A stretch of DNA of 54,935 nucleotides from a virus: positions 1-54,935 of the IMG/VR virus record IMGVR_UViG_3300019863_000057; one strand, 5' to 3'. The notes beneath the pieces were generated by a model. That model made no database searches and had not been told where the DNA came from. It worked only from the letters and a program-made list of their open reading frames with translations. Both the position numbers and the translations under genes were made by a program. The stretch's first letter is position 1. The number at the start of each line of letters is the position of its first letter. Shown piece after piece: positions 1 to 54,935 of this stretch.

Positions 1-2
1 CT

Positions 3-314
3 CCTATCCATGCTTGGTTGGTATCTAATCTATTCCCTACATCTAACCCTGATATAACTGGTAAGAAAGATAAGAATAGTGGTAGAGAAGTTAAAGAGAT
101 CAGTTTAGACCTTGGTGGTTTTGCTATCCCTTCTACTAACAAGCGTGTTAAACAACTAGCAGTAACTGTTTTAAATAACTTAAAACTATGGTCTGTAGAT
201 AGTGAAGATATTTTATTACCTACTGATAAGATAGAAGCTTCTTTAGATGCACCTACTGATGATGATGTTAACTACGAAGGTACAAGAACTGCTCCTCTAA
301 CTCCTTCTGCATAA
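3..314 (+). CDS. 3' end of an unrecognised gene running off the left edge
   Basis: The reading frame is open to the first base of the window, so this is the C-terminal ~103 residues of a longer protein; a TTG at 18 is an internal codon, not a convincing start (no ribosome binding site). The visible part is polar, with a Lys-rich stretch near residue 20 and an acidic C-terminus rich in Asp, Thr and Pro. No motif is recognised. It converges on the minus-strand gene ending at 387, with a hairpin between them. A virion protein is possible from context only. Confidence 0.7.
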   Translation, partial: PIHAWLVSNLFPTSNPDITGKKDKNSGREVKEISLDLGGFAIPSTNKRVKQLAVTVLNNLKLWSVDSEDILLPTDKIEASLDAPTDDDVNYEGTRTAPLTPSA

Positions 315-338
315 AATAAAAAAAGAGAGCAACTAACT

Positions 339-372
339 ATATACTACTAGGAATAATATCCTAGTAGTATAT
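339..372. terminator. Hairpin between convergent genes
   Basis: A 14-bp perfect stem (339-352 with 359-372) with a 6-nt loop lies between convergent genes. On the minus strand it is followed ~15 nt later by a run of seven T. Its core is nearly identical to the hairpin at 26811-26847. Confidence 0.6.
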
Positions 373-386
373 ATGTTTGTTAACAC

Positions 387-836
387 TTAAGCATTAACAA
401 CTTTTTCAGATAGTGCATCAGCAAGCTTTTTGATATGAGCTTTAGACACATTATAACGAGTTGTAGTTACTATGTTTTTAATACGAGACTTAGTAACTTT
501 TTTATCAGTGCCTGGGATAGGACTAGTCATAGCACGCTTTACATTTGTAGTAGCTACAGATGATTTATTAATACCGAATGGCGTTACAACATTTACCTCA
601 TCGATCTCTTTGTCACCAACAAGAACTACTTCGGCTTCGGCAACCGCATTGTCTACAGCAGCATTGATATATGCCTCATCGAAGTGAGCGACTGTTTCTA
701 ATGTTTTCTTTTCAATACCAGCTTCACTAGCTTTATTTAAATAAAGCTTCTCATCACCTATCTTTACTTTAGCAGCCTTACCGTTCTTTTCAACTTCTAC
801 TTCCGTGCCTTTAAGGCTAACTTCTACTTTGCTCAT
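387..836 (-). CDS. Small Lys/Val-rich protein, unknown function
   Basis: 149 residues, start ATG with AAAGGAG just upstream, headed by its own copy of the conserved minus-strand promoter at 884-900. The N-terminal third alternates charged and hydrophobic residues like a small beta-domain; the C-terminal third is basic (many Lys and Arg), suggesting nucleic-acid or partner binding. No family recognised. It is monocistronic: promoter upstream, hairpin at 339-372 downstream. Confidence 0.75.
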   Translation of the reverse strand: MSKVEVSLKGTEVEVEKNGKAAKVKIGDEKLYLNKASEAGIEKKTLETVAHFDEAYINAAVDNAVAEAEVVLVGDKEIDEVNVVTPFGINKSSVATTNVKRAMTSPIPGTDKKVTKSRIKNIVTTTRYNVSKAHIKKLADALSEKVVNA

Positions 837-883
837 ATGAGACTCCTTTTAACATTGTGTGTTTTTTAATACCTACTACTAGG

Positions 884-900
884 TTCATATAAGTAATATA
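884..900 (-). promoter_or_regulatory. Conserved phage promoter (TATATTAC type)
   Basis: Read on the minus strand this is TATATTACTTATATGAA, 48 nt upstream of the start at 836. It is one of eleven copies in the window, all on the minus strand upstream of minus-strand genes. Confidence 0.75.
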
Positions 901-987
901 AGGTTAAAATTTTTTTGAACTAGCATTAGTTTATATATACTACTAAGCATAACTGCTTTTTTTGATTGAAATTATAAAGGATAAGCT

Positions 988-1983
988 ATGAGTTTAAATA
1001 TACCTAATACTAGTGTTGCTAGTACTAATAATAAAATATCTTCTACAACAACATCGTCTTCAGCTTCAAGTGCTTTAAACAGCATCAAGTCTTCTAATGC
1101 TAAATCGGCTATATCATGTTCTGGATCAACACCAGATCTAGATTTTAGCCTACCACATCTAAAAGGTTTAGATTTTGGCTTTGATGTACCAGATTGGAAA
1201 CTTGGTAATCTTAATGCTCTTAACAAACTAGGAGGCATGTTTAACGGTATTAATATGTCTAACCTACCTAAGCTTAAGTTATCCTATCTACATACTAGTG
1301 GGATGTTTGATAGTTTCAAATGTCTTGGTATAGATAGTTTAAATCCACATGGTAAAGGATTAGATTTTAAGAAAGGCTTATATGACTTAAATGATGCTAG
1401 ATGTAACTCTATTAACTTCTCGTATAATAATTCAGCATCTAGATCTCTGATGTCGTCAATTATGTATGCTGCTAATTGTGATAAGAGTAGTAAAGATGCT
1501 ACTAAGGTAGCCAGCGCAGATATAGAGTCTATCATGGCTGATGATAGTTTAGATGCTACTGCTAAGACTAATCTATTAGGAGCTGTGGTTAAAGGTAATG
1601 TACAGGGTAAGTTCTCTATAGATGCTGCTAAGGATGCCATAACTACTGGTGATACTAAGAACCTCTATAAGGCATCTTTTAGTGGTATGAGTAATCCTGG
1701 TAAGCATATGAATGTATCTGATGTTATGAAAAAGAGTGGTGTTATAGAGAAGAACTCTGTAGTAGATGAAGCTATGGGCTATAGCTCTATAACGGATCTA
1801 GCTGGTAATAATGACATAACTAAGCTAGCTGATAATGCTACGCTAGATTCTACTATAAGTAACTATGAAAATAGTAGCTTGTTATCAGCTGTTAATAACT
1901 CACAGAAGCTTAGTGTTATAGATAAGCTAAAGTCATCAGTACTAGCGAATACAAGCGGTTTTAAATTAGGTATGATAGCATAG
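988..1983 (+). CDS. Ser/Asn-rich protein, probable virion protein
   Basis: 331 residues; start ATG preceded by AAAGGATAAGCT. The first ~45 residues are almost all Ser, Thr, Asn and Ala (low complexity), followed by repeated hydrophobic Leu-Pro-Gly-Leu-Asp segments near residues 50-95 and a mostly helical C-terminal half rich in Asp, Ala, Ser and Lys. No enzyme motif. It stands alone on the plus strand and ends at a perfect 12-bp terminator hairpin. A structural or injected protein would fit the composition; this is inference. Confidence 0.75.
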   Translation: MSLNIPNTSVASTNNKISSTTTSSSASSALNSIKSSNAKSAISCSGSTPDLDFSLPHLKGLDFGFDVPDWKLGNLNALNKLGGMFNGINMSNLPKLKLSYLHTSGMFDSFKCLGIDSLNPHGKGLDFKKGLYDLNDARCNSINFSYNNSASRSLMSSIMYAANCDKSSKDATKVASADIESIMADDSLDATAKTNLLGAVVKGNVQGKFSIDAAKDAITTGDTKNLYKASFSGMSNPGKHMNVSDVMKKSGVIEKNSVVDEAMGYSSITDLAGNNDITKLADNATLDSTISNYENSSLLSAVNNSQKLSVIDKLKSSVLANTSGFKLGMIA

Positions 1984-2010
1984 CTATAAGGATACATGGT
2001 ATCCTTATAG
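1984..2010. terminator. Bidirectional terminator hairpin
   Basis: A perfect 12-bp stem with a 3-nt loop between the convergent genes ending at 1983 (+) and 2015 (-). Confidence 0.65.
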
Positions 2011-2014
2011 TGTG

Positions 2015-4114
2015 CTAATATAATTCACTGTAGTTAATTTTCTTATTATCACCGAATAAAGAGAATAATGTACCAGATGAAAAACTATCACTAGCCCATG
2101 CTCCTACTGTTTCAGGTGATACTGCAAGATGCGCAGATTGTAATAGTCTAGATGTTTTAATCCTAGCTCTATCAAAAACATGTGTAGTAGAATAAAGATC
2201 TCTGGCACATAATGATTGTATATAACGATTTATACCGGCCTCATCATCGAACATAGTGTTACCAGCAGATAATAGATCTTGTGCTACTGGTGCTGATACT
2301 ACACTATAGAAATCTGTTACTGTAAAACTAACATCTATGGCTAAAGGTCTCTTCTGTTTGTTATAAGGTAGGTTAGAAACTCCTCTAGTGATAGTTAAGG
2401 ATGTTATCATACCTAAATTAACTCTCTGTCTACCTCTTACGAACATATTACATATGAATGGAGATGTATGGGACTTAGGACCTGTAGCTAACGGAAGAGC
2501 TCCTGCTAAGATAGAAGCTAGTGGTATATAGATATTCCTTAGTTGTGCTATAGGGTGGGCACTAGGAGATACTAGTTGCATACTAAAGTTTAATGATGGG
2601 AATGAAGCACTACTAGACTCCCATCTCTTAGGTACCTCTATATTAGCTCCTGCTAAGAAACCTGCTACAACATTACTAAGACCTAATGTAAGGCCATCTG
2701 TAGCTCCTACAACGGCATCTAAAACAGCACTAGCAGCACCCTTTAAAGTTTCGCCTGCGATACCACCTGCTGTAAAAGAGAGTTCTTTCCATTTCTTACT
2801 AACACCATTTAAAGTATCACCTACGCCAGTATCAGTTGTTGAGTTAGAGAATGTCTCGGATATACTATCTAGATGGTTAACTCTGAATACAGCATATCTA
2901 GCACCCTCATTGAAAACAGATTTTGCTGTATCAGTAGCAGCTGATAACCAAGCACTATCATCTTCATTACGAGTACCTCTGACAACAGAGCCGTCATCGT
3001 TTAATGTAGTAGTGACTTTCTGATCTTTACCAACTACAGTAGTTATCTTCTCAGTGATGCCTTTAAGGTCTTTAGGCTTAACACCATTTTCATATCTCTT
3101 ATCTTTCTTAAGATCTGTTTTTAGTTTAGCCCAAAGGCTATTATCACCACTTAGCTCGTCAGATGTAACCATATCCATTTTAAACGGATCTACATGTGGT
3201 AAAGCATCACTACCAGTTATACTAGCATTTAGATTCTTTATAGTACCAGCTTGCTTTATAAGATACTTACTATAGGTAACTTGTGTTCTAGCTACCATAG
3301 CATGTACATTTATACTGTTGTCTGCTGTTACTAATCCTGGTAATAGTTTTCTTATACCAGCTAGCTGATCCTCATCTATTTTTAGAGGAACACCTACATT
3401 ATCAGGGCTAGCTTTATCTTTCATCATAGATGGGGATAATATGCCTAGTTCAGTAGACATCATAGTTACTAAACTGTTAACAGTAGACCAATATGTGAAC
3501 ATAGTAGGCTTTAAATAATAGTGATCGAATTTACCGCCACCGCCTAATATACTGGTAGCAACACTGAATACAGCTTTAGCTACTAATAGTCCTATAGTTA
3601 TTAAAGGGAAAGCCATGAATAAAGCACCTAATCCAAATACATAACCAGCATCATAGAAGAGAGGACTTCTACCGCTATTAGCAACTACTGCTTGTTTATA
3701 GTCTATAGAAGAAAGAAGAAAGAATGCTATATTGTTAAACTCTGGTACTCCAAACTCAAAGAACACATCTGTAGAGTTATCATCTATAGTTGTAGCATAA
3801 TACTCACCCATACCTACATTACCATTTAAATCATTAACTTTAACATCATTACGACCATTTAGGATACCCTTACTACGGATGTCACAATACCTAGTGAACT
3901 GAGGAAAACAGTTGATGCTTATGTTACCTCCCATAGATGTATCTACAAATTTCCTATCTGCAGGACTACTGAACCTAAGAGTCTTATAGAGGCCATCTAG
4001 GTCTTCAGCTTTTACTAAGAAGCCGGTACTAACCCAATCACCATCTAAAATAGGGACTTCATCTTGTATAACAGTATCCTTATTTCTTTTCTCTTTTATA
4101 AAATCCTGTAACAT
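2015..4114 (-). CDS. Large virion/baseplate-type structural protein with membrane-like segments
   Basis: 699 residues. An N-terminal region has the motif MGGNISINCFPQFTRYCDIR (about residues 61-80), which I associate with virion proteins of phiKZ-like phages. A strongly hydrophobic stretch lies at about residues 157-190, a second hydrophobic Gly/Ala-rich part near 475-500, and a third around 545-565. Close to the C-terminus a segment around LGMITSLTITRGVSNLPYNK resembles a beta-rich virion domain. It is the last gene of a tight minus-strand run (7070 down to 2015) under the promoter at 69 nt before 7154. The exact virion location is not deducible; baseplate or tail is inferred from its small structural neighbours. 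Confidence 0.6.
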   Translation of the reverse strand: MLQDFIKEKRNKDTVIQDEVPILDGDWVSTGFLVKAEDLDGLYKTLRFSSPADRKFVDTSMGGNISINCFPQFTRYCDIRSKGILNGRNDVKVNDLNGNVGMGEYYATTIDDNSTDVFFEFGVPEFNNIAFFLLSSIDYKQAVVANSGRSPLFYDAGYVFGLGALFMAFPLITIGLLVAKAVFSVATSILGGGGKFDHYYLKPTMFTYWSTVNSLVTMMSTELGILSPSMMKDKASPDNVGVPLKIDEDQLAGIRKLLPGLVTADNSINVHAMVARTQVTYSKYLIKQAGTIKNLNASITGSDALPHVDPFKMDMVTSDELSGDNSLWAKLKTDLKKDKRYENGVKPKDLKGITEKITTVVGKDQKVTTTLNDDGSVVRGTRNEDDSAWLSAATDTAKSVFNEGARYAVFRVNHLDSISETFSNSTTDTGVGDTLNGVSKKWKELSFTAGGIAGETLKGAASAVLDAVVGATDGLTLGLSNVVAGFLAGANIEVPKRWESSSASFPSLNFSMQLVSPSAHPIAQLRNIYIPLASILAGALPLATGPKSHTSPFICNMFVRGRQRVNLGMITSLTITRGVSNLPYNKQKRPLAIDVSFTVTDFYSVVSAPVAQDLLSAGNTMFDDEAGINRYIQSLCARDLYSTTHVFDRARIKTSRLLQSAHLAVSPETVGAWASDSFSSGTLFSLFGDNKKINYSELY

Positions 4115-4122
4115 GACCTATC

Positions 4123-4524
4123 CTATATTATGTGCGAATCTATATCGTTATATCCTAAAGCTCTTAAGGTATCCATTATGATAGCTGTATCGCTAGTTGT
4201 AATGTCTTTTATAGTTAGAGCAAGACTTATGTCCTGTACAAGTTCTATAGAGTCAGCATCTACCCAATCTTCTGCTAGAAGTACTTCAGTACCATCACTG
4301 CTTTTGAAGAGTACATATATAGCATCCTTAGACTCTATGAAGGACTTAGATGTCTCTACTATTAATTGTTCTCTTATAGTAACAACATCATTGTAGACAC
4401 CTGAATACTTTATAGCTTGGTCAAAACCTAAATAACTTAAAACTGTTAAATTCTTATAACTAAAATCTAATACTGACATACTAACTGTATTAAAGTTATA
4501 CGTCTTCTTTAATTCAAATAACAT
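4123..4524 (-). CDS. Small structural-type protein (possible SH3-like fold)
   Basis: 133 residues, start ATG preceded by AAGGAGTGTAA. It contains a short beta-rich stretch with FKSSDGTEVLLAEDWVDADS near residues 73-92, which looks like a small SH3-type barrel as found in phage tail and baseplate accessory proteins. It lies 8 nt upstream of the large structural gene at 2015-4114 and shares its operon. Function unknown; the fold is a guess from pattern only. Confidence 0.65.
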   Translation of the reverse strand: MLFELKKTYNFNTVSMSVLDFSYKNLTVLSYLGFDQAIKYSGVYNDVVTIREQLIVETSKSFIESKDAIYVLFKSSDGTEVLLAEDWVDADSIELVQDISLALTIKDITTSDTAIIMDTLRALGYNDIDSHII

Positions 4525-4575
4525 TTACACTCCTTGATTATGGATATTCAGCTAATTTAAAAGAAAAAAACAAAT

Positions 4576-4608
4576 ATAAAAGATAGAGTTAAATACCCTA
4601 TCTTTTAT
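4576..4608 (-). terminator. Intrinsic terminator inside the structural operon
   Basis: On the minus strand a 9-bp stem (AAAAGATAG with CTATCTTTT) is followed by a T-rich tract. It directly follows the stop of the gene at 4608-5141 and would limit read-through into the two genes below. Confidence 0.6.
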
Positions 4609-5141
4609 TAAATTATGTTTATATTAACTATAAATCTCATCTTGTCATAATTTATGACTTTTTTACCTATAAAGATATACTCAGTATGCTCGTTAAAAGC
4701 TAAGCTATCTATGATAACTTTAAGACTATTAACCATATCTCTTATTAATAAAGTATAAGCCTCATATACAGCAGGGTTACTATCTAACCTATTAGTATCG
4801 AAGTTACCATATGTCATAAGACTATCTATGAACATACTCTCTATCTCGTACATGATAGCTTCATCATCAACTTCATCATCCAAACCACTAGCTACATTAA
4901 ATAGTATCTCTATGATGATACTAGTACTTATGATATCATCAGCCCCATACTCTCCAGGTATCTTAAGCATGGATATGAGTTCTTTAATATTAGGTAATAA
5001 GTAGCTTATGTCTAATATTGTCTTAGTGAACCCACTGAAGTCTTTCTTATGGGTTATAACTGTATCTAGAACATCTGCTAGCATGACTGTAGTTATATGA
5101 TTAACTTCTAGTTTATCATATACGATGTCACCTAATTCCAT
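4608..5141 (-). CDS. Acidic helical protein, likely virion assembly or structural
   Basis: 177 residues, acidic and Ile/Leu/Met-rich, probably mostly helical, with an Asp/Glu cluster (DDEVDDEA) near residue 93. The start ATG has AAGGAGAATGTT upstream, and the gene is 10 nt from its upstream neighbour. It belongs to a run of six co-directional small genes. No family recognised. Confidence 0.7.
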   Translation of the reverse strand: MELGDIVYDKLEVNHITTVMLADVLDTVITHKKDFSGFTKTILDISYLLPNIKELISMLKIPGEYGADDIISTSIIIEILFNVASGLDDEVDDEAIMYEIESMFIDSLMTYGNFDTNRLDSNPAVYEAYTLLIRDMVNSLKVIIDSLAFNEHTEYIFIGKKVINYDKMRFIVNINII

Positions 5142-5151
5142 AACATTCTCC

Positions 5152-5493
5152 TTATTCTACATCCTTATCATAAAAGTATTTTACCTTTATGACATCCTTA
5201 CCATTTTCATTAACATACCTATCCATAACTACTATGTTGTTTAGTACTGCTCTAGCTTCAGGAGCTCTTCTTATTAAAGCTGTGTGAAATATACATAGAA
5301 CATGAAACAGATGCTCTAAGTTAGGAGTATCAGCATATTCTTTACCTATTATATAAAAATACTTATCCAGTACTAATGATAAATCTTTTAACGAATAATT
5401 CTCTATAAAGAACCATTCGGTAGGTTCCCTTAGGATAACTTTACCTAAGAAGGCTTTAAAAGGTCCTATGTTAAATTCTTTCTCTACAACCAT
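5152..5493 (-). CDS. Small unrecognised protein of the structural operon
   Basis: 113 residues with a Shine-Dalgarno sequence (AGGAGTAGAAT) upstream of the ATG. Aromatic and aliphatic residues dominate (FKAF, EWFFIENY, YFYIIG), and the C-terminus is charged. Spacing to both neighbours is about 10-12 nt, so it is co-translated with them. No known motif. Confidence 0.7.
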   Translation of the reverse strand: MVVEKEFNIGPFKAFLGKVILREPTEWFFIENYSLKDLSLVLDKYFYIIGKEYADTPNLEHLFHVLCIFHTALIRRAPEARAVLNNIVVMDRYVNENGKDVIKVKYFYDKDVE

Positions 5494-5505
5494 AATATTC
5501 TACTC

Positions 5506-6066
5506 CTAAAATTCTAATAATACTAAAACATTTATGCCTATGGTCTTATGTGTCATCCAACCACTAAAATACTCGAAGCCACCTGGCTCAGTTTCTACAT
5601 CTAAACTACATGGTAGACAAATAGCTTCCTCTCTGCTTATACCGAACTTATGCAACATAACCATGATGTTAGACGTTAACTCATGAATGAGGGCATATAG
5701 TTGGTTATAGTTTATGTCTTCTGCTCGCACATAACATTGTATAGCATCTTTAGCTATATAGGCATCTATACTTGCTGTAAATAGACGACATGTATAATCT
5801 ATGGAGTCTAACCCTATACCACTATGCGATACTGCATCAGTTAGAAGTTTAGATACTAGTCTAACAAAATCATCTATGACTTCATGCTGCTTGAAGACAT
5901 CCTTATGAACAGCGGCTATCTTATCTAAGTCTACATATAACATAGCTAATCTGAACTGTATGTTAGACGCTATGTCTACAGTAGCTATGGACTTAGTGCT
6001 TTTATGTATGGCTATATCCTTGTTAGGTAAGCCAAATCCTAATTCCTTATATGTCATCCCACTCAC
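5506..6066 (-). CDS. Unrecognised protein of the structural operon
   Basis: 186 residues, start ATG after AAAGGTGAGTGGG. A helical middle contains three Cys at spaced positions and the C-terminal part is aromatic (FEYFSGWM). There are no clear enzyme motifs. It sits 6 nt downstream of the gene at 6073-6789. A tail or baseplate component is inferred only from operon context. Confidence 0.7.
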   Translation of the reverse strand: MSGMTYKELGFGLPNKDIAIHKSTKSIATVDIASNIQFRLAMLYVDLDKIAAVHKDVFKQHEVIDDFVRLVSKLLTDAVSHSGIGLDSIDYTCRLFTASIDAYIAKDAIQCYVRAEDINYNQLYALIHELTSNIMVMLHKFGISREEAICLPCSLDVETEPGGFEYFSGWMTHKTIGINVLVLLEF

Positions 6067-6072
6067 CTTTTT

Positions 6073-6789
6073 TTAATCCTCTGCTACTGCTAGATGATAT
6101 CTCCGTTCTACTGGAGAGGCATATAGTGTAACCGAAACTCTATTTTCACTGATATCTATAGCTACAGAGTGGTTATGAAGACCACTTATACTATTTATGA
6201 TATCTGTCAATATGTTATGGTAAAGTCTCTCTCCCATATCTAGAAGTTCTTTACTAATGTTATGTATATGTGCTTGTAAGTAGTCAGAGAACTCTTCATA
6301 GTTAACAGCTGATCTATTCACTAATACAGTAGTACTAGTTATACCTAATGTATCTTCAAGTACTAGACTACTATCCATATGCTCATATAGCATTATATAA
6401 GATTCTATATGCTCAGATAACAAACTGAACCCTATATCATATGGAGGTGTAGTACTTAAAAGATTACCCATATACCTTACCATAGATTTATTAAATTTTA
6501 TGCCATTAAGAGTTATTGTTGTTTTACTATCTTTAATAGACTCAATAAAATCATCTAAGCTATGGATATACCTTTGGTAGCCATTTACCTCTATATACTC
6601 TCCGAACTTAACTAGTGGTAATACACTATCCCTACTATATATAGCTTCACTACCATACTTTAGCTCTCTAAGTGAATCATTAAACTCTTTTAGATACGGG
6701 TATTTATGTATATCTAATACCATAACAGAGGTTATCTTAAACTTATTAGTGTTCAAAATCATACCATCTTCTAATAACTTTACATTCAT
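6073..6789 (-). CDS. Unrecognised protein of the structural operon
   Basis: 238 residues; its start overlaps the stop of the upstream gene by 4 nt (ATGA), indicating translational coupling. The N-terminus looks like a small beta-domain (ILNTNKFKITSVMVLDIHKY); the C-terminal half is helical and ends in a beta-like stretch (ENRVSVTLYASPVERRYHLA). No recognised family. Confidence 0.7.
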   Translation of the reverse strand: MNVKLLEDGMILNTNKFKITSVMVLDIHKYPYLKEFNDSLRELKYGSEAIYSRDSVLPLVKFGEYIEVNGYQRYIHSLDDFIESIKDSKTTITLNGIKFNKSMVRYMGNLLSTTPPYDIGFSLLSEHIESYIMLYEHMDSSLVLEDTLGITSTTVLVNRSAVNYEEFSDYLQAHIHNISKELLDMGERLYHNILTDIINSISGLHNHSVAIDISENRVSVTLYASPVERRYHLAVAED

Positions 6790-7070
6790 ATTACTTCTTC
6801 CTTATGTGAAATAAACTCAACCCTCACTACCTTATTAATAATACTTATATTAGTAAGTACTACCTGCTCCTCTAGTTGGAATATCTTAAGTAGGAGATCG
6901 TAAACCTTTATATCAGTAGACTCTCTCTGATAGTGACCATAAAGCATGTGTTTGTATCTATCGAAATCAATAGCTAGCTGTAACTTGTACATGCTTCTAA
7001 CTACATCTACTTTAGTAGGTGGCTTATCACATCTAACGAGTATAGCATATGCTCTATACTTCTTAACCAT
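6786..7070 (-). CDS. Small unrecognised protein opening the structural operon
   Basis: 94 residues, basic N-terminus (VKKYRAYAILVRCDKPPTK), start ATG preceded by GAAAGGATCAGT. It is the first full-length gene behind the promoter at 69 nt positions 7169-7185 and is coupled by ATGA overlap to the next gene. No motif recognised. Confidence 0.7.
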   Translation of the reverse strand: MVKKYRAYAILVRCDKPPTKVDVVRSMYKLQLAIDFDRYKHMLYGHYQRESTDIKVYDLLLKIFQLEEQVVLTNISIINKVVRVEFISHKEEVI

Positions 7071-7080
7071 ACTGATCCTT

Positions 7081-7122
7081 TCATTTTATTAAAACCATGT
7101 AATAAATGGTATATAACGGCAT
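7081..7122 (-). CDS. 13-codon leader ORF with a very strong ribosome binding site
   Basis: A minimal ORF (MPLYTIYYMVLIK) starts 8 nt or less after AGGAGGC and stops 10 nt before the start of the next gene, between promoter and operon. The Shine-Dalgarno sequence is the strongest in this part of the window, which is odd for so short a product. It may be a hydrophobic micropeptide, or a leader ORF that sets translation of the structural operon. Not verifiable from sequence alone. Confidence 0.35.
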   Translation of the reverse strand: MPLYTIYYMVLIK

Positions 7123-7168
7123 CCTAGCCTCCTGTTTTTTAAATTAGAGCTAATTAAATAATCTTAGT

Positions 7169-7185
7169 CTCGTATAAGTAATATA
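7169..7185 (-). promoter_or_regulatory. Conserved phage promoter (TATATTAC type)
   Basis: The minus-strand sequence is TATATTACTTATACGAG, upstream of the operon 7122 to 2015. Both flanking genes run on the minus strand, so this copy fixes the motif's direction. Confidence 0.75.
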
Positions 7186-7243
7186 TAGCTAAAAAAGAAA
7201 TGAAAACTAAGCAGATGAAGCCTATGCTTCACCTACCTATATA

Positions 7244-8287
7244 TTAAACTACTACTCCTAGATCATCATCTAGTTCAGATCTATCTAAAGACTCGATGTC
7301 TTCATAGTTAGTATGGCGCTTCTCTTCCATACTATCTAATGTCTCTTTAAGCTTTCTAACTTCAACATTCATGATACCAGTTCTTAAAAGTAGGTATAGA
7401 GGAAGCTCTTTAAAATACTCTTTAAAGTCATCAGCAGCTATACCTATCTTGTTATGTACTAATGGTATCTTAACATCTACAGACTCATCTTCACTTATAA
7501 CTGTTCTGGCCATAACTGTTAATTTATCATCAAGACTACCTATAGCCACACCTAGTGTATATAAACCTGGATCAACATCCACAGATTTATAGTTAGATGC
7601 TCTAAAGAACAATCCCATATCTGTATTATCTATATTTTGTATAGAACCAGAAGTATACATAGCTAAGATAGATAACATCTTAAATACTCTATCGTTAACA
7701 GCTTTTTCAGTAGATGGGGTTGTATTACCATCTACAGTATTGCTATAATATATCATAGGTAAAGAAGCAGCACTTGGATTCTTTCTACCTTTCTTTACAC
7801 TAACTATAGATTGGAATGTAGAGATAGTGTTAATAGTATTATGTAAACCTAATAGGTTACTACTATCACCAACAAGTGTTACTACTGTATTACAACCTTT
7901 AGCTAAAAGCTCTTTAGTTAGCAGTGGTGATATAAGACTACCACTTGCACCTGAACCAGAAGATATGACTACATAGTATACATGAGCATCATTAGTTAGT
8001 TTATCTACATACTCTTTGATGTTGGCATTAATATCCATAGTAGCTTCTTTGGAAGCTCTCTCTCCGCCCATACCATCTATAGAGTCAACACTAGCTCTTT
8101 TGCTTTTGATAAGAGTAAAATCTTCAGCTAGATCAGCGTGAGCTTGTATGGTCTTATCTGTAGTATCTATGTAACTATATTTGATCTTAGCGAAAGATCC
8201 TCCTAATTTCTCTAGCTCTGGTTTTATATCGGCTAAGAGATTGATACCGCAACCTCCAGTAGCTATTAAATGTAGTACACCTGTCAT
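7244..8287 (-). CDS. phuZ: PhuZ-type phage tubulin
   Basis: 347 residues with the tubulin/FtsZ layout: N-terminal nucleotide-binding loop (LIATGGCGINLL, residues 7-18), a YIDTTDK strand (38-44), and the G-box SSGSGASGS at about residues 108-116 in place of FtsZ GGGTGTG. The long helical second half ends in an acidic tail, DDDLGVVV. The order of motifs and the C-terminal tail match phiKZ PhuZ as I remember it (FAGGTGMN, LGGGSGS, acidic end in MVV). PhuZ polymerises into a spindle that centres the phage nucleus and moves capsids. The G-box replaces two Gly with Ser/Ala, which may alter GTPase rate. The gene has its own promoter at 8330-8346. Confidence 0.88.
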   Translation of the reverse strand: MTGVLHLIATGGCGINLLADIKPELEKLGGSFAKIKYSYIDTTDKTIQAHADLAEDFTLIKSKRASVDSIDGMGGERASKEATMDINANIKEYVDKLTNDAHVYYVVISSGSGASGSLISPLLTKELLAKGCNTVVTLVGDSSNLLGLHNTINTISTFQSIVSVKKGRKNPSAASLPMIYYSNTVDGNTTPSTEKAVNDRVFKMLSILAMYTSGSIQNIDNTDMGLFFRASNYKSVDVDPGLYTLGVAIGSLDDKLTVMARTVISEDESVDVKIPLVHNKIGIAADDFKEYFKELPLYLLLRTGIMNVEVRKLKETLDSMEEKRHTNYEDIESLDRSELDDDLGVVV

Positions 8288-8329
8288 GTGTAGCTCCTTA
8301 TGTTTATTTAATTTATTTTAAGCTCTAGG

Positions 8330-8346
8330 CTCATATTAGTAATATA
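8330..8346 (-). promoter_or_regulatory. Conserved phage promoter (TATATTAC type)
   Basis: The minus-strand sequence is TATATTACTAATATGAG, 43 nt upstream of the phuZ start, with AAGGAGCTACAC at the ribosome binding site between them. Confidence 0.75.
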
Positions 8347-8368
8347 AAGTCATAATCTCTATGGTTAT

Positions 8369-8839
8369 CTACTTTTTATTATTTTCAAAATCCAATATCT
8401 CTAATAGTCTTTTAATACCTACTCTAGAAGGTTCTACATAGAACATGTCTTTATGGCCTAAGCATTTTAATACATTAGCTACAGCTTCACTACAGAACCA
8501 CGCACCCTCTTCGTCTCTTACTGGTAATACAAATCCTGCTATGCCAAGTTTATCGTATCTCTTACCAACATAACCATCCACTATATGCATAGCTAATGCA
8601 TATTGTTTATCTGTAACTTCTAGTTGCATGGTATCCCATTTATCATGGAAATACATCTTCTCTTCTAAATATATACCTGAATCTACTGGTAACGCCACTA
8701 GTGAGTTATATACACTAGGTTTAACTTCAAATCCTATCTCAACATGGCTATACTTAGTGCCTTGTTTCCAACCTATGATTTTACTTATTAAATCAGAGTC
8801 TTCTCTGATCTTTTTAAAAGCTATAGTTATATTTTTCAT
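8369..8839 (-). CDS. YiiX/NlpC-P60-like permuted papain-fold enzyme
   Basis: 156 residues. GTKYSHVEIGF (about residues 27-37) carries a His, and GAWFCSEAVANVLK (about 112-125) carries the Cys, the order typical of circularly permuted NlpC/P60 (YaeF/YiiX-type) cysteine hydrolases, in which His precedes Cys. Such enzymes cleave amide bonds in peptidoglycan or acyl groups; the substrate here is unknown. No signal peptide, so it acts in the cytoplasm or in the virion. The gene follows the metallopeptidase-like gene on the same strand. Confidence 0.7.
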   Translation of the reverse strand: MKNITIAFKKIREDSDLISKIIGWKQGTKYSHVEIGFEVKPSVYNSLVALPVDSGIYLEEKMYFHDKWDTMQLEVTDKQYALAMHIVDGYVGKRYDKLGIAGFVLPVRDEEGAWFCSEAVANVLKCLGHKDMFYVEPSRVGIKRLLEILDFENNKK

Positions 8840-8895
8840 ATTGATAAATCCTTCTCATCGTTATGTTTTTTATATCAGCATAATTAATAAAAAAA

Positions 8896-8923
8896 TTACT
8901 AGCAGGCAAAACTACCTGCTAGT
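8896..8923 (-). terminator. Intrinsic terminator
   Basis: A 10-bp stem (TACTAGCAGG with CCTGCTAGTA) is followed on the minus strand by a run of seven T. It lies directly after the stop of the gene at 8929-10953. Confidence 0.7.
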
Positions 8924-8928
8924 ATGTG

Positions 8929-10953
8929 TTATAAGTTATCTATATCTATATCATTAGAAACTTTACTAGCTAAACCAGCACTATAGTATATAGGATCTGT
9001 TATAACAATTCTACCTGTTTTATTAAGCATGATGTTACCCATATGTAGATCTAGATTTATAGCTGCTGTATTAGGTAACCCATCTATAGTAGATCTAGCT
9101 AACATAAGGTCTGTTTTTAATAAGTCTAGGTTAGGGACATCTGATGCTAACATGATGTCTAACTGCACAGCAGCTGTAGAACTACCATACTCTTCTCTAT
9201 GTCTAGTAACAGCAGCATCCATATCATCTACAAGTTTATTTAGTTGTTCACCAAGCTCACTCTTATAGCTTATATGTTTGCATCTCTCTACTTCTACCAG
9301 ATATAGGAACTTAGTATCTGTAAGTTGTATCTTCTGTATATCGTATACTGTTATTTTATCATTAGCTAGAAGATAATTTAGCTTAACGGCATCTAGTGTT
9401 AGTGTTATGATAGTTTCACTTGTCTCTACAGGGATAAAGGCTATAGTAGATATACCAGTAGATATTGTTAAGTCATTGAAAGATCTTACTGTTAATGAAC
9501 CATCTTTATATTCCACGTATAACCCATACTTATCCAATAGCTCATTTAGTGTAGAGAATATTTTATCTTCAGTGTTATTAAAGATATTAACTAACCAGTT
9601 AGAGAATAAAGAATCTTTAGTTATGAAGACATTTGGTTTTATAGCTGCTAATCTATTTTCAACTCCAACTCCGAATCTTGCCTGACTTACATAAAGCTCA
9701 TTGTCTATAAGAGACGATAAGAGACTTGAAAGCTCATCCCGTATATTAAGGTTAGGTTTAAGTAGATCGTTAACTAGAGAGCCTAGTATGGAGTTGTATA
9801 TACTCTTATTGATGATATCTATCTTATTATCTATAGCATCTAGTTGTTTTAATAGCCGTTTCTTCTCTTTAGTATCTAAAGATGTAGTTCTTATAACAGA
9901 TATGATACCAGCTCTAAGATGTTCTACTCTAGTACCAAAATCACCATGTTCATCACCAGATGGATTCCTATTTTTAGTTACATTAGTTATATCAAATATG
10001 AAAACAGTTATCTTTACTAACATACTTATTACCACTAAAGAGATGGCTAAAGGCAGATCCACTAAAAGTACAGCCAAGATTAAGAAGGCTAAGTTGTCTA
10101 ATGTAGTCATGGTTAAAAATAATATTGGGGCTCTAGATAGACCTAACTTTTCAGCATCTGTTAGCTTAACAAGTGTAGTAGTAAGGTCACCACTTAACCC
10201 GAACTTAGAAACGAAATCATCTGCTTCATATTCAGAATCAGTATCTACATCATCTCTACCATAGGCTAAGAATACTTTTTCCATATCATCATCTACTTTA
10301 TCATATAACAATAGGCTAACATCTTTAGTATTATCTTTATCTTTCTTACTGATGCCTATGTACTTACATAGTTCGCCATATGGATCTATGGATAATAAAG
10401 CTTTTGATAAACTAGCTGTTTGTCTAGTAGTATTACTATACATCTCTATAAGAGTGAATACATGCCCTATCTCATGTAGTGTTATAACGGTGAAGTCTCT
10501 AGCCGTTAGCAATGGTATCATCTCAGGGTCTATGAGATATGTCATGACCCACGTATCTTTGAAGTTATGGAACTTAGCATTCTTAGTATCTATAAGAACT
10601 TCATTATCTTCTATATAGTAGGAAAACTCTTTTATCTGTTTTAAAGCTTTCTTAATATCTTTAGTAATTGACAAAGGTTTAGTTACTTTTAGGTCTTGAT
10701 TAAAGATAGGTAATATAGCAAATGTAGAGTATGGTTTCATAGTGATATGGAAATTAAATCTATTATAGATGATAGTATCGAACTCCTCTTGTAGTTTAGT
10801 AAAAGAAGTATTGAACTCACTAGGTGTTATAATGTCTTTAATATAGAATTGCGTACAGAGTTTATGTAGCTTACCGAAGAAAGTTTCTATATGAGTTATG
10901 ACCTCATCATTAAGTTGTGGCCTTATTAATGTTTCTATACCTGCTTTTATCAT
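8929..10953 (-). CDS. M48-like membrane metallopeptidase with C-terminal kinase-like motif
   Basis: 674 residues in three parts. First, a zinc-peptidase core: HEIGH at about residues 159-163 and YEADDF near 243, the HExxH plus E-x-AD pairing of M48 (Ste24/HtpX) enzymes. Second, a hydrophobic region at about 283-327 with two likely membrane spans. Third, after ~300 residues of helical and beta sequence, LDLHMGNIML followed by IVITDP near residues 635-655, which resembles the catalytic loop and metal-binding motif of protein-kinase/aminoglycoside-phosphotransferase folds (HxxN then D). The combination is unusual. It could be a membrane-anchored protease with a second catalytic or pseudokinase domain. 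The enzyme activities are inferred from motifs only. Confidence 0.6.
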   Translation of the reverse strand: MIKAGIETLIRPQLNDEVITHIETFFGKLHKLCTQFYIKDIITPSEFNTSFTKLQEEFDTIIYNRFNFHITMKPYSTFAILPIFNQDLKVTKPLSITKDIKKALKQIKEFSYYIEDNEVLIDTKNAKFHNFKDTWVMTYLIDPEMIPLLTARDFTVITLHEIGHVFTLIEMYSNTTRQTASLSKALLSIDPYGELCKYIGISKKDKDNTKDVSLLLYDKVDDDMEKVFLAYGRDDVDTDSEYEADDFVSKFGLSGDLTTTLVKLTDAEKLGLSRAPILFLTMTTLDNLAFLILAVLLVDLPLAISLVVISMLVKITVFIFDITNVTKNRNPSGDEHGDFGTRVEHLRAGIISVIRTTSLDTKEKKRLLKQLDAIDNKIDIINKSIYNSILGSLVNDLLKPNLNIRDELSSLLSSLIDNELYVSQARFGVGVENRLAAIKPNVFITKDSLFSNWLVNIFNNTEDKIFSTLNELLDKYGLYVEYKDGSLTVRSFNDLTISTGISTIAFIPVETSETIITLTLDAVKLNYLLANDKITVYDIQKIQLTDTKFLYLVEVERCKHISYKSELGEQLNKLVDDMDAAVTRHREEYGSSTAAVQLDIMLASDVPNLDLLKTDLMLARSTIDGLPNTAAINLDLHMGNIMLNKTGRIVITDPIYYSAGLASKVSNDIDIDNL

Positions 10954-11011
10954 AATGTGTCCTTATTTTTTTATATTCAAAAAAAGAAAAGAGACAACGA
11001 GTATATACCCG

Positions 11012-11278
11012 CTATCTGTTTTTATATTTAAGCTTAATCTTGTTAACTAATAATGCTAAACAATATAATAAGTAAAGTACTACTATTATAGGCCATATCG
11101 CTATGGACATAAAAATAGCTACTAATAACATAATATTGGTTTCCATTAGAAATGTTAATAACGATCCTAGTGTTAACTCACTCTTAACCCAGCCCATCCT
11201 AGTATCATCATTGAAATCTCTAACACCTTTAGAGACCAAGATAGCTGCTATTATCACGCCTATTACGAAATACCACAT
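11012..11278 (-). CDS. Small membrane protein
   Basis: 88 residues. An N-terminal hydrophobic segment (WYFVIGVIIAAILVS, residues 2-16) and a second long hydrophobic stretch at about 48-80 suggest two or three membrane spans; the C-terminus is basic (NKIKLKYKNR), expected on the cytoplasmic side. It overlaps the start region of its upstream neighbour by 16 nt. Role unknown; a holin-like or superinfection role cannot be excluded. Confidence 0.65.
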   Translation of the reverse strand: MWYFVIGVIIAAILVSKGVRDFNDDTRMGWVKSELTLGSLLTFLMETNIMLLVAIFMSIAIWPIIVVLYLLYCLALLVNKIKLKYKNR

Positions 11279-11514
11279 TTATTTTCCTCTTTATCTATCC
11301 AAGCATTATAATTGTTTATATATGCTTTTTTAATCTCTACGGCTTTCTTATAACCAAAGTCTAAACTAGCTATATTAAAAGCTTTATTTTGTCCTATGGC
11401 TCTAGCTATAGAACCAGCTCTAAACCCCTCATAGTTTATAAGGTAACTAACGAACTTTCGTATATGGTTTTTGAACTCTTTTCTATCTTCTTTTGTAATA
11501 ATATTATCACACAT
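11263..11514 (-). CDS. Small basic protein, possible helix-turn-helix
   Basis: 83 residues, basic and helical. The stretch FRAGSIARAIGQNKAFNIAS (about residues 31-50) has the spacing of a helix-turn-helix, so DNA binding is possible. The C-terminal codons overlap the downstream membrane-protein gene by 16 nt. There is no close family that I recognise. Confidence 0.6.
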   Translation of the reverse strand: MCDNIITKEDRKEFKNHIRKFVSYLINYEGFRAGSIARAIGQNKAFNIASLDFGYKKAVEIKKAYINNYNAWIDKEENKCGIS

Positions 11515-11541
11515 GAATATAAAATCCTATTGTCTTTTTTT

Positions 11542-11916
11542 TTAATGTAGTTTAATTACTACATCATTAATAACGTCCATTAAAGAGTTAGTTCTATCTT
11601 TGTTAGTTAGAGCTATAAATGTAGTCTTACCATCCATGTTAAGTACGATGCTACCATTAAAAAGCTTAAGGGTACCCATCTTACCATCTAACGATATTGA
11701 AATAACCTCACTTTCTGTAAATAAGGATAGTAGCACCATATCTTTATATTCCACATCGAATTCATCAAACATGTCATCCATGGTATCCTTGTTAGCATAT
11801 GATAACAGGTGGTTGGCTAATGAGGCACTACTATGCTCCTCATAAGCTGCAAAATCATGCTCAGTATCTATTTTAAATAATACCTCTCTAATATTTTCTA
11901 TATCCGATAATTTCAT
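11542..11916 (-). CDS. Small acidic protein, unknown
   Basis: 124 residues, strongly acidic N-terminal half (many Asp/Glu), then a beta-rich second half with GKMGTLKLFNGSIVLNMDGK around residues 79-98. Its ATG overlaps the stop of the RecJ-like gene by 4 nt, so it is translationally coupled to it and may assist that nuclease. No motif recognised. Confidence 0.7.
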   Translation of the reverse strand: MKLSDIENIREVLFKIDTEHDFAAYEEHSSASLANHLLSYANKDTMDDMFDEFDVEYKDMVLLSLFTESEVISISLDGKMGTLKLFNGSIVLNMDGKTTFIALTNKDRTNSLMDVINDVVIKLH

Positions 11917-13748
11917 TTATTGTCCTTTTTAAATATTAACTCTTTAACATTTATTTGTATACGATTATACATTCTAAAAGTATTTACATCTAATGTAAAT
12001 ACCATCCTAATATTCTTTTGGTACTTTAAGTCATCAGAGAACTCTTCTATCTCACTAGACTTCACATGGTAGAATGCTGACATGATAGCAGTATCGTTAG
12101 TACCAACATTAACTTTAAGGCTAAGGTAATAACCATTGTTTTGGTATATCCTATACGATACGATACTGAAGTCTCCTGCGAACGTTGGTAAAGGGAAGCC
12201 TATGCCGTAAGGTGACATGCTATCAATATCAGCCATATTAGTTATGATCTTCTTAACACTGAATATATAATCTTCTACATCAGTGTATTCTATTTTCTTA
12301 ACCTCATGCTTATCTACCTCTGCTTTAAAGGTAGTATAAAACTTCTTAAGATCAGGAAGTATCTTCACTCCTACTGCTTTCTCATGCCCACCATAAGAGA
12401 TCATGATATCAGTAGCATCATTAACACCATCTAGTATTTCTTTTAGATTAATGTTTTCATCCTGAGATCTACCAGAACCTATATATACTTCCCCAGTAGG
12501 TAAACTTACTTTACTGAAAACTATAACAGCTTTAAAGTTATCTTCATACATAACATTATTAGCAACGATGCCTTGTATGCCATTTATGTCATCAATAACC
12601 ATTACCTTTATAGCACCATCAGAGAACTCTTCTTTCTTAGTAGATTTAAAAGCTTTCTTCTGTTTATCTTTTCTAGTATTATTGATAACAGAGATATCTT
12701 TATGGTACTGTTCAGCTACATCAGCATTACCAGATGTTAATAACTCGAATGATATCCTAGGATTAGATATCCTACCTGGAGAGTTAAGCATAGAGATAAC
12801 ATTATAGCTTAATGTGGTTTCTGTTATAAGATATCCATTACTTATCTCTTTAATAATATAAGCCCAGAAAGGATCATGTTCTATATCTTTACGATTAAGT
12901 TCTACTAGCATATATTTAACAACTTTTCTGTTTATATAGTGTTTAAGATCCATACAATCAGATATGACTGTCATACCTACATATAAGAGTTTATAGTAGA
13001 TAACTTTTTTAGCTTCCTCTGTTATAACATCATGCATAGTCAAGTATGCATGTAGTAGTGTGTAGTATGCTATATGTGTACCAGTTAGATATTTAAAATC
13101 ATTATCATATCTTTGTGGGTTAACTAATGCATCTGCACTATTAGGGAACTCATCTTCAGAGAAGAGGTGGTGATCTGTAACGATGATCTTCATGTCTGTC
13201 TCTTCTTTAAGTACCTTATAAGACTCTTCATCATGACTACCAGCATCACTAGTTATGAACAACCCTATCTTCTTAACTTTATTGTACTCGATAAGTCTCT
13301 TAGTGATGGTCTTATTGATACCGTTACCAAAATCTCTCTTGTTGATAATATATTCTACATTCTCATACTTGAAAAGATCATGGAATAAATAGTACAATAT
13401 AGCACCACTTGTGACACCATCTACATCATAATCACTTACTACTACTATATGCTCATTAGCATTTATAGCATTTACCAATAACTCAGTACTGGTCTTGATG
13501 ATAGGAAGATGTTGCTCTATAAACTCTTTACTTAGTATATCATCTAGTGTATATTTTAAGTTCTTATCTAACTCTTCAGTATCTTTATATCTGTTAGCTA
13601 GGATACTTTGTTGCATCCTGGACTTATAGGTAGTTTTAGCCATGCCTAACAACTCTTTACTAGGCTCCATGATACGTATGTTATCTTTTAAAAGATCTTT
13701 TTTTATGTCATCAAAAGTCAGTCTACTCCCATTTTTAGTTTCTATCAT
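11913..13748 (-). CDS. RecJ-like DHH single-strand exonuclease
   Basis: 611 residues. It carries the DHH-family motifs in order: SDYDVDGVTSGAI (about residues 103-115), ITSDAGSHDEE (165-175), VTDHHL (190-195), DALVNPQRYDND (205-216) and the DHHA1 motif YGGHEKAVG near 448-456. RecJ enzymes are Mn/Mg-dependent 5'-3' ssDNA exonucleases in recombination and repair. Length and motifs fit a full enzyme. It follows a small gene by 16 nt and is followed by a coupled acidic protein. With the RuvC-like resolvase and the Rad50-like ATPase, it makes up a phage DNA-recombination set. Confidence 0.88.
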   Translation of the reverse strand: MIETKNGSRLTFDDIKKDLLKDNIRIMEPSKELLGMAKTTYKSRMQQSILANRYKDTEELDKNLKYTLDDILSKEFIEQHLPIIKTSTELLVNAINANEHIVVVSDYDVDGVTSGAILYYLFHDLFKYENVEYIINKRDFGNGINKTITKRLIEYNKVKKIGLFITSDAGSHDEESYKVLKEETDMKIIVTDHHLFSEDEFPNSADALVNPQRYDNDFKYLTGTHIAYYTLLHAYLTMHDVITEEAKKVIYYKLLYVGMTVISDCMDLKHYINRKVVKYMLVELNRKDIEHDPFWAYIIKEISNGYLITETTLSYNVISMLNSPGRISNPRISFELLTSGNADVAEQYHKDISVINNTRKDKQKKAFKSTKKEEFSDGAIKVMVIDDINGIQGIVANNVMYEDNFKAVIVFSKVSLPTGEVYIGSGRSQDENINLKEILDGVNDATDIMISYGGHEKAVGVKILPDLKKFYTTFKAEVDKHEVKKIEYTDVEDYIFSVKKIITNMADIDSMSPYGIGFPLPTFAGDFSIVSYRIYQNNGYYLSLKVNVGTNDTAIMSAFYHVKSSEIEEFSDDLKYQKNIRMVFTLDVNTFRMYNRIQINVKELIFKKDNK

Positions 13749-13764
13749 TTTTTCTTTCCTTATA

Positions 13765-14100
13765 TTACGACTTCATCAATAACTTGTACTGCTTCCGTTC
13801 CTCATCTGATAATGTATATGCATTAGTAGTTTTAGTACATGCAACTTGAACCATTACCTTGCTTGTAGCGAAATCATTTAATTTTTCACTAACTATGTTT
13901 TTAATAATTGCTTTAGTCTTATCATCCAGACTCATATCGAATTTAAACTTCAAGACGTTCTTACTTCTAGTATAAACAACATCAGATATTAGCTCATTAC
14001 TGATGCTAAATAATAGAGACGATACTAACTCACCTGTTATGTTTTGTAAATTACGTACTACTACTTCTGTGTCGTTTATGACTATCTTATGCTCTTGCAT
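13765..14100 (-). CDS. Small unrecognised protein upstream of RecJ-like gene
   Basis: 111 residues, first gene of the recombination operon behind the promoter at 14148-14164. It has a beta-like N-terminus (HKIVINDTEVVVRNL), then alternating helices, and a Lys-rich end. Start ATG follows AGGAGACAGGT. No family recognised. Confidence 0.7.
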   Translation of the reverse strand: MQEHKIVINDTEVVVRNLQNITGELVSSLLFSISNELISDVVYTRSKNVLKFKFDMSLDDKTKAIIKNIVSEKLNDFATSKVMVQVACTKTTNAYTLSDEERKQYKLLMKS

Positions 14101-14147
14101 ACCTGTCTCCTATATTATTATTTAAGCTAAGACATTAACGACTTAGA

Positions 14148-14164
14148 CTCATATTAGTAATATA
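14148..14164 (-). promoter_or_regulatory. Conserved phage promoter (TATATTAC type)
   Basis: The minus-strand sequence is TATATTACTAATATGAG, 48 nt upstream of the start at 14100; it also lies ~55 nt upstream of the divergent plus-strand start at 14219. Confidence 0.75.
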
Positions 14165-14218
14165 AAGTCATAAAACAAATGAATAACTAAATTGAATAAA
14201 GATACATAAGGAAATAGC

Positions 14219-15430
14219 ATGTATAACGATATTAAAAAGTTTTTTAATAAGAATGTAAATGGCATAGAACCAAGTATTAAACTAACTAAGAAATTAAAAA
14301 ATTTCAGACTCTCTTGGAGTACTAAAGATGATAACTATCTAGACTTCTTAGGTTCGCACCTACTAGGTGTATATCCTATCAAGTTCTCTAAGCGAGATGA
14401 TGGCATGCTGATGAATGAGACATTGGGTATGAGCGACTATGAAGATCTACAGAAAGAGATCTATAGGGTTAAAGGAGTAGAGAAAAACTTTAACATAGGT
14501 AGTAACATCATATACCAGACATTACTTTATATAGCACATAGCTATAGCATATCTAAATCTTTGAATAGAGATGAAAGAGAAGCTGGTATGATTGAAGTAT
14601 GTCTTATAATACAGTATAGGATGTTCACTTCTTTACATACTAGGTATTTTAGCTACTATGTTCCTGAACACATAGCTAGTAGTGTATATAATAAGCTAAG
14701 TAATAAATTCTTAATAAAACGACTAGGTAGCTGGCAAGATGTATTCTTACATAGAACTAATATGTGTTTAGATAAATCAGTACCTATTAATAGTAGGATC
14801 AAGAGCTATAACACTAAAGATAGTTTAGATGCATTGTCTAATATACAGACTAATATAAGAGAGCAGATAAAAGTTATCTACGGCATGCTAATAGACGTCA
14901 TAGAAAATGATGATATCATACAGCAAGATAAAGCTACTTTTATAGGTGGCGAAAATAATACAGTACAGCTCAAAGATAGTGATATTAACATCTATAAGAT
15001 CATAGGTAACATGAAGTCTATAGCTACTAATAGTAATGACTTCATAGATAGGGATACCATACTCATAGTTATAAGTCTCTATAACAAGATAAAGTTCGAT
15101 GAGTTCCATAGTATATTAAAGAATGTATCTGATGTAGACAAGGTAGAAGTTAAAGAAGTAGAAGCTATAGTAGAGAAGGTATTACTGATAAGCTATACCT
15201 ACCTATCTAAAATCAATCTGAATATAGAGAAGAGAGAGAATATACCTAAAGCTATAACTGCTGTTAGGTATTACTTCTCCAGTAGTAAGGTTAATAATGA
15301 GGATATAGTAGAGGTTAAAAAAGAAATTAAGAAATTAGTATTAAAACATACAAAGATAAAAACTAAGTGGTTGGTATCTAGCTATATATTAGCATATATA
15401 GTATATGTATTTATAAGGAGTCTGAAGTGA
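14219..15430 (+). CDS. C-terminally membrane-anchored protein, unknown
   Basis: 403 residues, start ATG after AAGGAAATAGC. It is mostly helical and charged, with a single hydrophobic segment at the very end (WLVSSYILAYIVYVFIRSLK, residues 384-403), typical of a tail-anchored membrane protein. It is followed with stop/start overlap by the LamG-domain fibre-like gene, so the two are co-translated. No enzyme motif. It could be a virion protein or a membrane protein used in assembly. Confidence 0.7.
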   Translation: MYNDIKKFFNKNVNGIEPSIKLTKKLKNFRLSWSTKDDNYLDFLGSHLLGVYPIKFSKRDDGMLMNETLGMSDYEDLQKEIYRVKGVEKNFNIGSNIIYQTLLYIAHSYSISKSLNRDEREAGMIEVCLIIQYRMFTSLHTRYFSYYVPEHIASSVYNKLSNKFLIKRLGSWQDVFLHRTNMCLDKSVPINSRIKSYNTKDSLDALSNIQTNIREQIKVIYGMLIDVIENDDIIQQDKATFIGGENNTVQLKDSDINIYKIIGNMKSIATNSNDFIDRDTILIVISLYNKIKFDEFHSILKNVSDVDKVEVKEVEAIVEKVLLISYTYLSKINLNIEKRENIPKAITAVRYYFSSSKVNNEDIVEVKKEIKKLVLKHTKIKTKWLVSSYILAYIVYVFIRSLK

Positions 15431-16230
15431 TGGATAAGTTTAGCTTAAGAAACATAAAAGGTGTTATTAAGAGTGACGATAATCCCACTACCACAACTAA
15501 CCTATCAGAAGGCACTATATGGGAGAATATAACTACAGGTGAGTTATTTCTATCTATAGATGGTACTACTGATAAGAATGTTTGGCAAGGTCAATTGGGT
15601 ACCAGAATTATGCCAGTACCAGACTCACTAGATCCATTTGGGGATGGTAGTGGTGTAGCCACATTCCTATTTGATGGAGATGCTAATGATGTTGGTGGTA
15701 TTTATGATGGTACTATAACAGATGCAGTAAGATGGGTTAATGGGGTGCATGGTCAAGCTGTTAAGTCTAGGAATAATAGTTCACATATATCTATACCTCT
15801 TAACTACGATAAAGATGTTATAACATTCTCTTTTTTTGCTAAATGGTCAGGTACATCATCGGTTATGCCTCTTGGGTTCGATCTATATGACATATACTTA
15901 ACTGGTGGTAAGTTAGGTTTTAATACTGCTAATGGCGATCTTTATGGTATAGATAACCCCATAACACAAAATAATTTCATACACTTAGTTATGGAGATGC
16001 ATGAGGGAGATTATACTAACAATAAGATATGGGTAGATGGTCAACCACAAACTCTTAGCCAGAGAGATTCTAGTCAGACTCCTGGTAATGCTATAATAAA
16101 AAATACTGACCTTAATATATTTGGGTGGGGTGCCGATAGTGGTTATAGGAAGTTTGGTTCTATAGATGTACTACATATATTTAACAGAGCTTTAACTGAT
16201 GCCGAGGCTCGGCAATTAGCTAACGAATAA
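15430..16230 (+). CDS. LamG/concanavalin-like tail-fibre or receptor-binding protein
   Basis: 266 residues from ATG 15430, which overlaps the preceding stop by 1 nt (TGATG); a GTG one codon earlier is also possible. After a ~55-residue N-terminal part containing NLSEGTIWENITTGELFLS, a LamG-type jelly-roll follows from about residue 75, marked by TFLFDGDANDVGG, WVNGVHGQAV, and the end motif HIFNRALTDAEARQL (about 249-263). Such domains bind carbohydrates and are common in phage fibres. It acts at the virion surface. The host ligand is unknown. Confidence 0.75.
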   Translation: MDKFSLRNIKGVIKSDDNPTTTTNLSEGTIWENITTGELFLSIDGTTDKNVWQGQLGTRIMPVPDSLDPFGDGSGVATFLFDGDANDVGGIYDGTITDAVRWVNGVHGQAVKSRNNSSHISIPLNYDKDVITFSFFAKWSGTSSVMPLGFDLYDIYLTGGKLGFNTANGDLYGIDNPITQNNFIHLVMEMHEGDYTNNKIWVDGQPQTLSQRDSSQTPGNAIIKNTDLNIFGWGADSGYRKFGSIDVLHIFNRALTDAEARQLANE

Positions 16231-16240
16231 GGATTATGAT

Positions 16241-16891
16241 ATGGTTTTTAGGGTAAAAGATACTCTTCTTTATAGAGTTAAGATAAACATAGCTAATGAG
16301 GATTTATTCATAGGTGTTAACAATAATGATTATAATAGTTTTATTATAGTAGCTGAAGAAGATCTACCTACTACTAGTATAAATGCTAGTGAAGTTTTTT
16401 ATAAGTATGATGCTAATAATGTTATAGTTGTTGATGAATATAGAACTAATGCTAAATATGAAGAAGATGTGGCAGAGGAGAAACTAGCTTTATTTACAGA
16501 GTTACAGAATGTGTGTGATTTTAAAACACAAGAAGTACTTAACTTTCTAGCTGGTCAGAATGTTACTACTTTACAGATAGATAGATATAGCCAAAAAGCA
16601 GCTATGGCAAAAGCTTATAAAGCTGATAATGTTTCTTATAAAGATGAGCTATCTACAGAAGCAACATTAGTAGGACTTAGTGTGGATGACTTGGCTAGTC
16701 TTATCATACAACTTTCTGATGCATCTAACACCAAGACAAGGGCATCTAACTCATTGATAGAAGCTTTTAGAGTTAAGACTAAGTACTATATAGTAAATAA
16801 TGATTTTCTAGATGCTAGAAAAGCCATATATGCATTTAAAGCATTACCAGATACTTTTACTGCTGATGATATAACTAATATTTTTAAGTAA
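16241..16891 (+). CDS. Fibre-associated protein, unknown
   Basis: 216 residues, 10 nt after the LamG gene. An N-terminal beta-like part is followed by a long helical C-terminal half rich in Ala, Asp and Lys (about residues 70-210). The placement directly after a fibre gene suggests a fibre chaperone or second fibre component. This is inference; no family is recognised. Confidence 0.65.
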   Translation: MVFRVKDTLLYRVKINIANEDLFIGVNNNDYNSFIIVAEEDLPTTSINASEVFYKYDANNVIVVDEYRTNAKYEEDVAEEKLALFTELQNVCDFKTQEVLNFLAGQNVTTLQIDRYSQKAAMAKAYKADNVSYKDELSTEATLVGLSVDDLASLIIQLSDASNTKTRASNSLIEAFRVKTKYYIVNNDFLDARKAIYAFKALPDTFTADDITNIFK

Positions 16892-16895
16892 AAAA

Positions 16896-16928
16896 AGAGA
16901 AAGGATAGTATTAAGCTATCCTTTCTCT
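16896..16928 (-). terminator. Intrinsic terminator of the thyX strand
   Basis: A perfect 13-bp stem with a 7-nt loop between convergent transcripts. On the minus strand it is followed by a run of seven T, so it mainly terminates thyX-side transcription. Confidence 0.65.
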
Positions 16929-16929
16929 G

Positions 16930-17300
16930 ACTATGACCATCCATGTAGCCTATATAGTCGATAGGACTATATGTGTGATCGACCTTATCTAGCTGCAAAC
17001 GTTTTCTTAATTCCTTAGTAATACCATAACTAGTCTTACCTATAAGTACTTCATCTACAAATATAGATCTAATGGCTTTTTCAGACCATGCTTTTATAAC
17101 TAGCGATATGTTATCTAACTGGACATCAGAAAGTCCCTTAGACTCTACTGAATCTAATGTTAAATGACCACTCTCCTTTAAGCTCTTTTTAATGTATACC
17201 TGCTACTCTTAACACTAAAATTACCAGACATGTGTCTAGCCAACTCTTGTAGTATTACTCTGCTACGCCCTTTTATATAAAAATTAACTACACTGTTTTT
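16930..17300 (-). pseudogene. Decayed thyX-like fragment
   Basis: On the minus strand at 17200-17292 the translation contains VILQELARHMSGNFSVKS followed by SRYTLK. It aligns with AVLQELARHRSANLSVKS and SRYTLN of the intact ThyX just upstream, including the RHRx7SxRY-type flavin/dUMP motif. The frame is then broken by a stop and continues in another frame for ~90 codons down to about 16930 with no start codon and no ribosome binding site. The second Arg of the RHR signature is Met here. This is the remnant of a second or ancestral thyX 3' half left behind the functional copy. It fills the stretch between the terminator and thyX. Confidence 0.7.
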
Positions 17301-17309
17301 TATCTACTA

Positions 17310-18269
17310 TTATACTAATGGTATTTTTATATCTCTACCCATATCTTCTAATATAGGCAATGGTAGTATAGTAGTAATATGTCTAGCTAATGATCGTATC
17401 TGATACCAAGCCGAATCGTTTAATCTAAGCTGTAAAAAGTTAGCTAACCCACTGTATGTAAAAGAGAGTACTAATTCTGTCCTATAAGCCTCAGGCATGG
17501 CTGTCTTAATCTTATCTATGCTCTTACCAGAATTAACAAGTCGCCTTAGGTTCTCTAATGCTAATATAGCTGCTCTATCAACATCATCATGACCAGTAAA
17601 GACTAAATACTCGTTAGCCCTAGCTTTCTGTTCTTTAGTTATTAAGAATAGAAATTTAAACTGCTTCTCGTGCTTAAGTTCATTAAGTGTGTATCTACTA
17701 CTCTTAACACTAAGGTTAGCTGATCTATGTCTAGCTAGTTCTTGAAGAACAGCCCTACTACATCCTTTTATATGGAAGTTAAAAGAAGCATTTTCTTTAG
17801 AAGCTGTTGTATAGGTATGGTGACTATCAGAAAGTAAATTTATAGTAGTACCATAATTATCTTTGATATGTATACTAGGGGATGGGGTGTTAAGTCCCAT
17901 AACTTCATATGGCTTGTTAGTTACTAGAAAAAGATACTCTTCTGGTAGTAATGCCTCATAATCTATATCCGTAAATCTCATATCTCCCAAAGCTCTCATG
18001 TTAGTAGTTATAACCCATGTGCCATTGGTAGGTGTTGCTATAGAGAAATTATTATCCCTAAATACTGAAGCTATCGCGTAGTCGTGCGTAGTAAATATAA
18101 TGTGTATGTGTTCTATAGTACTTCTATGTTTAAATTTATTAGCTATTCTATCCATCCTCTTAATATCACATACTGGCTTTTGTTTATCCCAACAAACACC
18201 TATAGCCATATCAGCTACCCATAATGGTGTTATGTATATTAACTCCACATTATTCTTATTAATATTCAT
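17310..18269 (-). CDS. thyX: Flavin-dependent thymidylate synthase ThyX
   Basis: 319 residues from ATG 18269, chosen because AAGGATG lies just upstream and ThyX proteins normally begin shortly before this VELIYITPL strand; the frame stays open 24 codons further to 18341. The ThyX signature RHRSANLSVKSSRY is at about residues 176-190, and the C-terminal helical part (SGLANFLQLR) is complete. ThyX makes dTMP from dUMP using CH2-folate, FAD and NADPH. With the dCMP deaminase at 22675 it supplies dTMP for phage DNA. It is divergent from terL and followed by a decayed thyX fragment. Confidence 0.9.
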   Translation of the reverse strand: MNINKNNVELIYITPLWVADMAIGVCWDKQKPVCDIKRMDRIANKFKHRSTIEHIHIIFTTHDYAIASVFRDNNFSIATPTNGTWVITTNMRALGDMRFTDIDYEALLPEEYLFLVTNKPYEVMGLNTPSPSIHIKDNYGTTINLLSDSHHTYTTASKENASFNFHIKGCSRAVLQELARHRSANLSVKSSRYTLNELKHEKQFKFLFLITKEQKARANEYLVFTGHDDVDRAAILALENLRRLVNSGKSIDKIKTAMPEAYRTELVLSFTYSGLANFLQLRLNDSAWYQIRSLARHITTILPLPILEDMGRDIKIPLV

Positions 18270-18385
18270 TCTTACATCCTTAATAATATATTCATTTAAA
18301 CCTATGTAGCTTATAAAGTATATGGCAGCCTTATATAACATGATAAAAAGCCATCTTAGAGATAAGAAGGTTATAAGGAATATTA

Positions 18386-20524
18386 ATGATATTATTTAAA
18401 ACTGACTGGGTTAAGGAAGAGAACTTTGGTGCCATCATAGACACTAAAACAAATAACAAGAGCTTCCTAAGAGTAGCTGGATTACTAAAGTCTATGAATG
18501 TAGAGAACCATGCATTTATGTTATCTTTACTAAATCCTGAGTTACAAGGTGTAGACCCCTATAGTGAGGGCTTAACTTCTGAACAGCAGGAAGCTATAGC
18601 TGTCGAGTGTTACCTTAATCCTTGGTATTTTTTTAGAGAGGTATTTAGGATACCACCAACATCTGGTAGCACACCTATCATGCTTAGAGCTAATAGAGCC
18701 AATATAGCTTACATATGGCTAACACTAAATCACATAACATCTTATCTCATACAACCTCGTCAGACAGGTAAAAGTTTGAACTTAACTTCTATGCTAACTT
18801 ATACTACTGGTATAAAAGCAAGCCATATCAATGCTGGTGTATTAACAAAAGATGATAAACTAAGGATCAAGACTTCTTTAGATATAAAAGACCAACTTGA
18901 AACATTGCCAGGCTTTCTAAGATTACTAGGTAAAAAAGATCTTAAGAACTCTGAAAGGATAACAGTTAAGAATCTTAATAATGCTATAACACTAGTAGTA
19001 GCACAGAAAGATAAAAAGGCTGCTGATAACCTAGGAAGAGGTGATACTAAACCTGTATGGGTCATAGACGAGTTAGCTTATCTATACAACCTAAAGATAA
19101 CACTACCTGTTTTATTATCTTCTACTACAGCTGCTAGAGAACAAGCTAAAGAAGAGAACCAAGCTTACTTCACATCATTCGCTACTACTCCTGGTAAACT
19201 TAACTCTGAAGAAGGAGCTTTTGCATATGAGGTATATAACTCAGCGCTAAGGTTCAATGAGAAGTATTATGATGTAAAAGATGAAGATACCATCATGGAG
19301 ATAGTTAGGAAGAATAGTGGTAAGTTCAAAGTTATGTTATTGGAGTTCAGTCATAGACAGCTAGGTTTCCCAGATGAGTGGATCAGGAAGCGTATGGAAG
19401 TCGCTATGGTAGATGGTGAGAGTGCTGAGAATGAGTTCTTATTAAAATGGATGGTTGGTAATACTTCTAGTCCGATACCTAAGAAACTATTAGAAGTTAT
19501 AGTAGCTTCTAAGAAAACAGAATTTAATCCATTTATAAGTAAATATGGATATGTCTTAAAATGGTATGTTAACAATAAAGAATTAAACCAGTTAAAGAAA
19601 CATGGCTTCATTATCATAGGACTTGATACTTCTGATGCGCTGGGAGGTGAGAATGATGGTATAGGTCTTACTATAAGAGATGTTACTACAGGTGCTATAG
19701 TAGGGGCTGCTAATGTTAATGAAACCAACCTAGCCACTTATGCAGATTTTCTAGTAGAGTTATTAGAGGAGTTCCCTAATAGCATACTAGTACCAGAGAG
19801 AAGATCATCTGCTATGGCTATCATGGATAATATGTTCAGGATCATGCTAATAAAAGGTATGAACCCATTTAAGAGGATATTTAACTGGGTTATACAAGAT
19901 ACTATAAAATATAAAGAAGTATTACCATATACAGTTAAGACTAAATCTATAACCATAGAGATACTAAATAAATATAAGAAACTATTTGGTTTTGCTACTT
20001 CAGGTGCTGGTGAGACTAGTAGGAGTTTACTATATGGTAATGTATTCAGATCTATGATAAGATATACTGCTGATAAGACTAATGATCCAGAGCTTATCAA
20101 TCAGCTATCTGGGTTAAGGATAGTTAACAACAGGATAGATCACGCTGCTAATGGGCATGATGATATGGTCATAGCATCATTGTTAAGTATGTGGTTCCTA
20201 TCTTATAGTAAGAATAAGAAACTCTATGGTATCAAGACTGAGAATGTATTAAGTATGGTTGTTGATAATGAACTGCTTAATGAGAATGATGATAAGATAG
20301 ATAAGAAGAAAGTAGAGGAACAGAAGAGGATAAAGAGCTCTATAGAATCCCTTAGCAATAGACTTAAGATAACTACTAATGTCATGGTAGGCTCACAGCT
20401 GTTTAATAGGATACAAGCGCTGAAAGAGAAGATAGATCCTAGTATCATCAAGAACTTCTCCATAGATGCCTTATTGGATAATATTAAGATAGTAACTAAA
20501 ATAAAAAAGTTACATAATAAATAA
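18386..20524 (+). CDS. terL: Terminase large subunit
   Basis: 712 residues, ATG after AAGGAATATTA. ATPase domain: Walker A QPRQTGKSLN at about residues 124-133, Walker B VWVIDELAYL at about 222-231. Nuclease domain: IIIGLDTSDALGGENDG from about 409, VPERRSS near 470, and NGHDDMVIASLL near 590, giving the acidic residues of an RNase H-like fold. TerL cuts concatemers and pumps DNA into the prohead. It ends at a bidirectional hairpin. No small terminase is evident beside it. Confidence 0.92.
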   Translation: MILFKTDWVKEENFGAIIDTKTNNKSFLRVAGLLKSMNVENHAFMLSLLNPELQGVDPYSEGLTSEQQEAIAVECYLNPWYFFREVFRIPPTSGSTPIMLRANRANIAYIWLTLNHITSYLIQPRQTGKSLNLTSMLTYTTGIKASHINAGVLTKDDKLRIKTSLDIKDQLETLPGFLRLLGKKDLKNSERITVKNLNNAITLVVAQKDKKAADNLGRGDTKPVWVIDELAYLYNLKITLPVLLSSTTAAREQAKEENQAYFTSFATTPGKLNSEEGAFAYEVYNSALRFNEKYYDVKDEDTIMEIVRKNSGKFKVMLLEFSHRQLGFPDEWIRKRMEVAMVDGESAENEFLLKWMVGNTSSPIPKKLLEVIVASKKTEFNPFISKYGYVLKWYVNNKELNQLKKHGFIIIGLDTSDALGGENDGIGLTIRDVTTGAIVGAANVNETNLATYADFLVELLEEFPNSILVPERRSSAMAIMDNMFRIMLIKGMNPFKRIFNWVIQDTIKYKEVLPYTVKTKSITIEILNKYKKLFGFATSGAGETSRSLLYGNVFRSMIRYTADKTNDPELINQLSGLRIVNNRIDHAANGHDDMVIASLLSMWFLSYSKNKKLYGIKTENVLSMVVDNELLNENDDKIDKKKVEEQKRIKSSIESLSNRLKITTNVMVGSQLFNRIQALKEKIDPSIIKNFSIDALLDNIKIVTKIKKLHNK

Positions 20525-20533
20525 ATAGAATAT

Positions 20534-20563
20534 ATACATAGGATACTTTTGTATCCTATGTAT
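20534..20563. terminator. Bidirectional terminator hairpin
   Basis: A 13-bp perfect stem with a TTTT loop between terL (+) and the convergent gene ending at 20566. Confidence 0.65.
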
Positions 20564-20565
20564 GG

Positions 20566-20844
20566 TTATCTTTTATAAGTTTCTATAGCAGCTTTAGCTA
20601 TAGGTGATACTCTTAACTTCATTGGTTCCATACCATTAGCAACAGCATGCTTAAGTAGTGTATGTTTAACATCTTCAAAGTTGAATATTTCTGAAAATAT
20701 CTTTTTACCATGTTCACTACTTATCTTATTTATTTCAGCTTTGATTACTATAAGAGTTCTAACCTTCATAGTGTACTTACAAGTTATGAGATAGTTACCT
20801 ATAGCATACTTAACTTCATATGTTTCTTGTTTTTCTTTACCCAC
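20566..20844 (-). CDS. Small unrecognised protein
   Basis: 92 residues, basic, with a Shine-Dalgarno sequence (AAGGTAAAG) before the ATG. It has a beta-like N-terminus (YEVKYAIGNYLITCKYTMKV) followed by helices. It is the last gene of the minus operon that carries the prohead protease. No motif recognised. Confidence 0.65.
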   Translation of the reverse strand: MGKEKQETYEVKYAIGNYLITCKYTMKVRTLIVIKAEINKISSEHGKKIFSEIFNFEDVKHTLLKHAVANGMEPMKLRVSPIAKAAIETYKR

Positions 20845-20927
20845 TTTACCTTCCTTGTTGTTTTTTTTTCATTAAAAAATAATATGTAATAAAAACATAT
20901 GGAGATACATCCACATGCTTTTAGATA

Positions 20928-21686
20928 TTACCAGTTATATAAGATAGGCTTCTCAGCTTTCTCTTTCTCTTCTAGACCTTGTAGTATTTTCTCTACATCT
21001 TCTTGATGTTCAGTACCACTAGACACTAACTCTTTTAGTTTAGGGATACAAGAACCATTTAAACATAGTACTCCAGAGTCATCTTGTACATGATTACTAT
21101 TCTCTATACCACTAGCCGCCCATGACGTAGCACCTTTAACACCGTTCTCAAAAACGAAGTCCCAAGTAGATATCTCTAGTACATTACGAACCATAGTAGC
21201 ACCTATGCGTTTCTCTATAACGGCACTTCTGATACTGAAAGGAACATTCTCATCAGGGTTCTCTAAAGCTGACTTCAAGACCTCTGCTTTAGCACCAGAT
21301 GGTTTAACCCAACCTTCTACTCTATAAATAGGATATCCAGACCAACCTGGCTCATATGTTTTAGTATCTATGAACTCGATACCTTTAATATGCCCACATA
21401 CGTTATTAAGATCTATAGTAAGGATCTTGCTTAATAATGCATTACCAGATAGCCCTGTGAAGTCTGGATGGTTAACTTCTGCTTTTAATACACCATTAGA
21501 TATTCTCTCACCAACTATACTCTTAGGACCAGTTAGTCTGTTAATATCATCTACTCTATAGAATACACCATTAGAGTTATACGCATTTAAAGCTCCAAAT
21601 ACCATCTTGTGGTAACCATTCTCATCTACTACTATACCACTCTTACCAGAGTTAGCTTTTTTACTTTCTAAAATTACATCTGCCAC
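20928..21686 (-). CDS. Prohead maturation protease (T4 gp21-like)
   Basis: 252 residues. LKAEVNHPDF places a candidate catalytic His at residue 73, and VPFSIRSAV places the candidate nucleophile Ser at 151 (or Ser 154), the His...Ser arrangement and FS(I/V)RS-type motif of the T4 gp21/U9/herpes-assemblin protease family; phiKZ uses a related enzyme (gp175). The enzyme cleaves scaffold and propeptides inside the prohead. The C-terminal ~50 residues are charged and could be a self-cleaved tail. Neighbours are an HNH nuclease gene upstream and a small gene downstream. Confidence 0.75.
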   Translation of the reverse strand: MADVILESKKANSGKSGIVVDENGYHKMVFGALNAYNSNGVFYRVDDINRLTGPKSIVGERISNGVLKAEVNHPDFTGLSGNALLSKILTIDLNNVCGHIKGIEFIDTKTYEPGWSGYPIYRVEGWVKPSGAKAEVLKSALENPDENVPFSIRSAVIEKRIGATMVRNVLEISTWDFVFENGVKGATSWAASGIENSNHVQDDSGVLCLNGSCIPKLKELVSSGTEHQEDVEKILQGLEEKEKAEKPILYNW

Positions 21687-21702
21687 TTTATCATCCTTTA
21701 TT

Positions 21703-22032
21703 TTATTTATTCATCTCATGGTTAGAAAACTTATCCTTAAGATAGTAAACTAATGTTCTAAAGTTTTCAAAATCATACTTGGTACACTTCTGTCTAAAAC
21801 TTCTCTTAAAGTTACAATGGAACTGAGTATGACAATCGCTACATAATGTAACACCATTTTTAATATCAAAATGCTCATCTGGGAAATATGAAGCTGAGTT
21901 CATATGGTGTGCTTCTCTCCCTTGTCTACTGCCGCATATCTGACAAACTTTGTCTCTTCTTATAACAGTAGTTCTCCAGATACGATACTCTTTACTATGT
22001 CGCCAATGTTGCTTACTCTTAGAATAGCTCAT
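21703..22032 (-). CDS. HNH endonuclease
   Basis: 109 residues. CQICG and CSDCH form a two-pair zinc site around the HNH core REAHHMNSASYFPDEHFDIKN (about residues 45-65). The length fits a stand-alone HNH homing or packaging-associated nuclease. Basic ends (KSKQHWRHSKEYR and KRSFRQKCTK) suit DNA binding. In many phages such a gene lies near terminase and head genes and aids packaging; homing activity is the alternative. Confidence 0.85.
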   Translation of the reverse strand: MSYSKSKQHWRHSKEYRIWRTTVIRRDKVCQICGSRQGREAHHMNSASYFPDEHFDIKNGVTLCSDCHTQFHCNFKRSFRQKCTKYDFENFRTLVYYLKDKFSNHEMNK

Positions 22033-22067
22033 AAGTTTTCCTTTATATTTAATTCAAAAGAAAAAAA

Positions 22068-22085
22068 GCTATGGGTTACCATAGC
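22068..22085 (-). terminator. Intrinsic terminator
   Basis: A 7-bp stem GCTATGG/CCATAGC with a GTTA loop followed on the minus strand by a run of seven T. It follows the lysin gene. Confidence 0.65.
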
Positions 22086-22658
22086 CTAGTCTAAAATACT
22101 ATCAAACATATAAGGATGCTTAAGATTAAAAATCTTGATAGCTTTTATACGATTATATATCCTATTAGCATAGTAGTAATTAGGTATAGTACCGCCATTA
22201 TAAGAGCCCCATGCTTTAACATAGTCACCCTTATATCTTTTTACCCAGTATTTCATAAGTGTTAAACCTATATGTAACGCGTATGCGTCATTACGCATTA
22301 GTTTAGTAGCTAATGCTACTTTAGAATACAAGTTAACTTTTATACGATTATTCCTCATATAAGATTTTATATTAATACCTACTATACCATAATCTCCAGT
22401 TAAGTTAAAAATATACTTACCAGCAGTAGACTCCTCCATACATACAGCAGCCATCGTATAGCTAAGATCGTCTGATCTACTTGCCTGATACACAAACTCC
22501 ATGATATCTAACTGATTAGCACTATAATGCTCCAGTTCATTAAGATACTTACTAACAAGAGCCTTATCATATTTTACTAAACTTTTATTGTTACTCTTAG
22601 CGTATGATGTTGTTACCACCATAGCTAAGATACCTATCATCCATATCATCTTCTTCAT
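22086..22658 (-). CDS. Secreted lytic transglycosylase-like endolysin
   Basis: 190 residues with a clear signal peptide (MKKMIWMIGILAMVVTTSYA). The mature part has AAVCMEESTAGKY (about residues 70-82), with a Glu followed by Ser as in the catalytic ES of SLT-type transglycosylases, then GDYGIVGINI (88-97) and a GSYNGG motif near 151, the SLT order E..., G(L/I)xQ-like, AYNxG-like. It would cleave the peptidoglycan glycan strand after Sec export, independent of a holin. It is separated from the spanin cassette by 24 kb and lies on the other strand. Confidence 0.75.
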   Translation of the reverse strand: MKKMIWMIGILAMVVTTSYAKSNNKSLVKYDKALVSKYLNELEHYSANQLDIMEFVYQASRSDDLSYTMAAVCMEESTAGKYIFNLTGDYGIVGINIKSYMRNNRIKVNLYSKVALATKLMRNDAYALHIGLTLMKYWVKRYKGDYVKAWGSYNGGTIPNYYYANRIYNRIKAIKIFNLKHPYMFDSILD

Positions 22659-22674
22659 GTCTACTCCTATTATA

Positions 22675-23229
22675 TCAAACCTTACTTACTTCTATATCAT
22701 GTCTGAGTAGTAAGGCTATACCATCTTCATTTTTATAAGCTTCTTTATACACTACTCTACTTATACCAGACTGTACTATGAGCTTAGCACAAGTGATACA
22801 TGGTGATGTTGTAACATAGAGTATTGTACCAGTTATGGGTATACCATACTTAGCAGCATATACTATGGCATTCTGTTCAGCATGTAAAGTCTCATCTTTA
22901 GTAGCTAAGAACTCTTCTTCATATTCATGCAGATAAACATCACTGTAGTTATGTGTAGTACCACATTCACATGTTACCTGATGTACATCTTCATACTCAT
23001 CGAACATATGATCTATATTATGTTTCTTACCACAGCTAGCACACTCTATAACATGTTCTTCACAGTCATTACTACTACCTTTTGTAGTTCCATTATAACC
23101 TATGGATACGATCCTGTTATCTTTAGCTATAACAGAACCAACTTGTCTTCTCCTACAGTATGATTGTTTAGACCATAATATAGCCGTATCCATCATAACC
23201 TTATCGTACTTCTCACACATCGTTATCAT
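22675..23229 (-). CDS. dCMP deaminase with an extra zinc-finger insert
   Basis: 184 residues; an ATG at 23220 is an alternative start. The cytidine-deaminase zinc motifs are HAEQNAIVYA (about residues 116-125) and TTSPCITCAKL (about 140-150). Between the first strand and the HAE motif there is an insert with two Cys pairs (CASCGK and CECGT) that would bind a second zinc. The enzyme converts dCMP to dUMP, the substrate of ThyX, so the two genes form one pathway. It overlaps the upstream gene's stop by up to 17 nt. Confidence 0.88.
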   Translation of the reverse strand: MITMCEKYDKVMMDTAILWSKQSYCRRRQVGSVIAKDNRIVSIGYNGTTKGSSNDCEEHVIECASCGKKHNIDHMFDEYEDVHQVTCECGTTHNYSDVYLHEYEEEFLATKDETLHAEQNAIVYAAKYGIPITGTILYVTTSPCITCAKLIVQSGISRVVYKEAYKNEDGIALLLRHDIEVSKV

Positions 23230-23473
23230 CCCTGTATGTACTATATGGAACTAGGTCTACTAGATCCGTATGCATGATGACATCTTTAGCATTATCTGTT
23301 ATGGTAGTATTAAGGTCATGTATGAAATCTATTATCTTAGCATATTTATACTTTACCATATCTTTAGGTATAGCCACACAAGATTTATGTGCTGCTATGA
23401 ACCTAGGACTAGTAGCAGTGTTGTATCTACCTAGTAGATCTCTGTATATATAATAGTAATCATTATCTTTCAT
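23213..23473 (-). CDS. Small protein, paralogue of the 24907-25173 product
   Basis: 86 residues. KIIDFIHDLNTTITDNAKDV matches FLTYTDFIYALNTKLTDDAK of the protein at 24907-25173, so the two are paralogues that flank the non-coding cassette. Function unknown. Start ATG follows AAGGAATTAAAT. It is in an operon with the dCMP deaminase. Confidence 0.65.
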   Translation of the reverse strand: MKDNDYYYIYRDLLGRYNTATSPRFIAAHKSCVAIPKDMVKYKYAKIIDFIHDLNTTITDNAKDVIMHTDLVDLVPYSTYRDDNDV

Positions 23474-23475
23474 AT

Positions 23476-23556
23476 TTAATTCCTTGCCGTTATTACTAAC
23501 ATGACTGCTATGCTTATTATAGTAAGTGATGCTATTATTGGTACTAGTGTTTCCAT
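23476..23556 (-). CDS. 26-residue membrane micropeptide
   Basis: ATG after AGGATAAGACA opens a 26-codon ORF that is almost entirely hydrophobic (METLVPIIASLTIISIAVML then VITARN). It forms one membrane span with a positive C-terminus and stops 2 nt before the next start. It is the first gene behind the promoter at 23601-23617. Too small for family assignment, but the ribosome binding site and spacing support it. Confidence 0.55.
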   Translation of the reverse strand: METLVPIIASLTIISIAVMLVITARN

Positions 23557-23600
23557 TGTCTTATCCTGTTGTTGTATTAGAGTTAGAGTATAGCTCTAGT

Positions 23601-23617
23601 CTCATATAAGTAATATA
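23601..23617 (-). promoter_or_regulatory. Conserved phage promoter (TATATTAC type)
   Basis: The minus-strand sequence is TATATTACTTATATGAG, 45 nt upstream of the micropeptide start at 23556, heading the operon 23556 to 20566. Confidence 0.75.
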
Positions 23618-23670
23618 AGGTTATACTAGTTATGATACTAGTTACTAATATAGGATATATTATTTTATAT

Positions 23671-23687
23671 GTTAGTATATAATGACT
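23671..23687 (+). promoter_or_regulatory. Putative plus-strand promoter of RNA-1 (A)
   Basis: GTTAGTATATAATGACT here matches GTTAGTATATTATGAGT at 49954-49970, at the same place in the cassette. TATATTAT resembles the TATATTAC core of the minus-strand promoters. Confidence 0.45.
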
Positions 23688-23689
23688 AT

Positions 23690-23895
23690 AGTAATAATAT
23701 TATTAATGTGACTATACCATCAGATAGTTAGTCAGACAGCTGATGGGGGGACATAGGTATGAGCCAGAGGACCCGAACGAAGTGAGACTCGTGAACCCCG
23801 ACCGGAACCCCAAAGGTGGAGGAAGGATAGGAGCAGCACTAGCTAAAATATAATTATATAAGAGGCTTCGCCTCTTATATTTATTTATTTATTTA
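23690..23895 (+). ncRNA. Candidate structured RNA-1, copy A
   Basis: A GC-rich island (about 23735-23845) in an AT-rich genome, with no open frame. AGCTGATG (23738-23745) can pair with CACTAGCT (23837-23844) to close the domain; inside are a hairpin at 23777-23792 and C-rich stretches able to pair with GGGGGG (23745-23750). It ends in an 11-bp terminator hairpin and a T-rich tail. The copy at 49972-50127 keeps CTGATGG at the start and CACTAGCT at the end but differs between them. It does not match tRNA, tmRNA, RNase P, SRP or intron cores that I know. Confidence 0.55.
23856..23880 (+). terminator. Plus-strand intrinsic terminator of RNA-1 (A)
   Basis: A perfect 11-bp stem with a TTC loop followed on the plus strand by TTTATTTATTTATTT. 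The minus-strand side has no T-run, which fixes the direction. A second 10-bp hairpin lies at 23914-23935. Confidence 0.75.
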
Positions 23896-23969
23896 TTTTC
23901 AATTTAATAGGATACTAGGATAATTTTATCCTAGTCTTCTAATTACCTGATTTTAATAAAAATTAAAAT

Positions 23970-23990
23970 CTTAAGCTGATAAAGCTTAAG
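23970..23990 (+). other. Conserved hairpin of the cassette (A)
   Basis: CTTAAGCT pairs with AGCTTAAG. The equivalent place in copy B (50172-50188) has CTAGCTT pairing with AAGCTAG: different bases, same stem. Confidence 0.5.
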
Positions 23991-24063
23991 AAGCCTTTAT
24001 AGCTTATATATTAGCAATTTTAGCTAGTATCTCTAGTAGAAGATAGAGATATAATAGTAGTAA

Positions 24064-24076
24064 TAATATTACCATA
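24064..24076 (+). promoter_or_regulatory. Putative plus-strand promoter of RNA-2 (A)
   Basis: TAATATTACCATA is identical at 50270-50282 in copy B and resembles the TATATTAC core on the plus strand. It lies ~30 nt before the hairpin that opens RNA-2. Confidence 0.4.
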
Positions 24077-24106
24077 TAGAGATATTATAGAGATACTATA
24101 ACAGTA

Positions 24107-24330
24107 ACTTAAGCTGATAAAGCTTAAGTAGATAGTAGCTCTTACAGTATCTTAATGGCAGATATCTTAACCAAGATATGATGGTGTTGCTCTTGACAGT
24201 ATATGACTGTGCGATTCGTGTTATGGTGATACATATGTGTTATGATGTGTATAAGGTATGTAGAAGAGCTAGATATGATATATGAGTATGAATGTTAGGG
24301 TTGATGGAGATAAGAGCTTCTGAGGCTTAT
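24107..24330 (+). ncRNA. Candidate structured RNA-2, copy A
   Basis: It opens with a 9-bp hairpin (ACTTAAGCT/AGCTTAAGT). AGCTCTTA (24137-24144) pairs with TAAGAGCT (24311-24318) to close a ~180-nt domain. Inside is a conserved 7-bp hairpin ATATCTT-AACC-AAGATAT and a nearby TATCTTAA that could compete for the same strand. Against copy B, the closing pair A-U becomes G.U and a U-A in the inner stem becomes U.G. Both are allowed pairs only on the plus strand, which argues for a plus-strand RNA. Family unknown. Confidence 0.6.
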
Positions 24331-24354
24331 ATGAGAGAAAAGAAAAAATAGGTA

Positions 24355-24384
24355 TATAGGACAGGCTTAGTTGCTTGTCCTATA
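24355..24384 (-). terminator. Minus-strand terminator behind the small-gene cluster
   Basis: A 12-bp stem (with one G.T pair) followed on the minus strand by ATTTTTTCTTTTC. It stops transcripts of the 25785-24685 operon before they enter the RNA cassette. Confidence 0.6.
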
Positions 24385-24684
24385 AAGGTTGTCACCATAT
24401 ACCATTAGCTTCTACAGATATAGCTATGATCTTTTCATTTATTTTTTTAGCATCTTATACTTCTATATACGCTATTGTTAATCTTCATATTGTTTTCCTT
24501 ATTTGTGTCTGATATTAAAAATACCAGCTTATTATCCATATGTGTTACAACTACTTATCTAGATGTTGTCTTACTCTATCTAAGTTAAAAGTCTGGTCTA
24601 TACACTATTCAACTAGCATCGTATTCACTAGACCATCATATGTTCCTTTTGCTTCTATCCCCATAACACTCTGCTGTTATTGTA
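24385..24684 (-). pseudogene. Stretch with decayed coding remnants
   Basis: No intact gene. On the minus strand there are protein-like fragments in shifting frames: MGIEAKGTYDGLVNTMLVE then a stop, a 30-codon piece starting MDNKLVFLISDTNKENN behind no clear ribosome binding site, and DAKKINEKIIAISVEANGIW ending at a stop near 24393, in another frame. The composition fits phage genes, so one or two small accessory genes seem to have decayed here. AAGGAAAACAATATG near 24493 is a remaining start site for a 12-codon frame. Confidence 0.35.
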
Positions 24685-24891
24685 TTACCAGATGTTGTTT
24701 CTAGTAGTGAATCTTTTACTAGCCTGCAAAGGCACCTCTGGGTCGCATGTATCAGTTAGTTTATAAAACGTACATGTGTGTACATAAGTATCTTCGTAAT
24801 ACCAAGCTAGCCATATGTAATTGTATCGGTAATCCTTATTACGCATGTTCCAAACTTTAGTTGGTAACCAAGCGAATCTTTGTTTAAGCAT
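24685..24891 (-). CDS. Small aromatic-rich protein, unknown
   Basis: 68 residues, very rich in Trp and Tyr (FAWLPTKVWNMRNKDYRYNY and following), with a weak ribosome binding site (GGGATTATGAT). It is the last open frame of the small-gene operon, 15 nt after its neighbour. No family recognised. Weak start signals and decayed sequence downstream leave room for doubt. Confidence 0.5.
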   Translation of the reverse strand: MLKQRFAWLPTKVWNMRNKDYRYNYIWLAWYYEDTYVHTCTFYKLTDTCDPEVPLQASKRFTTRNNIW

Positions 24892-24906
24892 ATCATAATC
24901 CCATAT

Positions 24907-25173
24907 CTAAAAATACATAGCTAGATTGCTATGTTTGATGACATATTTAGCATCATCTGTTAGCTTAGTGTTTAAAGCATAAATGAAATCTGTATATGTT
25001 AAGAACTTAATATTAATAAGCTTCTTATTTACCTTAGCAGACTTCTTAAACTTCTGTCTCAGATGTTCTGTAGGTACAGGTCTATATTTCCATACCTTTT
25101 GTTTATAAACAAATATATTCTCATACTCATCTATATTGGAACTACTAGATAGTAGTTCTGCTCTAGTTAGCAT
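24907..25173 (-). CDS. Small protein, paralogue of the 23213-23473 product
   Basis: 88 residues, basic middle (KFKKSAKVNKKL). Its C-terminal 30 residues, FIYALNTKLTDDAKYVIKHS, match FIHDLNTTITDNAKDVIMHT of the protein at 23213-23473. The pair flanks cassette A. Function unknown. It lies 6 nt downstream of the two-repeat protein gene. Confidence 0.6.
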   Translation of the reverse strand: MLTRAELLSSSSNIDEYENIFVYKQKVWKYRPVPTEHLRQKFKKSAKVNKKLINIKFLTYTDFIYALNTKLTDDAKYVIKHSNLAMYF

Positions 25174-25179
25174 GTTAAC

Positions 25180-25785
25180 TTACTTTGTTTTTATAGGATG
25201 TTTTTTATCCTTAGATAGCTCTATATATTCATTCATGGGTATTTTCTTACTACCATGATAATATCCGCTATTAAGGATATAGAGTTCATTTCCATCTAGG
25301 TCGTTAATATCTACAGATTGGAACTCTTGTTCAGCATGTACCCAACCAGCTTCTATCTTAGTTACTGGTTCTAAAGTTTCTTCATCAGTACCCATGACTT
25401 CATCAACCGTTTTTTCAACATCTTCTTGTTTAGCTGGTTGGTTATTATATTTAATAATGTAATCGTTATACTCGTCAGTAGTTATCGCAGTAGTACCACG
25501 GTAGCATATACCATCTAAAATATATAACTCTCTATCACATACATTAGCAACATCTATGGGTAAGAATCTCTGTTCAGCATGTACCCATGCTAACTTCATA
25601 ACATTTACTATAGGCACGAACGCCTTTTTACTATATGGGTCATCAGGATCCAATGGTGTCCGTAAGGCATACTCAGAATCTCCAAAATAGTCATCTACTA
25701 GTTTCTTTATATCTGAAACCAACACTCTCCCATTTATTTCATTAGGCAATAAAACCCTATTTAAAATTAAATCTCCAAAAGCCAT
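25180..25785 (-). CDS. Protein with two internal ~45-residue repeats
   Basis: 201 residues. The second half contains two copies of one unit: WVHAEQRFLPIDVANVCDRE then LYILDGICYRG, and WVHAEQEFQSVDINDLDGNE then LYILNSGYYHG, about 85 residues apart, joined by an acidic linker (DVEKTVDEVMGTDEETLEP). The fold may be a small beta-domain pair. There is no enzyme motif. It opens the operon behind the promoter at 25822-25838. Function unknown. Confidence 0.7.
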   Translation of the reverse strand: MAFGDLILNRVLLPNEINGRVLVSDIKKLVDDYFGDSEYALRTPLDPDDPYSKKAFVPIVNVMKLAWVHAEQRFLPIDVANVCDRELYILDGICYRGTTAITTDEYNDYIIKYNNQPAKQEDVEKTVDEVMGTDEETLEPVTKIEAGWVHAEQEFQSVDINDLDGNELYILNSGYYHGSKKIPMNEYIELSKDKKHPIKTK

Positions 25786-25821
25786 ACAAGCCCTCCTATG
25801 TTTTTTTATTTACCTTGTTAA

Positions 25822-25838
25822 GGCATATAAGTAATATA
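25822..25838 (-). promoter_or_regulatory. Conserved phage promoter (TATATTAC type)
   Basis: The minus-strand sequence is TATATTACTTATATGCC, 37 nt upstream of the start at 25785. The divergent gene starts at 25915. Confidence 0.75.
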
Positions 25839-25914
25839 AGGCTATATTTATATGGAGACTCATATATGATATCTTAATGCCTAGTTGTTTTGAATAAATC
25901 AATAAGGAATCATA

Positions 25915-26649
25915 ATGGAAAGTTTAGACATAACTAAGTTTAAAAGAAATCCTAAATTTATGGATAAGTATACAATTACTAAAGGTAATAATGTTACAGC
26001 TAAAGAAGAGTTGTATTATTTATTCCCAGATAAGTTCCTAGATAAGAACCTAGCTGTTATAGATGTTACCTCTACACTTTTAGCATGTATGGCTATATGT
26101 AATAATAAAGATGAGTATGCCGTATTAAATCTACCTTGTAAGATCAAGGTTAGCCCTTCTAGTACAGAAGAGGTTATGATAGGGGATGTGCTTTATCAGA
26201 AGGTAGTCATGGATGAAGGTGATCTTATTATAGATGACTTAAAGTACGTTAAGAATGGTAACATGGTTTATCATGTATTTGAATACTTCGTTATACAAGG
26301 TAAGATCCCTTGGTATCTAGAGTATGAAGATGTATTCGAGTTGTTTAACAACATACCTGAGTATACGGCTACTTCTGTTGGTAAGGATCCATTGGTATTC
26401 GAGATATTAACTTCTATCATAACTAGAACTCAAAAAGATATCAAGATCTCTTATAGGAATGCTATCAATACTGAAGCTGATAAGATTAATACTAAAGCTA
26501 GATATATAGGTCTTATGGATATTTGGTATACATTTAAATCTACACTATCTAAGATAGCTGGAAGTTATATGAAAGATGGTATAGTAAGTTCTATAGTAAA
26601 TGGTCCTGGTAAAGAAGCCACTGACTTAGAGAAGATCATAAGGAGTTAA
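25915..26649 (+). CDS. Probable virion structural protein
   Basis: 244 residues, ATG after AAGGAATCATA. The middle has beta-like segments and FEYFVIQGKIPWYLEYEDVF (about residues 122-141); the C-terminal third is helical (TRTQKDIKISYRNAINTEAD). I have a general sense that this resembles a phiKZ-type structural protein, but cannot name it. It stands alone on the plus strand between minus-strand operons. Confidence 0.65.
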   Translation: MESLDITKFKRNPKFMDKYTITKGNNVTAKEELYYLFPDKFLDKNLAVIDVTSTLLACMAICNNKDEYAVLNLPCKIKVSPSSTEEVMIGDVLYQKVVMDEGDLIIDDLKYVKNGNMVYHVFEYFVIQGKIPWYLEYEDVFELFNNIPEYTATSVGKDPLVFEILTSIITRTQKDIKISYRNAINTEADKINTKARYIGLMDIWYTFKSTLSKIAGSYMKDGIVSSIVNGPGKEATDLEKIIRS

Positions 26650-26810
26650 TTTTTATCTATATATACTTATAATGACCATGTAGTTAAAAAACCTCTTTAA
26701 AATCATCTATACCTGATTTTAGTTTATATTTTCTCACTCCTTAAACTGTATCTATAAAAAACTATGACATCCTTTTATAACTACATCATAACTCATGGTT
26801 GAACAAATTT

Positions 26811-26847
26811 CATATACTACTAGGAATAATATTCCTAGTAGTATATG
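26811..26847. terminator. Long perfect hairpin, repeat of the one at 339
   Basis: A 17-bp perfect stem with a 3-nt loop just after the stop of the gene at 26855-28309. The core ACTACTAGGAATAATAT is shared with 339-372. There is no T-run right after it on either strand. Confidence 0.55.
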
Positions 26848-26854
26848 TTTGCTT

Positions 26855-28309
26855 TTAAGCTATTTCAGTTTGTCCTATTAAGTATAATAAGATAAGTCTT
26901 AATGTAGCATAACCAGCTAATGGTTTAACATCATCTGTATCTAATAACTCTTTAGCTTCTCTAACCCCTTCAGCGAAGATCTTGAAGTTAGTATTACTAG
27001 AGATGAAGTTCTCTACGATATACATAGTTGTGTTATAAGTATCATATAGGTCAGATATCTTACAGCCGTTGATATAAGCTTCAGCTTCTGCTCTGATAGT
27101 ATCATCTTTATAACTCATGACTCTATCTAAAGCTATAAGGTAATACGCTCTTAAAGAGCTAGCGGCTTCGTTTCTGTTCTTAAGGATATAAGCATTTTGT
27201 ATAGAGTTTCTTAATGAGTCATAAGAGGGCTTGTTAACTATTAAGTCATCATTCTTAATATAAAGGGGTTTGAACATATTAGGAATATTATTTTCATAAA
27301 CATTGAACTCTGTAAAGATAGCACCTAAGATAGTCTTCATGCTACCATTAGAACTACTCATATACTCACTGAAGTTATCTTCTATAGCATATACGATATA
27401 CTTATCTTCTTTAACTTCTATAGCAGATACTACTAACTTGTTTCTAAGGCTTACCGTATACTGGTTCTTGATTCTCTTATATGTATCTATCACATAGTTA
27501 AGAGCAGCATCTATGTTACTGTATTCAGCCTCACCTTTATTAGCAGATAATAGTTTATCTCTAAATATAATAACTAAACCAACTGCAGCATTGATGTCTT
27601 TGATTCTGAGATCAGAAAGTCTAGATTTAAAGCTACCAACACTAGTACTAGCAAGTAAATTATTCATAGTAGCTATAGTATCATCGCCAAGAGCTTTAAA
27701 CGCTTCATCAGCTAAGAGTTTTACTTCTAAGTCATTCTTAACTTCATAGATGCTGTTAGACATATTAGTAGGTAAGATACCAGTATCTGTTTCATTAAGA
27801 GATTTATTCAACCAGCTTTTTTCATCTAAGATGTCTGCAAGGTCAACTTCTTTAATAAGCTGTACAGCAAAGCTATTCTCTACGATAGGTTCTTTCTCTA
27901 GAGTCTTGAGCATATCTTCTAGATAAGTGTTATAATTCTTAGCCATGAACGAGTAGTTATTTTTATAAGTATCTATCTCTAAAGAAATTCTCTTAGAGAT
28001 GTTCTCAAGAACTTCATTATTAAACTGTGAGATACCAAATTTATCGAAAGACTCATTACTAGAGTTAGAGATTAAGTTAACCCAACTGTTGTTTAAAGGC
28101 CTGATAAAACCTTTTACATCTTTATGAGCGGCAAGGGCTTCTTGGTACATAAGCTTATATCTATTACTTAAGATAGCCTCTCCAACGATCTGTATACGGT
28201 TAGCCGCGTATGACTTGTCTATATTGTCATTACTAACCTTACGTATGATAGCATTAGCTATGTTTATTAGTTTAGTAGCCATGACATCATTTTCTTTTCT
28301 GAGAATCAT
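26855..28309 (-). CDS. Helical protein, probable virion component
   Basis: 484 residues, nearly all helical by composition (Leu, Ile, Lys, Asn, Glu), with a conserved-looking hydrophobic C-terminus (LAGYATLRLILLYLIGQ). ATG at 28309 is preceded by AAGGATAGGTA. It lies between a small gene and the RNAP beta gene, as structural genes do in phiKZ-like phages. No motif identifies it, and I saw no resemblance I could defend to the nuclear shell protein. Confidence 0.65.
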   Translation of the reverse strand: MILRKENDVMATKLINIANAIIRKVSNDNIDKSYAANRIQIVGEAILSNRYKLMYQEALAAHKDVKGFIRPLNNSWVNLISNSSNESFDKFGISQFNNEVLENISKRISLEIDTYKNNYSFMAKNYNTYLEDMLKTLEKEPIVENSFAVQLIKEVDLADILDEKSWLNKSLNETDTGILPTNMSNSIYEVKNDLEVKLLADEAFKALGDDTIATMNNLLASTSVGSFKSRLSDLRIKDINAAVGLVIIFRDKLLSANKGEAEYSNIDAALNYVIDTYKRIKNQYTVSLRNKLVVSAIEVKEDKYIVYAIEDNFSEYMSSSNGSMKTILGAIFTEFNVYENNIPNMFKPLYIKNDDLIVNKPSYDSLRNSIQNAYILKNRNEAASSLRAYYLIALDRVMSYKDDTIRAEAEAYINGCKISDLYDTYNTTMYIVENFISSNTNFKIFAEGVREAKELLDTDDVKPLAGYATLRLILLYLIGQTEIA

Positions 28310-28385
28310 TACCTATCCTTTATGTTTGTTTTTTAATTTTCAAAATATGTCACATACACGGCATATAAAGAAAAAAATAAATATG

Positions 28386-28412
28386 CCTATAGGGGATATA
28401 ACCCTATAAGCT
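28386..28412 (-). terminator. Intrinsic terminator
   Basis: On the minus strand an imperfect hairpin (CTTATAGGG with CCCTATAGG) is followed by ATATTTATTTTTTTC, right at the stop of the gene at 28404-28697. It weakens read-through into 28309. Confidence 0.45.
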
Positions 28413-28697
28413 TTTAAACGGTTCTGTTTTTAGAAGATCTAAAACATCATCGATATCAGTCATAGCGTCGAAAGAGAGCTCGCTATTAGCTAATGCTAGT
28501 CTGATATCTTCCTCTTTAAAATAGCCTAGCAATGTTTTAACTACATCTACATCCTCTGCTAACCGATTAACATCATCTAAGATATCATAGTCACCTATAT
28601 TACTCACATCTATACTAGCTTTCTTAAGCATCTCGTTAATACTTAAAATTTCTTTAGCTATTGTTGCTAACGCATCTAGTGTTTTTTCGTTCATCAT
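28404..28697 (-). CDS. Small acidic helical protein
   Basis: 97 residues, acidic and helical (VNRLAEDVDVVKTLLGYFKE), AGGAGTTC before the ATG. It is the first gene behind the promoter at 28728-28744. No recognised family. Confidence 0.7.
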   Translation of the reverse strand: MMNEKTLDALATIAKEILSINEMLKKASIDVSNIGDYDILDDVNRLAEDVDVVKTLLGYFKEEDIRLALANSELSFDAMTDIDDVLDLLKTEPFKSL

Positions 28698-28727
28698 GAA
28701 CTCCTGTTATATTTATTTACCTGTTAT

Positions 28728-28744
28728 GGCATATTAGTAATATA
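28728..28744 (-). promoter_or_regulatory. Conserved phage promoter (TATATTAC type)
   Basis: The minus-strand sequence is TATATTACTAATATGCC, 31 nt upstream of the start at 28697. It follows the RNAP beta gene, so it separates the two transcription units. Confidence 0.75.
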
Positions 28745-28790
28745 TATGTGAGATTATTTAGAAACTAAGCCTGAGTCTAGATTCTAAGTT

Positions 28791-31700
28791 CTATTTAAAA
28801 TAAATATCTACAGCATTATCAGTTATCTTCTTAAGTACGGATGCAGTAGTACCCATGTTATAAGCACTATTGACGATACGAGCATATATACCTTTAAGAC
28901 TAAATAAAGCATCTATTTCAGTACCATCGTCAGATAGTATAGGATCTTTATATATACTAGCTACGGTAGACTTTAGCTGTGCTGATATGATACCCTTATC
29001 TGCTACATGTAACCCAGAGTTGATCTCTATGTAGAATTTTATATGTACTTTACCCTCGCCAAGAGGTTTACCGTTTATACTATATCCACTACTAACTCTT
29101 CCTGACTTACCTTCCATATAAGGTTCACTAGTAGCTACTAGTTTCTTAAGACTTCTACTAAGCTCTTTAGGTTCGCAATTATAATAGACTTTAAGCTTAA
29201 TGAGTTTACCTTTATACTTAGCTTTAGGAGTACTCTTAACGAATCCTTGTAAAAGATCTAGAGTCTCTTCACTCATAACACCATCTTCATTAAGTCCAGT
29301 CGTTATCATAAATAGAGGATCAGTAGGAGTAACTTTAATGCCCATATCTAGAACACCTTTAATAGATTCAGTGTTATCTAATGTAAGGTCTCTTATCTTA
29401 ACGTGTGTTATAGAACTAGCTTCAGCAAGTTTCTCACTTACCATAAGCGAATCTTCATCAGTTTCACTAGTTTCCATTAAGCCTACCATGGCATTAGTAC
29501 TAGCCCTATATACAATTCTTCTTCTATTAAACATATCTGTATCGAAGAATGAAATATCATAATAGACGATATCATCTTTAACTAACTTATCTTTCTCTTT
29601 AAGACTAGTGGCCATCCTATGCATGAACGAGCTATTAGACTCCTCTTTAGAAGTCCAGTCTTTAAAAGTATAAGTCTTCTTACCTAGTTTTTTATATTGT
29701 ATAGTTACAGAGTTTTTAGTTACTCTAGTTACAACTCCATCATCTTCAGCAGCTACTACATATTTAGAACCTACTTTATAAGGAACTACAGCTTCATAAC
29801 CAGTTCTTACTGGATATACTTCAGCGTTATCTATGGGAACAAGATGACTATTTTGTATATTCATATACAGAACCCTCTTAGGATCATCTGCAGTTGCGAA
29901 TGGCACTAGCATAGCTGATGTACTTAAAACATTACTCCAGTTAAGTTTACCATCTTCATTCTTAGTACCTCTAGCATTAGCAAATTTAGGGTTAGCAGAA
30001 AGATAAGCTGTTATACCTACATCACTACTATCTTTAGAAGATTCACTCATGATACCAACATCATCTTCATGCATGGCTCTATCTTTACCAACTAAAGATT
30101 CTTTACTTCTACCACCAGCACCTAATAGTGTAGTATCTTCACTCTGTTTTAGATCCGCTATAGGGTTTAAGTCATCTACTAATACTCCAGAGCTATCTTC
30201 ATTAAGACTCCTCCATACATCATATGGATCTACTACCATCTTACCCCTACCAAAACTATCACCACTTATCTTCTTCTTAACTGCTGATACTAATGTTTTA
30301 TAAACTAACTGAGGTATCCTATCATAGCCTTTAATAACAAACCCTTTGAAGCTATTAGGATGTTTATAGTTATCATCCACTAACATCTCAGCAGCCCTAA
30401 CTAACAGACCAACAAAAGTAGTAGGTTCATCAGTAAGCTCTAATGTAGATCTAGATACAGGATCTATGAAGAGAGTCTCTAAGGCTTTTATCTCTGTTAC
30501 CGATACGAGATTAAGTTTCATCTCTTTAAAGATGAACATAGCTTGGTCTTTATGGTTAAGCATATCGAAAGTCATCTGCTTCATGATCTTAATATCATTA
30601 TTAAATCCATTAAGTATCATAGAGTCAGTTTCGTTATTAGGATATAAAATTAAAGTAGAACCATCTAATTTAACTACTATAGTCTTATCATCTACTTCTA
30701 CTCTCTTATTACCATCTAATACTTCATACTTTATTTTAAGAGTTTTAAGCACATTCTTAAGTCCCATATAGTAAGTTAAAAGATAAGCTACTGGAACATA
30801 GCTTTTAAATATCTTAACCATGCTATACTCTTTCTTAAGAGAAGTTGTGTTTATAGGAACTAAATCAAATATGGTACCTAGCTTAGTATACTTACCATTA
30901 TAGCTATAGATTATATTATCCTCATCCATAACTAACAGATCTTTAGAAGCATGCCCGCATAATATGTATTTCTTATTATGCTCTATAGTCTCTAGTTTAA
31001 GATCTTTAGTAGTTATAAGCTCTTTCCTCTTATCGAAGTTAAAGTTAAAGTAGTAACTCTTATGTTTAAAAGCTTTTACATATCTACCAAATAAAGTATA
31101 ATCTTTAGGTAACTCTTCTCCATATACACTTATAGAACCAGCTGATAGATTAGAGATGATTTCATCTTCATTTAACTTTAACAGTTCTTTCCTAAGACTA
31201 TACCCTCTATCTAGTTTTTTAAACGGAGCCTTATCTACAAAGAGTTTACCATAAGCTGTACTTAATGATACACGGTTGAACTTGATCTTCTTTAAGATAG
31301 CATCAGCTTTTTGATTCCTTAGTAAATACTCATTATTAGAGATAGTGAATACGCCCTTATCATTAACTCTAGGTATCATAAGTTTAACAGTACTACCTGC
31401 TGTCTTACCTAAGTCATTTACTTTTATAGCATATTCATCATAGTCACCTAGGGTATCATCATGCGGTATGATCTCTATATCTTCTACTATCATGCCTGTA
31501 CCTTGTATGCCCATGATGCTAGATACCATATCTTTCTTAAAAGCTTCCTTCATATACTTCTTAGTCTTAATAGTTATAGGATCATGAAGCTCCTCTTTAT
31601 TAAAGACAACATTTACATCTGGTAATCTAGTCTCTTGTTCTGTTATATCTATATCAGCTTTATCTACAGTAAGGTTATCTTTTATCTTAGTACCATCTTT

Positions 31701-32936
31701 AAAAGGAGACGGTTTATTAAGAGTATCTTTTACTATAGAAGAAAGCTTCTCAAGTTTCTTCTTATCTAGCTTATTATTCTCATTAAGCTCGTTAAGGTTA
31801 GCTAATGCAACATCTTCTATAGACTTAGCTTCAGAGATATCTTCTAGCGTTGCTTGTTTATCATATTTATTTTTAAATTCTAAGCTCTCTACTAATACCG
31901 TATCCTCTATAGGCATGTTATCAGTTTCAGCTATCTTCATAGCTACATTAACATCGGAGATAACATCAGTAGTATCAACTATTTCATCTGGGTTCTTAAA
32001 GTTCTTAAGTAGTTCTTCTTTACTAAGAGGCACTACTTCCTCTTCTAGCATACCAACTGAAGTCTGTAGTATATTAAAGAGCTTGATGATACTCCTACAT
32101 AGTGTACTATTAGTGAACATACCAGTCTCACCCATATCTTTATTAAAGCTTAGTAGAGTTTTAAGGTTAACTATAACACCAGCTGAACCTTGTTTAAACA
32201 TGATATCTACATGTGAGAGTTTAGCTAATCCTGATAATATTGAATCTTCAGAAGTCTCACTATTTAGTAGCTTAAAGAGCTCTAACATAAGCATATAAGT
32301 TTCGTTATGGAAAAGCTTTAAGTAAGCAGCATCCTTATCCTTATCTAGATATCTGGTTATGATATTATAGTCATATAGTATCTTAGGAGTCTCTACTATA
32401 AGGTACTGCTTGAAGCTATCGTCTTTTATTTCCATGGCTTTAAATGTATTCTCCATGTTAATAATATCGTTAACTATGGTAGAGTATTTATTTTCAAATT
32501 TATAAATCTTAGATAATAGAGACTCTGGATATCTATAATATTTATGTATGTATTTATAAGTGAATAAAGGAACTGTATTTTTTAACTTGGCTCTCTTAGT
32601 AGACAGGATATGGTTAAATCTAGATCTAGTGTAGGTAGTGAAATCAAGATGTGACTTATTAATGCCACTAACAAGATTTCTCTCTTTCATAGCTAGCTCA
32701 GTAGCTTTATGAAGTACTGGCTCATAGTTAAGTCTGTTATATATGATAGCATCAGACACATTTTTTAAGATGGGCTGTTTCCTAGATGGGTAATAGCCAT
32801 CATCCACATTAAGCATATGTATGACACTATACATAGGTAGTAGTATAGTATCTAAACTTAAAACTTGTGGCTCTAACAACTGTATAGGTTTTCTTATTCC
32901 AAATTTATAGTAAAACTTTTCTTGTGTTAATGACAT
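28791..32936 (-). CDS. Phage multisubunit RNA polymerase, complete beta-like subunit
   Basis: 1381 residues. Beta landmarks appear in order: LMIPRVNDKGVFTISNNEYL at about 515-534 (E. coli IPLMTDNGTFVINGTER), a rifampicin-pocket equivalent DDLNPIADLKQSEDTTLLGA with GGRSKES at about 918-945, VGLMETSETDEDSLMVSEKL at about 1150-1170 (E. coli GYNFEDSILVSE), and GLHVADKGIISAQL at about 1306-1320 (E. coli AGRHGNKGV). N- and C-terminal beta halves are therefore in one chain, preceded by ~500 unrelated residues. Its neighbours, beta-prime half and giant lysozyme protein, match the virion RNAP (phiKZ gp178-gp180-gp181) order. It would transcribe phage genes, early ones if packaged in the virion. Confidence 0.88.
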   Translation of the reverse strand: MSLTQEKFYYKFGIRKPIQLLEPQVLSLDTILLPMYSVIHMLNVDDGYYPSRKQPILKNVSDAIIYNRLNYEPVLHKATELAMKERNLVSGINKSHLDFTTYTRSRFNHILSTKRAKLKNTVPLFTYKYIHKYYRYPESLLSKIYKFENKYSTIVNDIINMENTFKAMEIKDDSFKQYLIVETPKILYDYNIITRYLDKDKDAAYLKLFHNETYMLMLELFKLLNSETSEDSILSGLAKLSHVDIMFKQGSAGVIVNLKTLLSFNKDMGETGMFTNSTLCRSIIKLFNILQTSVGMLEEEVVPLSKEELLKNFKNPDEIVDTTDVISDVNVAMKIAETDNMPIEDTVLVESLEFKNKYDKQATLEDISEAKSIEDVALANLNELNENNKLDKKKLEKLSSIVKDTLNKPSPFKDGTKIKDNLTVDKADIDITEQETRLPDVNVVFNKEELHDPITIKTKKYMKEAFKKDMVSSIMGIQGTGMIVEDIEIIPHDDTLGDYDEYAIKVNDLGKTAGSTVKLMIPRVNDKGVFTISNNEYLLRNQKADAILKKIKFNRVSLSTAYGKLFVDKAPFKKLDRGYSLRKELLKLNEDEIISNLSAGSISVYGEELPKDYTLFGRYVKAFKHKSYYFNFNFDKRKELITTKDLKLETIEHNKKYILCGHASKDLLVMDEDNIIYSYNGKYTKLGTIFDLVPINTTSLKKEYSMVKIFKSYVPVAYLLTYYMGLKNVLKTLKIKYEVLDGNKRVEVDDKTIVVKLDGSTLILYPNNETDSMILNGFNNDIKIMKQMTFDMLNHKDQAMFIFKEMKLNLVSVTEIKALETLFIDPVSRSTLELTDEPTTFVGLLVRAAEMLVDDNYKHPNSFKGFVIKGYDRIPQLVYKTLVSAVKKKISGDSFGRGKMVVDPYDVWRSLNEDSSGVLVDDLNPIADLKQSEDTTLLGAGGRSKESLVGKDRAMHEDDVGIMSESSKDSSDVGITAYLSANPKFANARGTKNEDGKLNWSNVLSTSAMLVPFATADDPKRVLYMNIQNSHLVPIDNAEVYPVRTGYEAVVPYKVGSKYVVAAEDDGVVTRVTKNSVTIQYKKLGKKTYTFKDWTSKEESNSSFMHRMATSLKEKDKLVKDDIVYYDISFFDTDMFNRRRIVYRASTNAMVGLMETSETDEDSLMVSEKLAEASSITHVKIRDLTLDNTESIKGVLDMGIKVTPTDPLFMITTGLNEDGVMSEETLDLLQGFVKSTPKAKYKGKLIKLKVYYNCEPKELSRSLKKLVATSEPYMEGKSGRVSSGYSINGKPLGEGKVHIKFYIEINSGLHVADKGIISAQLKSTVASIYKDPILSDDGTEIDALFSLKGIYARIVNSAYNMGTTASVLKKITDNAVDIYFK

Positions 32937-32991
32937 ATCGTATTCCTTATGGGTATTTTCAAAGAAAAAAAGATGTGGGCAAATAAAAAAA

Positions 32992-33014
32992 GAATAGGGA
33001 TTAAAACCCTATCC
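32992..33014 (-). terminator. Intrinsic terminator between small gene and RNAP beta
   Basis: ATAGGGTTTTAATCCCTAT on the minus strand forms a 7-bp stem followed by TTCTTTTTTT, just after the stop at 33001. It would attenuate transcription into the RNAP beta gene unless that gene has another promoter. Confidence 0.55.
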
Positions 33015-33306
33015 AATATAGTTTCCTAATCCGTCTAAAGTTTTTTAATGTAGGATAAGCCACATACTCATCCCACTCTTCTTTAGTCGCACCTAATGAA
33101 GGGGCACTTTTAAATGCTTCTTCAAAAACTTCGAAATTAACGTGGTTCTCTATGTCTAGTCTAGACTCCATTATACAGTCAGCCTCTATTCTTTCTAAGT
33201 GACTACGAATAGTGGCTTCAGTTAAGCCTACTAAAAGTGTGTCGTCTGTAATTGCAGGCATACCGACATTATGTATGTCTAACTCCCTTATTCCAACACT
33301 TAACAT
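33001..33306 (-). CDS. Small acidic protein, unknown
   Basis: 101 residues, acidic in the middle; two Trp and a basic end (LKNFRRIRKLYWIGF). The start overlaps the preceding stop by 1 nt (TAATG), so it is coupled to the 41-codon gene upstream. No family recognised. Confidence 0.7.
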   Translation of the reverse strand: MLSVGIRELDIHNVGMPAITDDTLLVGLTEATIRSHLERIEADCIMESRLDIENHVNFEVFEEAFKSAPSLGATKEEWDEYVAYPTLKNFRRIRKLYWIGF

Positions 33307-33431
33307 TATATCCTCCTTGTTTTTCTGTAACTGTTATATAGGACACCATACTGCCCCACACTCATTTTACTTAAATCGTATCCGTTACCACGTAGGTACG
33401 TAGTAAAAACTTTGAATTGTAATTTAGTCAT
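33306..33431 (-). CDS. 41-residue protein coupled to the next gene
   Basis: ATG at 33431 lies behind AAAGGAGTCAGTT. The product (MTKLQFKVFTTYLRGNGYDL, then SKMSVGQYGVLYNSYRKTRRI) is basic, with a Tyr-rich second half, and its stop TAA shares a base with the next ATG. A good ribosome binding site, promoter and coupling make it a real gene. Function unknown. Confidence 0.6.
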   Translation of the reverse strand: MTKLQFKVFTTYLRGNGYDLSKMSVGQYGVLYNSYRKTRRI

Positions 33432-33466
33432 AACTGACTCCTTTTATTTAATATTTAAGTTCTAAG

Positions 33467-33483
33467 TTCATGTAAGTAATATA
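33467..33483 (-). promoter_or_regulatory. Conserved phage promoter (TATATTAC type)
   Basis: The minus-strand sequence is TATATTACTTACATGAA, 36 nt upstream of the 41-codon gene, heading the unit that leads to RNAP beta. Confidence 0.7.
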
Positions 33484-33530
33484 TGACTGAAAAAATATGG
33501 AGACACAAGCTCGGATATACCGAACTCATG

Positions 33531-35141
33531 TTACTCTGTGAAATCTTTCATAACTATTTCATTAACATTAGTACTAACACTGAATATCAATTCTCCTTCA
33601 GGACTTAAAAAGTATTTCTTAGTATTAATATAATCTTGTAGTTCATCTACAGATTCTTTCTCTAAAAGAAAACTTAATGAAACCTTATCGCCATCGAAGT
33701 CAGCTCCCATAGGTGCTAGAAATATAGTTCCTAACCCTAACCCAGTATATACCTGAGATGTTAAGTCTGGATACTCTTCAGCTATTATAGGTTCAGAAGC
33801 TCCTCTTAGATATACTTCTTTACGAGTACTATCTATGGTAGACTTTAGATAAGGCTCTACGATATTAATAGAACCTAACCCTGTGATAGGATAACGAGTT
33901 ACATAAGCAGGATGTTCTTTCATATGGTTAAACAATGCTAGGTATACTAACTCTATATATGTTATAGGTCTTAAGTTATCTTTATCTATACCAGGGTATT
34001 TATATATATCATCTATGACTCTTATAGCATCACCTTTCTCTTCTATAAGTAATAGATATTTGTTATCTATTTTTATCTCACTAAGTGCTATCTCTGGTTG
34101 CTTAAGCTTAGTGATAGTATTCTCTAACCCATCATCGCTAACCCAACTACTTCTAGCTTTCTCACTTATATCTACTAGTTCTCTCTTAAGAGTCTTAGGA
34201 TTTATTAACCTAGCTTTAGTAGACTCAGGATCGAAGATATCGAATAGGAAGTTAGTTCTTAATAAGAATATAGTTGCTGGCAATATGCCTTTAGCGGTCT
34301 GCAATACACCAACTTCTATATTAGTAGCTCTAGGCTTATTCTTATCTTTAAGATCCGTGACTACTTTAGGGCTAGCGGTGATAACATTCCTAGTACCATA
34401 TGTAACAGTACGTTTAGTCCACTTATCTTGTATATAACCACCTTTACCATTAAGTAGCTCTTCTATGTACTCATAGACCTCATTGATAGCTTTCTGAACT
34501 CTTAGTCTAACAGAGTTAATATAATCGTTACTAGAAGTATCATCTCTGAACTGTTTAGCAGATGTGGCTACTCTTAGTACAGTCCTGTATAAGGCATTTA
34601 TTTCATGCTCTAGAGGTTTACCAGATTCAGTTATAGAGTAGTCTCTTAATCCAGCTGGTAGTACTAAGTATTTATCTATGAGTATCTCATTAATAGGATA
34701 CTTCTTGATGAACTCTATCTTAAATTTCCTAGATTCAGAGTTTGTTTGTTTAAACTTAATATCTGGAAGATGCTTAATAAAGAAATTAAAACCAGTTTTA
34801 CCTTCAGCTTCTGTAGATAATACAAAATCTTTCTCTTTTTCATCGAAAACTGCATAAGCTTTACCTTGCAGTATCTTACCATAGAAACTAGATAGTTTAA
34901 CAAGCTCTTTATATATCCTAGGGTGCAATACTTTTACATAAAGATCTATATAAGCAAAGTTCTTAATACGCTCTTTACTCCCAGGCATGCCGAATATATC
35001 ATTAGAAAAAAGACCGTCTTTCTTGAACTCTGTAGTATTTATCTCATATATATCAGCACTACTTATCTCTGATAAAGCTGATAGGATCTTATTTGTTATA
35101 ACTAGAAGTGATATGTCTAATGGGTCTATAGGTTTATTCAT
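33531..35141 (-). CDS. Phage RNA polymerase beta-prime, N-terminal/catalytic part
   Basis: 536 residues. Beta-prime landmarks in order: DGLFSNDIFGMPGSKERIKN (about residues 42-61; E. coli GLFCARIFGP), KRTVTYGTRNVITASPKVV (about 244-262; E. coli KRVDYSGRSVITVGP), HPAYVTRYPITGLGSINIVE (about 409-428), and GADFDGDKVSL at about 476-486, the invariant NADFDGD loop that holds the catalytic Mg ions. The chain ends ~50 residues later, so trigger loop and bridge helix must be on a second beta-prime polypeptide outside this window, as in phiKZ. No TATATTAC-type promoter lies directly upstream. Confidence 0.9.
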   Translation of the reverse strand: MNKPIDPLDISLLVITNKILSALSEISSADIYEINTTEFKKDGLFSNDIFGMPGSKERIKNFAYIDLYVKVLHPRIYKELVKLSSFYGKILQGKAYAVFDEKEKDFVLSTEAEGKTGFNFFIKHLPDIKFKQTNSESRKFKIEFIKKYPINEILIDKYLVLPAGLRDYSITESGKPLEHEINALYRTVLRVATSAKQFRDDTSSNDYINSVRLRVQKAINEVYEYIEELLNGKGGYIQDKWTKRTVTYGTRNVITASPKVVTDLKDKNKPRATNIEVGVLQTAKGILPATIFLLRTNFLFDIFDPESTKARLINPKTLKRELVDISEKARSSWVSDDGLENTITKLKQPEIALSEIKIDNKYLLLIEEKGDAIRVIDDIYKYPGIDKDNLRPITYIELVYLALFNHMKEHPAYVTRYPITGLGSINIVEPYLKSTIDSTRKEVYLRGASEPIIAEEYPDLTSQVYTGLGLGTIFLAPMGADFDGDKVSLSFLLEKESVDELQDYINTKKYFLSPEGELIFSVSTNVNEIVMKDFTE

Positions 35142-35221
35142 TATGTGTTCCTCATGCTTGATTTCAAGTAAAAGATGGGTTGAACGATTTATTGTTCGTA
35201 TATAAAAACAAGGAGTATGCT

Positions 35222-38200
35222 ATGGCCGATGAGTTCGATGATATGGATGACATAGACAAGATGTTAGAAGGGGGTGGAGACATCGGTATGGAAGATCCCA
35301 TGGCTAACGATGGTAAACCCAGTACTGGTGTTGTTGGCGATGTTAAAGCTGCTCTCGATGATGCTGTAACTAGTGAAAATATAGCTAAATCTTTTAAGAA
35401 AAGTATGTTCAATGCTTTACCAGGGGATATAGGTGATAGGCTAGGTGATGCTGAATATGCTGTAGATAATATCCTAGACAATGCTTCTGAAAAAGTAGGT
35501 AGTGTTAAAAAAGCTGCTTCTGCAGGATTAGGGGTTTTATCTAACTATTTACCAGACAGCATGACTGGTGGTATCAACAGTGTTAGAGATTGGTTAAGCG
35601 AAGAGAATGAATCTAGTGGTAGTGAAAGAGAACCTACTGAGGACGAGAAGATACACTCTGAAGTATCGGGGCTATTAGGCATAGCTGGTGATAAGATAGC
35701 TGCACAACAAAATGTAGCTGCACAAGCTACTGAAATAGCTGCTAAAGAAAGTAATGAAATATTAGGTATCATAGCTAGTAACTCTCAGAAACAAGTAGAG
35801 TTAAAAATGGATCTTGATAATACTTATTACAAGAAAAATCTAGAACTCCAAATGAAGCAGACTTACACACTAGTAAAACTTTATAATCTATTACATAGAG
35901 ATAGTGAGATAAGAACTACTCAGATGGAAGCTATCGTTAAGAATACTGGCTTACCTGATTTTGTTAAGACTAGGTCTTCAGATTTCGTAAAACAACAGAT
36001 GATGAAGAAAGCTGCTGATGGTGTTGGTAATCTCATAAAGTCTACTAGTACTTTCGATAAAGTAACTAAAAACATGAATCGCCTTGTTAATGATAAAGTA
36101 TCTTCATTCGTATCTAGTATGGCTGGTATGGAAGATATGGACAACATGCTGGCTATGGGCGAGGAGTTCGGTACTTCTAGAAATGCTATGCTTATGAGTA
36201 TAGGTGTAGATGGTCTTATAGAATCTATAACTAAGAAAGCTTCTGATAAGATAGTAAGCGGTATTGCTGGTAAAGGAGAATCTGGTAAGAGATTAGGAGA
36301 GCTTAATAACTTAACATTAGATCCTAGAGAAGCTATCAAACGTGAGATAGATGAGATAGAAGCTAAAGATGATAAAGATACAACTAGGGTAGATAAAGTT
36401 AAACTAAAATCTTTAAAAGTAGCTTATGACTTATTAGAGAATGATAAGTCTAAAAATACTATAGATGTATCTAAGACCTCAGAGCTTAATGAAGCAGCTT
36501 TTATAGATAATAAATTCGTTAAGACTGTAGAAGTAATCATACCAGGTCTACTAAGCAAGATGCTTGGAGAACTATCTACTATAAGAAAAGGCTCTAAGAC
36601 TGTAAGTGGTGAAGATAAGCAAGTCTTTGATTTTAGGAAGAATACTTTTACTAGTGAAACTAAACTTAAAAAAGAGTTTAAAAAGAAAGTAGAAGAGAAA
36701 GGTAAACGATTAGCAGATGCTTTAGATAACGATATCATCTTTGAGATCATCATAGGTAAGAAGAATCCTAAGCCTGAAGTTAAATCTGTTATCATGCAGG
36801 CCCTATTAGCTTATATAGGAACAGGTAAGTCTTTAGTACCAGCTTATTTAGTTAAGAATGGCTTCTTAAAAACCATACAAGATAAAGAGCTTAAAGAGAA
36901 GATAGAGAAGCATCTTAATAAATTAAATAAAAATAATAGTGCTGAAAATATAGATAAGATAAATGAGTTCTTTAGGGTAGTTAATAGTATAGAAGATAGA
37001 GAGTTAGCTAGCTACGGAGACATCATACAAGAATCATCACTAGCTGGTGGGCCTAGTATGCTAGAAGACTCTGGTGTCTTTGATAAAGGTGATCTATCTA
37101 GAACTAATGGTACGACTGTTCTTAAGACTAATAAAAATGTTGCTTTAAAGCATATCGAAGAGAAATTTAATAAGAAAGTAGAAGAAGCCGAAGAAAAACC
37201 TGAACAGTCTAAACCTAGGAAGAGAGTTACCAGTGCTAATAGGAAAAAAGGTCAAGTAAGACAAAAGAAAACTAGTGCGAAACGAGGTATAGTTGCCGGA
37301 TTAGCTAACTTAAAACCTAGGACATCTACTTCAACGTTACTTCCAGAAGATCCTGTTGCTTTAGCTAGTGAGAGTACTGGACCCATAATAAAAACTAAAA
37401 TCGCGGATAAGAAAAACAAAGAAGATAAAGATTCTAATACCATCAGAACTGATGTTTTAAAGAAATTAGAAAACCTTTTATCTAATGTAAAAATATCTGC
37501 AGGTGGTAAGACCCCTATAGCCCAACTAATAGGAGGGCTTGGCGGTAAAGAAGACAACTATGTAGATAAAATAGTAGATGGTCTACCAGTGAGATTTTAT
37601 GAAGCTAGTGCCATGCCAAAAACTATGGGAGCAGCTGCTTTATTACAAGGTAATGAAGAAGGGGTAAATCCTGTCATGCTGAGGACAGATATGTTCAGAA
37701 AAGTAGCTAAAAATGGCATAGCTAAAAACACCATGGATGACCAGACCATCAGACATGAAGCTGCACACCTTAAAAGAGGTATACCTTTAAACCCACCCCC
37801 ATCTATGTTAGACTCGGAAAAAGGACTAGCGAATGGCTATTTTAAAGAAGAACAAGAAATAAATAGTAGAGTTGCTCCTAAGGTATTTAAAATCTATAAT
37901 GATAACTATAGTGATCCTAAATTTAAAGAAGTATTAGCCGCTAATGGTGCCAGTATGTTCTTTAATAGAGACCCACAGACATTTATGACTATGATGGAAA
38001 GGGCTGCCATAGAGGAACCTGATAATGCTAATGCATATATAGATATGGTTAAGAAACATGGTAAAATAGACTTCGCAGTAGGTAATATAGAAGATTATAA
38101 AGATGAATACTTTAATAGGATTAAAAATATAGACTACAAGGGTGAATCTACTTACCTTAAAGATTTTAAAGAAAATACCGATACTGGTAAAGAAATACTA

Positions 38201-41200
38201 AATAAGATAGAGAACAAACTTACTACAGGTATAGATACTGTTACTGAGAAAGCTAAAGAGCTAGATAATAAATATAACTTAACAGAGAAGATGGAGGATG
38301 TATCTAAAGGTGTTAAAGACCTGGTTACTGATAAGAAACTCAGGAACTTTAGCTATAGTACAGATAACAAAGGACTAAATAAACTAGCACCTCAGAATGC
38401 ATACGAAACTAAGTTCGTTATGCCAGACAAAAAGAAACTTATAGACGGGGCTAAAAAGTTAGACGAGGAGCTAGGCATCTCTAAGAAAGCTAAAGATATT
38501 GGAGAACAAGCTAAGAAGAAACTAGAACAAGCTAAGAATAGTGAAGAAGGTCGAGCTGCTTCTAATATAGCTAAAACTACTAAAGGGTTATTTACTAAGC
38601 AGACTGCTAAGGATCTCAAGTTCACTGCTGATGGTGAACATCTAAATAGGCTAAGTCCACAACAAGCTTTCGAGAACAAGTTAGCTATACCTAACAGAGA
38701 GAAACTGTCTAAGTTCAAAGATGATATCAGTGAGGATGTAGGAGTCCTTGTAGATAGCTTAAAAACTGGATTAGAAGGCATAGCTAAAACTATGCCTAAA
38801 TCATTCGAGGAAGTAAGCACTAGCTTCAGCAAGAACTTGGAGAGAGTTAGTAAGAAATTTCCAGAGTTAAGTAAGTCTATAACAGATGCATATGCTAATA
38901 GTATGTCTTTTATATCTGACCAGATGCTAGGTTTGAAAGACAGTGAAACTTTAAAAGATCTTAAAGATGAAAATGGTAACTTCAGTATGAAGGCTGCATT
39001 AGATAATAATCCTAAGCTTAAGGCTATAGAAGAGAAGACTTCTAAATGGTATGGTGAAGTTAAATCTATGTTCACATCAGGTAGTAAAGGTGCTTCCGAT
39101 AGTATCATCAAGAACTCTGAAGAGTTCGAGAAGTTAGTAGAAGAACAAGGCTTCGATAAGGTTATGAAATCATTGTTAGGTAACTTACCTATGCCAGAAG
39201 ATTATAGTAAAGCTAAGTCTCTTTATAAGAAGACATTTCTAGCTATGGATCCTACTGGTAATTTATGGAAGAAGCTTAATGAAGATGATAAGTTCTTAGA
39301 GAATGTAACTAAACTACATGAAGAAGCTATAGAAGAAGTACAGGAAAAAGCCCTAGAAGAGGGCTCTGAAAATGAAGATGGTAAACCTACTTCGCTAGTA
39401 GGTAAAATGAAGAGTAAACTATCTGGTCTTATACCTAAGCCAGTTAAAGACATGGTTAATAAATTAGCTAATACTAAGATAGGTAAGTATGCCATAAACC
39501 AAACTAAAAGAGTTGGTAGAGCTTTTAAAACAGCTGGTAAGTTAACCATGGACGAGATGAAAGTTATCGGTAAGAATGGTAAAGAACTTATCATGGATAA
39601 AGATGGTAAGTTACATCTCCCTAATGCTATAGATCTTGCTAAGTTCGCTGGTAAATCTTATTTTGGTTCCATGAAAGCTGTATCTAATGGTGTTAAATCT
39701 CTCTATCCTGAGTTAGGTGGTATAGCTAAAGATACCATCGGGTTAGGAAGTGGTATGGCTTTTGGTATGGCTAGTAAAAGTCTTAAAAGAATCAAGAATA
39801 AAGCACTAGCTAAGATCAATCCTCCTGTTAGAAGAGATCTTTATACAGCTTGGGCTAATGGTGATCTAAAAGCTAGAGAAGTATTAGAACAACTAGAGAC
39901 CCCTGAAGAGAAAGAGAAATGGACAGCTTGGTTAAAAGAGAATACTAGACCTGGGTTAGATATAGGTAAAGTTTTAAATGCTACTGGTGGTGCTTATGTT
40001 AAAGGTATGATGTTAACTAGTAAAGTAATCAAGCCCACTTATAAAGGCGCTTGGAGTGCTGCTAAGACTGTTGGTGGGCTAGGTTTAAAAGGAGCTTACA
40101 AGTTCTCAGGCGTAGATACCATCTTCGACCATAAGAAAAAAGAAACTACCGATAACAATGCTAGTGCAACTGGTGTTATAGATTTTAGTTCATTCACTAG
40201 TAAAAATCCTCTAGAAGCCATAGCTGCTAATACTAAGAAACTTTTTGAGGTCACTAGTAGTAATATAGCTAAAGAGAATGAAGAAGAAGCCCAAGCCAAG
40301 GAAGAAGCTAAAGAAGCTTCCAAGTTAGATAAAGATGGTGATGGTGATAGAGATGGTAATGAACAAGATAGGTTAAAGAAACTCTATGGTAAGAAACCAT
40401 CTGGTAAAATGAAAGCACTACTTGGTAAAGGTAAAAATGTACTTAAGAAAGCCTCATCATGGTTAACTCCTACTAATATACTATTAGCCGGAACTGCTAT
40501 ATTGGGATTATTAGGTATAACTCCTGAACAAGCAAGTACTTTTGTTAAATCTACTATAAATGGATTTAAGACTATAGGACACTATATTAAGAAAGTATGG
40601 GATGGCTTAGAAACAGGATTTGACTATATTAAACACCTACCTAGCAATCTTAGTTTTAGTTTAAGATCAGCACTATCTCATATACCGGGCTTAGGTTCCA
40701 TAGCCCCTGATAAAAAAGAGACTGTTGAGTATAATAAACGTATGGGTATAGATGTTACTTCTACTACAACATCTAAAGAAGACTCTATGACTAGTGACGG
40801 AGGTTTAGCAGGTGCTGCTGGTGTTACTGCATTAGCTGCTGGCGCTGCTTATAAACTAGGTGGTAAGCATGTTATAAAAGCTGGTATAGGTGCTACTAAG
40901 CTAGCTTATAAAGGTGCTAAGTATGGCGTTAAAGCCGTGACTAAAGTTGCTGGTAAGAAAGTCGTTAAAGAAGCAGCTAAGAAGACAGTAGTTAAAAAAG
41001 CTAAACGTGGCGCTATAAAAGCTATGCTAAGTAGAATAAAAGTTATCCTTATTAAGAAACTAGGTGTGAAAGGCGCTGCAAAACTCTTAGGTAAGATAGC
41101 TAGTAGATTCGTACCATTCGTAGGATGGTCTATGTTAGCATATGATGCTTATCATGTTGTTAAATATATGTACGATGGCATGCCTTTTAAATCAGCTGTC

Positions 41201-42403
41201 TCTAAAGCTGTTATAGGTTTTGATGTATTCAATAGTGATGATGTTCCAGTAGATGATAATGGTGTCCCTATTAAACCAGACATCCCTGAATCTACTATTA
41301 ATAAAGAAGTACAGAAGATGACTGGTAGGCATCCTGGTCACGATGACTACAGTGGTCATAGATCTGCCAATAACAGTAACTATAAAGGCAGTTTAAGCTC
41401 TGATGATCTTATAACTAAGAAGTCTGTTAATAACATCTATAGTAAACCAGCTAAACCTATAACTAGTAAAGATATACTAGGTGAGATAAAAGTAGACAAA
41501 GGTTTTAATAAAGGGTTATTACTCAAGAACCTTGTAGATGATGAAGGTAATGTTAATAGAGTTTATAAAGATAGTCTAGGTTACGATACCATCGGTGTTG
41601 GGCATTTATTAGATAAAGCTAAAGGAGGAGTTCCTCTTAAGAAGATCATAGGTAGAGATACTGATGTTATAACAACTCCTGAGTCTTATAAGATACTAGC
41701 CCATGATGTTAATAAAACTGCTAAGACTCTTTATAGTAAACTCCCTTGGTTAGATAATCAACCTGAGGTAATTCAGAGAGATCTTATCAACATGGGATTT
41801 AACTTAGGACCTAAAGGCTTATTAGGATTCAAAAAGTCTCTTAATAATATAGCTAAAGGTGAGTATACTGAAGCAGGTGCTGAACTATTAAAATCAAAAT
41901 GGGCTAGTCAAGTTGGTCATAGGGCTACTCGTATCGCTGATGATATAGCTAATGCTCCTAAAGCTGATATAGAAGCAGATGTTAACAATGATAGAAATAC
42001 TATATCTAGTATAACAGGTCATAGTACTTTAACAGAGCTAGACGATATGGGAAGTGGTAATACATCTATAGCTAGTACTAATACTTCTACTAGCAGACAT
42101 GGTACTACTAGTAAACCATCTACTAAAGGTAACGATGTACATATCCCTAATGTTAGTATAGATACTAAACATCTAGATAATAAGAAAGAACTTGCTGAGA
42201 TGCATGATACACATAAAGCTTCACAAAACATACTTGCTAAGTCCTTACATGTGCATGCTGATACTAATAATAAGATGGGTGAGTTAGTAGAACTTAACAA
42301 GTCTATACTATCAGCATTAAGTGATAACAACCAACATCATCAACAAGCTAATAGAACCCCAGCTACAAAACCTATAGTAAGTCATGGTGTAGCTAATTTT
42401 TAA
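35222..42403 (+). CDS. Giant virion protein with lysozyme domain, HExxH motif and EF-hand-like motif
   Basis: 2393 residues from ATG 35222 (AAGGAG 7 nt upstream; the frame is open back to a TTG at 35180). Visible parts: acidic N-terminus; helical 200-700; IRHEAAHLKRG near residue 845 with EEQEINSR ~35 residues later (HExxH...E, metalloprotease-like); an internal two-copy repeat (LNKLAPQNAYETKFVMP and LNRLSPQQAFENKLAIP, ~90 residues apart, near 1055-1160); a Ca-binding-like loop DKDGDGDRDGNEQDR near 1702; hydrophobic segments near 1755 and 1865; and a T4-lysozyme-type GH24 domain at about 2095-2250 (VYKDSLGYDTIGVGHLL, LLKSKWASQVGHRATRI). It replaces phiKZ gp181 in position. It probably acts in the tail during wall penetration, as tape measure or tip. 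Confidence 0.85.
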   Translation: MADEFDDMDDIDKMLEGGGDIGMEDPMANDGKPSTGVVGDVKAALDDAVTSENIAKSFKKSMFNALPGDIGDRLGDAEYAVDNILDNASEKVGSVKKAASAGLGVLSNYLPDSMTGGINSVRDWLSEENESSGSEREPTEDEKIHSEVSGLLGIAGDKIAAQQNVAAQATEIAAKESNEILGIIASNSQKQVELKMDLDNTYYKKNLELQMKQTYTLVKLYNLLHRDSEIRTTQMEAIVKNTGLPDFVKTRSSDFVKQQMMKKAADGVGNLIKSTSTFDKVTKNMNRLVNDKVSSFVSSMAGMEDMDNMLAMGEEFGTSRNAMLMSIGVDGLIESITKKASDKIVSGIAGKGESGKRLGELNNLTLDPREAIKREIDEIEAKDDKDTTRVDKVKLKSLKVAYDLLENDKSKNTIDVSKTSELNEAAFIDNKFVKTVEVIIPGLLSKMLGELSTIRKGSKTVSGEDKQVFDFRKNTFTSETKLKKEFKKKVEEKGKRLADALDNDIIFEIIIGKKNPKPEVKSVIMQALLAYIGTGKSLVPAYLVKNGFLKTIQDKELKEKIEKHLNKLNKNNSAENIDKINEFFRVVNSIEDRELASYGDIIQESSLAGGPSMLEDSGVFDKGDLSRTNGTTVLKTNKNVALKHIEEKFNKKVEEAEEKPEQSKPRKRVTSANRKKGQVRQKKTSAKRGIVAGLANLKPRTSTSTLLPEDPVALASESTGPIIKTKIADKKNKEDKDSNTIRTDVLKKLENLLSNVKISAGGKTPIAQLIGGLGGKEDNYVDKIVDGLPVRFYEASAMPKTMGAAALLQGNEEGVNPVMLRTDMFRKVAKNGIAKNTMDDQTIRHEAAHLKRGIPLNPPPSMLDSEKGLANGYFKEEQEINSRVAPKVFKIYNDNYSDPKFKEVLAANGASMFFNRDPQTFMTMMERAAIEEPDNANAYIDMVKKHGKIDFAVGNIEDYKDEYFNRIKNIDYKGESTYLKDFKENTDTGKEILNKIENKLTTGIDTVTEKAKELDNKYNLTEKMEDVSKGVKDLVTDKKLRNFSYSTDNKGLNKLAPQNAYETKFVMPDKKKLIDGAKKLDEELGISKKAKDIGEQAKKKLEQAKNSEEGRAASNIAKTTKGLFTKQTAKDLKFTADGEHLNRLSPQQAFENKLAIPNREKLSKFKDDISEDVGVLVDSLKTGLEGIAKTMPKSFEEVSTSFSKNLERVSKKFPELSKSITDAYANSMSFISDQMLGLKDSETLKDLKDENGNFSMKAALDNNPKLKAIEEKTSKWYGEVKSMFTSGSKGASDSIIKNSEEFEKLVEEQGFDKVMKSLLGNLPMPEDYSKAKSLYKKTFLAMDPTGNLWKKLNEDDKFLENVTKLHEEAIEEVQEKALEEGSENEDGKPTSLVGKMKSKLSGLIPKPVKDMVNKLANTKIGKYAINQTKRVGRAFKTAGKLTMDEMKVIGKNGKELIMDKDGKLHLPNAIDLAKFAGKSYFGSMKAVSNGVKSLYPELGGIAKDTIGLGSGMAFGMASKSLKRIKNKALAKINPPVRRDLYTAWANGDLKAREVLEQLETPEEKEKWTAWLKENTRPGLDIGKVLNATGGAYVKGMMLTSKVIKPTYKGAWSAAKTVGGLGLKGAYKFSGVDTIFDHKKKETTDNNASATGVIDFSSFTSKNPLEAIAANTKKLFEVTSSNIAKENEEEAQAKEEAKEASKLDKDGDGDRDGNEQDRLKKLYGKKPSGKMKALLGKGKNVLKKASSWLTPTNILLAGTAILGLLGITPEQASTFVKSTINGFKTIGHYIKKVWDGLETGFDYIKHLPSNLSFSLRSALSHIPGLGSIAPDKKETVEYNKRMGIDVTSTTTSKEDSMTSDGGLAGAAGVTALAAGAAYKLGGKHVIKAGIGATKLAYKGAKYGVKAVTKVAGKKVVKEAAKKTVVKKAKRGAIKAMLSRIKVILIKKLGVKGAAKLLGKIASRFVPFVGWSMLAYDAYHVVKYMYDGMPFKSAVSKAVIGFDVFNSDDVPVDDNGVPIKPDIPESTINKEVQKMTGRHPGHDDYSGHRSANNSNYKGSLSSDDLITKKSVNNIYSKPAKPITSKDILGEIKVDKGFNKGLLLKNLVDDEGNVNRVYKDSLGYDTIGVGHLLDKAKGGVPLKKIIGRDTDVITTPESYKILAHDVNKTAKTLYSKLPWLDNQPEVIQRDLINMGFNLGPKGLLGFKKSLNNIAKGEYTEAGAELLKSKWASQVGHRATRIADDIANAPKADIEADVNNDRNTISSITGHSTLTELDDMGSGNTSIASTNTSTSRHGTTSKPSTKGNDVHIPNVSIDTKHLDNKKELAEMHDTHKASQNILAKSLHVHADTNNKMGELVELNKSILSALSDNNQHHQQANRTPATKPIVSHGVANF

Positions 42404-42418
42404 AAAAAAGAAAGTAAC

Positions 42419-42448
42419 AACAGTAGCTAGTTTTAACTAGCTACTGTT
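42419..42448. terminator. Bidirectional terminator hairpin
   Basis: A 14-bp perfect stem with a 2-nt loop between the giant gene (+) and the convergent gene ending at 42452; on the minus strand a run of eight T follows after a few bases. Confidence 0.7.
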
Positions 42449-42451
42449 ATA

Positions 42452-43096
42452 TTATTTTTTAGTTCCTATGGACATGAACTCTCTCTTAAGTGTATCGTTA
42501 TCCATATCGTCATTTATAGCAGCTAGGATGTTGTTATCAACACGACTTATGATATCATCCCACACATACTCTTTTATGCTAGTAACAAGAAGTTTATATT
42601 CAGCATCAGTAAGATGTTCATAATCTTCTATTTCTCCGGATCTAAGTAGTGTTACTATGTGCTGTACCAGTCTACTAAGTATGATGCCATAGATATAGAG
42701 TTTATCATTAGTGATAACCTCAGTAAGGACACCTCTCTTAATCTTAAGTACAGGGTTAAATACAGTACCTTCTATATCCTCAGGAAACTCTTTAGCTAAC
42801 TTAACTAGAAGAGCTTTATCTTGCAGTAGTCTATCTGCTAACATAAGCTTAACTAGTTCCCAGTAGTTAGGAACATTACGTTTCTTATTCTTTCTTATAA
42901 TTTTAAACTTATCATTATCTAAAGGTTGATTCAACCAGTTGATCTTGAATACACTACTATTCATAAAGAACATACCGTTACTCATAGAGTAGAGTGGTCC
43001 TAAGATAGTTTTAAAATCTGTATGTGTGTTAGGGTGTAATAGTAACCCTATACTACCCTCAGGCTCGAATGATGAAATGTTTATGATATTATTCAC
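42452..43096 (-). CDS. Probable structural or assembly protein
   Basis: 214 residues, ATG after AGGAGCTACAGT. The N-terminal region is hydrophobic and Gly-rich (SFEPEGSIGLLLHPNTHT), with a charged helical C-terminal half (ISRVDNNILAAINDDMDNDT). It forms a three-gene run with 43105 and 43498, all co-directional with 4-9 nt gaps. No family recognised. Confidence 0.65.
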   Translation of the reverse strand: MNNIINISSFEPEGSIGLLLHPNTHTDFKTILGPLYSMSNGMFFMNSSVFKINWLNQPLDNDKFKIIRKNKKRNVPNYWELVKLMLADRLLQDKALLVKLAKEFPEDIEGTVFNPVLKIKRGVLTEVITNDKLYIYGIILSRLVQHIVTLLRSGEIEDYEHLTDAEYKLLVTSIKEYVWDDIISRVDNNILAAINDDMDNDTLKREFMSIGTKK

Positions 43097-43104
43097 TGTA
43101 GCTC

Positions 43105-43494
43105 CTAAAACTTGATATCAAATATAGCTATGTAAGCTATAAGCATATTAACGTCATCAACTTCAACATCTTTATCTTCTTTCATGAATACAGATCTGAC
43201 ATTTTTAGTGAAGTAGTTAGAAGTGATGCTTCCTATCTCATGCATGTATGTTTTAACTATTTTTCTAACATCCGCCATCTTACTATTATACTCTAAAACA
43301 GCTATAGATTTAGCTAGAGCATTTAATACACCATAATCGTTAGATGCATCTGTTAAAGTCTCTTTCACAAAATCTTGTGTCTTGTGTGAGAAGAAGCTAG
43401 TCGGGTTAAGATCTGACAGTTTGTTTATATTAGATTTAGTAGCATCATCTGTTATACAGTGTTTCATATCGTTTTTTATATCTAGTGGTTCCAC
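43105..43494 (-). CDS. Small unrecognised protein of the same run
   Basis: 129 residues, Asp/Lys-rich N-terminus, helical, with VDDVNMLIAYIAIFDIKF as a hydrophobic C-terminus. It sits 3 nt after the stop of the upstream gene and 8 nt before the next one. No motif. Confidence 0.65.
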   Translation of the reverse strand: MEPLDIKNDMKHCITDDATKSNINKLSDLNPTSFFSHKTQDFVKETLTDASNDYGVLNALAKSIAVLEYNSKMADVRKIVKTYMHEIGSITSNYFTKNVRSVFMKEDKDVEVDDVNMLIAYIAIFDIKF

Positions 43495-43497
43495 GGG

Positions 43498-43836
43498 TTA
43501 TCCTTTTTTCTTTTCGTTAACATCTGCAGATGGTGCATCGAATGTCATGGTATGGTCAGTAGCATCCTCATTTGGATACTCTAATTTTATAGTTATAGTT
43601 AACTTACTCACATGTAGTATCTCGAATATCAGAAATACAAAACTCTTCCAGCTTATACTGTCATCTATAACCAATTTGTTTATCTGTGATTTGGTCTTCT
43701 TACCACCTCTTCTTATATAGCTATTTACATACCTTCTATAAGAGTTTATCTTACCTGTATCGAATAGTATCTTACTAAAGAAGTTGGCGAGCATACTACC
43801 CTCATCTGTTATAGGAGCGCCTTCTTTTTTTTTCAT
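43498..43836 (-). CDS. Small basic protein, unknown
   Basis: 112 residues, basic N-terminal half (RRYVNSYIRRGGKKTKSQIN, about 35-54), then a beta-like stretch and an acidic/Lys end. Nucleic-acid or partner binding would suit the basic part. AAGGAAAAAATAG precedes the ATG. It is the first full gene behind the promoter at 43953-43969. Confidence 0.65.
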   Translation of the reverse strand: MKKKEGAPITDEGSMLANFFSKILFDTGKINSYRRYVNSYIRRGGKKTKSQINKLVIDDSISWKSFVFLIFEILHVSKLTITIKLEYPNEDATDHTMTFDAPSADVNEKKKG

Positions 43837-43884
43837 CTATTTTTTCCTTAAAGTTAATGTTCTGTTTATTGTATTGGTGTTACA

Positions 43885-43902
43885 CTAAGCCATGATTTTC
43901 AT
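43885..43902 (-). CDS. Five-codon leader ORF with a strong ribosome binding site
   Basis: ATG after AGGAGTTGAAC is followed by AAA ATC ATG GCT and a TAG stop. It lies between promoter and operon, like the 13-codon ORF at 7081-7122. It may be a translated leader; a chance occurrence is possible. Confidence 0.25.
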   Translation of the reverse strand: MKIMA

Positions 43903-43952
43903 GTTCAACTCCTGTTTTTTTTATTTAGTCCATATGTAATAAAACACCATGG

Positions 43953-43969
43953 TTCATATTAGTAATATA
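43953..43969 (-). promoter_or_regulatory. Conserved phage promoter (TATATTAC type)
   Basis: The minus-strand sequence is TATATTACTAATATGAA, 51 nt upstream of the leader ORF and 117 nt upstream of the start at 43836. Confidence 0.75.
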
Positions 43970-43981
43970 AGACTAAGATAT

Positions 43982-44440
43982 CTATGAGTCATTAACATAT
44001 TCCTTATATATATCTCTATATATGTTTAGTACATGTATGATATAACTCTTAAGTTTCCTATCTGGTTGTAACTCGTACATACCATATAGACTCTCTAGCT
44101 TATCTAATAGCTCTAATAAGTAGATGTTACTGTTTAATAGTATCTTACCATCATCATCTTTTAAAAAGTCTACTAGGTAGTTAGTACTGTGGTTATTAAT
44201 ATAAAGTATGTCTGGTATGCTGTTCTTCTCATTTAACAGAAAATTATGACAGCTAACTATGTATTTAAGTATGTTCTTATCTACTGTTACTATTTTAGTA
44301 TATAGTAGCTTACTTGCCATAGGGTCTATGTCTCGGAACCTAAGCTTAAGTTCTTTTATTACCCTATAGAGGTCCATATCATCTCTATATATGTCTACAG
44401 ATGTTAAACTCTTAAAATACATTTTTATTTTTGTAAACAT
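43982..44440 (-). CDS. Unrecognised small protein
   Basis: 152 residues, helical, rich in Leu, Lys and Tyr; ATG after AAGGAGTATAT. It ends just before the promoter at 43953-43969. No family recognised and no TATATTAC-type promoter is seen upstream, so its own transcription signal is unclear. Confidence 0.65.
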   Translation of the reverse strand: MFTKIKMYFKSLTSVDIYRDDMDLYRVIKELKLRFRDIDPMASKLLYTKIVTVDKNILKYIVSCHNFLLNEKNSIPDILYINNHSTNYLVDFLKDDDGKILLNSNIYLLELLDKLESLYGMYELQPDRKLKSYIIHVLNIYRDIYKEYVNDS

Positions 44441-44543
44441 ATATACTCCTTTTATTCATATAGCTCATTCAATGAGAATTTTGTCTAAATTAATATAAGG
44501 CATGGCTAGGACTAGTTAATTTGAAAAAATAAAAGGACCTGAT

Positions 44544-44963
44544 ATGGCTGATATAATAAACCCGTATAGTATCTTACTAACGGAAGAACAGAGAATAATT
44601 TTTAAAACAAGGAAGCTAAGAGAGGACATGGTAGACGAGTTCATACAGTATAATAACGGACTACCTACTAAAGGTGGAGAGATAAGAGTCATTAATGAAG
44701 TGCTTAACTCTCTGGATGACCAGGTACTAGGTTTAGTAGATAAGAGACTTAAACATGCTGAGAGTGAATCTAATGCAGAGAATGCTGCTAACATGGCTAG
44801 TATCTTTAAGAAACTTAGTGAACGACAAACATCTGGTAAACTTGTAGCTGATATAAACATAGATGACAAGTTCATACCTGACGATATAGTGCCTGGTGAG
44901 AACAGTGTTGAAAAAGAAGAGATCGAGTTAAAAGATATTCTTAATGAAGATGAGGAGGACTAA
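44544..44963 (+). CDS. Small acidic protein, unknown
   Basis: 139 residues, acidic with a very acidic C-terminus (EKEEIELKDILNEDEED), helical middle rich in Ala/Glu. Start ATG follows AAAAGGACCTGAT. Its stop overlaps the next ATG by one base (TAATG). It may be a scaffold-like or DNA-mimic protein; nothing proves that. It opens the plus-strand run that ends with the lysis genes. Confidence 0.65.
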   Translation: MADIINPYSILLTEEQRIIFKTRKLREDMVDEFIQYNNGLPTKGGEIRVINEVLNSLDDQVLGLVDKRLKHAESESNAENAANMASIFKKLSERQTSGKLVADINIDDKFIPDDIVPGENSVEKEEIELKDILNEDEED

Positions 44964-45778
44964 TGTTATTTAATGGAATAAATACTATATACAATATTAA
45001 GCTTCAAAACGCTAAAGCCATAGGTGTGCCATATAGGGTATTAGATAATACCACTCTTAATGAGAAGTTCGGTATAGAAGTTGTTAAGACTATGGATGTG
45101 TTACCAGAATATCCAGTTGTTAATCTCTTAACTATAGGCGTGGCTGCAGATGATACTGCTACTAGTAGACTTAATCTTACTCGTAGTAAACATAGACCTA
45201 TAGATGCAGCATTGTTTAACCACTTACCATTTTATCTAAGACCTGTAAGTGAAGTTACTAATACACCCCCATCTGCAAAAGCTAGATTAAGAAAGAATAT
45301 CATTATAGATGGTATAGAGTATCTGGCTTGCTATGGTTATGATCTTTCTGGTATAGATTATAAAGACGATATCCTAATCTATAGTAGTTTAAAAGAAGAA
45401 TATACTAATGTTAGTAGGCTTAATACTAATGATGCTACATTTCTTAACCCAACTCCAGTAGTAACAACTGGTATCGATATAGCTAATGAAGAAAATGAGT
45501 ATGTTACTGATTTCTTAAAAGTAGAAGTCTTCTTAACCATAGATGAGGTATTAGAGATAAAACATGCTATGGATGTGTTATATGGAAGTAGTATACTTAT
45601 AACTGAATTAGGCATATGTAATAGCATCATAGACGTATCTGAAGATGGTAGTGAAGAGTGTTACGCTGCACAGATAGCTTATTTCTTAGATACTAATATC
45701 TCTATAGATGATGCTATAACAAACGAACACTTAAGATTTCATATAGACCTAGGTGGTATGGATATCTTAACTGTATAA
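44963..45778 (+). CDS. Probable phiKZ-type virion structural protein
   Basis: 271 residues. RSKHRPIDAALFNHLPFYLR then PVSEVTNTPPSAKARLRK (about residues 75-112) and a later acidic beta-rich part. I have a sense of similar conserved stretches in structural proteins of phiKZ-like phages but cannot name the homologue. It is coupled to the preceding gene (TAATG), with the RuvC-like gene 9 nt after it. Confidence 0.6.
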   Translation: MLFNGINTIYNIKLQNAKAIGVPYRVLDNTTLNEKFGIEVVKTMDVLPEYPVVNLLTIGVAADDTATSRLNLTRSKHRPIDAALFNHLPFYLRPVSEVTNTPPSAKARLRKNIIIDGIEYLACYGYDLSGIDYKDDILIYSSLKEEYTNVSRLNTNDATFLNPTPVVTTGIDIANEENEYVTDFLKVEVFLTIDEVLEIKHAMDVLYGSSILITELGICNSIIDVSEDGSEECYAAQIAYFLDTNISIDDAITNEHLRFHIDLGGMDILTV

Positions 45779-45787
45779 AGGAGTTGC

Positions 45788-46303
45788 ATGAAGTTCATCA
45801 GTATAGATCCGGGAACCATGACATGTGGAGTAGCTATATTAGACATAGATGATATTACATTAGATATAAAAGATGTAACTTCATTTACTATAACCATAAG
45901 TCCCGATGTTCCTTTAGAGTTCAGACTCTATAAACTATATGATATCTTAAAGAGGGTTATAGCTGATGTCATGCCCATGCAGTACATACATGAAGCTGGT
46001 TTCATTAATAGGTTCAGACCACAAGCTTATGGTCCTATAGCTAATGCTATATTCATGATAAGGAAAGCCTTCATAGAGTACAATAATACCTCTGGGTTGT
46101 TCTCTTATCCCCCTAAGAGTATAAAAGCTGTTGTTAGTACAGGTAATGCTGATAAGAATGATATGTTCTCAGCTATAAACAACATACCAGAGTTGAAACG
46201 GTTCTTAAAAGGAACTGAATCCGAGCATGAGATAGATGCTTACCTTATAGGTTATGTTCATCTACTAAATGTAAGGTCATGGCCAGAGTTATTACTAATC
46301 TAA
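45788..46303 (+). CDS. RuvC-like Holliday junction resolvase
   Basis: 171 residues, ATG after AAAGGAGTTGC. The RNase H-fold acidic residues are visible: Asp 7 in FISIDPGTMTCGVAI, Glu near residue 69 in YIHEAGFI, and Asp near 156 with EHEIDAYLIGY. The length matches RuvC and its phage/poxvirus A22 relatives. It cuts branched DNA produced by replication and recombination before packaging. It partners functionally with the RecJ-like and Rad50-like proteins. It lies directly upstream of the lysis genes. Confidence 0.85.
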   Translation: MKFISIDPGTMTCGVAILDIDDITLDIKDVTSFTITISPDVPLEFRLYKLYDILKRVIADVMPMQYIHEAGFINRFRPQAYGPIANAIFMIRKAFIEYNNTSGLFSYPPKSIKAVVSTGNADKNDMFSAINNIPELKRFLKGTESEHEIDAYLIGYVHLLNVRSWPELLLI

Positions 46304-46318
46304 AATAAAAGGAAAGAC

Positions 46319-46456
46319 ATGAATTTTTTAAAAGAAAAAATAAAGACAGTATTATGTCTCGATGTAGGTTGGTTTGTAGCAATACATTGTGTAACATATC
46401 TTAGTGGTATGTTAGCATTGACATTATTCATGATATTAAAATATATAGGAGTATGA
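46319..46456 (+). CDS. Small membrane protein, holin candidate
   Basis: 45 residues (MNFLKEKIKTVLCLDVGWFV then AIHCVTYLSGMLALTLFMIL and KYIGV); ATG after AAAAGGAAAGAC. The N-terminus is basic, and a hydrophobic stretch covers most of residues 11-40, giving one long or two short spans. It sits 15 nt after the resolvase gene and 1 nt before the i-spanin, so a holin or antiholin role is suggested by position. Function is inferred from context alone. Confidence 0.6.
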   Translation: MNFLKEKIKTVLCLDVGWFVAIHCVTYLSGMLALTLFMILKYIGV

Positions 46457-46457
46457 C

Positions 46458-46964
46458 ATGTTAAGTATAGTAAGTATGTTCTTAGGATCAGGTAAGTTAA
46501 CTAAATTAGGATGGATGATCATAGTTGTAGTTATAGGTATACCAACTATCATCCTTATGTTCAGATTAGTAGACCTTTATAAAGGTTATAGTGGATTCGA
46601 GAGTAAAGAAGTTAAGCTAGCTAAGTCTAGAGCTAATATAGATGTCTTACAGAGTGTTATAGTAGAGAAAGACAAACTACTAAAAGAGAAAGATAAGGTA
46701 GCTAAAGTAACACATGATATCACTTCTGATCATGCTGAGAGTTACAATAAGTTACAAGCTAAGACTAATAAAATCTTAGTTAAGATAAGTAATGATAATA
46801 TCAAGCATAAACATAGTTCTACTGTAGTCATGCCACAAGCTACCACTAAACAACCTGAAGAAGGTCATATAGTACTTAATAGGACTACATATGAAAATAT
46901 AGGTACTGAAGATATGGATGCTATATATGATATGTATAACACAATAAATAACATAGGTGAGTAA
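46458..46964 (+). CDS. Inner-membrane spanin (Rz-like)
   Basis: 168 residues with one N-terminal membrane span (GWMIIVVVIGIPTIILMFRL, about residues 18-37) and a long charged coiled-coil periplasmic part (VDVLQ... IVEKDKLLKEKDKVAKV and similar). This is the i-spanin topology. The following gene is a lipoprotein with the start 1 nt after its stop, as in Rz/Rz1 pairs. The complex bridges inner and outer membranes and disrupts the outer one at lysis. It confirms a Gram-negative host. Confidence 0.75.
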   Translation: MLSIVSMFLGSGKLTKLGWMIIVVVIGIPTIILMFRLVDLYKGYSGFESKEVKLAKSRANIDVLQSVIVEKDKLLKEKDKVAKVTHDITSDHAESYNKLQAKTNKILVKISNDNIKHKHSSTVVMPQATTKQPEEGHIVLNRTTYENIGTEDMDAIYDMYNTINNIGE

Positions 46965-46965
46965 C

Positions 46966-47265
46966 ATGAAATTCTTAATCTTATTATATGTCACACTCTT
47001 AGTAACAGGATGCTCTTTTAAACAAGAGCCTGTTTATGTAACGAAAGTAAAACTTGAATATATACCTATACCTAACTCTTTATTAGTAGATGATATTATA
47101 TTACCTAAGCCTCCTATGAGAGAAGCTTATATAATAGCGGGTCCTATCGATAGAGGTACTATGGATAATGTCCTTATAATTAATCTATATAAAGCTGTAG
47201 GTGAGTATAAACTAAAGCTTAAAGCCATACGTGATTTTGATAAAAACATAACAAATAATAAATAG
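46966..47265 (+). CDS. Outer-membrane lipoprotein spanin (Rz1-like)
   Basis: 99 residues from ATG 46966 (a GTG three codons earlier would lie inside the previous gene). The signal peptide MKFLILLYVTLLVTGC ends in a lipobox with Cys 16 as the lipid anchor. The mature part is Pro-rich (YIPIPNSLLVDDIILPKPPM), like o-spanins. It pairs with the i-spanin gene directly upstream. Confidence 0.75.
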   Translation: MKFLILLYVTLLVTGCSFKQEPVYVTKVKLEYIPIPNSLLVDDIILPKPPMREAYIIAGPIDRGTMDNVLIINLYKAVGEYKLKLKAIRDFDKNITNNK

Positions 47266-47293
47266 ATATACTAGAGATTTCTCTAGTATATCT
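47264..47293. terminator. Bidirectional terminator hairpin
   Basis: A 14-bp perfect stem with a 2-nt loop between the o-spanin gene (+) and the spike gene ending at 47306 (-). Confidence 0.65.
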
Positions 47294-47305
47294 GATAGTT
47301 GTTTT

Positions 47306-48301
47306 TTAATTAACTGGAGGACTTGTATTAATGCCTAAGTTACCAGTGTGTTCATGTAACTTATCTATACTAGTGCCATCATGTTTGATAGTACCACCTT
47401 TAAATGTTGTAGCAGATGATGTTATGCTAACAGCATCAGATTTTAACGAGAATGATGAGCAGTCTATATTAACTAAATTAGTTTTTATATCTACATTGTT
47501 CAGGATGTTAGTAGTCAAGCTTCCAGCACTACTGTCAAGCTTGATGTTATTACCTTTATCATCTTTAGTTTCTATATAACCATCATCACCATGTACAGTT
47601 ATATCATACTTAGCTGTAGTACCTTCCATATGTGTGTGAAGCATATCTTTAGTACTATCAAGCTTGATACTGTTCTTCTTACCATCAAGTATCTCTATAT
47701 AACCATCATCAGTTTTGATAGTGATATCATACTTAGTATACTCTCCATATTTGTCAGTAGTATGTATCTTAACCTCTTTGTTCTTAGGAGAGAATGTAAC
47801 AGTATATCTATCTTCTATAGGATCCTCAGACTTATCTAAAGTAGACTTATCTGAAAATGTATATACTACATGCTCTTCTTTCCTAAGAGTTAAGTCAGTT
47901 AGCTCTACAGACCAATAGTACTCATCTCTGTTACTATATCTATACAGAGTTATATATTCGCCTTTACAGACGTTAGGGGGGGTTATCTGATTGTTATCTT
48001 TTATCCAGTTAGCATATAGATATCTAGTTCTATTTATAGTGATATCCTCTAAACTCTTAATATAAAGAGGATCGAACTCTTCAGTCTTCTTAACCTTCCT
48101 CTCTTTGATCTTCTTCTGTATCCACTTATCTTCTTTACTAAGATCCCCTCCTATACTATATAGCTTCTCTACAGGATACACTTTTATCTTAAACTCATTA
48201 TCTACATTATCTTCTACAACAACTCCGAAGCTATACCTATGTAACTTACTAAGGTCTAGTGTATTAAGCTGTGCAGTGTTATCACTAGGGTCATTAGTCA
48301 T
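47306..48301 (-). CDS. Baseplate central-spike protein (gpV/gp5-like)
   Basis: 331 residues. The first ~160 residues have an OB-like beta-rich pattern (HRYSFGVVVEDNVDNEFKIK, YITLYRYSNRDEYYWSVELT). From about 170 on there is a repetitive beta-helix-like part: KYDITIKTDDGYIEILDGKK and KYDITVHGDDGYIETKDDKG, each followed by SIKLDS or NIKLDS. The end is FKGGTIKHDGTSIDKLHEHT, the His-containing tip pattern of P2 gpV-type spikes. It would form the membrane-piercing needle. The upstream neighbour at 48326 is also structural-looking. Confidence 0.7.
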   Translation of the reverse strand: MTNDPSDNTAQLNTLDLSKLHRYSFGVVVEDNVDNEFKIKVYPVEKLYSIGGDLSKEDKWIQKKIKERKVKKTEEFDPLYIKSLEDITINRTRYLYANWIKDNNQITPPNVCKGEYITLYRYSNRDEYYWSVELTDLTLRKEEHVVYTFSDKSTLDKSEDPIEDRYTVTFSPKNKEVKIHTTDKYGEYTKYDITIKTDDGYIEILDGKKNSIKLDSTKDMLHTHMEGTTAKYDITVHGDDGYIETKDDKGNNIKLDSSAGSLTTNILNNVDIKTNLVNIDCSSFSLKSDAVSITSSATTFKGGTIKHDGTSIDKLHEHTGNLGINTSPPVN

Positions 48302-48325
48302 AGTGCCTCCTTAATCATATGTCTT

Positions 48326-49339
48326 CTAGCCGAACAGTTTACCAGTAGCTTTAAATGTGTTAGTTATATAGGCAGAGATGGTATTAAGAACAGACTTATC
48401 ATCACTACTTAAAGTAGCTATCTTAATAATACCTAGTGCCATGTTCACAAGCTGTAAATAGAAATAGATAACAAAAGAAACTGCTGTTACATATTTAGCC
48501 ATAGCACCTATGTAGTTAACGAAGTTCTCGAAATCATCTTTACTCATTTTTAACTTATCTTTCTCTATAGCCTTCTGAACTATATCTAGCTTAGTTATAA
48601 GCATAGTTAAACTACCATTAGTATTCTCTAGTGTCTCCATGTTAAGAGTACTACCATGTGTTAATAACTCATCAGCTACTTCTTTAAGTTCCATGTAGTT
48701 GGATACAAGTTTCTTAACAGGTTTTCTATCTACTATAATTTTCTTGTTTATAGCCATACTAACATCTTTGTTTAATGTATCTACTATAGCTTCTATACCC
48801 TTAATAGTATTCTTACTGATCCTAAGATCTATATTATCTTTCTTACTATTAACAAGCCTATCTAACATACTATCGAACTCATTGATGTAGTCATCTAGAG
48901 TTGCAACTAGATCTACATTATCAGCGATGATCTTAACACCATCTTTTAACTTAATATCGAAGCCAGCTAATACAGGGGCTTTCTTATTAGCTATAGATGT
49001 AAATAATGCACCGTCTTTGATCATGTCAGTAAGTACAGATCTCTGTCTATAAAGATCAGTGATGTTAGGTGTTACAGTCTCATAACTCTGCATGTCATCT
49101 ATGAATATAGAAGTGTTAAGAAAATACTTATTAATAGACTTTATGCCAGACTGTATAGCTATATCTATCTTATAGAAGATATTATCTATGAACTTAACCT
49201 CAGTACCAGGTTTAAAATCAGGTTCATACTCTGCATATCTCTCTTGCTCCTCAGTAGTAGATATACTCATAGGGTAGGCAACCATACCTAATGTATTTCT
49301 AGTAGTAGTGTTTATTTTTTCTATAGTGTTGTTTAGCAT
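48326..49339 (-). CDS. Probable virion protein with C-terminal hydrophobic segments
   Basis: 337 residues, mostly helical, with a hydrophobic pair near the end (AKYVTAVSFVIYFYLQLVNM followed by ALGIIKIATL, about residues 284-313). The start ATG lies inside the 3' end of the upstream gene by 7 nt. The role is not recognised; its placement next to the spike gene suggests a tail or baseplate component. Confidence 0.6.
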   Translation of the reverse strand: MLNNTIEKINTTTRNTLGMVAYPMSISTTEEQERYAEYEPDFKPGTEVKFIDNIFYKIDIAIQSGIKSINKYFLNTSIFIDDMQSYETVTPNITDLYRQRSVLTDMIKDGALFTSIANKKAPVLAGFDIKLKDGVKIIADNVDLVATLDDYINEFDSMLDRLVNSKKDNIDLRISKNTIKGIEAIVDTLNKDVSMAINKKIIVDRKPVKKLVSNYMELKEVADELLTHGSTLNMETLENTNGSLTMLITKLDIVQKAIEKDKLKMSKDDFENFVNYIGAMAKYVTAVSFVIYFYLQLVNMALGIIKIATLSSDDKSVLNTISAYITNTFKATGKLFG

Positions 49340-49812
49340 GTTAAATCCTTGTTTAAGAAGTCATTTATAAATAACTCATTTTTTATTAGTTTATATAGGT
49401 GTTCAGATGTGTTCTTGTTAGCATCTACATCGAACTCACATAAGTCTCTGTTATAGGATAAATATGCGGCTACTATGTTACTAACAACTACTACTAGTCT
49501 TATAGTAGAAGTAAGATACTTAACGGTAGGATCATCACTAGGGTATTGTTTCCTTAGTGTAGATACACATCTATTAAGATCCTTTATGATATATTTATTA
49601 GCAGTATGTTTCTTAGTCATCAGCTTTATGTATGACTTAAGCATGCCCATATCAGTGATGTAAGAGTTTATGGTATCTGTTATAGATAAAATATTCTCCA
49701 CATGACTCATGACAGCTTCATGAAGTATGTTAGCTTGGTTCTTGAGTAGTCGTACTTCTCTGCTATGCTCTTCTAGTTTTCTATGTCTAGGATGCTCTAC
49801 TTGGTATTCCAT
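49333..49812 (-). CDS. Helical protein, unknown
   Basis: 159 residues, ATG after AAAGGAACTAAAAT. Basic and coiled-coil-like N-terminal half (HPRHRKLEEHSREVRLLKNQ), hydrophobic helical middle (VVVVSNIVAAYL), acidic end. It overlaps its downstream neighbour by 7 nt and is the first gene after cassette B. No recognised family. Confidence 0.65.
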   Translation of the reverse strand: MEYQVEHPRHRKLEEHSREVRLLKNQANILHEAVMSHVENILSITDTINSYITDMGMLKSYIKLMTKKHTANKYIIKDLNRCVSTLRKQYPSDDPTVKYLTSTIRLVVVVSNIVAAYLSYNRDLCEFDVDANKNTSEHLYKLIKNELFINDFLNKDLTC

Positions 49813-49953
49813 ATTTTAGTTCCTTTAGATAATGATATTTTCAAGCCAATTAGCTAATATAGAAAAAGCAGTTTGGTTATGTAACTGTACTGTATAGGTA
49901 TGTGGTTATCTATAGTAGTCCTATCTATGTGATATAAATATTTATTTTTGTCA

Positions 49954-49970
49954 GTTAGTATATTATGAGT
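49954..49970 (+). promoter_or_regulatory. Putative plus-strand promoter of RNA-1 (B)
   Basis: GTTAGTATATTATGAGT matches the box at 23671-23687 of cassette A, 14 of 17 or better, and resembles the TATATTAC core. Confidence 0.45.
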
Positions 49971-49971
49971 A

Positions 49972-50127
49972 ATGTAATAGTTACTCTAGAACTTACTGAT
50001 GGCCTGGACAGGATTCCAGGGGAATGTAAGGGCAGGACCAGAGTGGAGTCTCAGACGAAACGACTAACCTACACTAGCTGGAAAAAAGAGGGTATACTAG
50101 GGGACCGGCTTGCTTATACTTTTTTTA
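49972..50127 (+). ncRNA. Candidate structured RNA-1, copy B
   Basis: GC-rich island (49996-50110). CTGATG (49996-50001) can pair with CACTAG (50072-50077) as in copy A. Inside are CCTGG/CCAGG, CCA/TGG and GTC/GAC hairpins, and GTAAGG can pair with CCTAC. It ends with GTATA...TATAC followed by seven T (50120-50126), a plus-strand terminator. An 80-codon frame starting at 49965 crosses it but has no ribosome binding site and no counterpart in copy A. Confidence 0.55.
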
Positions 50128-50171
50128 ATATAAGAGCGTCAAAAGAAGTTACCAGCTGTAATAAAAAAATA

Positions 50172-50188
50172 CTAGCTTATAAAGCTAG
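50172..50188 (+). other. Conserved hairpin of the cassette (B)
   Basis: CTAGCTT pairs with AAGCTAG around an ATA loop. The same position in copy A has a different but equally perfect stem. Confidence 0.5.
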
Positions 50189-50269
50189 AGAAGCTACTAT
50201 AAAGTAGAAGTTATAGTAGTTACTATAGAAGCTATAATATAAGAGAAGATAGAGATATAATAATAGTAG

Positions 50270-50282
50270 TAATATTACCATA
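50270..50282 (+). promoter_or_regulatory. Putative plus-strand promoter of RNA-2 (B)
   Basis: TAATATTACCATA, identical in copy A at 24064-24076. Confidence 0.4.
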
Positions 50283-50285
50283 ATA

Positions 50286-50500
50286 ACTTAAGCTTATAAG
50301 CTTAAGTAGATATAGGCTCTTACAGTATCTTAATGGCAGATATCTTAACCAAGATGTGATGGTGTTGCTCTTGACTTTGTGTTCATGGCAGATGTTCTGT
50401 ATGTATCTATATGACACATTAAGACACCTAGAAGATATAAATATATGATATCTATACAAATACTAGTCTTAACTTAAATAAGAGCTTCTAGAGGCTAGTA
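50286..50500 (+). ncRNA. Candidate structured RNA-2, copy B
   Basis: Opens with a 22-nt palindrome (stem ACTTAAGCT/AGCTTAAGT). GGCTCTTA (50315-50322) pairs with TAAGAGCT (50479-50486) using one G.U pair where copy A has A-U. The inner hairpin ATATCTT-AACC-AAGATGT has a U.G where copy A has U-A. The 3' end keeps AAGAGCTTCTnnAGGCT from copy A. The middle (50380-50470) is variable. Confidence 0.6.
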
Positions 50501-50521
50501 TGAAACAAAAAAAGAAAATGT

Positions 50522-50552
50522 ACATAACATAGGCTAAGGACCTATGTTATGT
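50522..50552 (-). terminator. Intrinsic terminator behind 50542-50865
   Basis: A perfect 12-bp stem (ACATAACATAGG with CCTATGTTATGT) followed on the minus strand by ACATTTTCTTTTTTTG. It shields cassette B from minus-strand transcripts, as 24355-24384 does for cassette A. Confidence 0.7.
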
Positions 50553-50865
50553 CATCTCTATTTAGTACATATACTATCCAAGCATCTAACCTAGCTAGAT
50601 CACACATATACTCCGCTTCTTCATTATGCATACCATGTTCATCCAAATATTTGTCTACAGCTTTTAGACCATGTGTTGTAGGTATGTCATCCCTACATTT
50701 ATCATCAGTTATGTGATTAAAGATGATATCATATACATCCATCTCTTCTACAGTTAGACTGTGATTAAATGCTGCATCATAATACCACTTAAAATCTCTA
50801 TCTGGTATGCTAGTAAGTGAGAACATGCTAGCTAGTTTTAATAGTTCTATTTTAGTTTTACTCAT
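50542..50865 (-). CDS. Small acidic protein, unknown
   Basis: 107 residues, ATG after AAAGGATAAGAC. Acidic and helical, with DDKCRDDIPTTHGLKAVDKY in the middle and a Cys/Leu/Trp-containing C-terminal helix. It is the second gene of the DHH operon, 10 nt after it. No recognised family. Confidence 0.65.
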   Translation of the reverse strand: MSKTKIELLKLASMFSLTSIPDRDFKWYYDAAFNHSLTVEEMDVYDIIFNHITDDKCRDDIPTTHGLKAVDKYLDEHGMHNEEAEYMCDLARLDAWIVYVLNRDDIT

Positions 50866-50875
50866 GTCTTATCCT

Positions 50876-51757
50876 TTAAAGTTTACTATCTAGTAGTAAT
50901 GGTAAGTCTTTTAAGGTTATCTTAGCTCCACTAGCTTGCTTGTGACCTCCTCCTCCTAATGCCGTAGCTACCGAGCTTACAGCTGGTAAACCATCCATAG
51001 ATCTCATAGATAAAACTACATCACCATCTTCAGTTATGAAATACATCAATGCTGGTTTATTATAAGTAGTACATATAGTGTTACCTAGCTCACTTATATT
51101 TTCAGTAGCATTGATAGCCATGAACTCTTGACCTTGTAATGTTAATGGTCTTACCTTAGTTATCTTACCCATAACCATAGCATCCATCTTCTGTACTAAT
51201 ATACTACCAGTATTTTTTAATGCATAAACAGTACCCTCATCATGCCCATTATTAATAGCTTCCCAAAAGCTATCTATGTTGTTAGGTACTACTAGTAGTC
51301 TTAGAGCCTCATTTACTTCTTTAGACATGTCTAGCTCAAATTTCCATAGATCTCTATCTTCTACATACTCGAAGAAGAATCTAGGATAACCTGGTTGAAA
51401 ATAGTCATATGCTATAGTAGCTCCAGATCTATTCATATCGAAAACTACTTCTAAGTTACCATCAGCTTCTTCTTCTATACCAGCAAGTTTCTCTTCAGCT
51501 GTTTTATGGTGATCTAAGACTACCACTTTAAATGCTTGCGATGTAAGTACTAATAGGTCTTCTCTATCTATAGAGAAATCTACAAAATAGATAGTATCAG
51601 ATAACTCATAAGTCTTATGCATGATAAGCTTATTTTCCTCACCATAATTACAGAATATGACCTCACATGCTAGGTCGTTACTTTCACGTGATCTTTTAAC
51701 TATAGCTGCTGCAGCTAAACCATCCATACAATTTTTATGTGCTATAATATATACCAT
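50876..51757 (-). CDS. DHH-DHHA1 phosphoesterase (NrnA-like)
   Basis: 293 residues. DHH motifs in order: IIAHKNCMDGLAAA (residues 4-17), YFVDFSID (57-64), VVVLDHHKTAEE (73-84), YVEDRDLWKFE near 140, and the DHHA1 motif LGGGGHKQASGAK (267-279). It lacks RecJ-specific extra domains and is close in size to NrnA-type oligoribonucleases/pAp or cyclic-dinucleotide phosphodiesterases. The substrate cannot be told from sequence: nanoRNA, pApA or cyclic-nucleotide signals of host defence are all possible. The gene has its own promoter at 51791-51807. Confidence 0.85.
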   Translation of the reverse strand: MVYIIAHKNCMDGLAAAAIVKRSRESNDLACEVIFCNYGEENKLIMHKTYELSDTIYFVDFSIDREDLLVLTSQAFKVVVLDHHKTAEEKLAGIEEEADGNLEVVFDMNRSGATIAYDYFQPGYPRFFFEYVEDRDLWKFELDMSKEVNEALRLLVVPNNIDSFWEAINNGHDEGTVYALKNTGSILVQKMDAMVMGKITKVRPLTLQGQEFMAINATENISELGNTICTTYNKPALMYFITEDGDVVLSMRSMDGLPAVSSVATALGGGGHKQASGAKITLKDLPLLLDSKL

Positions 51758-51790
51758 TATAGACTCCTATGTTTTTATTAGACCTATTTG

Positions 51791-51807
51791 GTCATATAAG
51801 TAATATA
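51791..51807 (-). promoter_or_regulatory. Conserved phage promoter (TATATTAC type)
   Basis: The minus-strand sequence is TATATTACTTATATGAC, 34 nt upstream of the start at 51757. The divergent Rad50-like gene starts at 51874. Confidence 0.75.
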
Positions 51808-51873
51808 TAACCGAAATAAGCATGAGTATATGCTTTACTACACTAGATATTTTAGTTGCAGAAGGAGTCATTT

Positions 51874-54321
51874 ATGATATTAAAAGAGCTAGAGTTAAAG
51901 AACTACACTAGGCTATATATACCTAATATAAGATATTTACATTATTTCCCTAAACAACACATGCAGACTATTTTAGCTTCTAATGGCTCCGGTAAGTCTA
52001 GTCTATTAAAAGAGATCATCCCTAATGTAGATGATACTAAGAACGAGTATGATGAGTCTGGGTATAGGATAGCTAAATACCTACATAGGAACAAGACTTA
52101 TGAGTTATGTTATGTTAGAGATACTAATAAACATAGCTTTAAAGTAAATGGAACCGAGCTTAACGAAGTAGGACTTATGAAGACACAGAAGATATTGATA
52201 AGTGAGCATTTTAACATCACTAAAGATATCCATGATATGTTGTTATCAGCAACTACTTTTACTAACATGTCAGTAGGAGAAAGAAAGAGATGGTTCACCG
52301 ATATCTTAACTAGTATAGACTATGATTTCGCTATGTCCAAATATAATAAAGTAAAAGCCCGTATAAAAGATCTTACTAGTTATATAAAACTGATACAGTC
52401 TAAGATAATCTTCGATGATAAATTATTGGAAGATATGACCGAAGATCGTATAGTCGTATTAAAGAAAGATAAAGAGCAGTTCGTATCCTTACTAGATGAC
52501 ATCTTAAACCATAGACCCATAACAACACCTATAGATGAACTAAGTGATGATATTTTATTTAAACAAGCATCTGCCGCTAAGATTTTACATAAGTATAGAG
52601 ATGCTCATATCGACATCATGCATAATGTAGATACACTAATCATAACTAAAGAGTTGGAGCTTAAGACTTTAGATAAAAATATAGATGATATTAAAGAGGA
52701 GCTTAAAAATATAAATGATAATGGTTTAACTTCAGATGTTAATAAGCAAGAGCTAGTTAATGATATAGAGAAGATAAGTAAAAAATTAAAGGAGATAAAT
52801 CCTACTAAGCTAGGATATGAAGATTTTAAGACTTATGTAAAGGAACTGGTATCCATACATAGTGTTCTGCTAGAGCTTGCTAATGATCTACAAGATAGCG
52901 ATGGTATATCTGTAACTAGTGAAACTATTAAAAATCTTAATAAAAACCTCATAGCTACTAAGCAACAGCATATGGATGTAGAGCACACTATTACTATATT
53001 AGACAGGGATCTTCAGAAACAGATAGCTTACAGTGAAGCTGATGATGTCACTTGTCCTAAGTGTTCTAATATTTTTAAACCAAATCACGATGAGCAAAAA
53101 TTACTGGTTTTAAAGTCAGAGCTAGCTAAGAACTATGATAAGAAATCTATATTAGACCAAGAGTTATCCAAGTTAACTAAATCTTTAGATGCTATAGATG
53201 TTAAAAGAAATCTTATAGTCAAGCTTAAACTCTTATTAACTAACGATAGTCTCATGCCTCTATATGAAGAATTAAAAGAAGTTAGTAACTCATTTTTAGA
53301 TACACATGTTTTAAGTAGGAAGATATCCGATTTATATGCAACCCTACCAGATTATCAAGAAGTATCTGATGCCATAGAAGAGCTGCATAACTTACAACAG
53401 AAACTAACCATACTTAACTCAGTAACTATAGATAAATTAGCTTATATGCAACAGCTTAAAAAAGAGTTAGGAGTTAAGTTAACCGCAGCTATGAAACAAT
53501 CCATGTCTATTGCCGATGAGCTTAATAAGTATAAAATTATTAAAAATGATAAAAATAAACTTTCTAAATACTATCAAGAGTTTAAAACATTTATAACTAA
53601 AATAAAAGATGTTAAGAGAGAGAAGTATGATATGTTATTAAGAGATTATTATAACAATATCATATATGAAATCAAACATGAAGTAGCTAATATAGATAAT
53701 AAATTAGTAGAATACAATAAAATACATTCGCATAGGGATGGCTTAATAAAAGAATTAGATAAATATAAGGCAGAACTAAAAACAGCTAAGCTATTAGAAG
53801 AGCGCTTATCCCCTAATAAAGGCATCATAGGTGTCTCTATAAGCACTACTATAAATGCTGTTTTAGAACGTATGAATGAAATCATCAATAGCATATGGAC
53901 ATATGAAATTAACATCTTGCCATGCGATACTATGTCAGGTGACCTCACATTTAGGTTCCCAGTAAAACTAGGTACTAGAAAAGAACCCATACCAGATGTT
54001 ATAAAAGGAAGTAGTGCTATACGAGAGATCATAGATGTGGCTTTTAAGATAACGGCTATGGAGTTTTTAGATATGCTAGACTTCCCATTATTCTTAGATG
54101 AATTCGCTATAAGTTTTGATCCTAAGCATAGGACTAGGGCTTATGAGTTTATAGAAGAATTAGGTAAGTCTAAGTTCGAGCAAATATTTATGATTTCCCA
54201 TTATAAGAGTATGTTTCAAAGATTCACCCATACAGATGTATTAATATTAGATAATAGTAATATAAATTATACTGGTGTTTTTAATGAAAAAGAAATAGTA
54301 ACAATAAAAAAAGATGTATAG
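51874..54321 (+). CDS. Rad50/SbcC-like SMC-family ATPase (gp46-like)
   Basis: 815 residues from ATG 51874, chosen for AAGGAG 7-8 nt upstream (the frame is open back to a TTG at 51856). Walker A is LASNGSGKSSLL (about residues 35-46); a long coiled coil spans ~180-640 with a zinc-hook CPKC at about 394-397; the ABC signature equivalent is VIKGSSAIREIIDVAFK near 709-725; Walker B is FPLFLDEFAISFD (about 737-749). With an SbcD/Mre11 partner it processes DNA ends. That partner is not in the window. It acts in phage recombination-dependent replication. Confidence 0.88.
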   Translation: MILKELELKNYTRLYIPNIRYLHYFPKQHMQTILASNGSGKSSLLKEIIPNVDDTKNEYDESGYRIAKYLHRNKTYELCYVRDTNKHSFKVNGTELNEVGLMKTQKILISEHFNITKDIHDMLLSATTFTNMSVGERKRWFTDILTSIDYDFAMSKYNKVKARIKDLTSYIKLIQSKIIFDDKLLEDMTEDRIVVLKKDKEQFVSLLDDILNHRPITTPIDELSDDILFKQASAAKILHKYRDAHIDIMHNVDTLIITKELELKTLDKNIDDIKEELKNINDNGLTSDVNKQELVNDIEKISKKLKEINPTKLGYEDFKTYVKELVSIHSVLLELANDLQDSDGISVTSETIKNLNKNLIATKQQHMDVEHTITILDRDLQKQIAYSEADDVTCPKCSNIFKPNHDEQKLLVLKSELAKNYDKKSILDQELSKLTKSLDAIDVKRNLIVKLKLLLTNDSLMPLYEELKEVSNSFLDTHVLSRKISDLYATLPDYQEVSDAIEELHNLQQKLTILNSVTIDKLAYMQQLKKELGVKLTAAMKQSMSIADELNKYKIIKNDKNKLSKYYQEFKTFITKIKDVKREKYDMLLRDYYNNIIYEIKHEVANIDNKLVEYNKIHSHRDGLIKELDKYKAELKTAKLLEERLSPNKGIIGVSISTTINAVLERMNEIINSIWTYEINILPCDTMSGDLTFRFPVKLGTRKEPIPDVIKGSSAIREIIDVAFKITAMEFLDMLDFPLFLDEFAISFDPKHRTRAYEFIEELGKSKFEQIFMISHYKSMFQRFTHTDVLILDNSNINYTGVFNEKEIVTIKKDV

Positions 54322-54343
54322 GATGGCTTATACCATCCTATAC
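54316..54343. terminator. Bidirectional terminator hairpin
   Basis: An 11-bp perfect stem overlapping the stop of the Rad50-like gene (+) and facing the broken gene on the minus strand. Confidence 0.65.
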
Positions 54344-54345
54344 AG

Positions 54346-54607
54346 TTATTTATTAAAACACTTTTCTATTTTAGCTATGTAAGTTTCTTTAGCTTTACCA
54401 GAGTATTTTTTACTTACAGCTACTATTGCTTCATCTTTAGTACCATGAAAACACCAGTATATGTATTATGCTTGGATTAGATAGTGTTCCATATATAATC
54501 CTGTTATACTTACCGCAGTAACACGCGATTTTCTTTTCTTCACACCCTTCTAAGCTGAATTCTTGTATAAACTCTTTAGTTAGCTCCTGATATTTACTAA
54601 TGCATTT
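54346..54607 (-). pseudogene. Distal part of the repeat protein, cut off by an amber codon and a frameshift
   Basis: In frame with the 54608-54868 gene after its TAG, translation continues KCISKYQELTKEFIQEFSLE then GCEEKKIACYCGKYNRIIYG, so it is a further repeat unit followed by a Cys-containing domain. Around 54450 the frame shifts, and the last ~30 residues (GTKDEAIVAVSKKYSGKAKE then TYIAKIEKCFNK) are in another frame ending at 54346. There is no ribosome binding site or start codon of its own. The break looks like recent decay. Confidence 0.65.
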
Positions 54608-54868
54608 CTAATCCACACGATCTTCGAATTCTCGTATAAAATTCTCAGACATCTCCTGAAACCAGCTAACCCAGTCCCAATCCACATGATCTTCGAATTC
54701 TCGTATAAAGCTTTCAGATAGCTTCTGATTTCTGCTAATATAATTCCAATCTACATTATCTTTAAACTCCCTTATAAAGCCTTCAGATAACGCCATATCT
54801 TCAGAAATCTCTTCCCAAGTAGTATTTTCTAAAGCAGCGAATACTTCTTCTTTTGTTGCTAGTACCAT
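54608..54868 (-). CDS. Repeat protein with LSExFIREFEDxVDW units, truncated by TAG
   Basis: 86 residues. Three ~25-residue units: ALSEGFIREFKDNVDWNYIS, KLSESFIREFEDHVDWDWVS, EMSENFIREFEDRVD then stop. The unit resembles a repeat seen in many viral and bacterial proteins. In the third unit the expected Trp codon (TGG) is TAG at 54608-54610, and the next repeat continues in frame, so the gene was originally longer. AAGGAGTACTAT precedes the ATG, and a TATATTAC-type promoter lies upstream. Function unknown. Confidence 0.6.
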   Translation of the reverse strand: MVLATKEEVFAALENTTWEEISEDMALSEGFIREFKDNVDWNYISRNQKLSESFIREFEDHVDWDWVSWFQEMSENFIREFEDRVD

Positions 54869-54905
54869 ATAGTACTCCTTATGTTATTAAAATTTAAGCT
54901 CTAGG

Positions 54906-54922
54906 CTCACATAAGTAATATA
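54906..54922 (-). promoter_or_regulatory. Conserved phage promoter (TATATTAC type)
   Basis: The minus-strand sequence is TATATTACTTATGTGAG, 38 nt upstream of the start at 54868. Confidence 0.7.
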
Positions 54923-54935
54923 CAAGTAAAAAAAA

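Follow-up and report, generated by a model that had tools for sequence, protein, structure and literature searches.

Two diverged copies of a non-coding cassette, referred to here as copy A and copy B, lie in gaps between the genes of an uncultivated virus, and quite possibly they are paralogous stand-alone non-coding RNA (ncRNA) genes peculiar to this lineage, which is the reading tentatively preferred here. The duplication, the conservation of a core, the GC-rich islands, the purine-rich plus strand, the flanking terminator-like hairpins, and an early promoter motif beside copy A are observed directly; transcription, strand, start site, and any function of the cassettes are inferred. The first-pass annotation of copy A was largely right in what it observed; its reading of the cassette as two plus-strand RNAs is plausible, and was overstated with respect to the GC-rich bodies and the closing stem.

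The stretch of DNA analyzed (the window) comprises positions 1-54,935 of IMG/VR record IMGVR_UViG_3300019863_000057, a single strand of 54,935 nt. Because its gene products include multisubunit RNA polymerase (RNAP) subunits, PhuZ tubulin, terminase, and virion proteins matching phiKZ-like families, the virus is, judging from its genes, a phiKZ-like jumbo phage. Among the matches listed, the RNAP beta subunit was 23-27% identical to those of cultured phages. A sister contig, G001 (a 154,896-base record), represents the same virus and contains the whole window at 99.97% identity, the alignment having 15 single-base mismatches and one 2-base insertion. Relatives were collected by RNAP alignment (the best 80 of 211 stretches, one of which is G001, with 15 added by a second search); within this set, G001 aside, the RNAP was 24-46% identical in the best segment, the closest relative reaching 46%. 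An RNAP search of genome_contigs found no relative. Gene order was kept over long blocks in G002, G003, G004, G010, and G011. At the site corresponding to copy A in G002, the protease (2273-2989) adjoins virion gene w25915 (3053-3778), and at the site corresponding to copy B, w47306 and w51856 are separated by about 650 nt.

Architecture of the two cassettes

According to our own gene list, gap A (23474-24684, 1211 nt) and gap B (49813-50541, 729 nt) are the two largest among 23 gaps of at least 60 nt. Copy A had been described as occupying a 0.7-kb gap; the gap is indeed non-coding and of the largest class, but it extends 300 nt past the end then given, to 24684. These last 300 nt (24385-24684) have no ORF of at least 60 aa, lie downstream of a 68-aa ORF (24685-24891), and look like a decayed minus-strand gene. 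The genes flanking copy A, 23213-23473 and 24907-25173, are paralogous, matching at 30% over 64 aa (E about 1e-7), and both belong to minus-strand units that have early promoters of their own.

In a self-comparison of the window, the top repeat was the match between copies A and B at 24035-24197 and 50203-50375 (145 bits, E 4.6e-35). Both copies have the same order of parts, namely a 5' element, a GC-rich island, a terminator-like hairpin, a second element (element 2), and a far hairpin (Table 1). The core within element 2 is identical at 59 of 60 positions, and over the full alignment of element 2, counting the core, 263 of 363 ungapped positions agree. Alignments of the 5' element, of element 2 upstream of the core, and of element 2 downstream of the core each scored above all 500 shuffles. 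The earlier statement that every part recurs in the same order therefore stands for the order itself, the 5' element, element 2, and the core, but not for the GC-rich bodies, because these do not align between copies: their alignment was matched by 194 of 500 shuffles, and they are alike in composition alone. The same two copies are carried by G001, in which neither a DNA query with copy A nor a covariance model of the core (R1) detected a third. Exact copies of the 34-nt 5' element occur only at these two sites in the window and G001, and it is a possible candidate for a plus-strand promoter. Searching the virus for an antisense target of the core gave a longest shared stretch of 13 nt, and the core has eight 12-nt matches elsewhere in the virus, as many as the top one among ten shuffled controls (range 0-8).

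Table 1. Positions of cassette parts, neighboring signals, and other non-coding elements of the clade. Coordinates refer to the window unless a record is named.
Feature	Position	Strand	Remarks
Early promoter, TTATATTACTTATATGA type	23600-23637	-	PWM 36.3; low border of A, upstream of 86-aa gene 23213-23473
5' element, copy A, 34 nt, GTTAGTATATWATGA	23663-23696	+	local alignment above 500/500 shuffles
Element 1, copy A, GC-rich purine-rich body	23740-23845	+	GC 0.59 over 100 nt
Frame in A, 36 codons	ATG near 23744	+	read by eye
Terminator-like hairpin, copy A, 11 bp, T-rich tail	23856-23880	+	palindromic, listed on both strands
Element 2, copy A, hairpin-rich, AT-rich	23900-24345	+ (listed; tentative)	fold z-scores
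Core, copy A	24138-24197	+	59/60 identical to copy B
Far hairpin, copy A, minus tail TTTTTTCTTTT	24355-24384	-	12-nt arms, 92%
5' element, copy B, 34 nt	49946-49979	+	local alignment above 500/500 shuffles
ORF in B, 80 aa, spanning element 1	49965-50207	+	
Element 1, copy B, GC-rich purine-rich body	49990-50084	+	GC 0.52 at 50011; not alignable to A's
Terminator-like hairpin, copy B, 12 bp	50085-50126	+	3' arm ending in seven T
Element 2, copy B	50135-50515	+ (listed)	fold z-scores
ORF in B, 75 aa, TTG start, within element 2	50232-50459	-	
Core, copy B	50316-50375	+	59/60 identical to copy A
Far hairpin, copy B, minus tail TTTTCTTTTTTT	50522-50552	-	12-nt arms, 100%
Group I intron, this virus, outside window	G001 126163-126599		
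X copy	G003 L124:5839-6100		
X copy	G003 L126:5443-5680		
X copy	G010 L143:4499-4720		
X copy	G011 L120:15330-15592	-	

The GC-rich island noted earlier in copy A is the highest GC peak of the window. The top two 100-nt GC values (0.59 and 0.52, against a mean of 0.329 and sd of 0.049) belong to element 1 of copy A and of copy B, respectively, and both peaks fall inside gaps of the gene list. When element 1 was folded together with the hairpin behind it, copy A outdid its shuffles (z -2.4), whereas copy B did not (z +0.2). Where a plus-strand terminator had been placed after the island, both copies have a terminator-like hairpin with a T-rich plus-side tail, but the hairpins are terminator-like from the minus strand too; in copy B, a run of A on the 5' side makes the hairpin T-rich on the minus strand as well. 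At 23867-23869, three adjacent differences between the window and G001 amount to an exact inversion of the loop in copy A's perfect hairpin (TTC vs. GAA), representing either a real inversion or an assembly flip.

No ORF of at least 60 aa was found in copy A, and the two in copy B are absent from A. A coding reading was rejected: the frames were treated as chance occurrences because no ribosome-binding site of this phage's type was seen by eye and the frames are not common to the two copies. Elsewhere in the window, a 418-nt gap (16892-17309) holds a 100-nt stretch that is 74% identical to part (17683-17782) of the neighboring thymidylate synthase-like gene 17310-18341 and is possibly a partial duplication or remnant of that gene. 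Furthermore, a direct repeat at 54557-54789 (69-nt shift, 74% over 164 nt) overlaps a small minus-strand ORF (54608-54868).

Transcription signals, strand, and folding

An early promoter motif was derived from 30 sites in G001 (consensus TTTCATattTTTTTTAgtTaTATATTACTTATATGAgC) and scored as a position weight matrix (PWM). All ten strong scored sites in the window are on the minus strand (scores 24.5-41.4), and the next-best score, 9.6, falls on the plus strand inside a gene; an eleventh site, preceding ORF 54608-54868, is cut by the window end and was left unscored. The site at the low border of copy A carries the extended AT-rich TATATTAC element by which phiKZ-type early promoters are recognized, and passages of PMC7058600 and PMC5312081 describe such elements in phiKZ-like phages. 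A second motif, TTGAAWW, was found within 60 nt upstream of 20 of the 88 genes whose upstream region is free, where 1.5 were expected, and is taken as a candidate late-type promoter, differing from the TATG of phiKZ and the AACA-6N-TA/G of AR9. Neither motif occurs on the plus strand of either cassette, and the early motif is absent from the interior of both cassettes on either strand. On the lower side of copy B, the search gave no early promoter but only a late-type motif at 49838.

The far hairpins of copies A and B are unlike in sequence, and the last 11 nt of that of copy B lie within the 3' end of ORF 50542-50865. Since their stems are kept and their T-rich tails are on the minus side only, they probably end minus-strand units that start from early promoters at 25821 and 51790; that of copy A would probably terminate the unit 25785-24685 and that of copy B the DHH unit. 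A strict terminator scan of 20000-30000 omits the hairpin of copy A because its T tract begins about 8 nt past the stem. The stem said to close element 2 is more likely the terminator of the neighboring minus-strand unit, and with its T-rich tail on the minus side only it gives no evidence for the end of a plus-strand RNA. A plus-side terminator was not detected at the end of element 2. With the probable terminator above it and the early promoter below it, copy A appears to be the space between the end of one minus-strand unit and the start of the next.

Although their flanking genes are on the minus strand, the cassettes are rich in purines on the plus strand. The purine fraction there is 0.63 in element 1 of A (0.66 over its GC-rich body, 23740-23845) and 0.64 in that of B, and 0.56 and 0.58 in element 2 of A and B, respectively, while the coding strands of this phage have a mean of 0.56 (sd 0.03), with 51 of 52 at or above 0.5. 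Among the 23 gaps, two, both short, reach 0.67, and gap A overall has 0.50. For any cassette RNA we lean to the plus strand; the earlier proposal of plus-strand RNAs is supported by neither a plus-strand promoter motif nor a plus-side terminator for element 2.

Folding of element 2 was compared with dinucleotide shuffles over 23900-24400 in copy A and 50130-50570 in copy B. The plus strand gave z -6.5 and -3.9 and the minus strand z -6.9 and -5.1, respectively, so that the second element is hairpin-rich and folds better than shuffles in both copies, as the claim of a structured second element had it. A two-copy consensus fold beat 100 of 100 column shuffles (z -5.9 on the plus and -6.15 on the minus strand), the column shuffles being of a kind that does not preserve dinucleotides. 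In the plus consensus (72 pairs), both partners differ between the copies in 8 pairs and a single partner in 10, and in the minus consensus (58 pairs) the corresponding counts are 4 and 4; the consensus folds with these supporting changes were selected to fit both copies. When plus-strand helices were taken from A alone, 32 ungapped pairs were changed in B, including 3 compensated, 5 G-U, and 24 lost; from B alone, 9 of 31 changed pairs were kept in A. On the minus strand, single-copy helices kept 7 of 28 and 10 of 43 changed pairs in the other copy. Because most changed pairs from single-copy helices break in the other copy, a shared RNA fold is not demonstrated beyond a few hairpins at most, both copies being hairpin-rich.

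The slightly better minus-strand values bear on the alternative that the cassettes give rise to minus-strand RNA, either behind the early units, by read-through or processing, or, in copy A, from a late-type motif (TTGAAAA) at 23896. For one phiKZ ncRNA, sections of PMC8545117 suggest processing from a 3' UTR, which would be a comparable origin. Both cassettes, however, lie downstream of a probable minus-strand terminator, the motif at 23896 occurs at about chance frequency and has no counterpart at the matching place in copy B, and the minus strand is pyrimidine-rich, contrary to 51 of 52 genes. We regard an origin on this strand as quite improbable.

The main rival to the preferred reading of stand-alone ncRNA genes is a cis-acting DNA element, such as a replication origin or a recombination or segregation site, sitting in the gaps between units and making a transcript unnecessary. 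Its core would be a protein-binding site, and the surrounding AT-rich palindromes would extrude or melt. This would be consistent with structure equally strong on both strands, conservation focused in a 60-bp block, the lack of a plus-strand promoter motif in the cassettes, and the position of copy A, where the minus-strand unit above appears to stop short of the cassette and the unit below starts beyond it. Copy A also has three short direct repeats of a degenerate 21-nt unit, but these form no such array in copy B, and a DNA element has no need for GC-rich purine-biased islands or terminator-like hairpins. On balance this rival is considered somewhat unlikely. If the cassettes were nevertheless DNA elements, they would help in finding an origin or segregation site of the phiKZ-like group; to our knowledge no such site is known in this phage group.

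If the cassettes are ncRNA genes, each would be a small stand-alone locus between two minus-strand transcription units. A purine-rich plus-strand transcript would begin near the shared 34-nt element and extend across the GC-rich body, with a partial stop at the hairpin behind it, and the RNA of element 2 would arise by read-through or from a second start. Function would reside in the 60-nt core, which would act as a decoy or regulator by binding RNA polymerase or a protein of the phage or host.

Searches for homologues and related elements in the clade

Known RNA classes and homologues of the cassettes were sought in several collections. Rfam 15 (including GOLLD, ROOL, OLE, and the group I intron) gave no match in the whole window at the gathering threshold, and a permissive search of the cassettes gave only sub-threshold matches to unrelated families (best 25.7 bits vs. 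60 needed), in keeping with the earlier view that the cassettes match no known class. ARAGORN detected no tRNA or tmRNA gene in the window. The covariance model R1, built from copies A and B only, was applied to 50 of these 80 records (49 related records and G001). It gave two strong matches in G001 and one weak match inside copy A; elsewhere, five matches of at most 22.2 bits (E 0.03-0.71) fell in four records (G026 twice, G019, G022, and G013), the best of them overlapping a weak match of the DNA search with 24100-24340. No convincing homologue of the core was thus found by R1 in the 49 related records, and the covariance search for conserved pairing in related phages that the first-pass annotation had proposed did not bring such pairing to light. 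The DNA search with 24100-24340 against 25 whole records had a best E of 0.025, and cassette DNA against the flanking DNA of relatives gave a single match below 1e-3 (35 nt, in L028, inside an RNAP gene), counted as chance. Two exact-pattern scans of the viral collection returned nothing convincing beyond the same virus, and a similar exact pattern had no match in genome_contigs. Three contigs matching a looser pattern in the viral collection were rejected, as the matches look like chance and lie in coding sequence. Since the R1, DNA, and exact-pattern searches gave no convincing homologue, the cassettes appear, as far as searched, to be peculiar to this lineage among these collections.

Group I introns (RF00028) were found in all four records searched (G001, G003, G010, and G011). 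The G011 intron at 9480-9918 separates two pieces of the RNAP beta gene, and that at 847 in G010 coincides with a break in the RNAP match. Because the clade is rich in such introns, a group I intron reading of the cassettes was considered, and it was rejected, there being no match in the window at the gathering score and none in the cassettes even at E values as high as 5. A broader possibility is a decayed or non-autonomous mobile sequence, e.g. the remnant of an intron or homing unit, with the core kept by gene conversion or recent copying. The introns in this virus and in G003, G010, and G011 would fit such an origin, as would the decay-like 24385-24684 and the paralogous genes 23213 and 24907 beside copy A. 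Against it, RF00028 is unmatched in the window and cassettes at the scores above, the small ORFs of copy B are absent from A, neither cassette is bracketed by the inverted repeats found, and neutral decay would not spare 59 of 60 core bases beside diverged flanks, barring conversion. A mobile remnant is therefore judged unlikely.

Gaps were also scanned for non-coding islands in eight records, some of them in part, which gave the group I introns and a separate kind of island. One family, termed X, has four copies in three sister phages (two diverged copies in G003 and one each in G010 and G011). Its layout consists of an invariant GCGATCACT, 6-8 nt, a stem (P2), an invariant CGACC, and a long hairpin around GCCTC. 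Stem P2 differs in all four copies (GATAGGA/TCCTATC, GTAGG/CCTAC, GTATAGCT/GGCTATAC, and GTTACG/CGTAGC), and three of the four have a G-rich purine tract. MAFFT alignments of X fail to line up P2, and the stems were read copy by copy. The pattern GCGATCACTN{15,45}CGACC gave four matches in 31 records, only at X copies, and the reversed control gave two. Rfam gave nothing at the gathering score for the copies in L120 and L124, and a permissive search of those in L124 and L143 gave only sub-threshold, unrelated matches, three of the four copies having been searched overall. X is a candidate structured RNA with a fully covarying stem, better supported than A and B and perhaps a better lead. This clade thus appears to carry GC-rich structured non-coding loci, and the presence of X in sister phages makes it more likely, by analogy only, that A and B encode RNAs. 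In G003, a further non-coding island rich in GC and purines (L129:12240-12490) adjoins an RNAP gene and has a GC-rich hairpin at its end.

A more elaborate proposal is a two-part RNA module with a fast-changing GC-rich domain and an invariant 60-nt core, in which the paralogues would provide two specificities on one core machinery and X would be the counterpart in sister phages. We hold this version to be doubtful.

Comparison with known systems

As a duplicated non-coding module with a near-invariant core, the cassettes would be a clean experimental target in a phiKZ-like phage. Descriptions of phage ncRNAs other than tRNAs are few, a 2021 paper having counted 21 (as stated in sections of PMC8545117), and the portions of the literature on phage ncRNAs that were covered held nothing resembling this duplicated module.

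Group I introns, one of which occurs in this virus, are likewise repeated structured non-coding elements of the clade, but the cassettes have no RF00028 match and interrupt no visible gene. With X, the cassettes share the character of a GC-rich non-coding island in an AT-rich phiKZ-like genome, and of two diverged copies in one genome, as in G003. In contrast, the invariant GCGATCACT and CGACC elements of X are absent from the window and G001: GCGATCACT followed after 15-45 nt by CGACC has no match in G001, and GAGTGCGATCACT with up to two changes has none in the window. The large ornate phage RNAs ROOL and GOLLD are, in parts of PMC12286853, structured phage RNAs with no function assigned, as the cassette RNAs would be, whereas the cassettes are less elaborate, have no Rfam match, and lie in a window without tRNA genes.

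A comparable setting is that of cultured phiKZ, in which Grad-seq gave two ncRNA candidates, in the 3' UTR of PHIKZ298 and the 5' UTR of p40, as described in sections of PMC8545117. Like these, the cassettes are intergenic, would as RNAs form simple stem-loops, and belong to the same broad phage group. The phiKZ candidates are about 100 and 180 nt and reside in untranslated regions of mRNAs (same sections of PMC8545117), whereas the cassette is duplicated, has a conserved core, and lies, as far as motifs tell, outside the flanking units.
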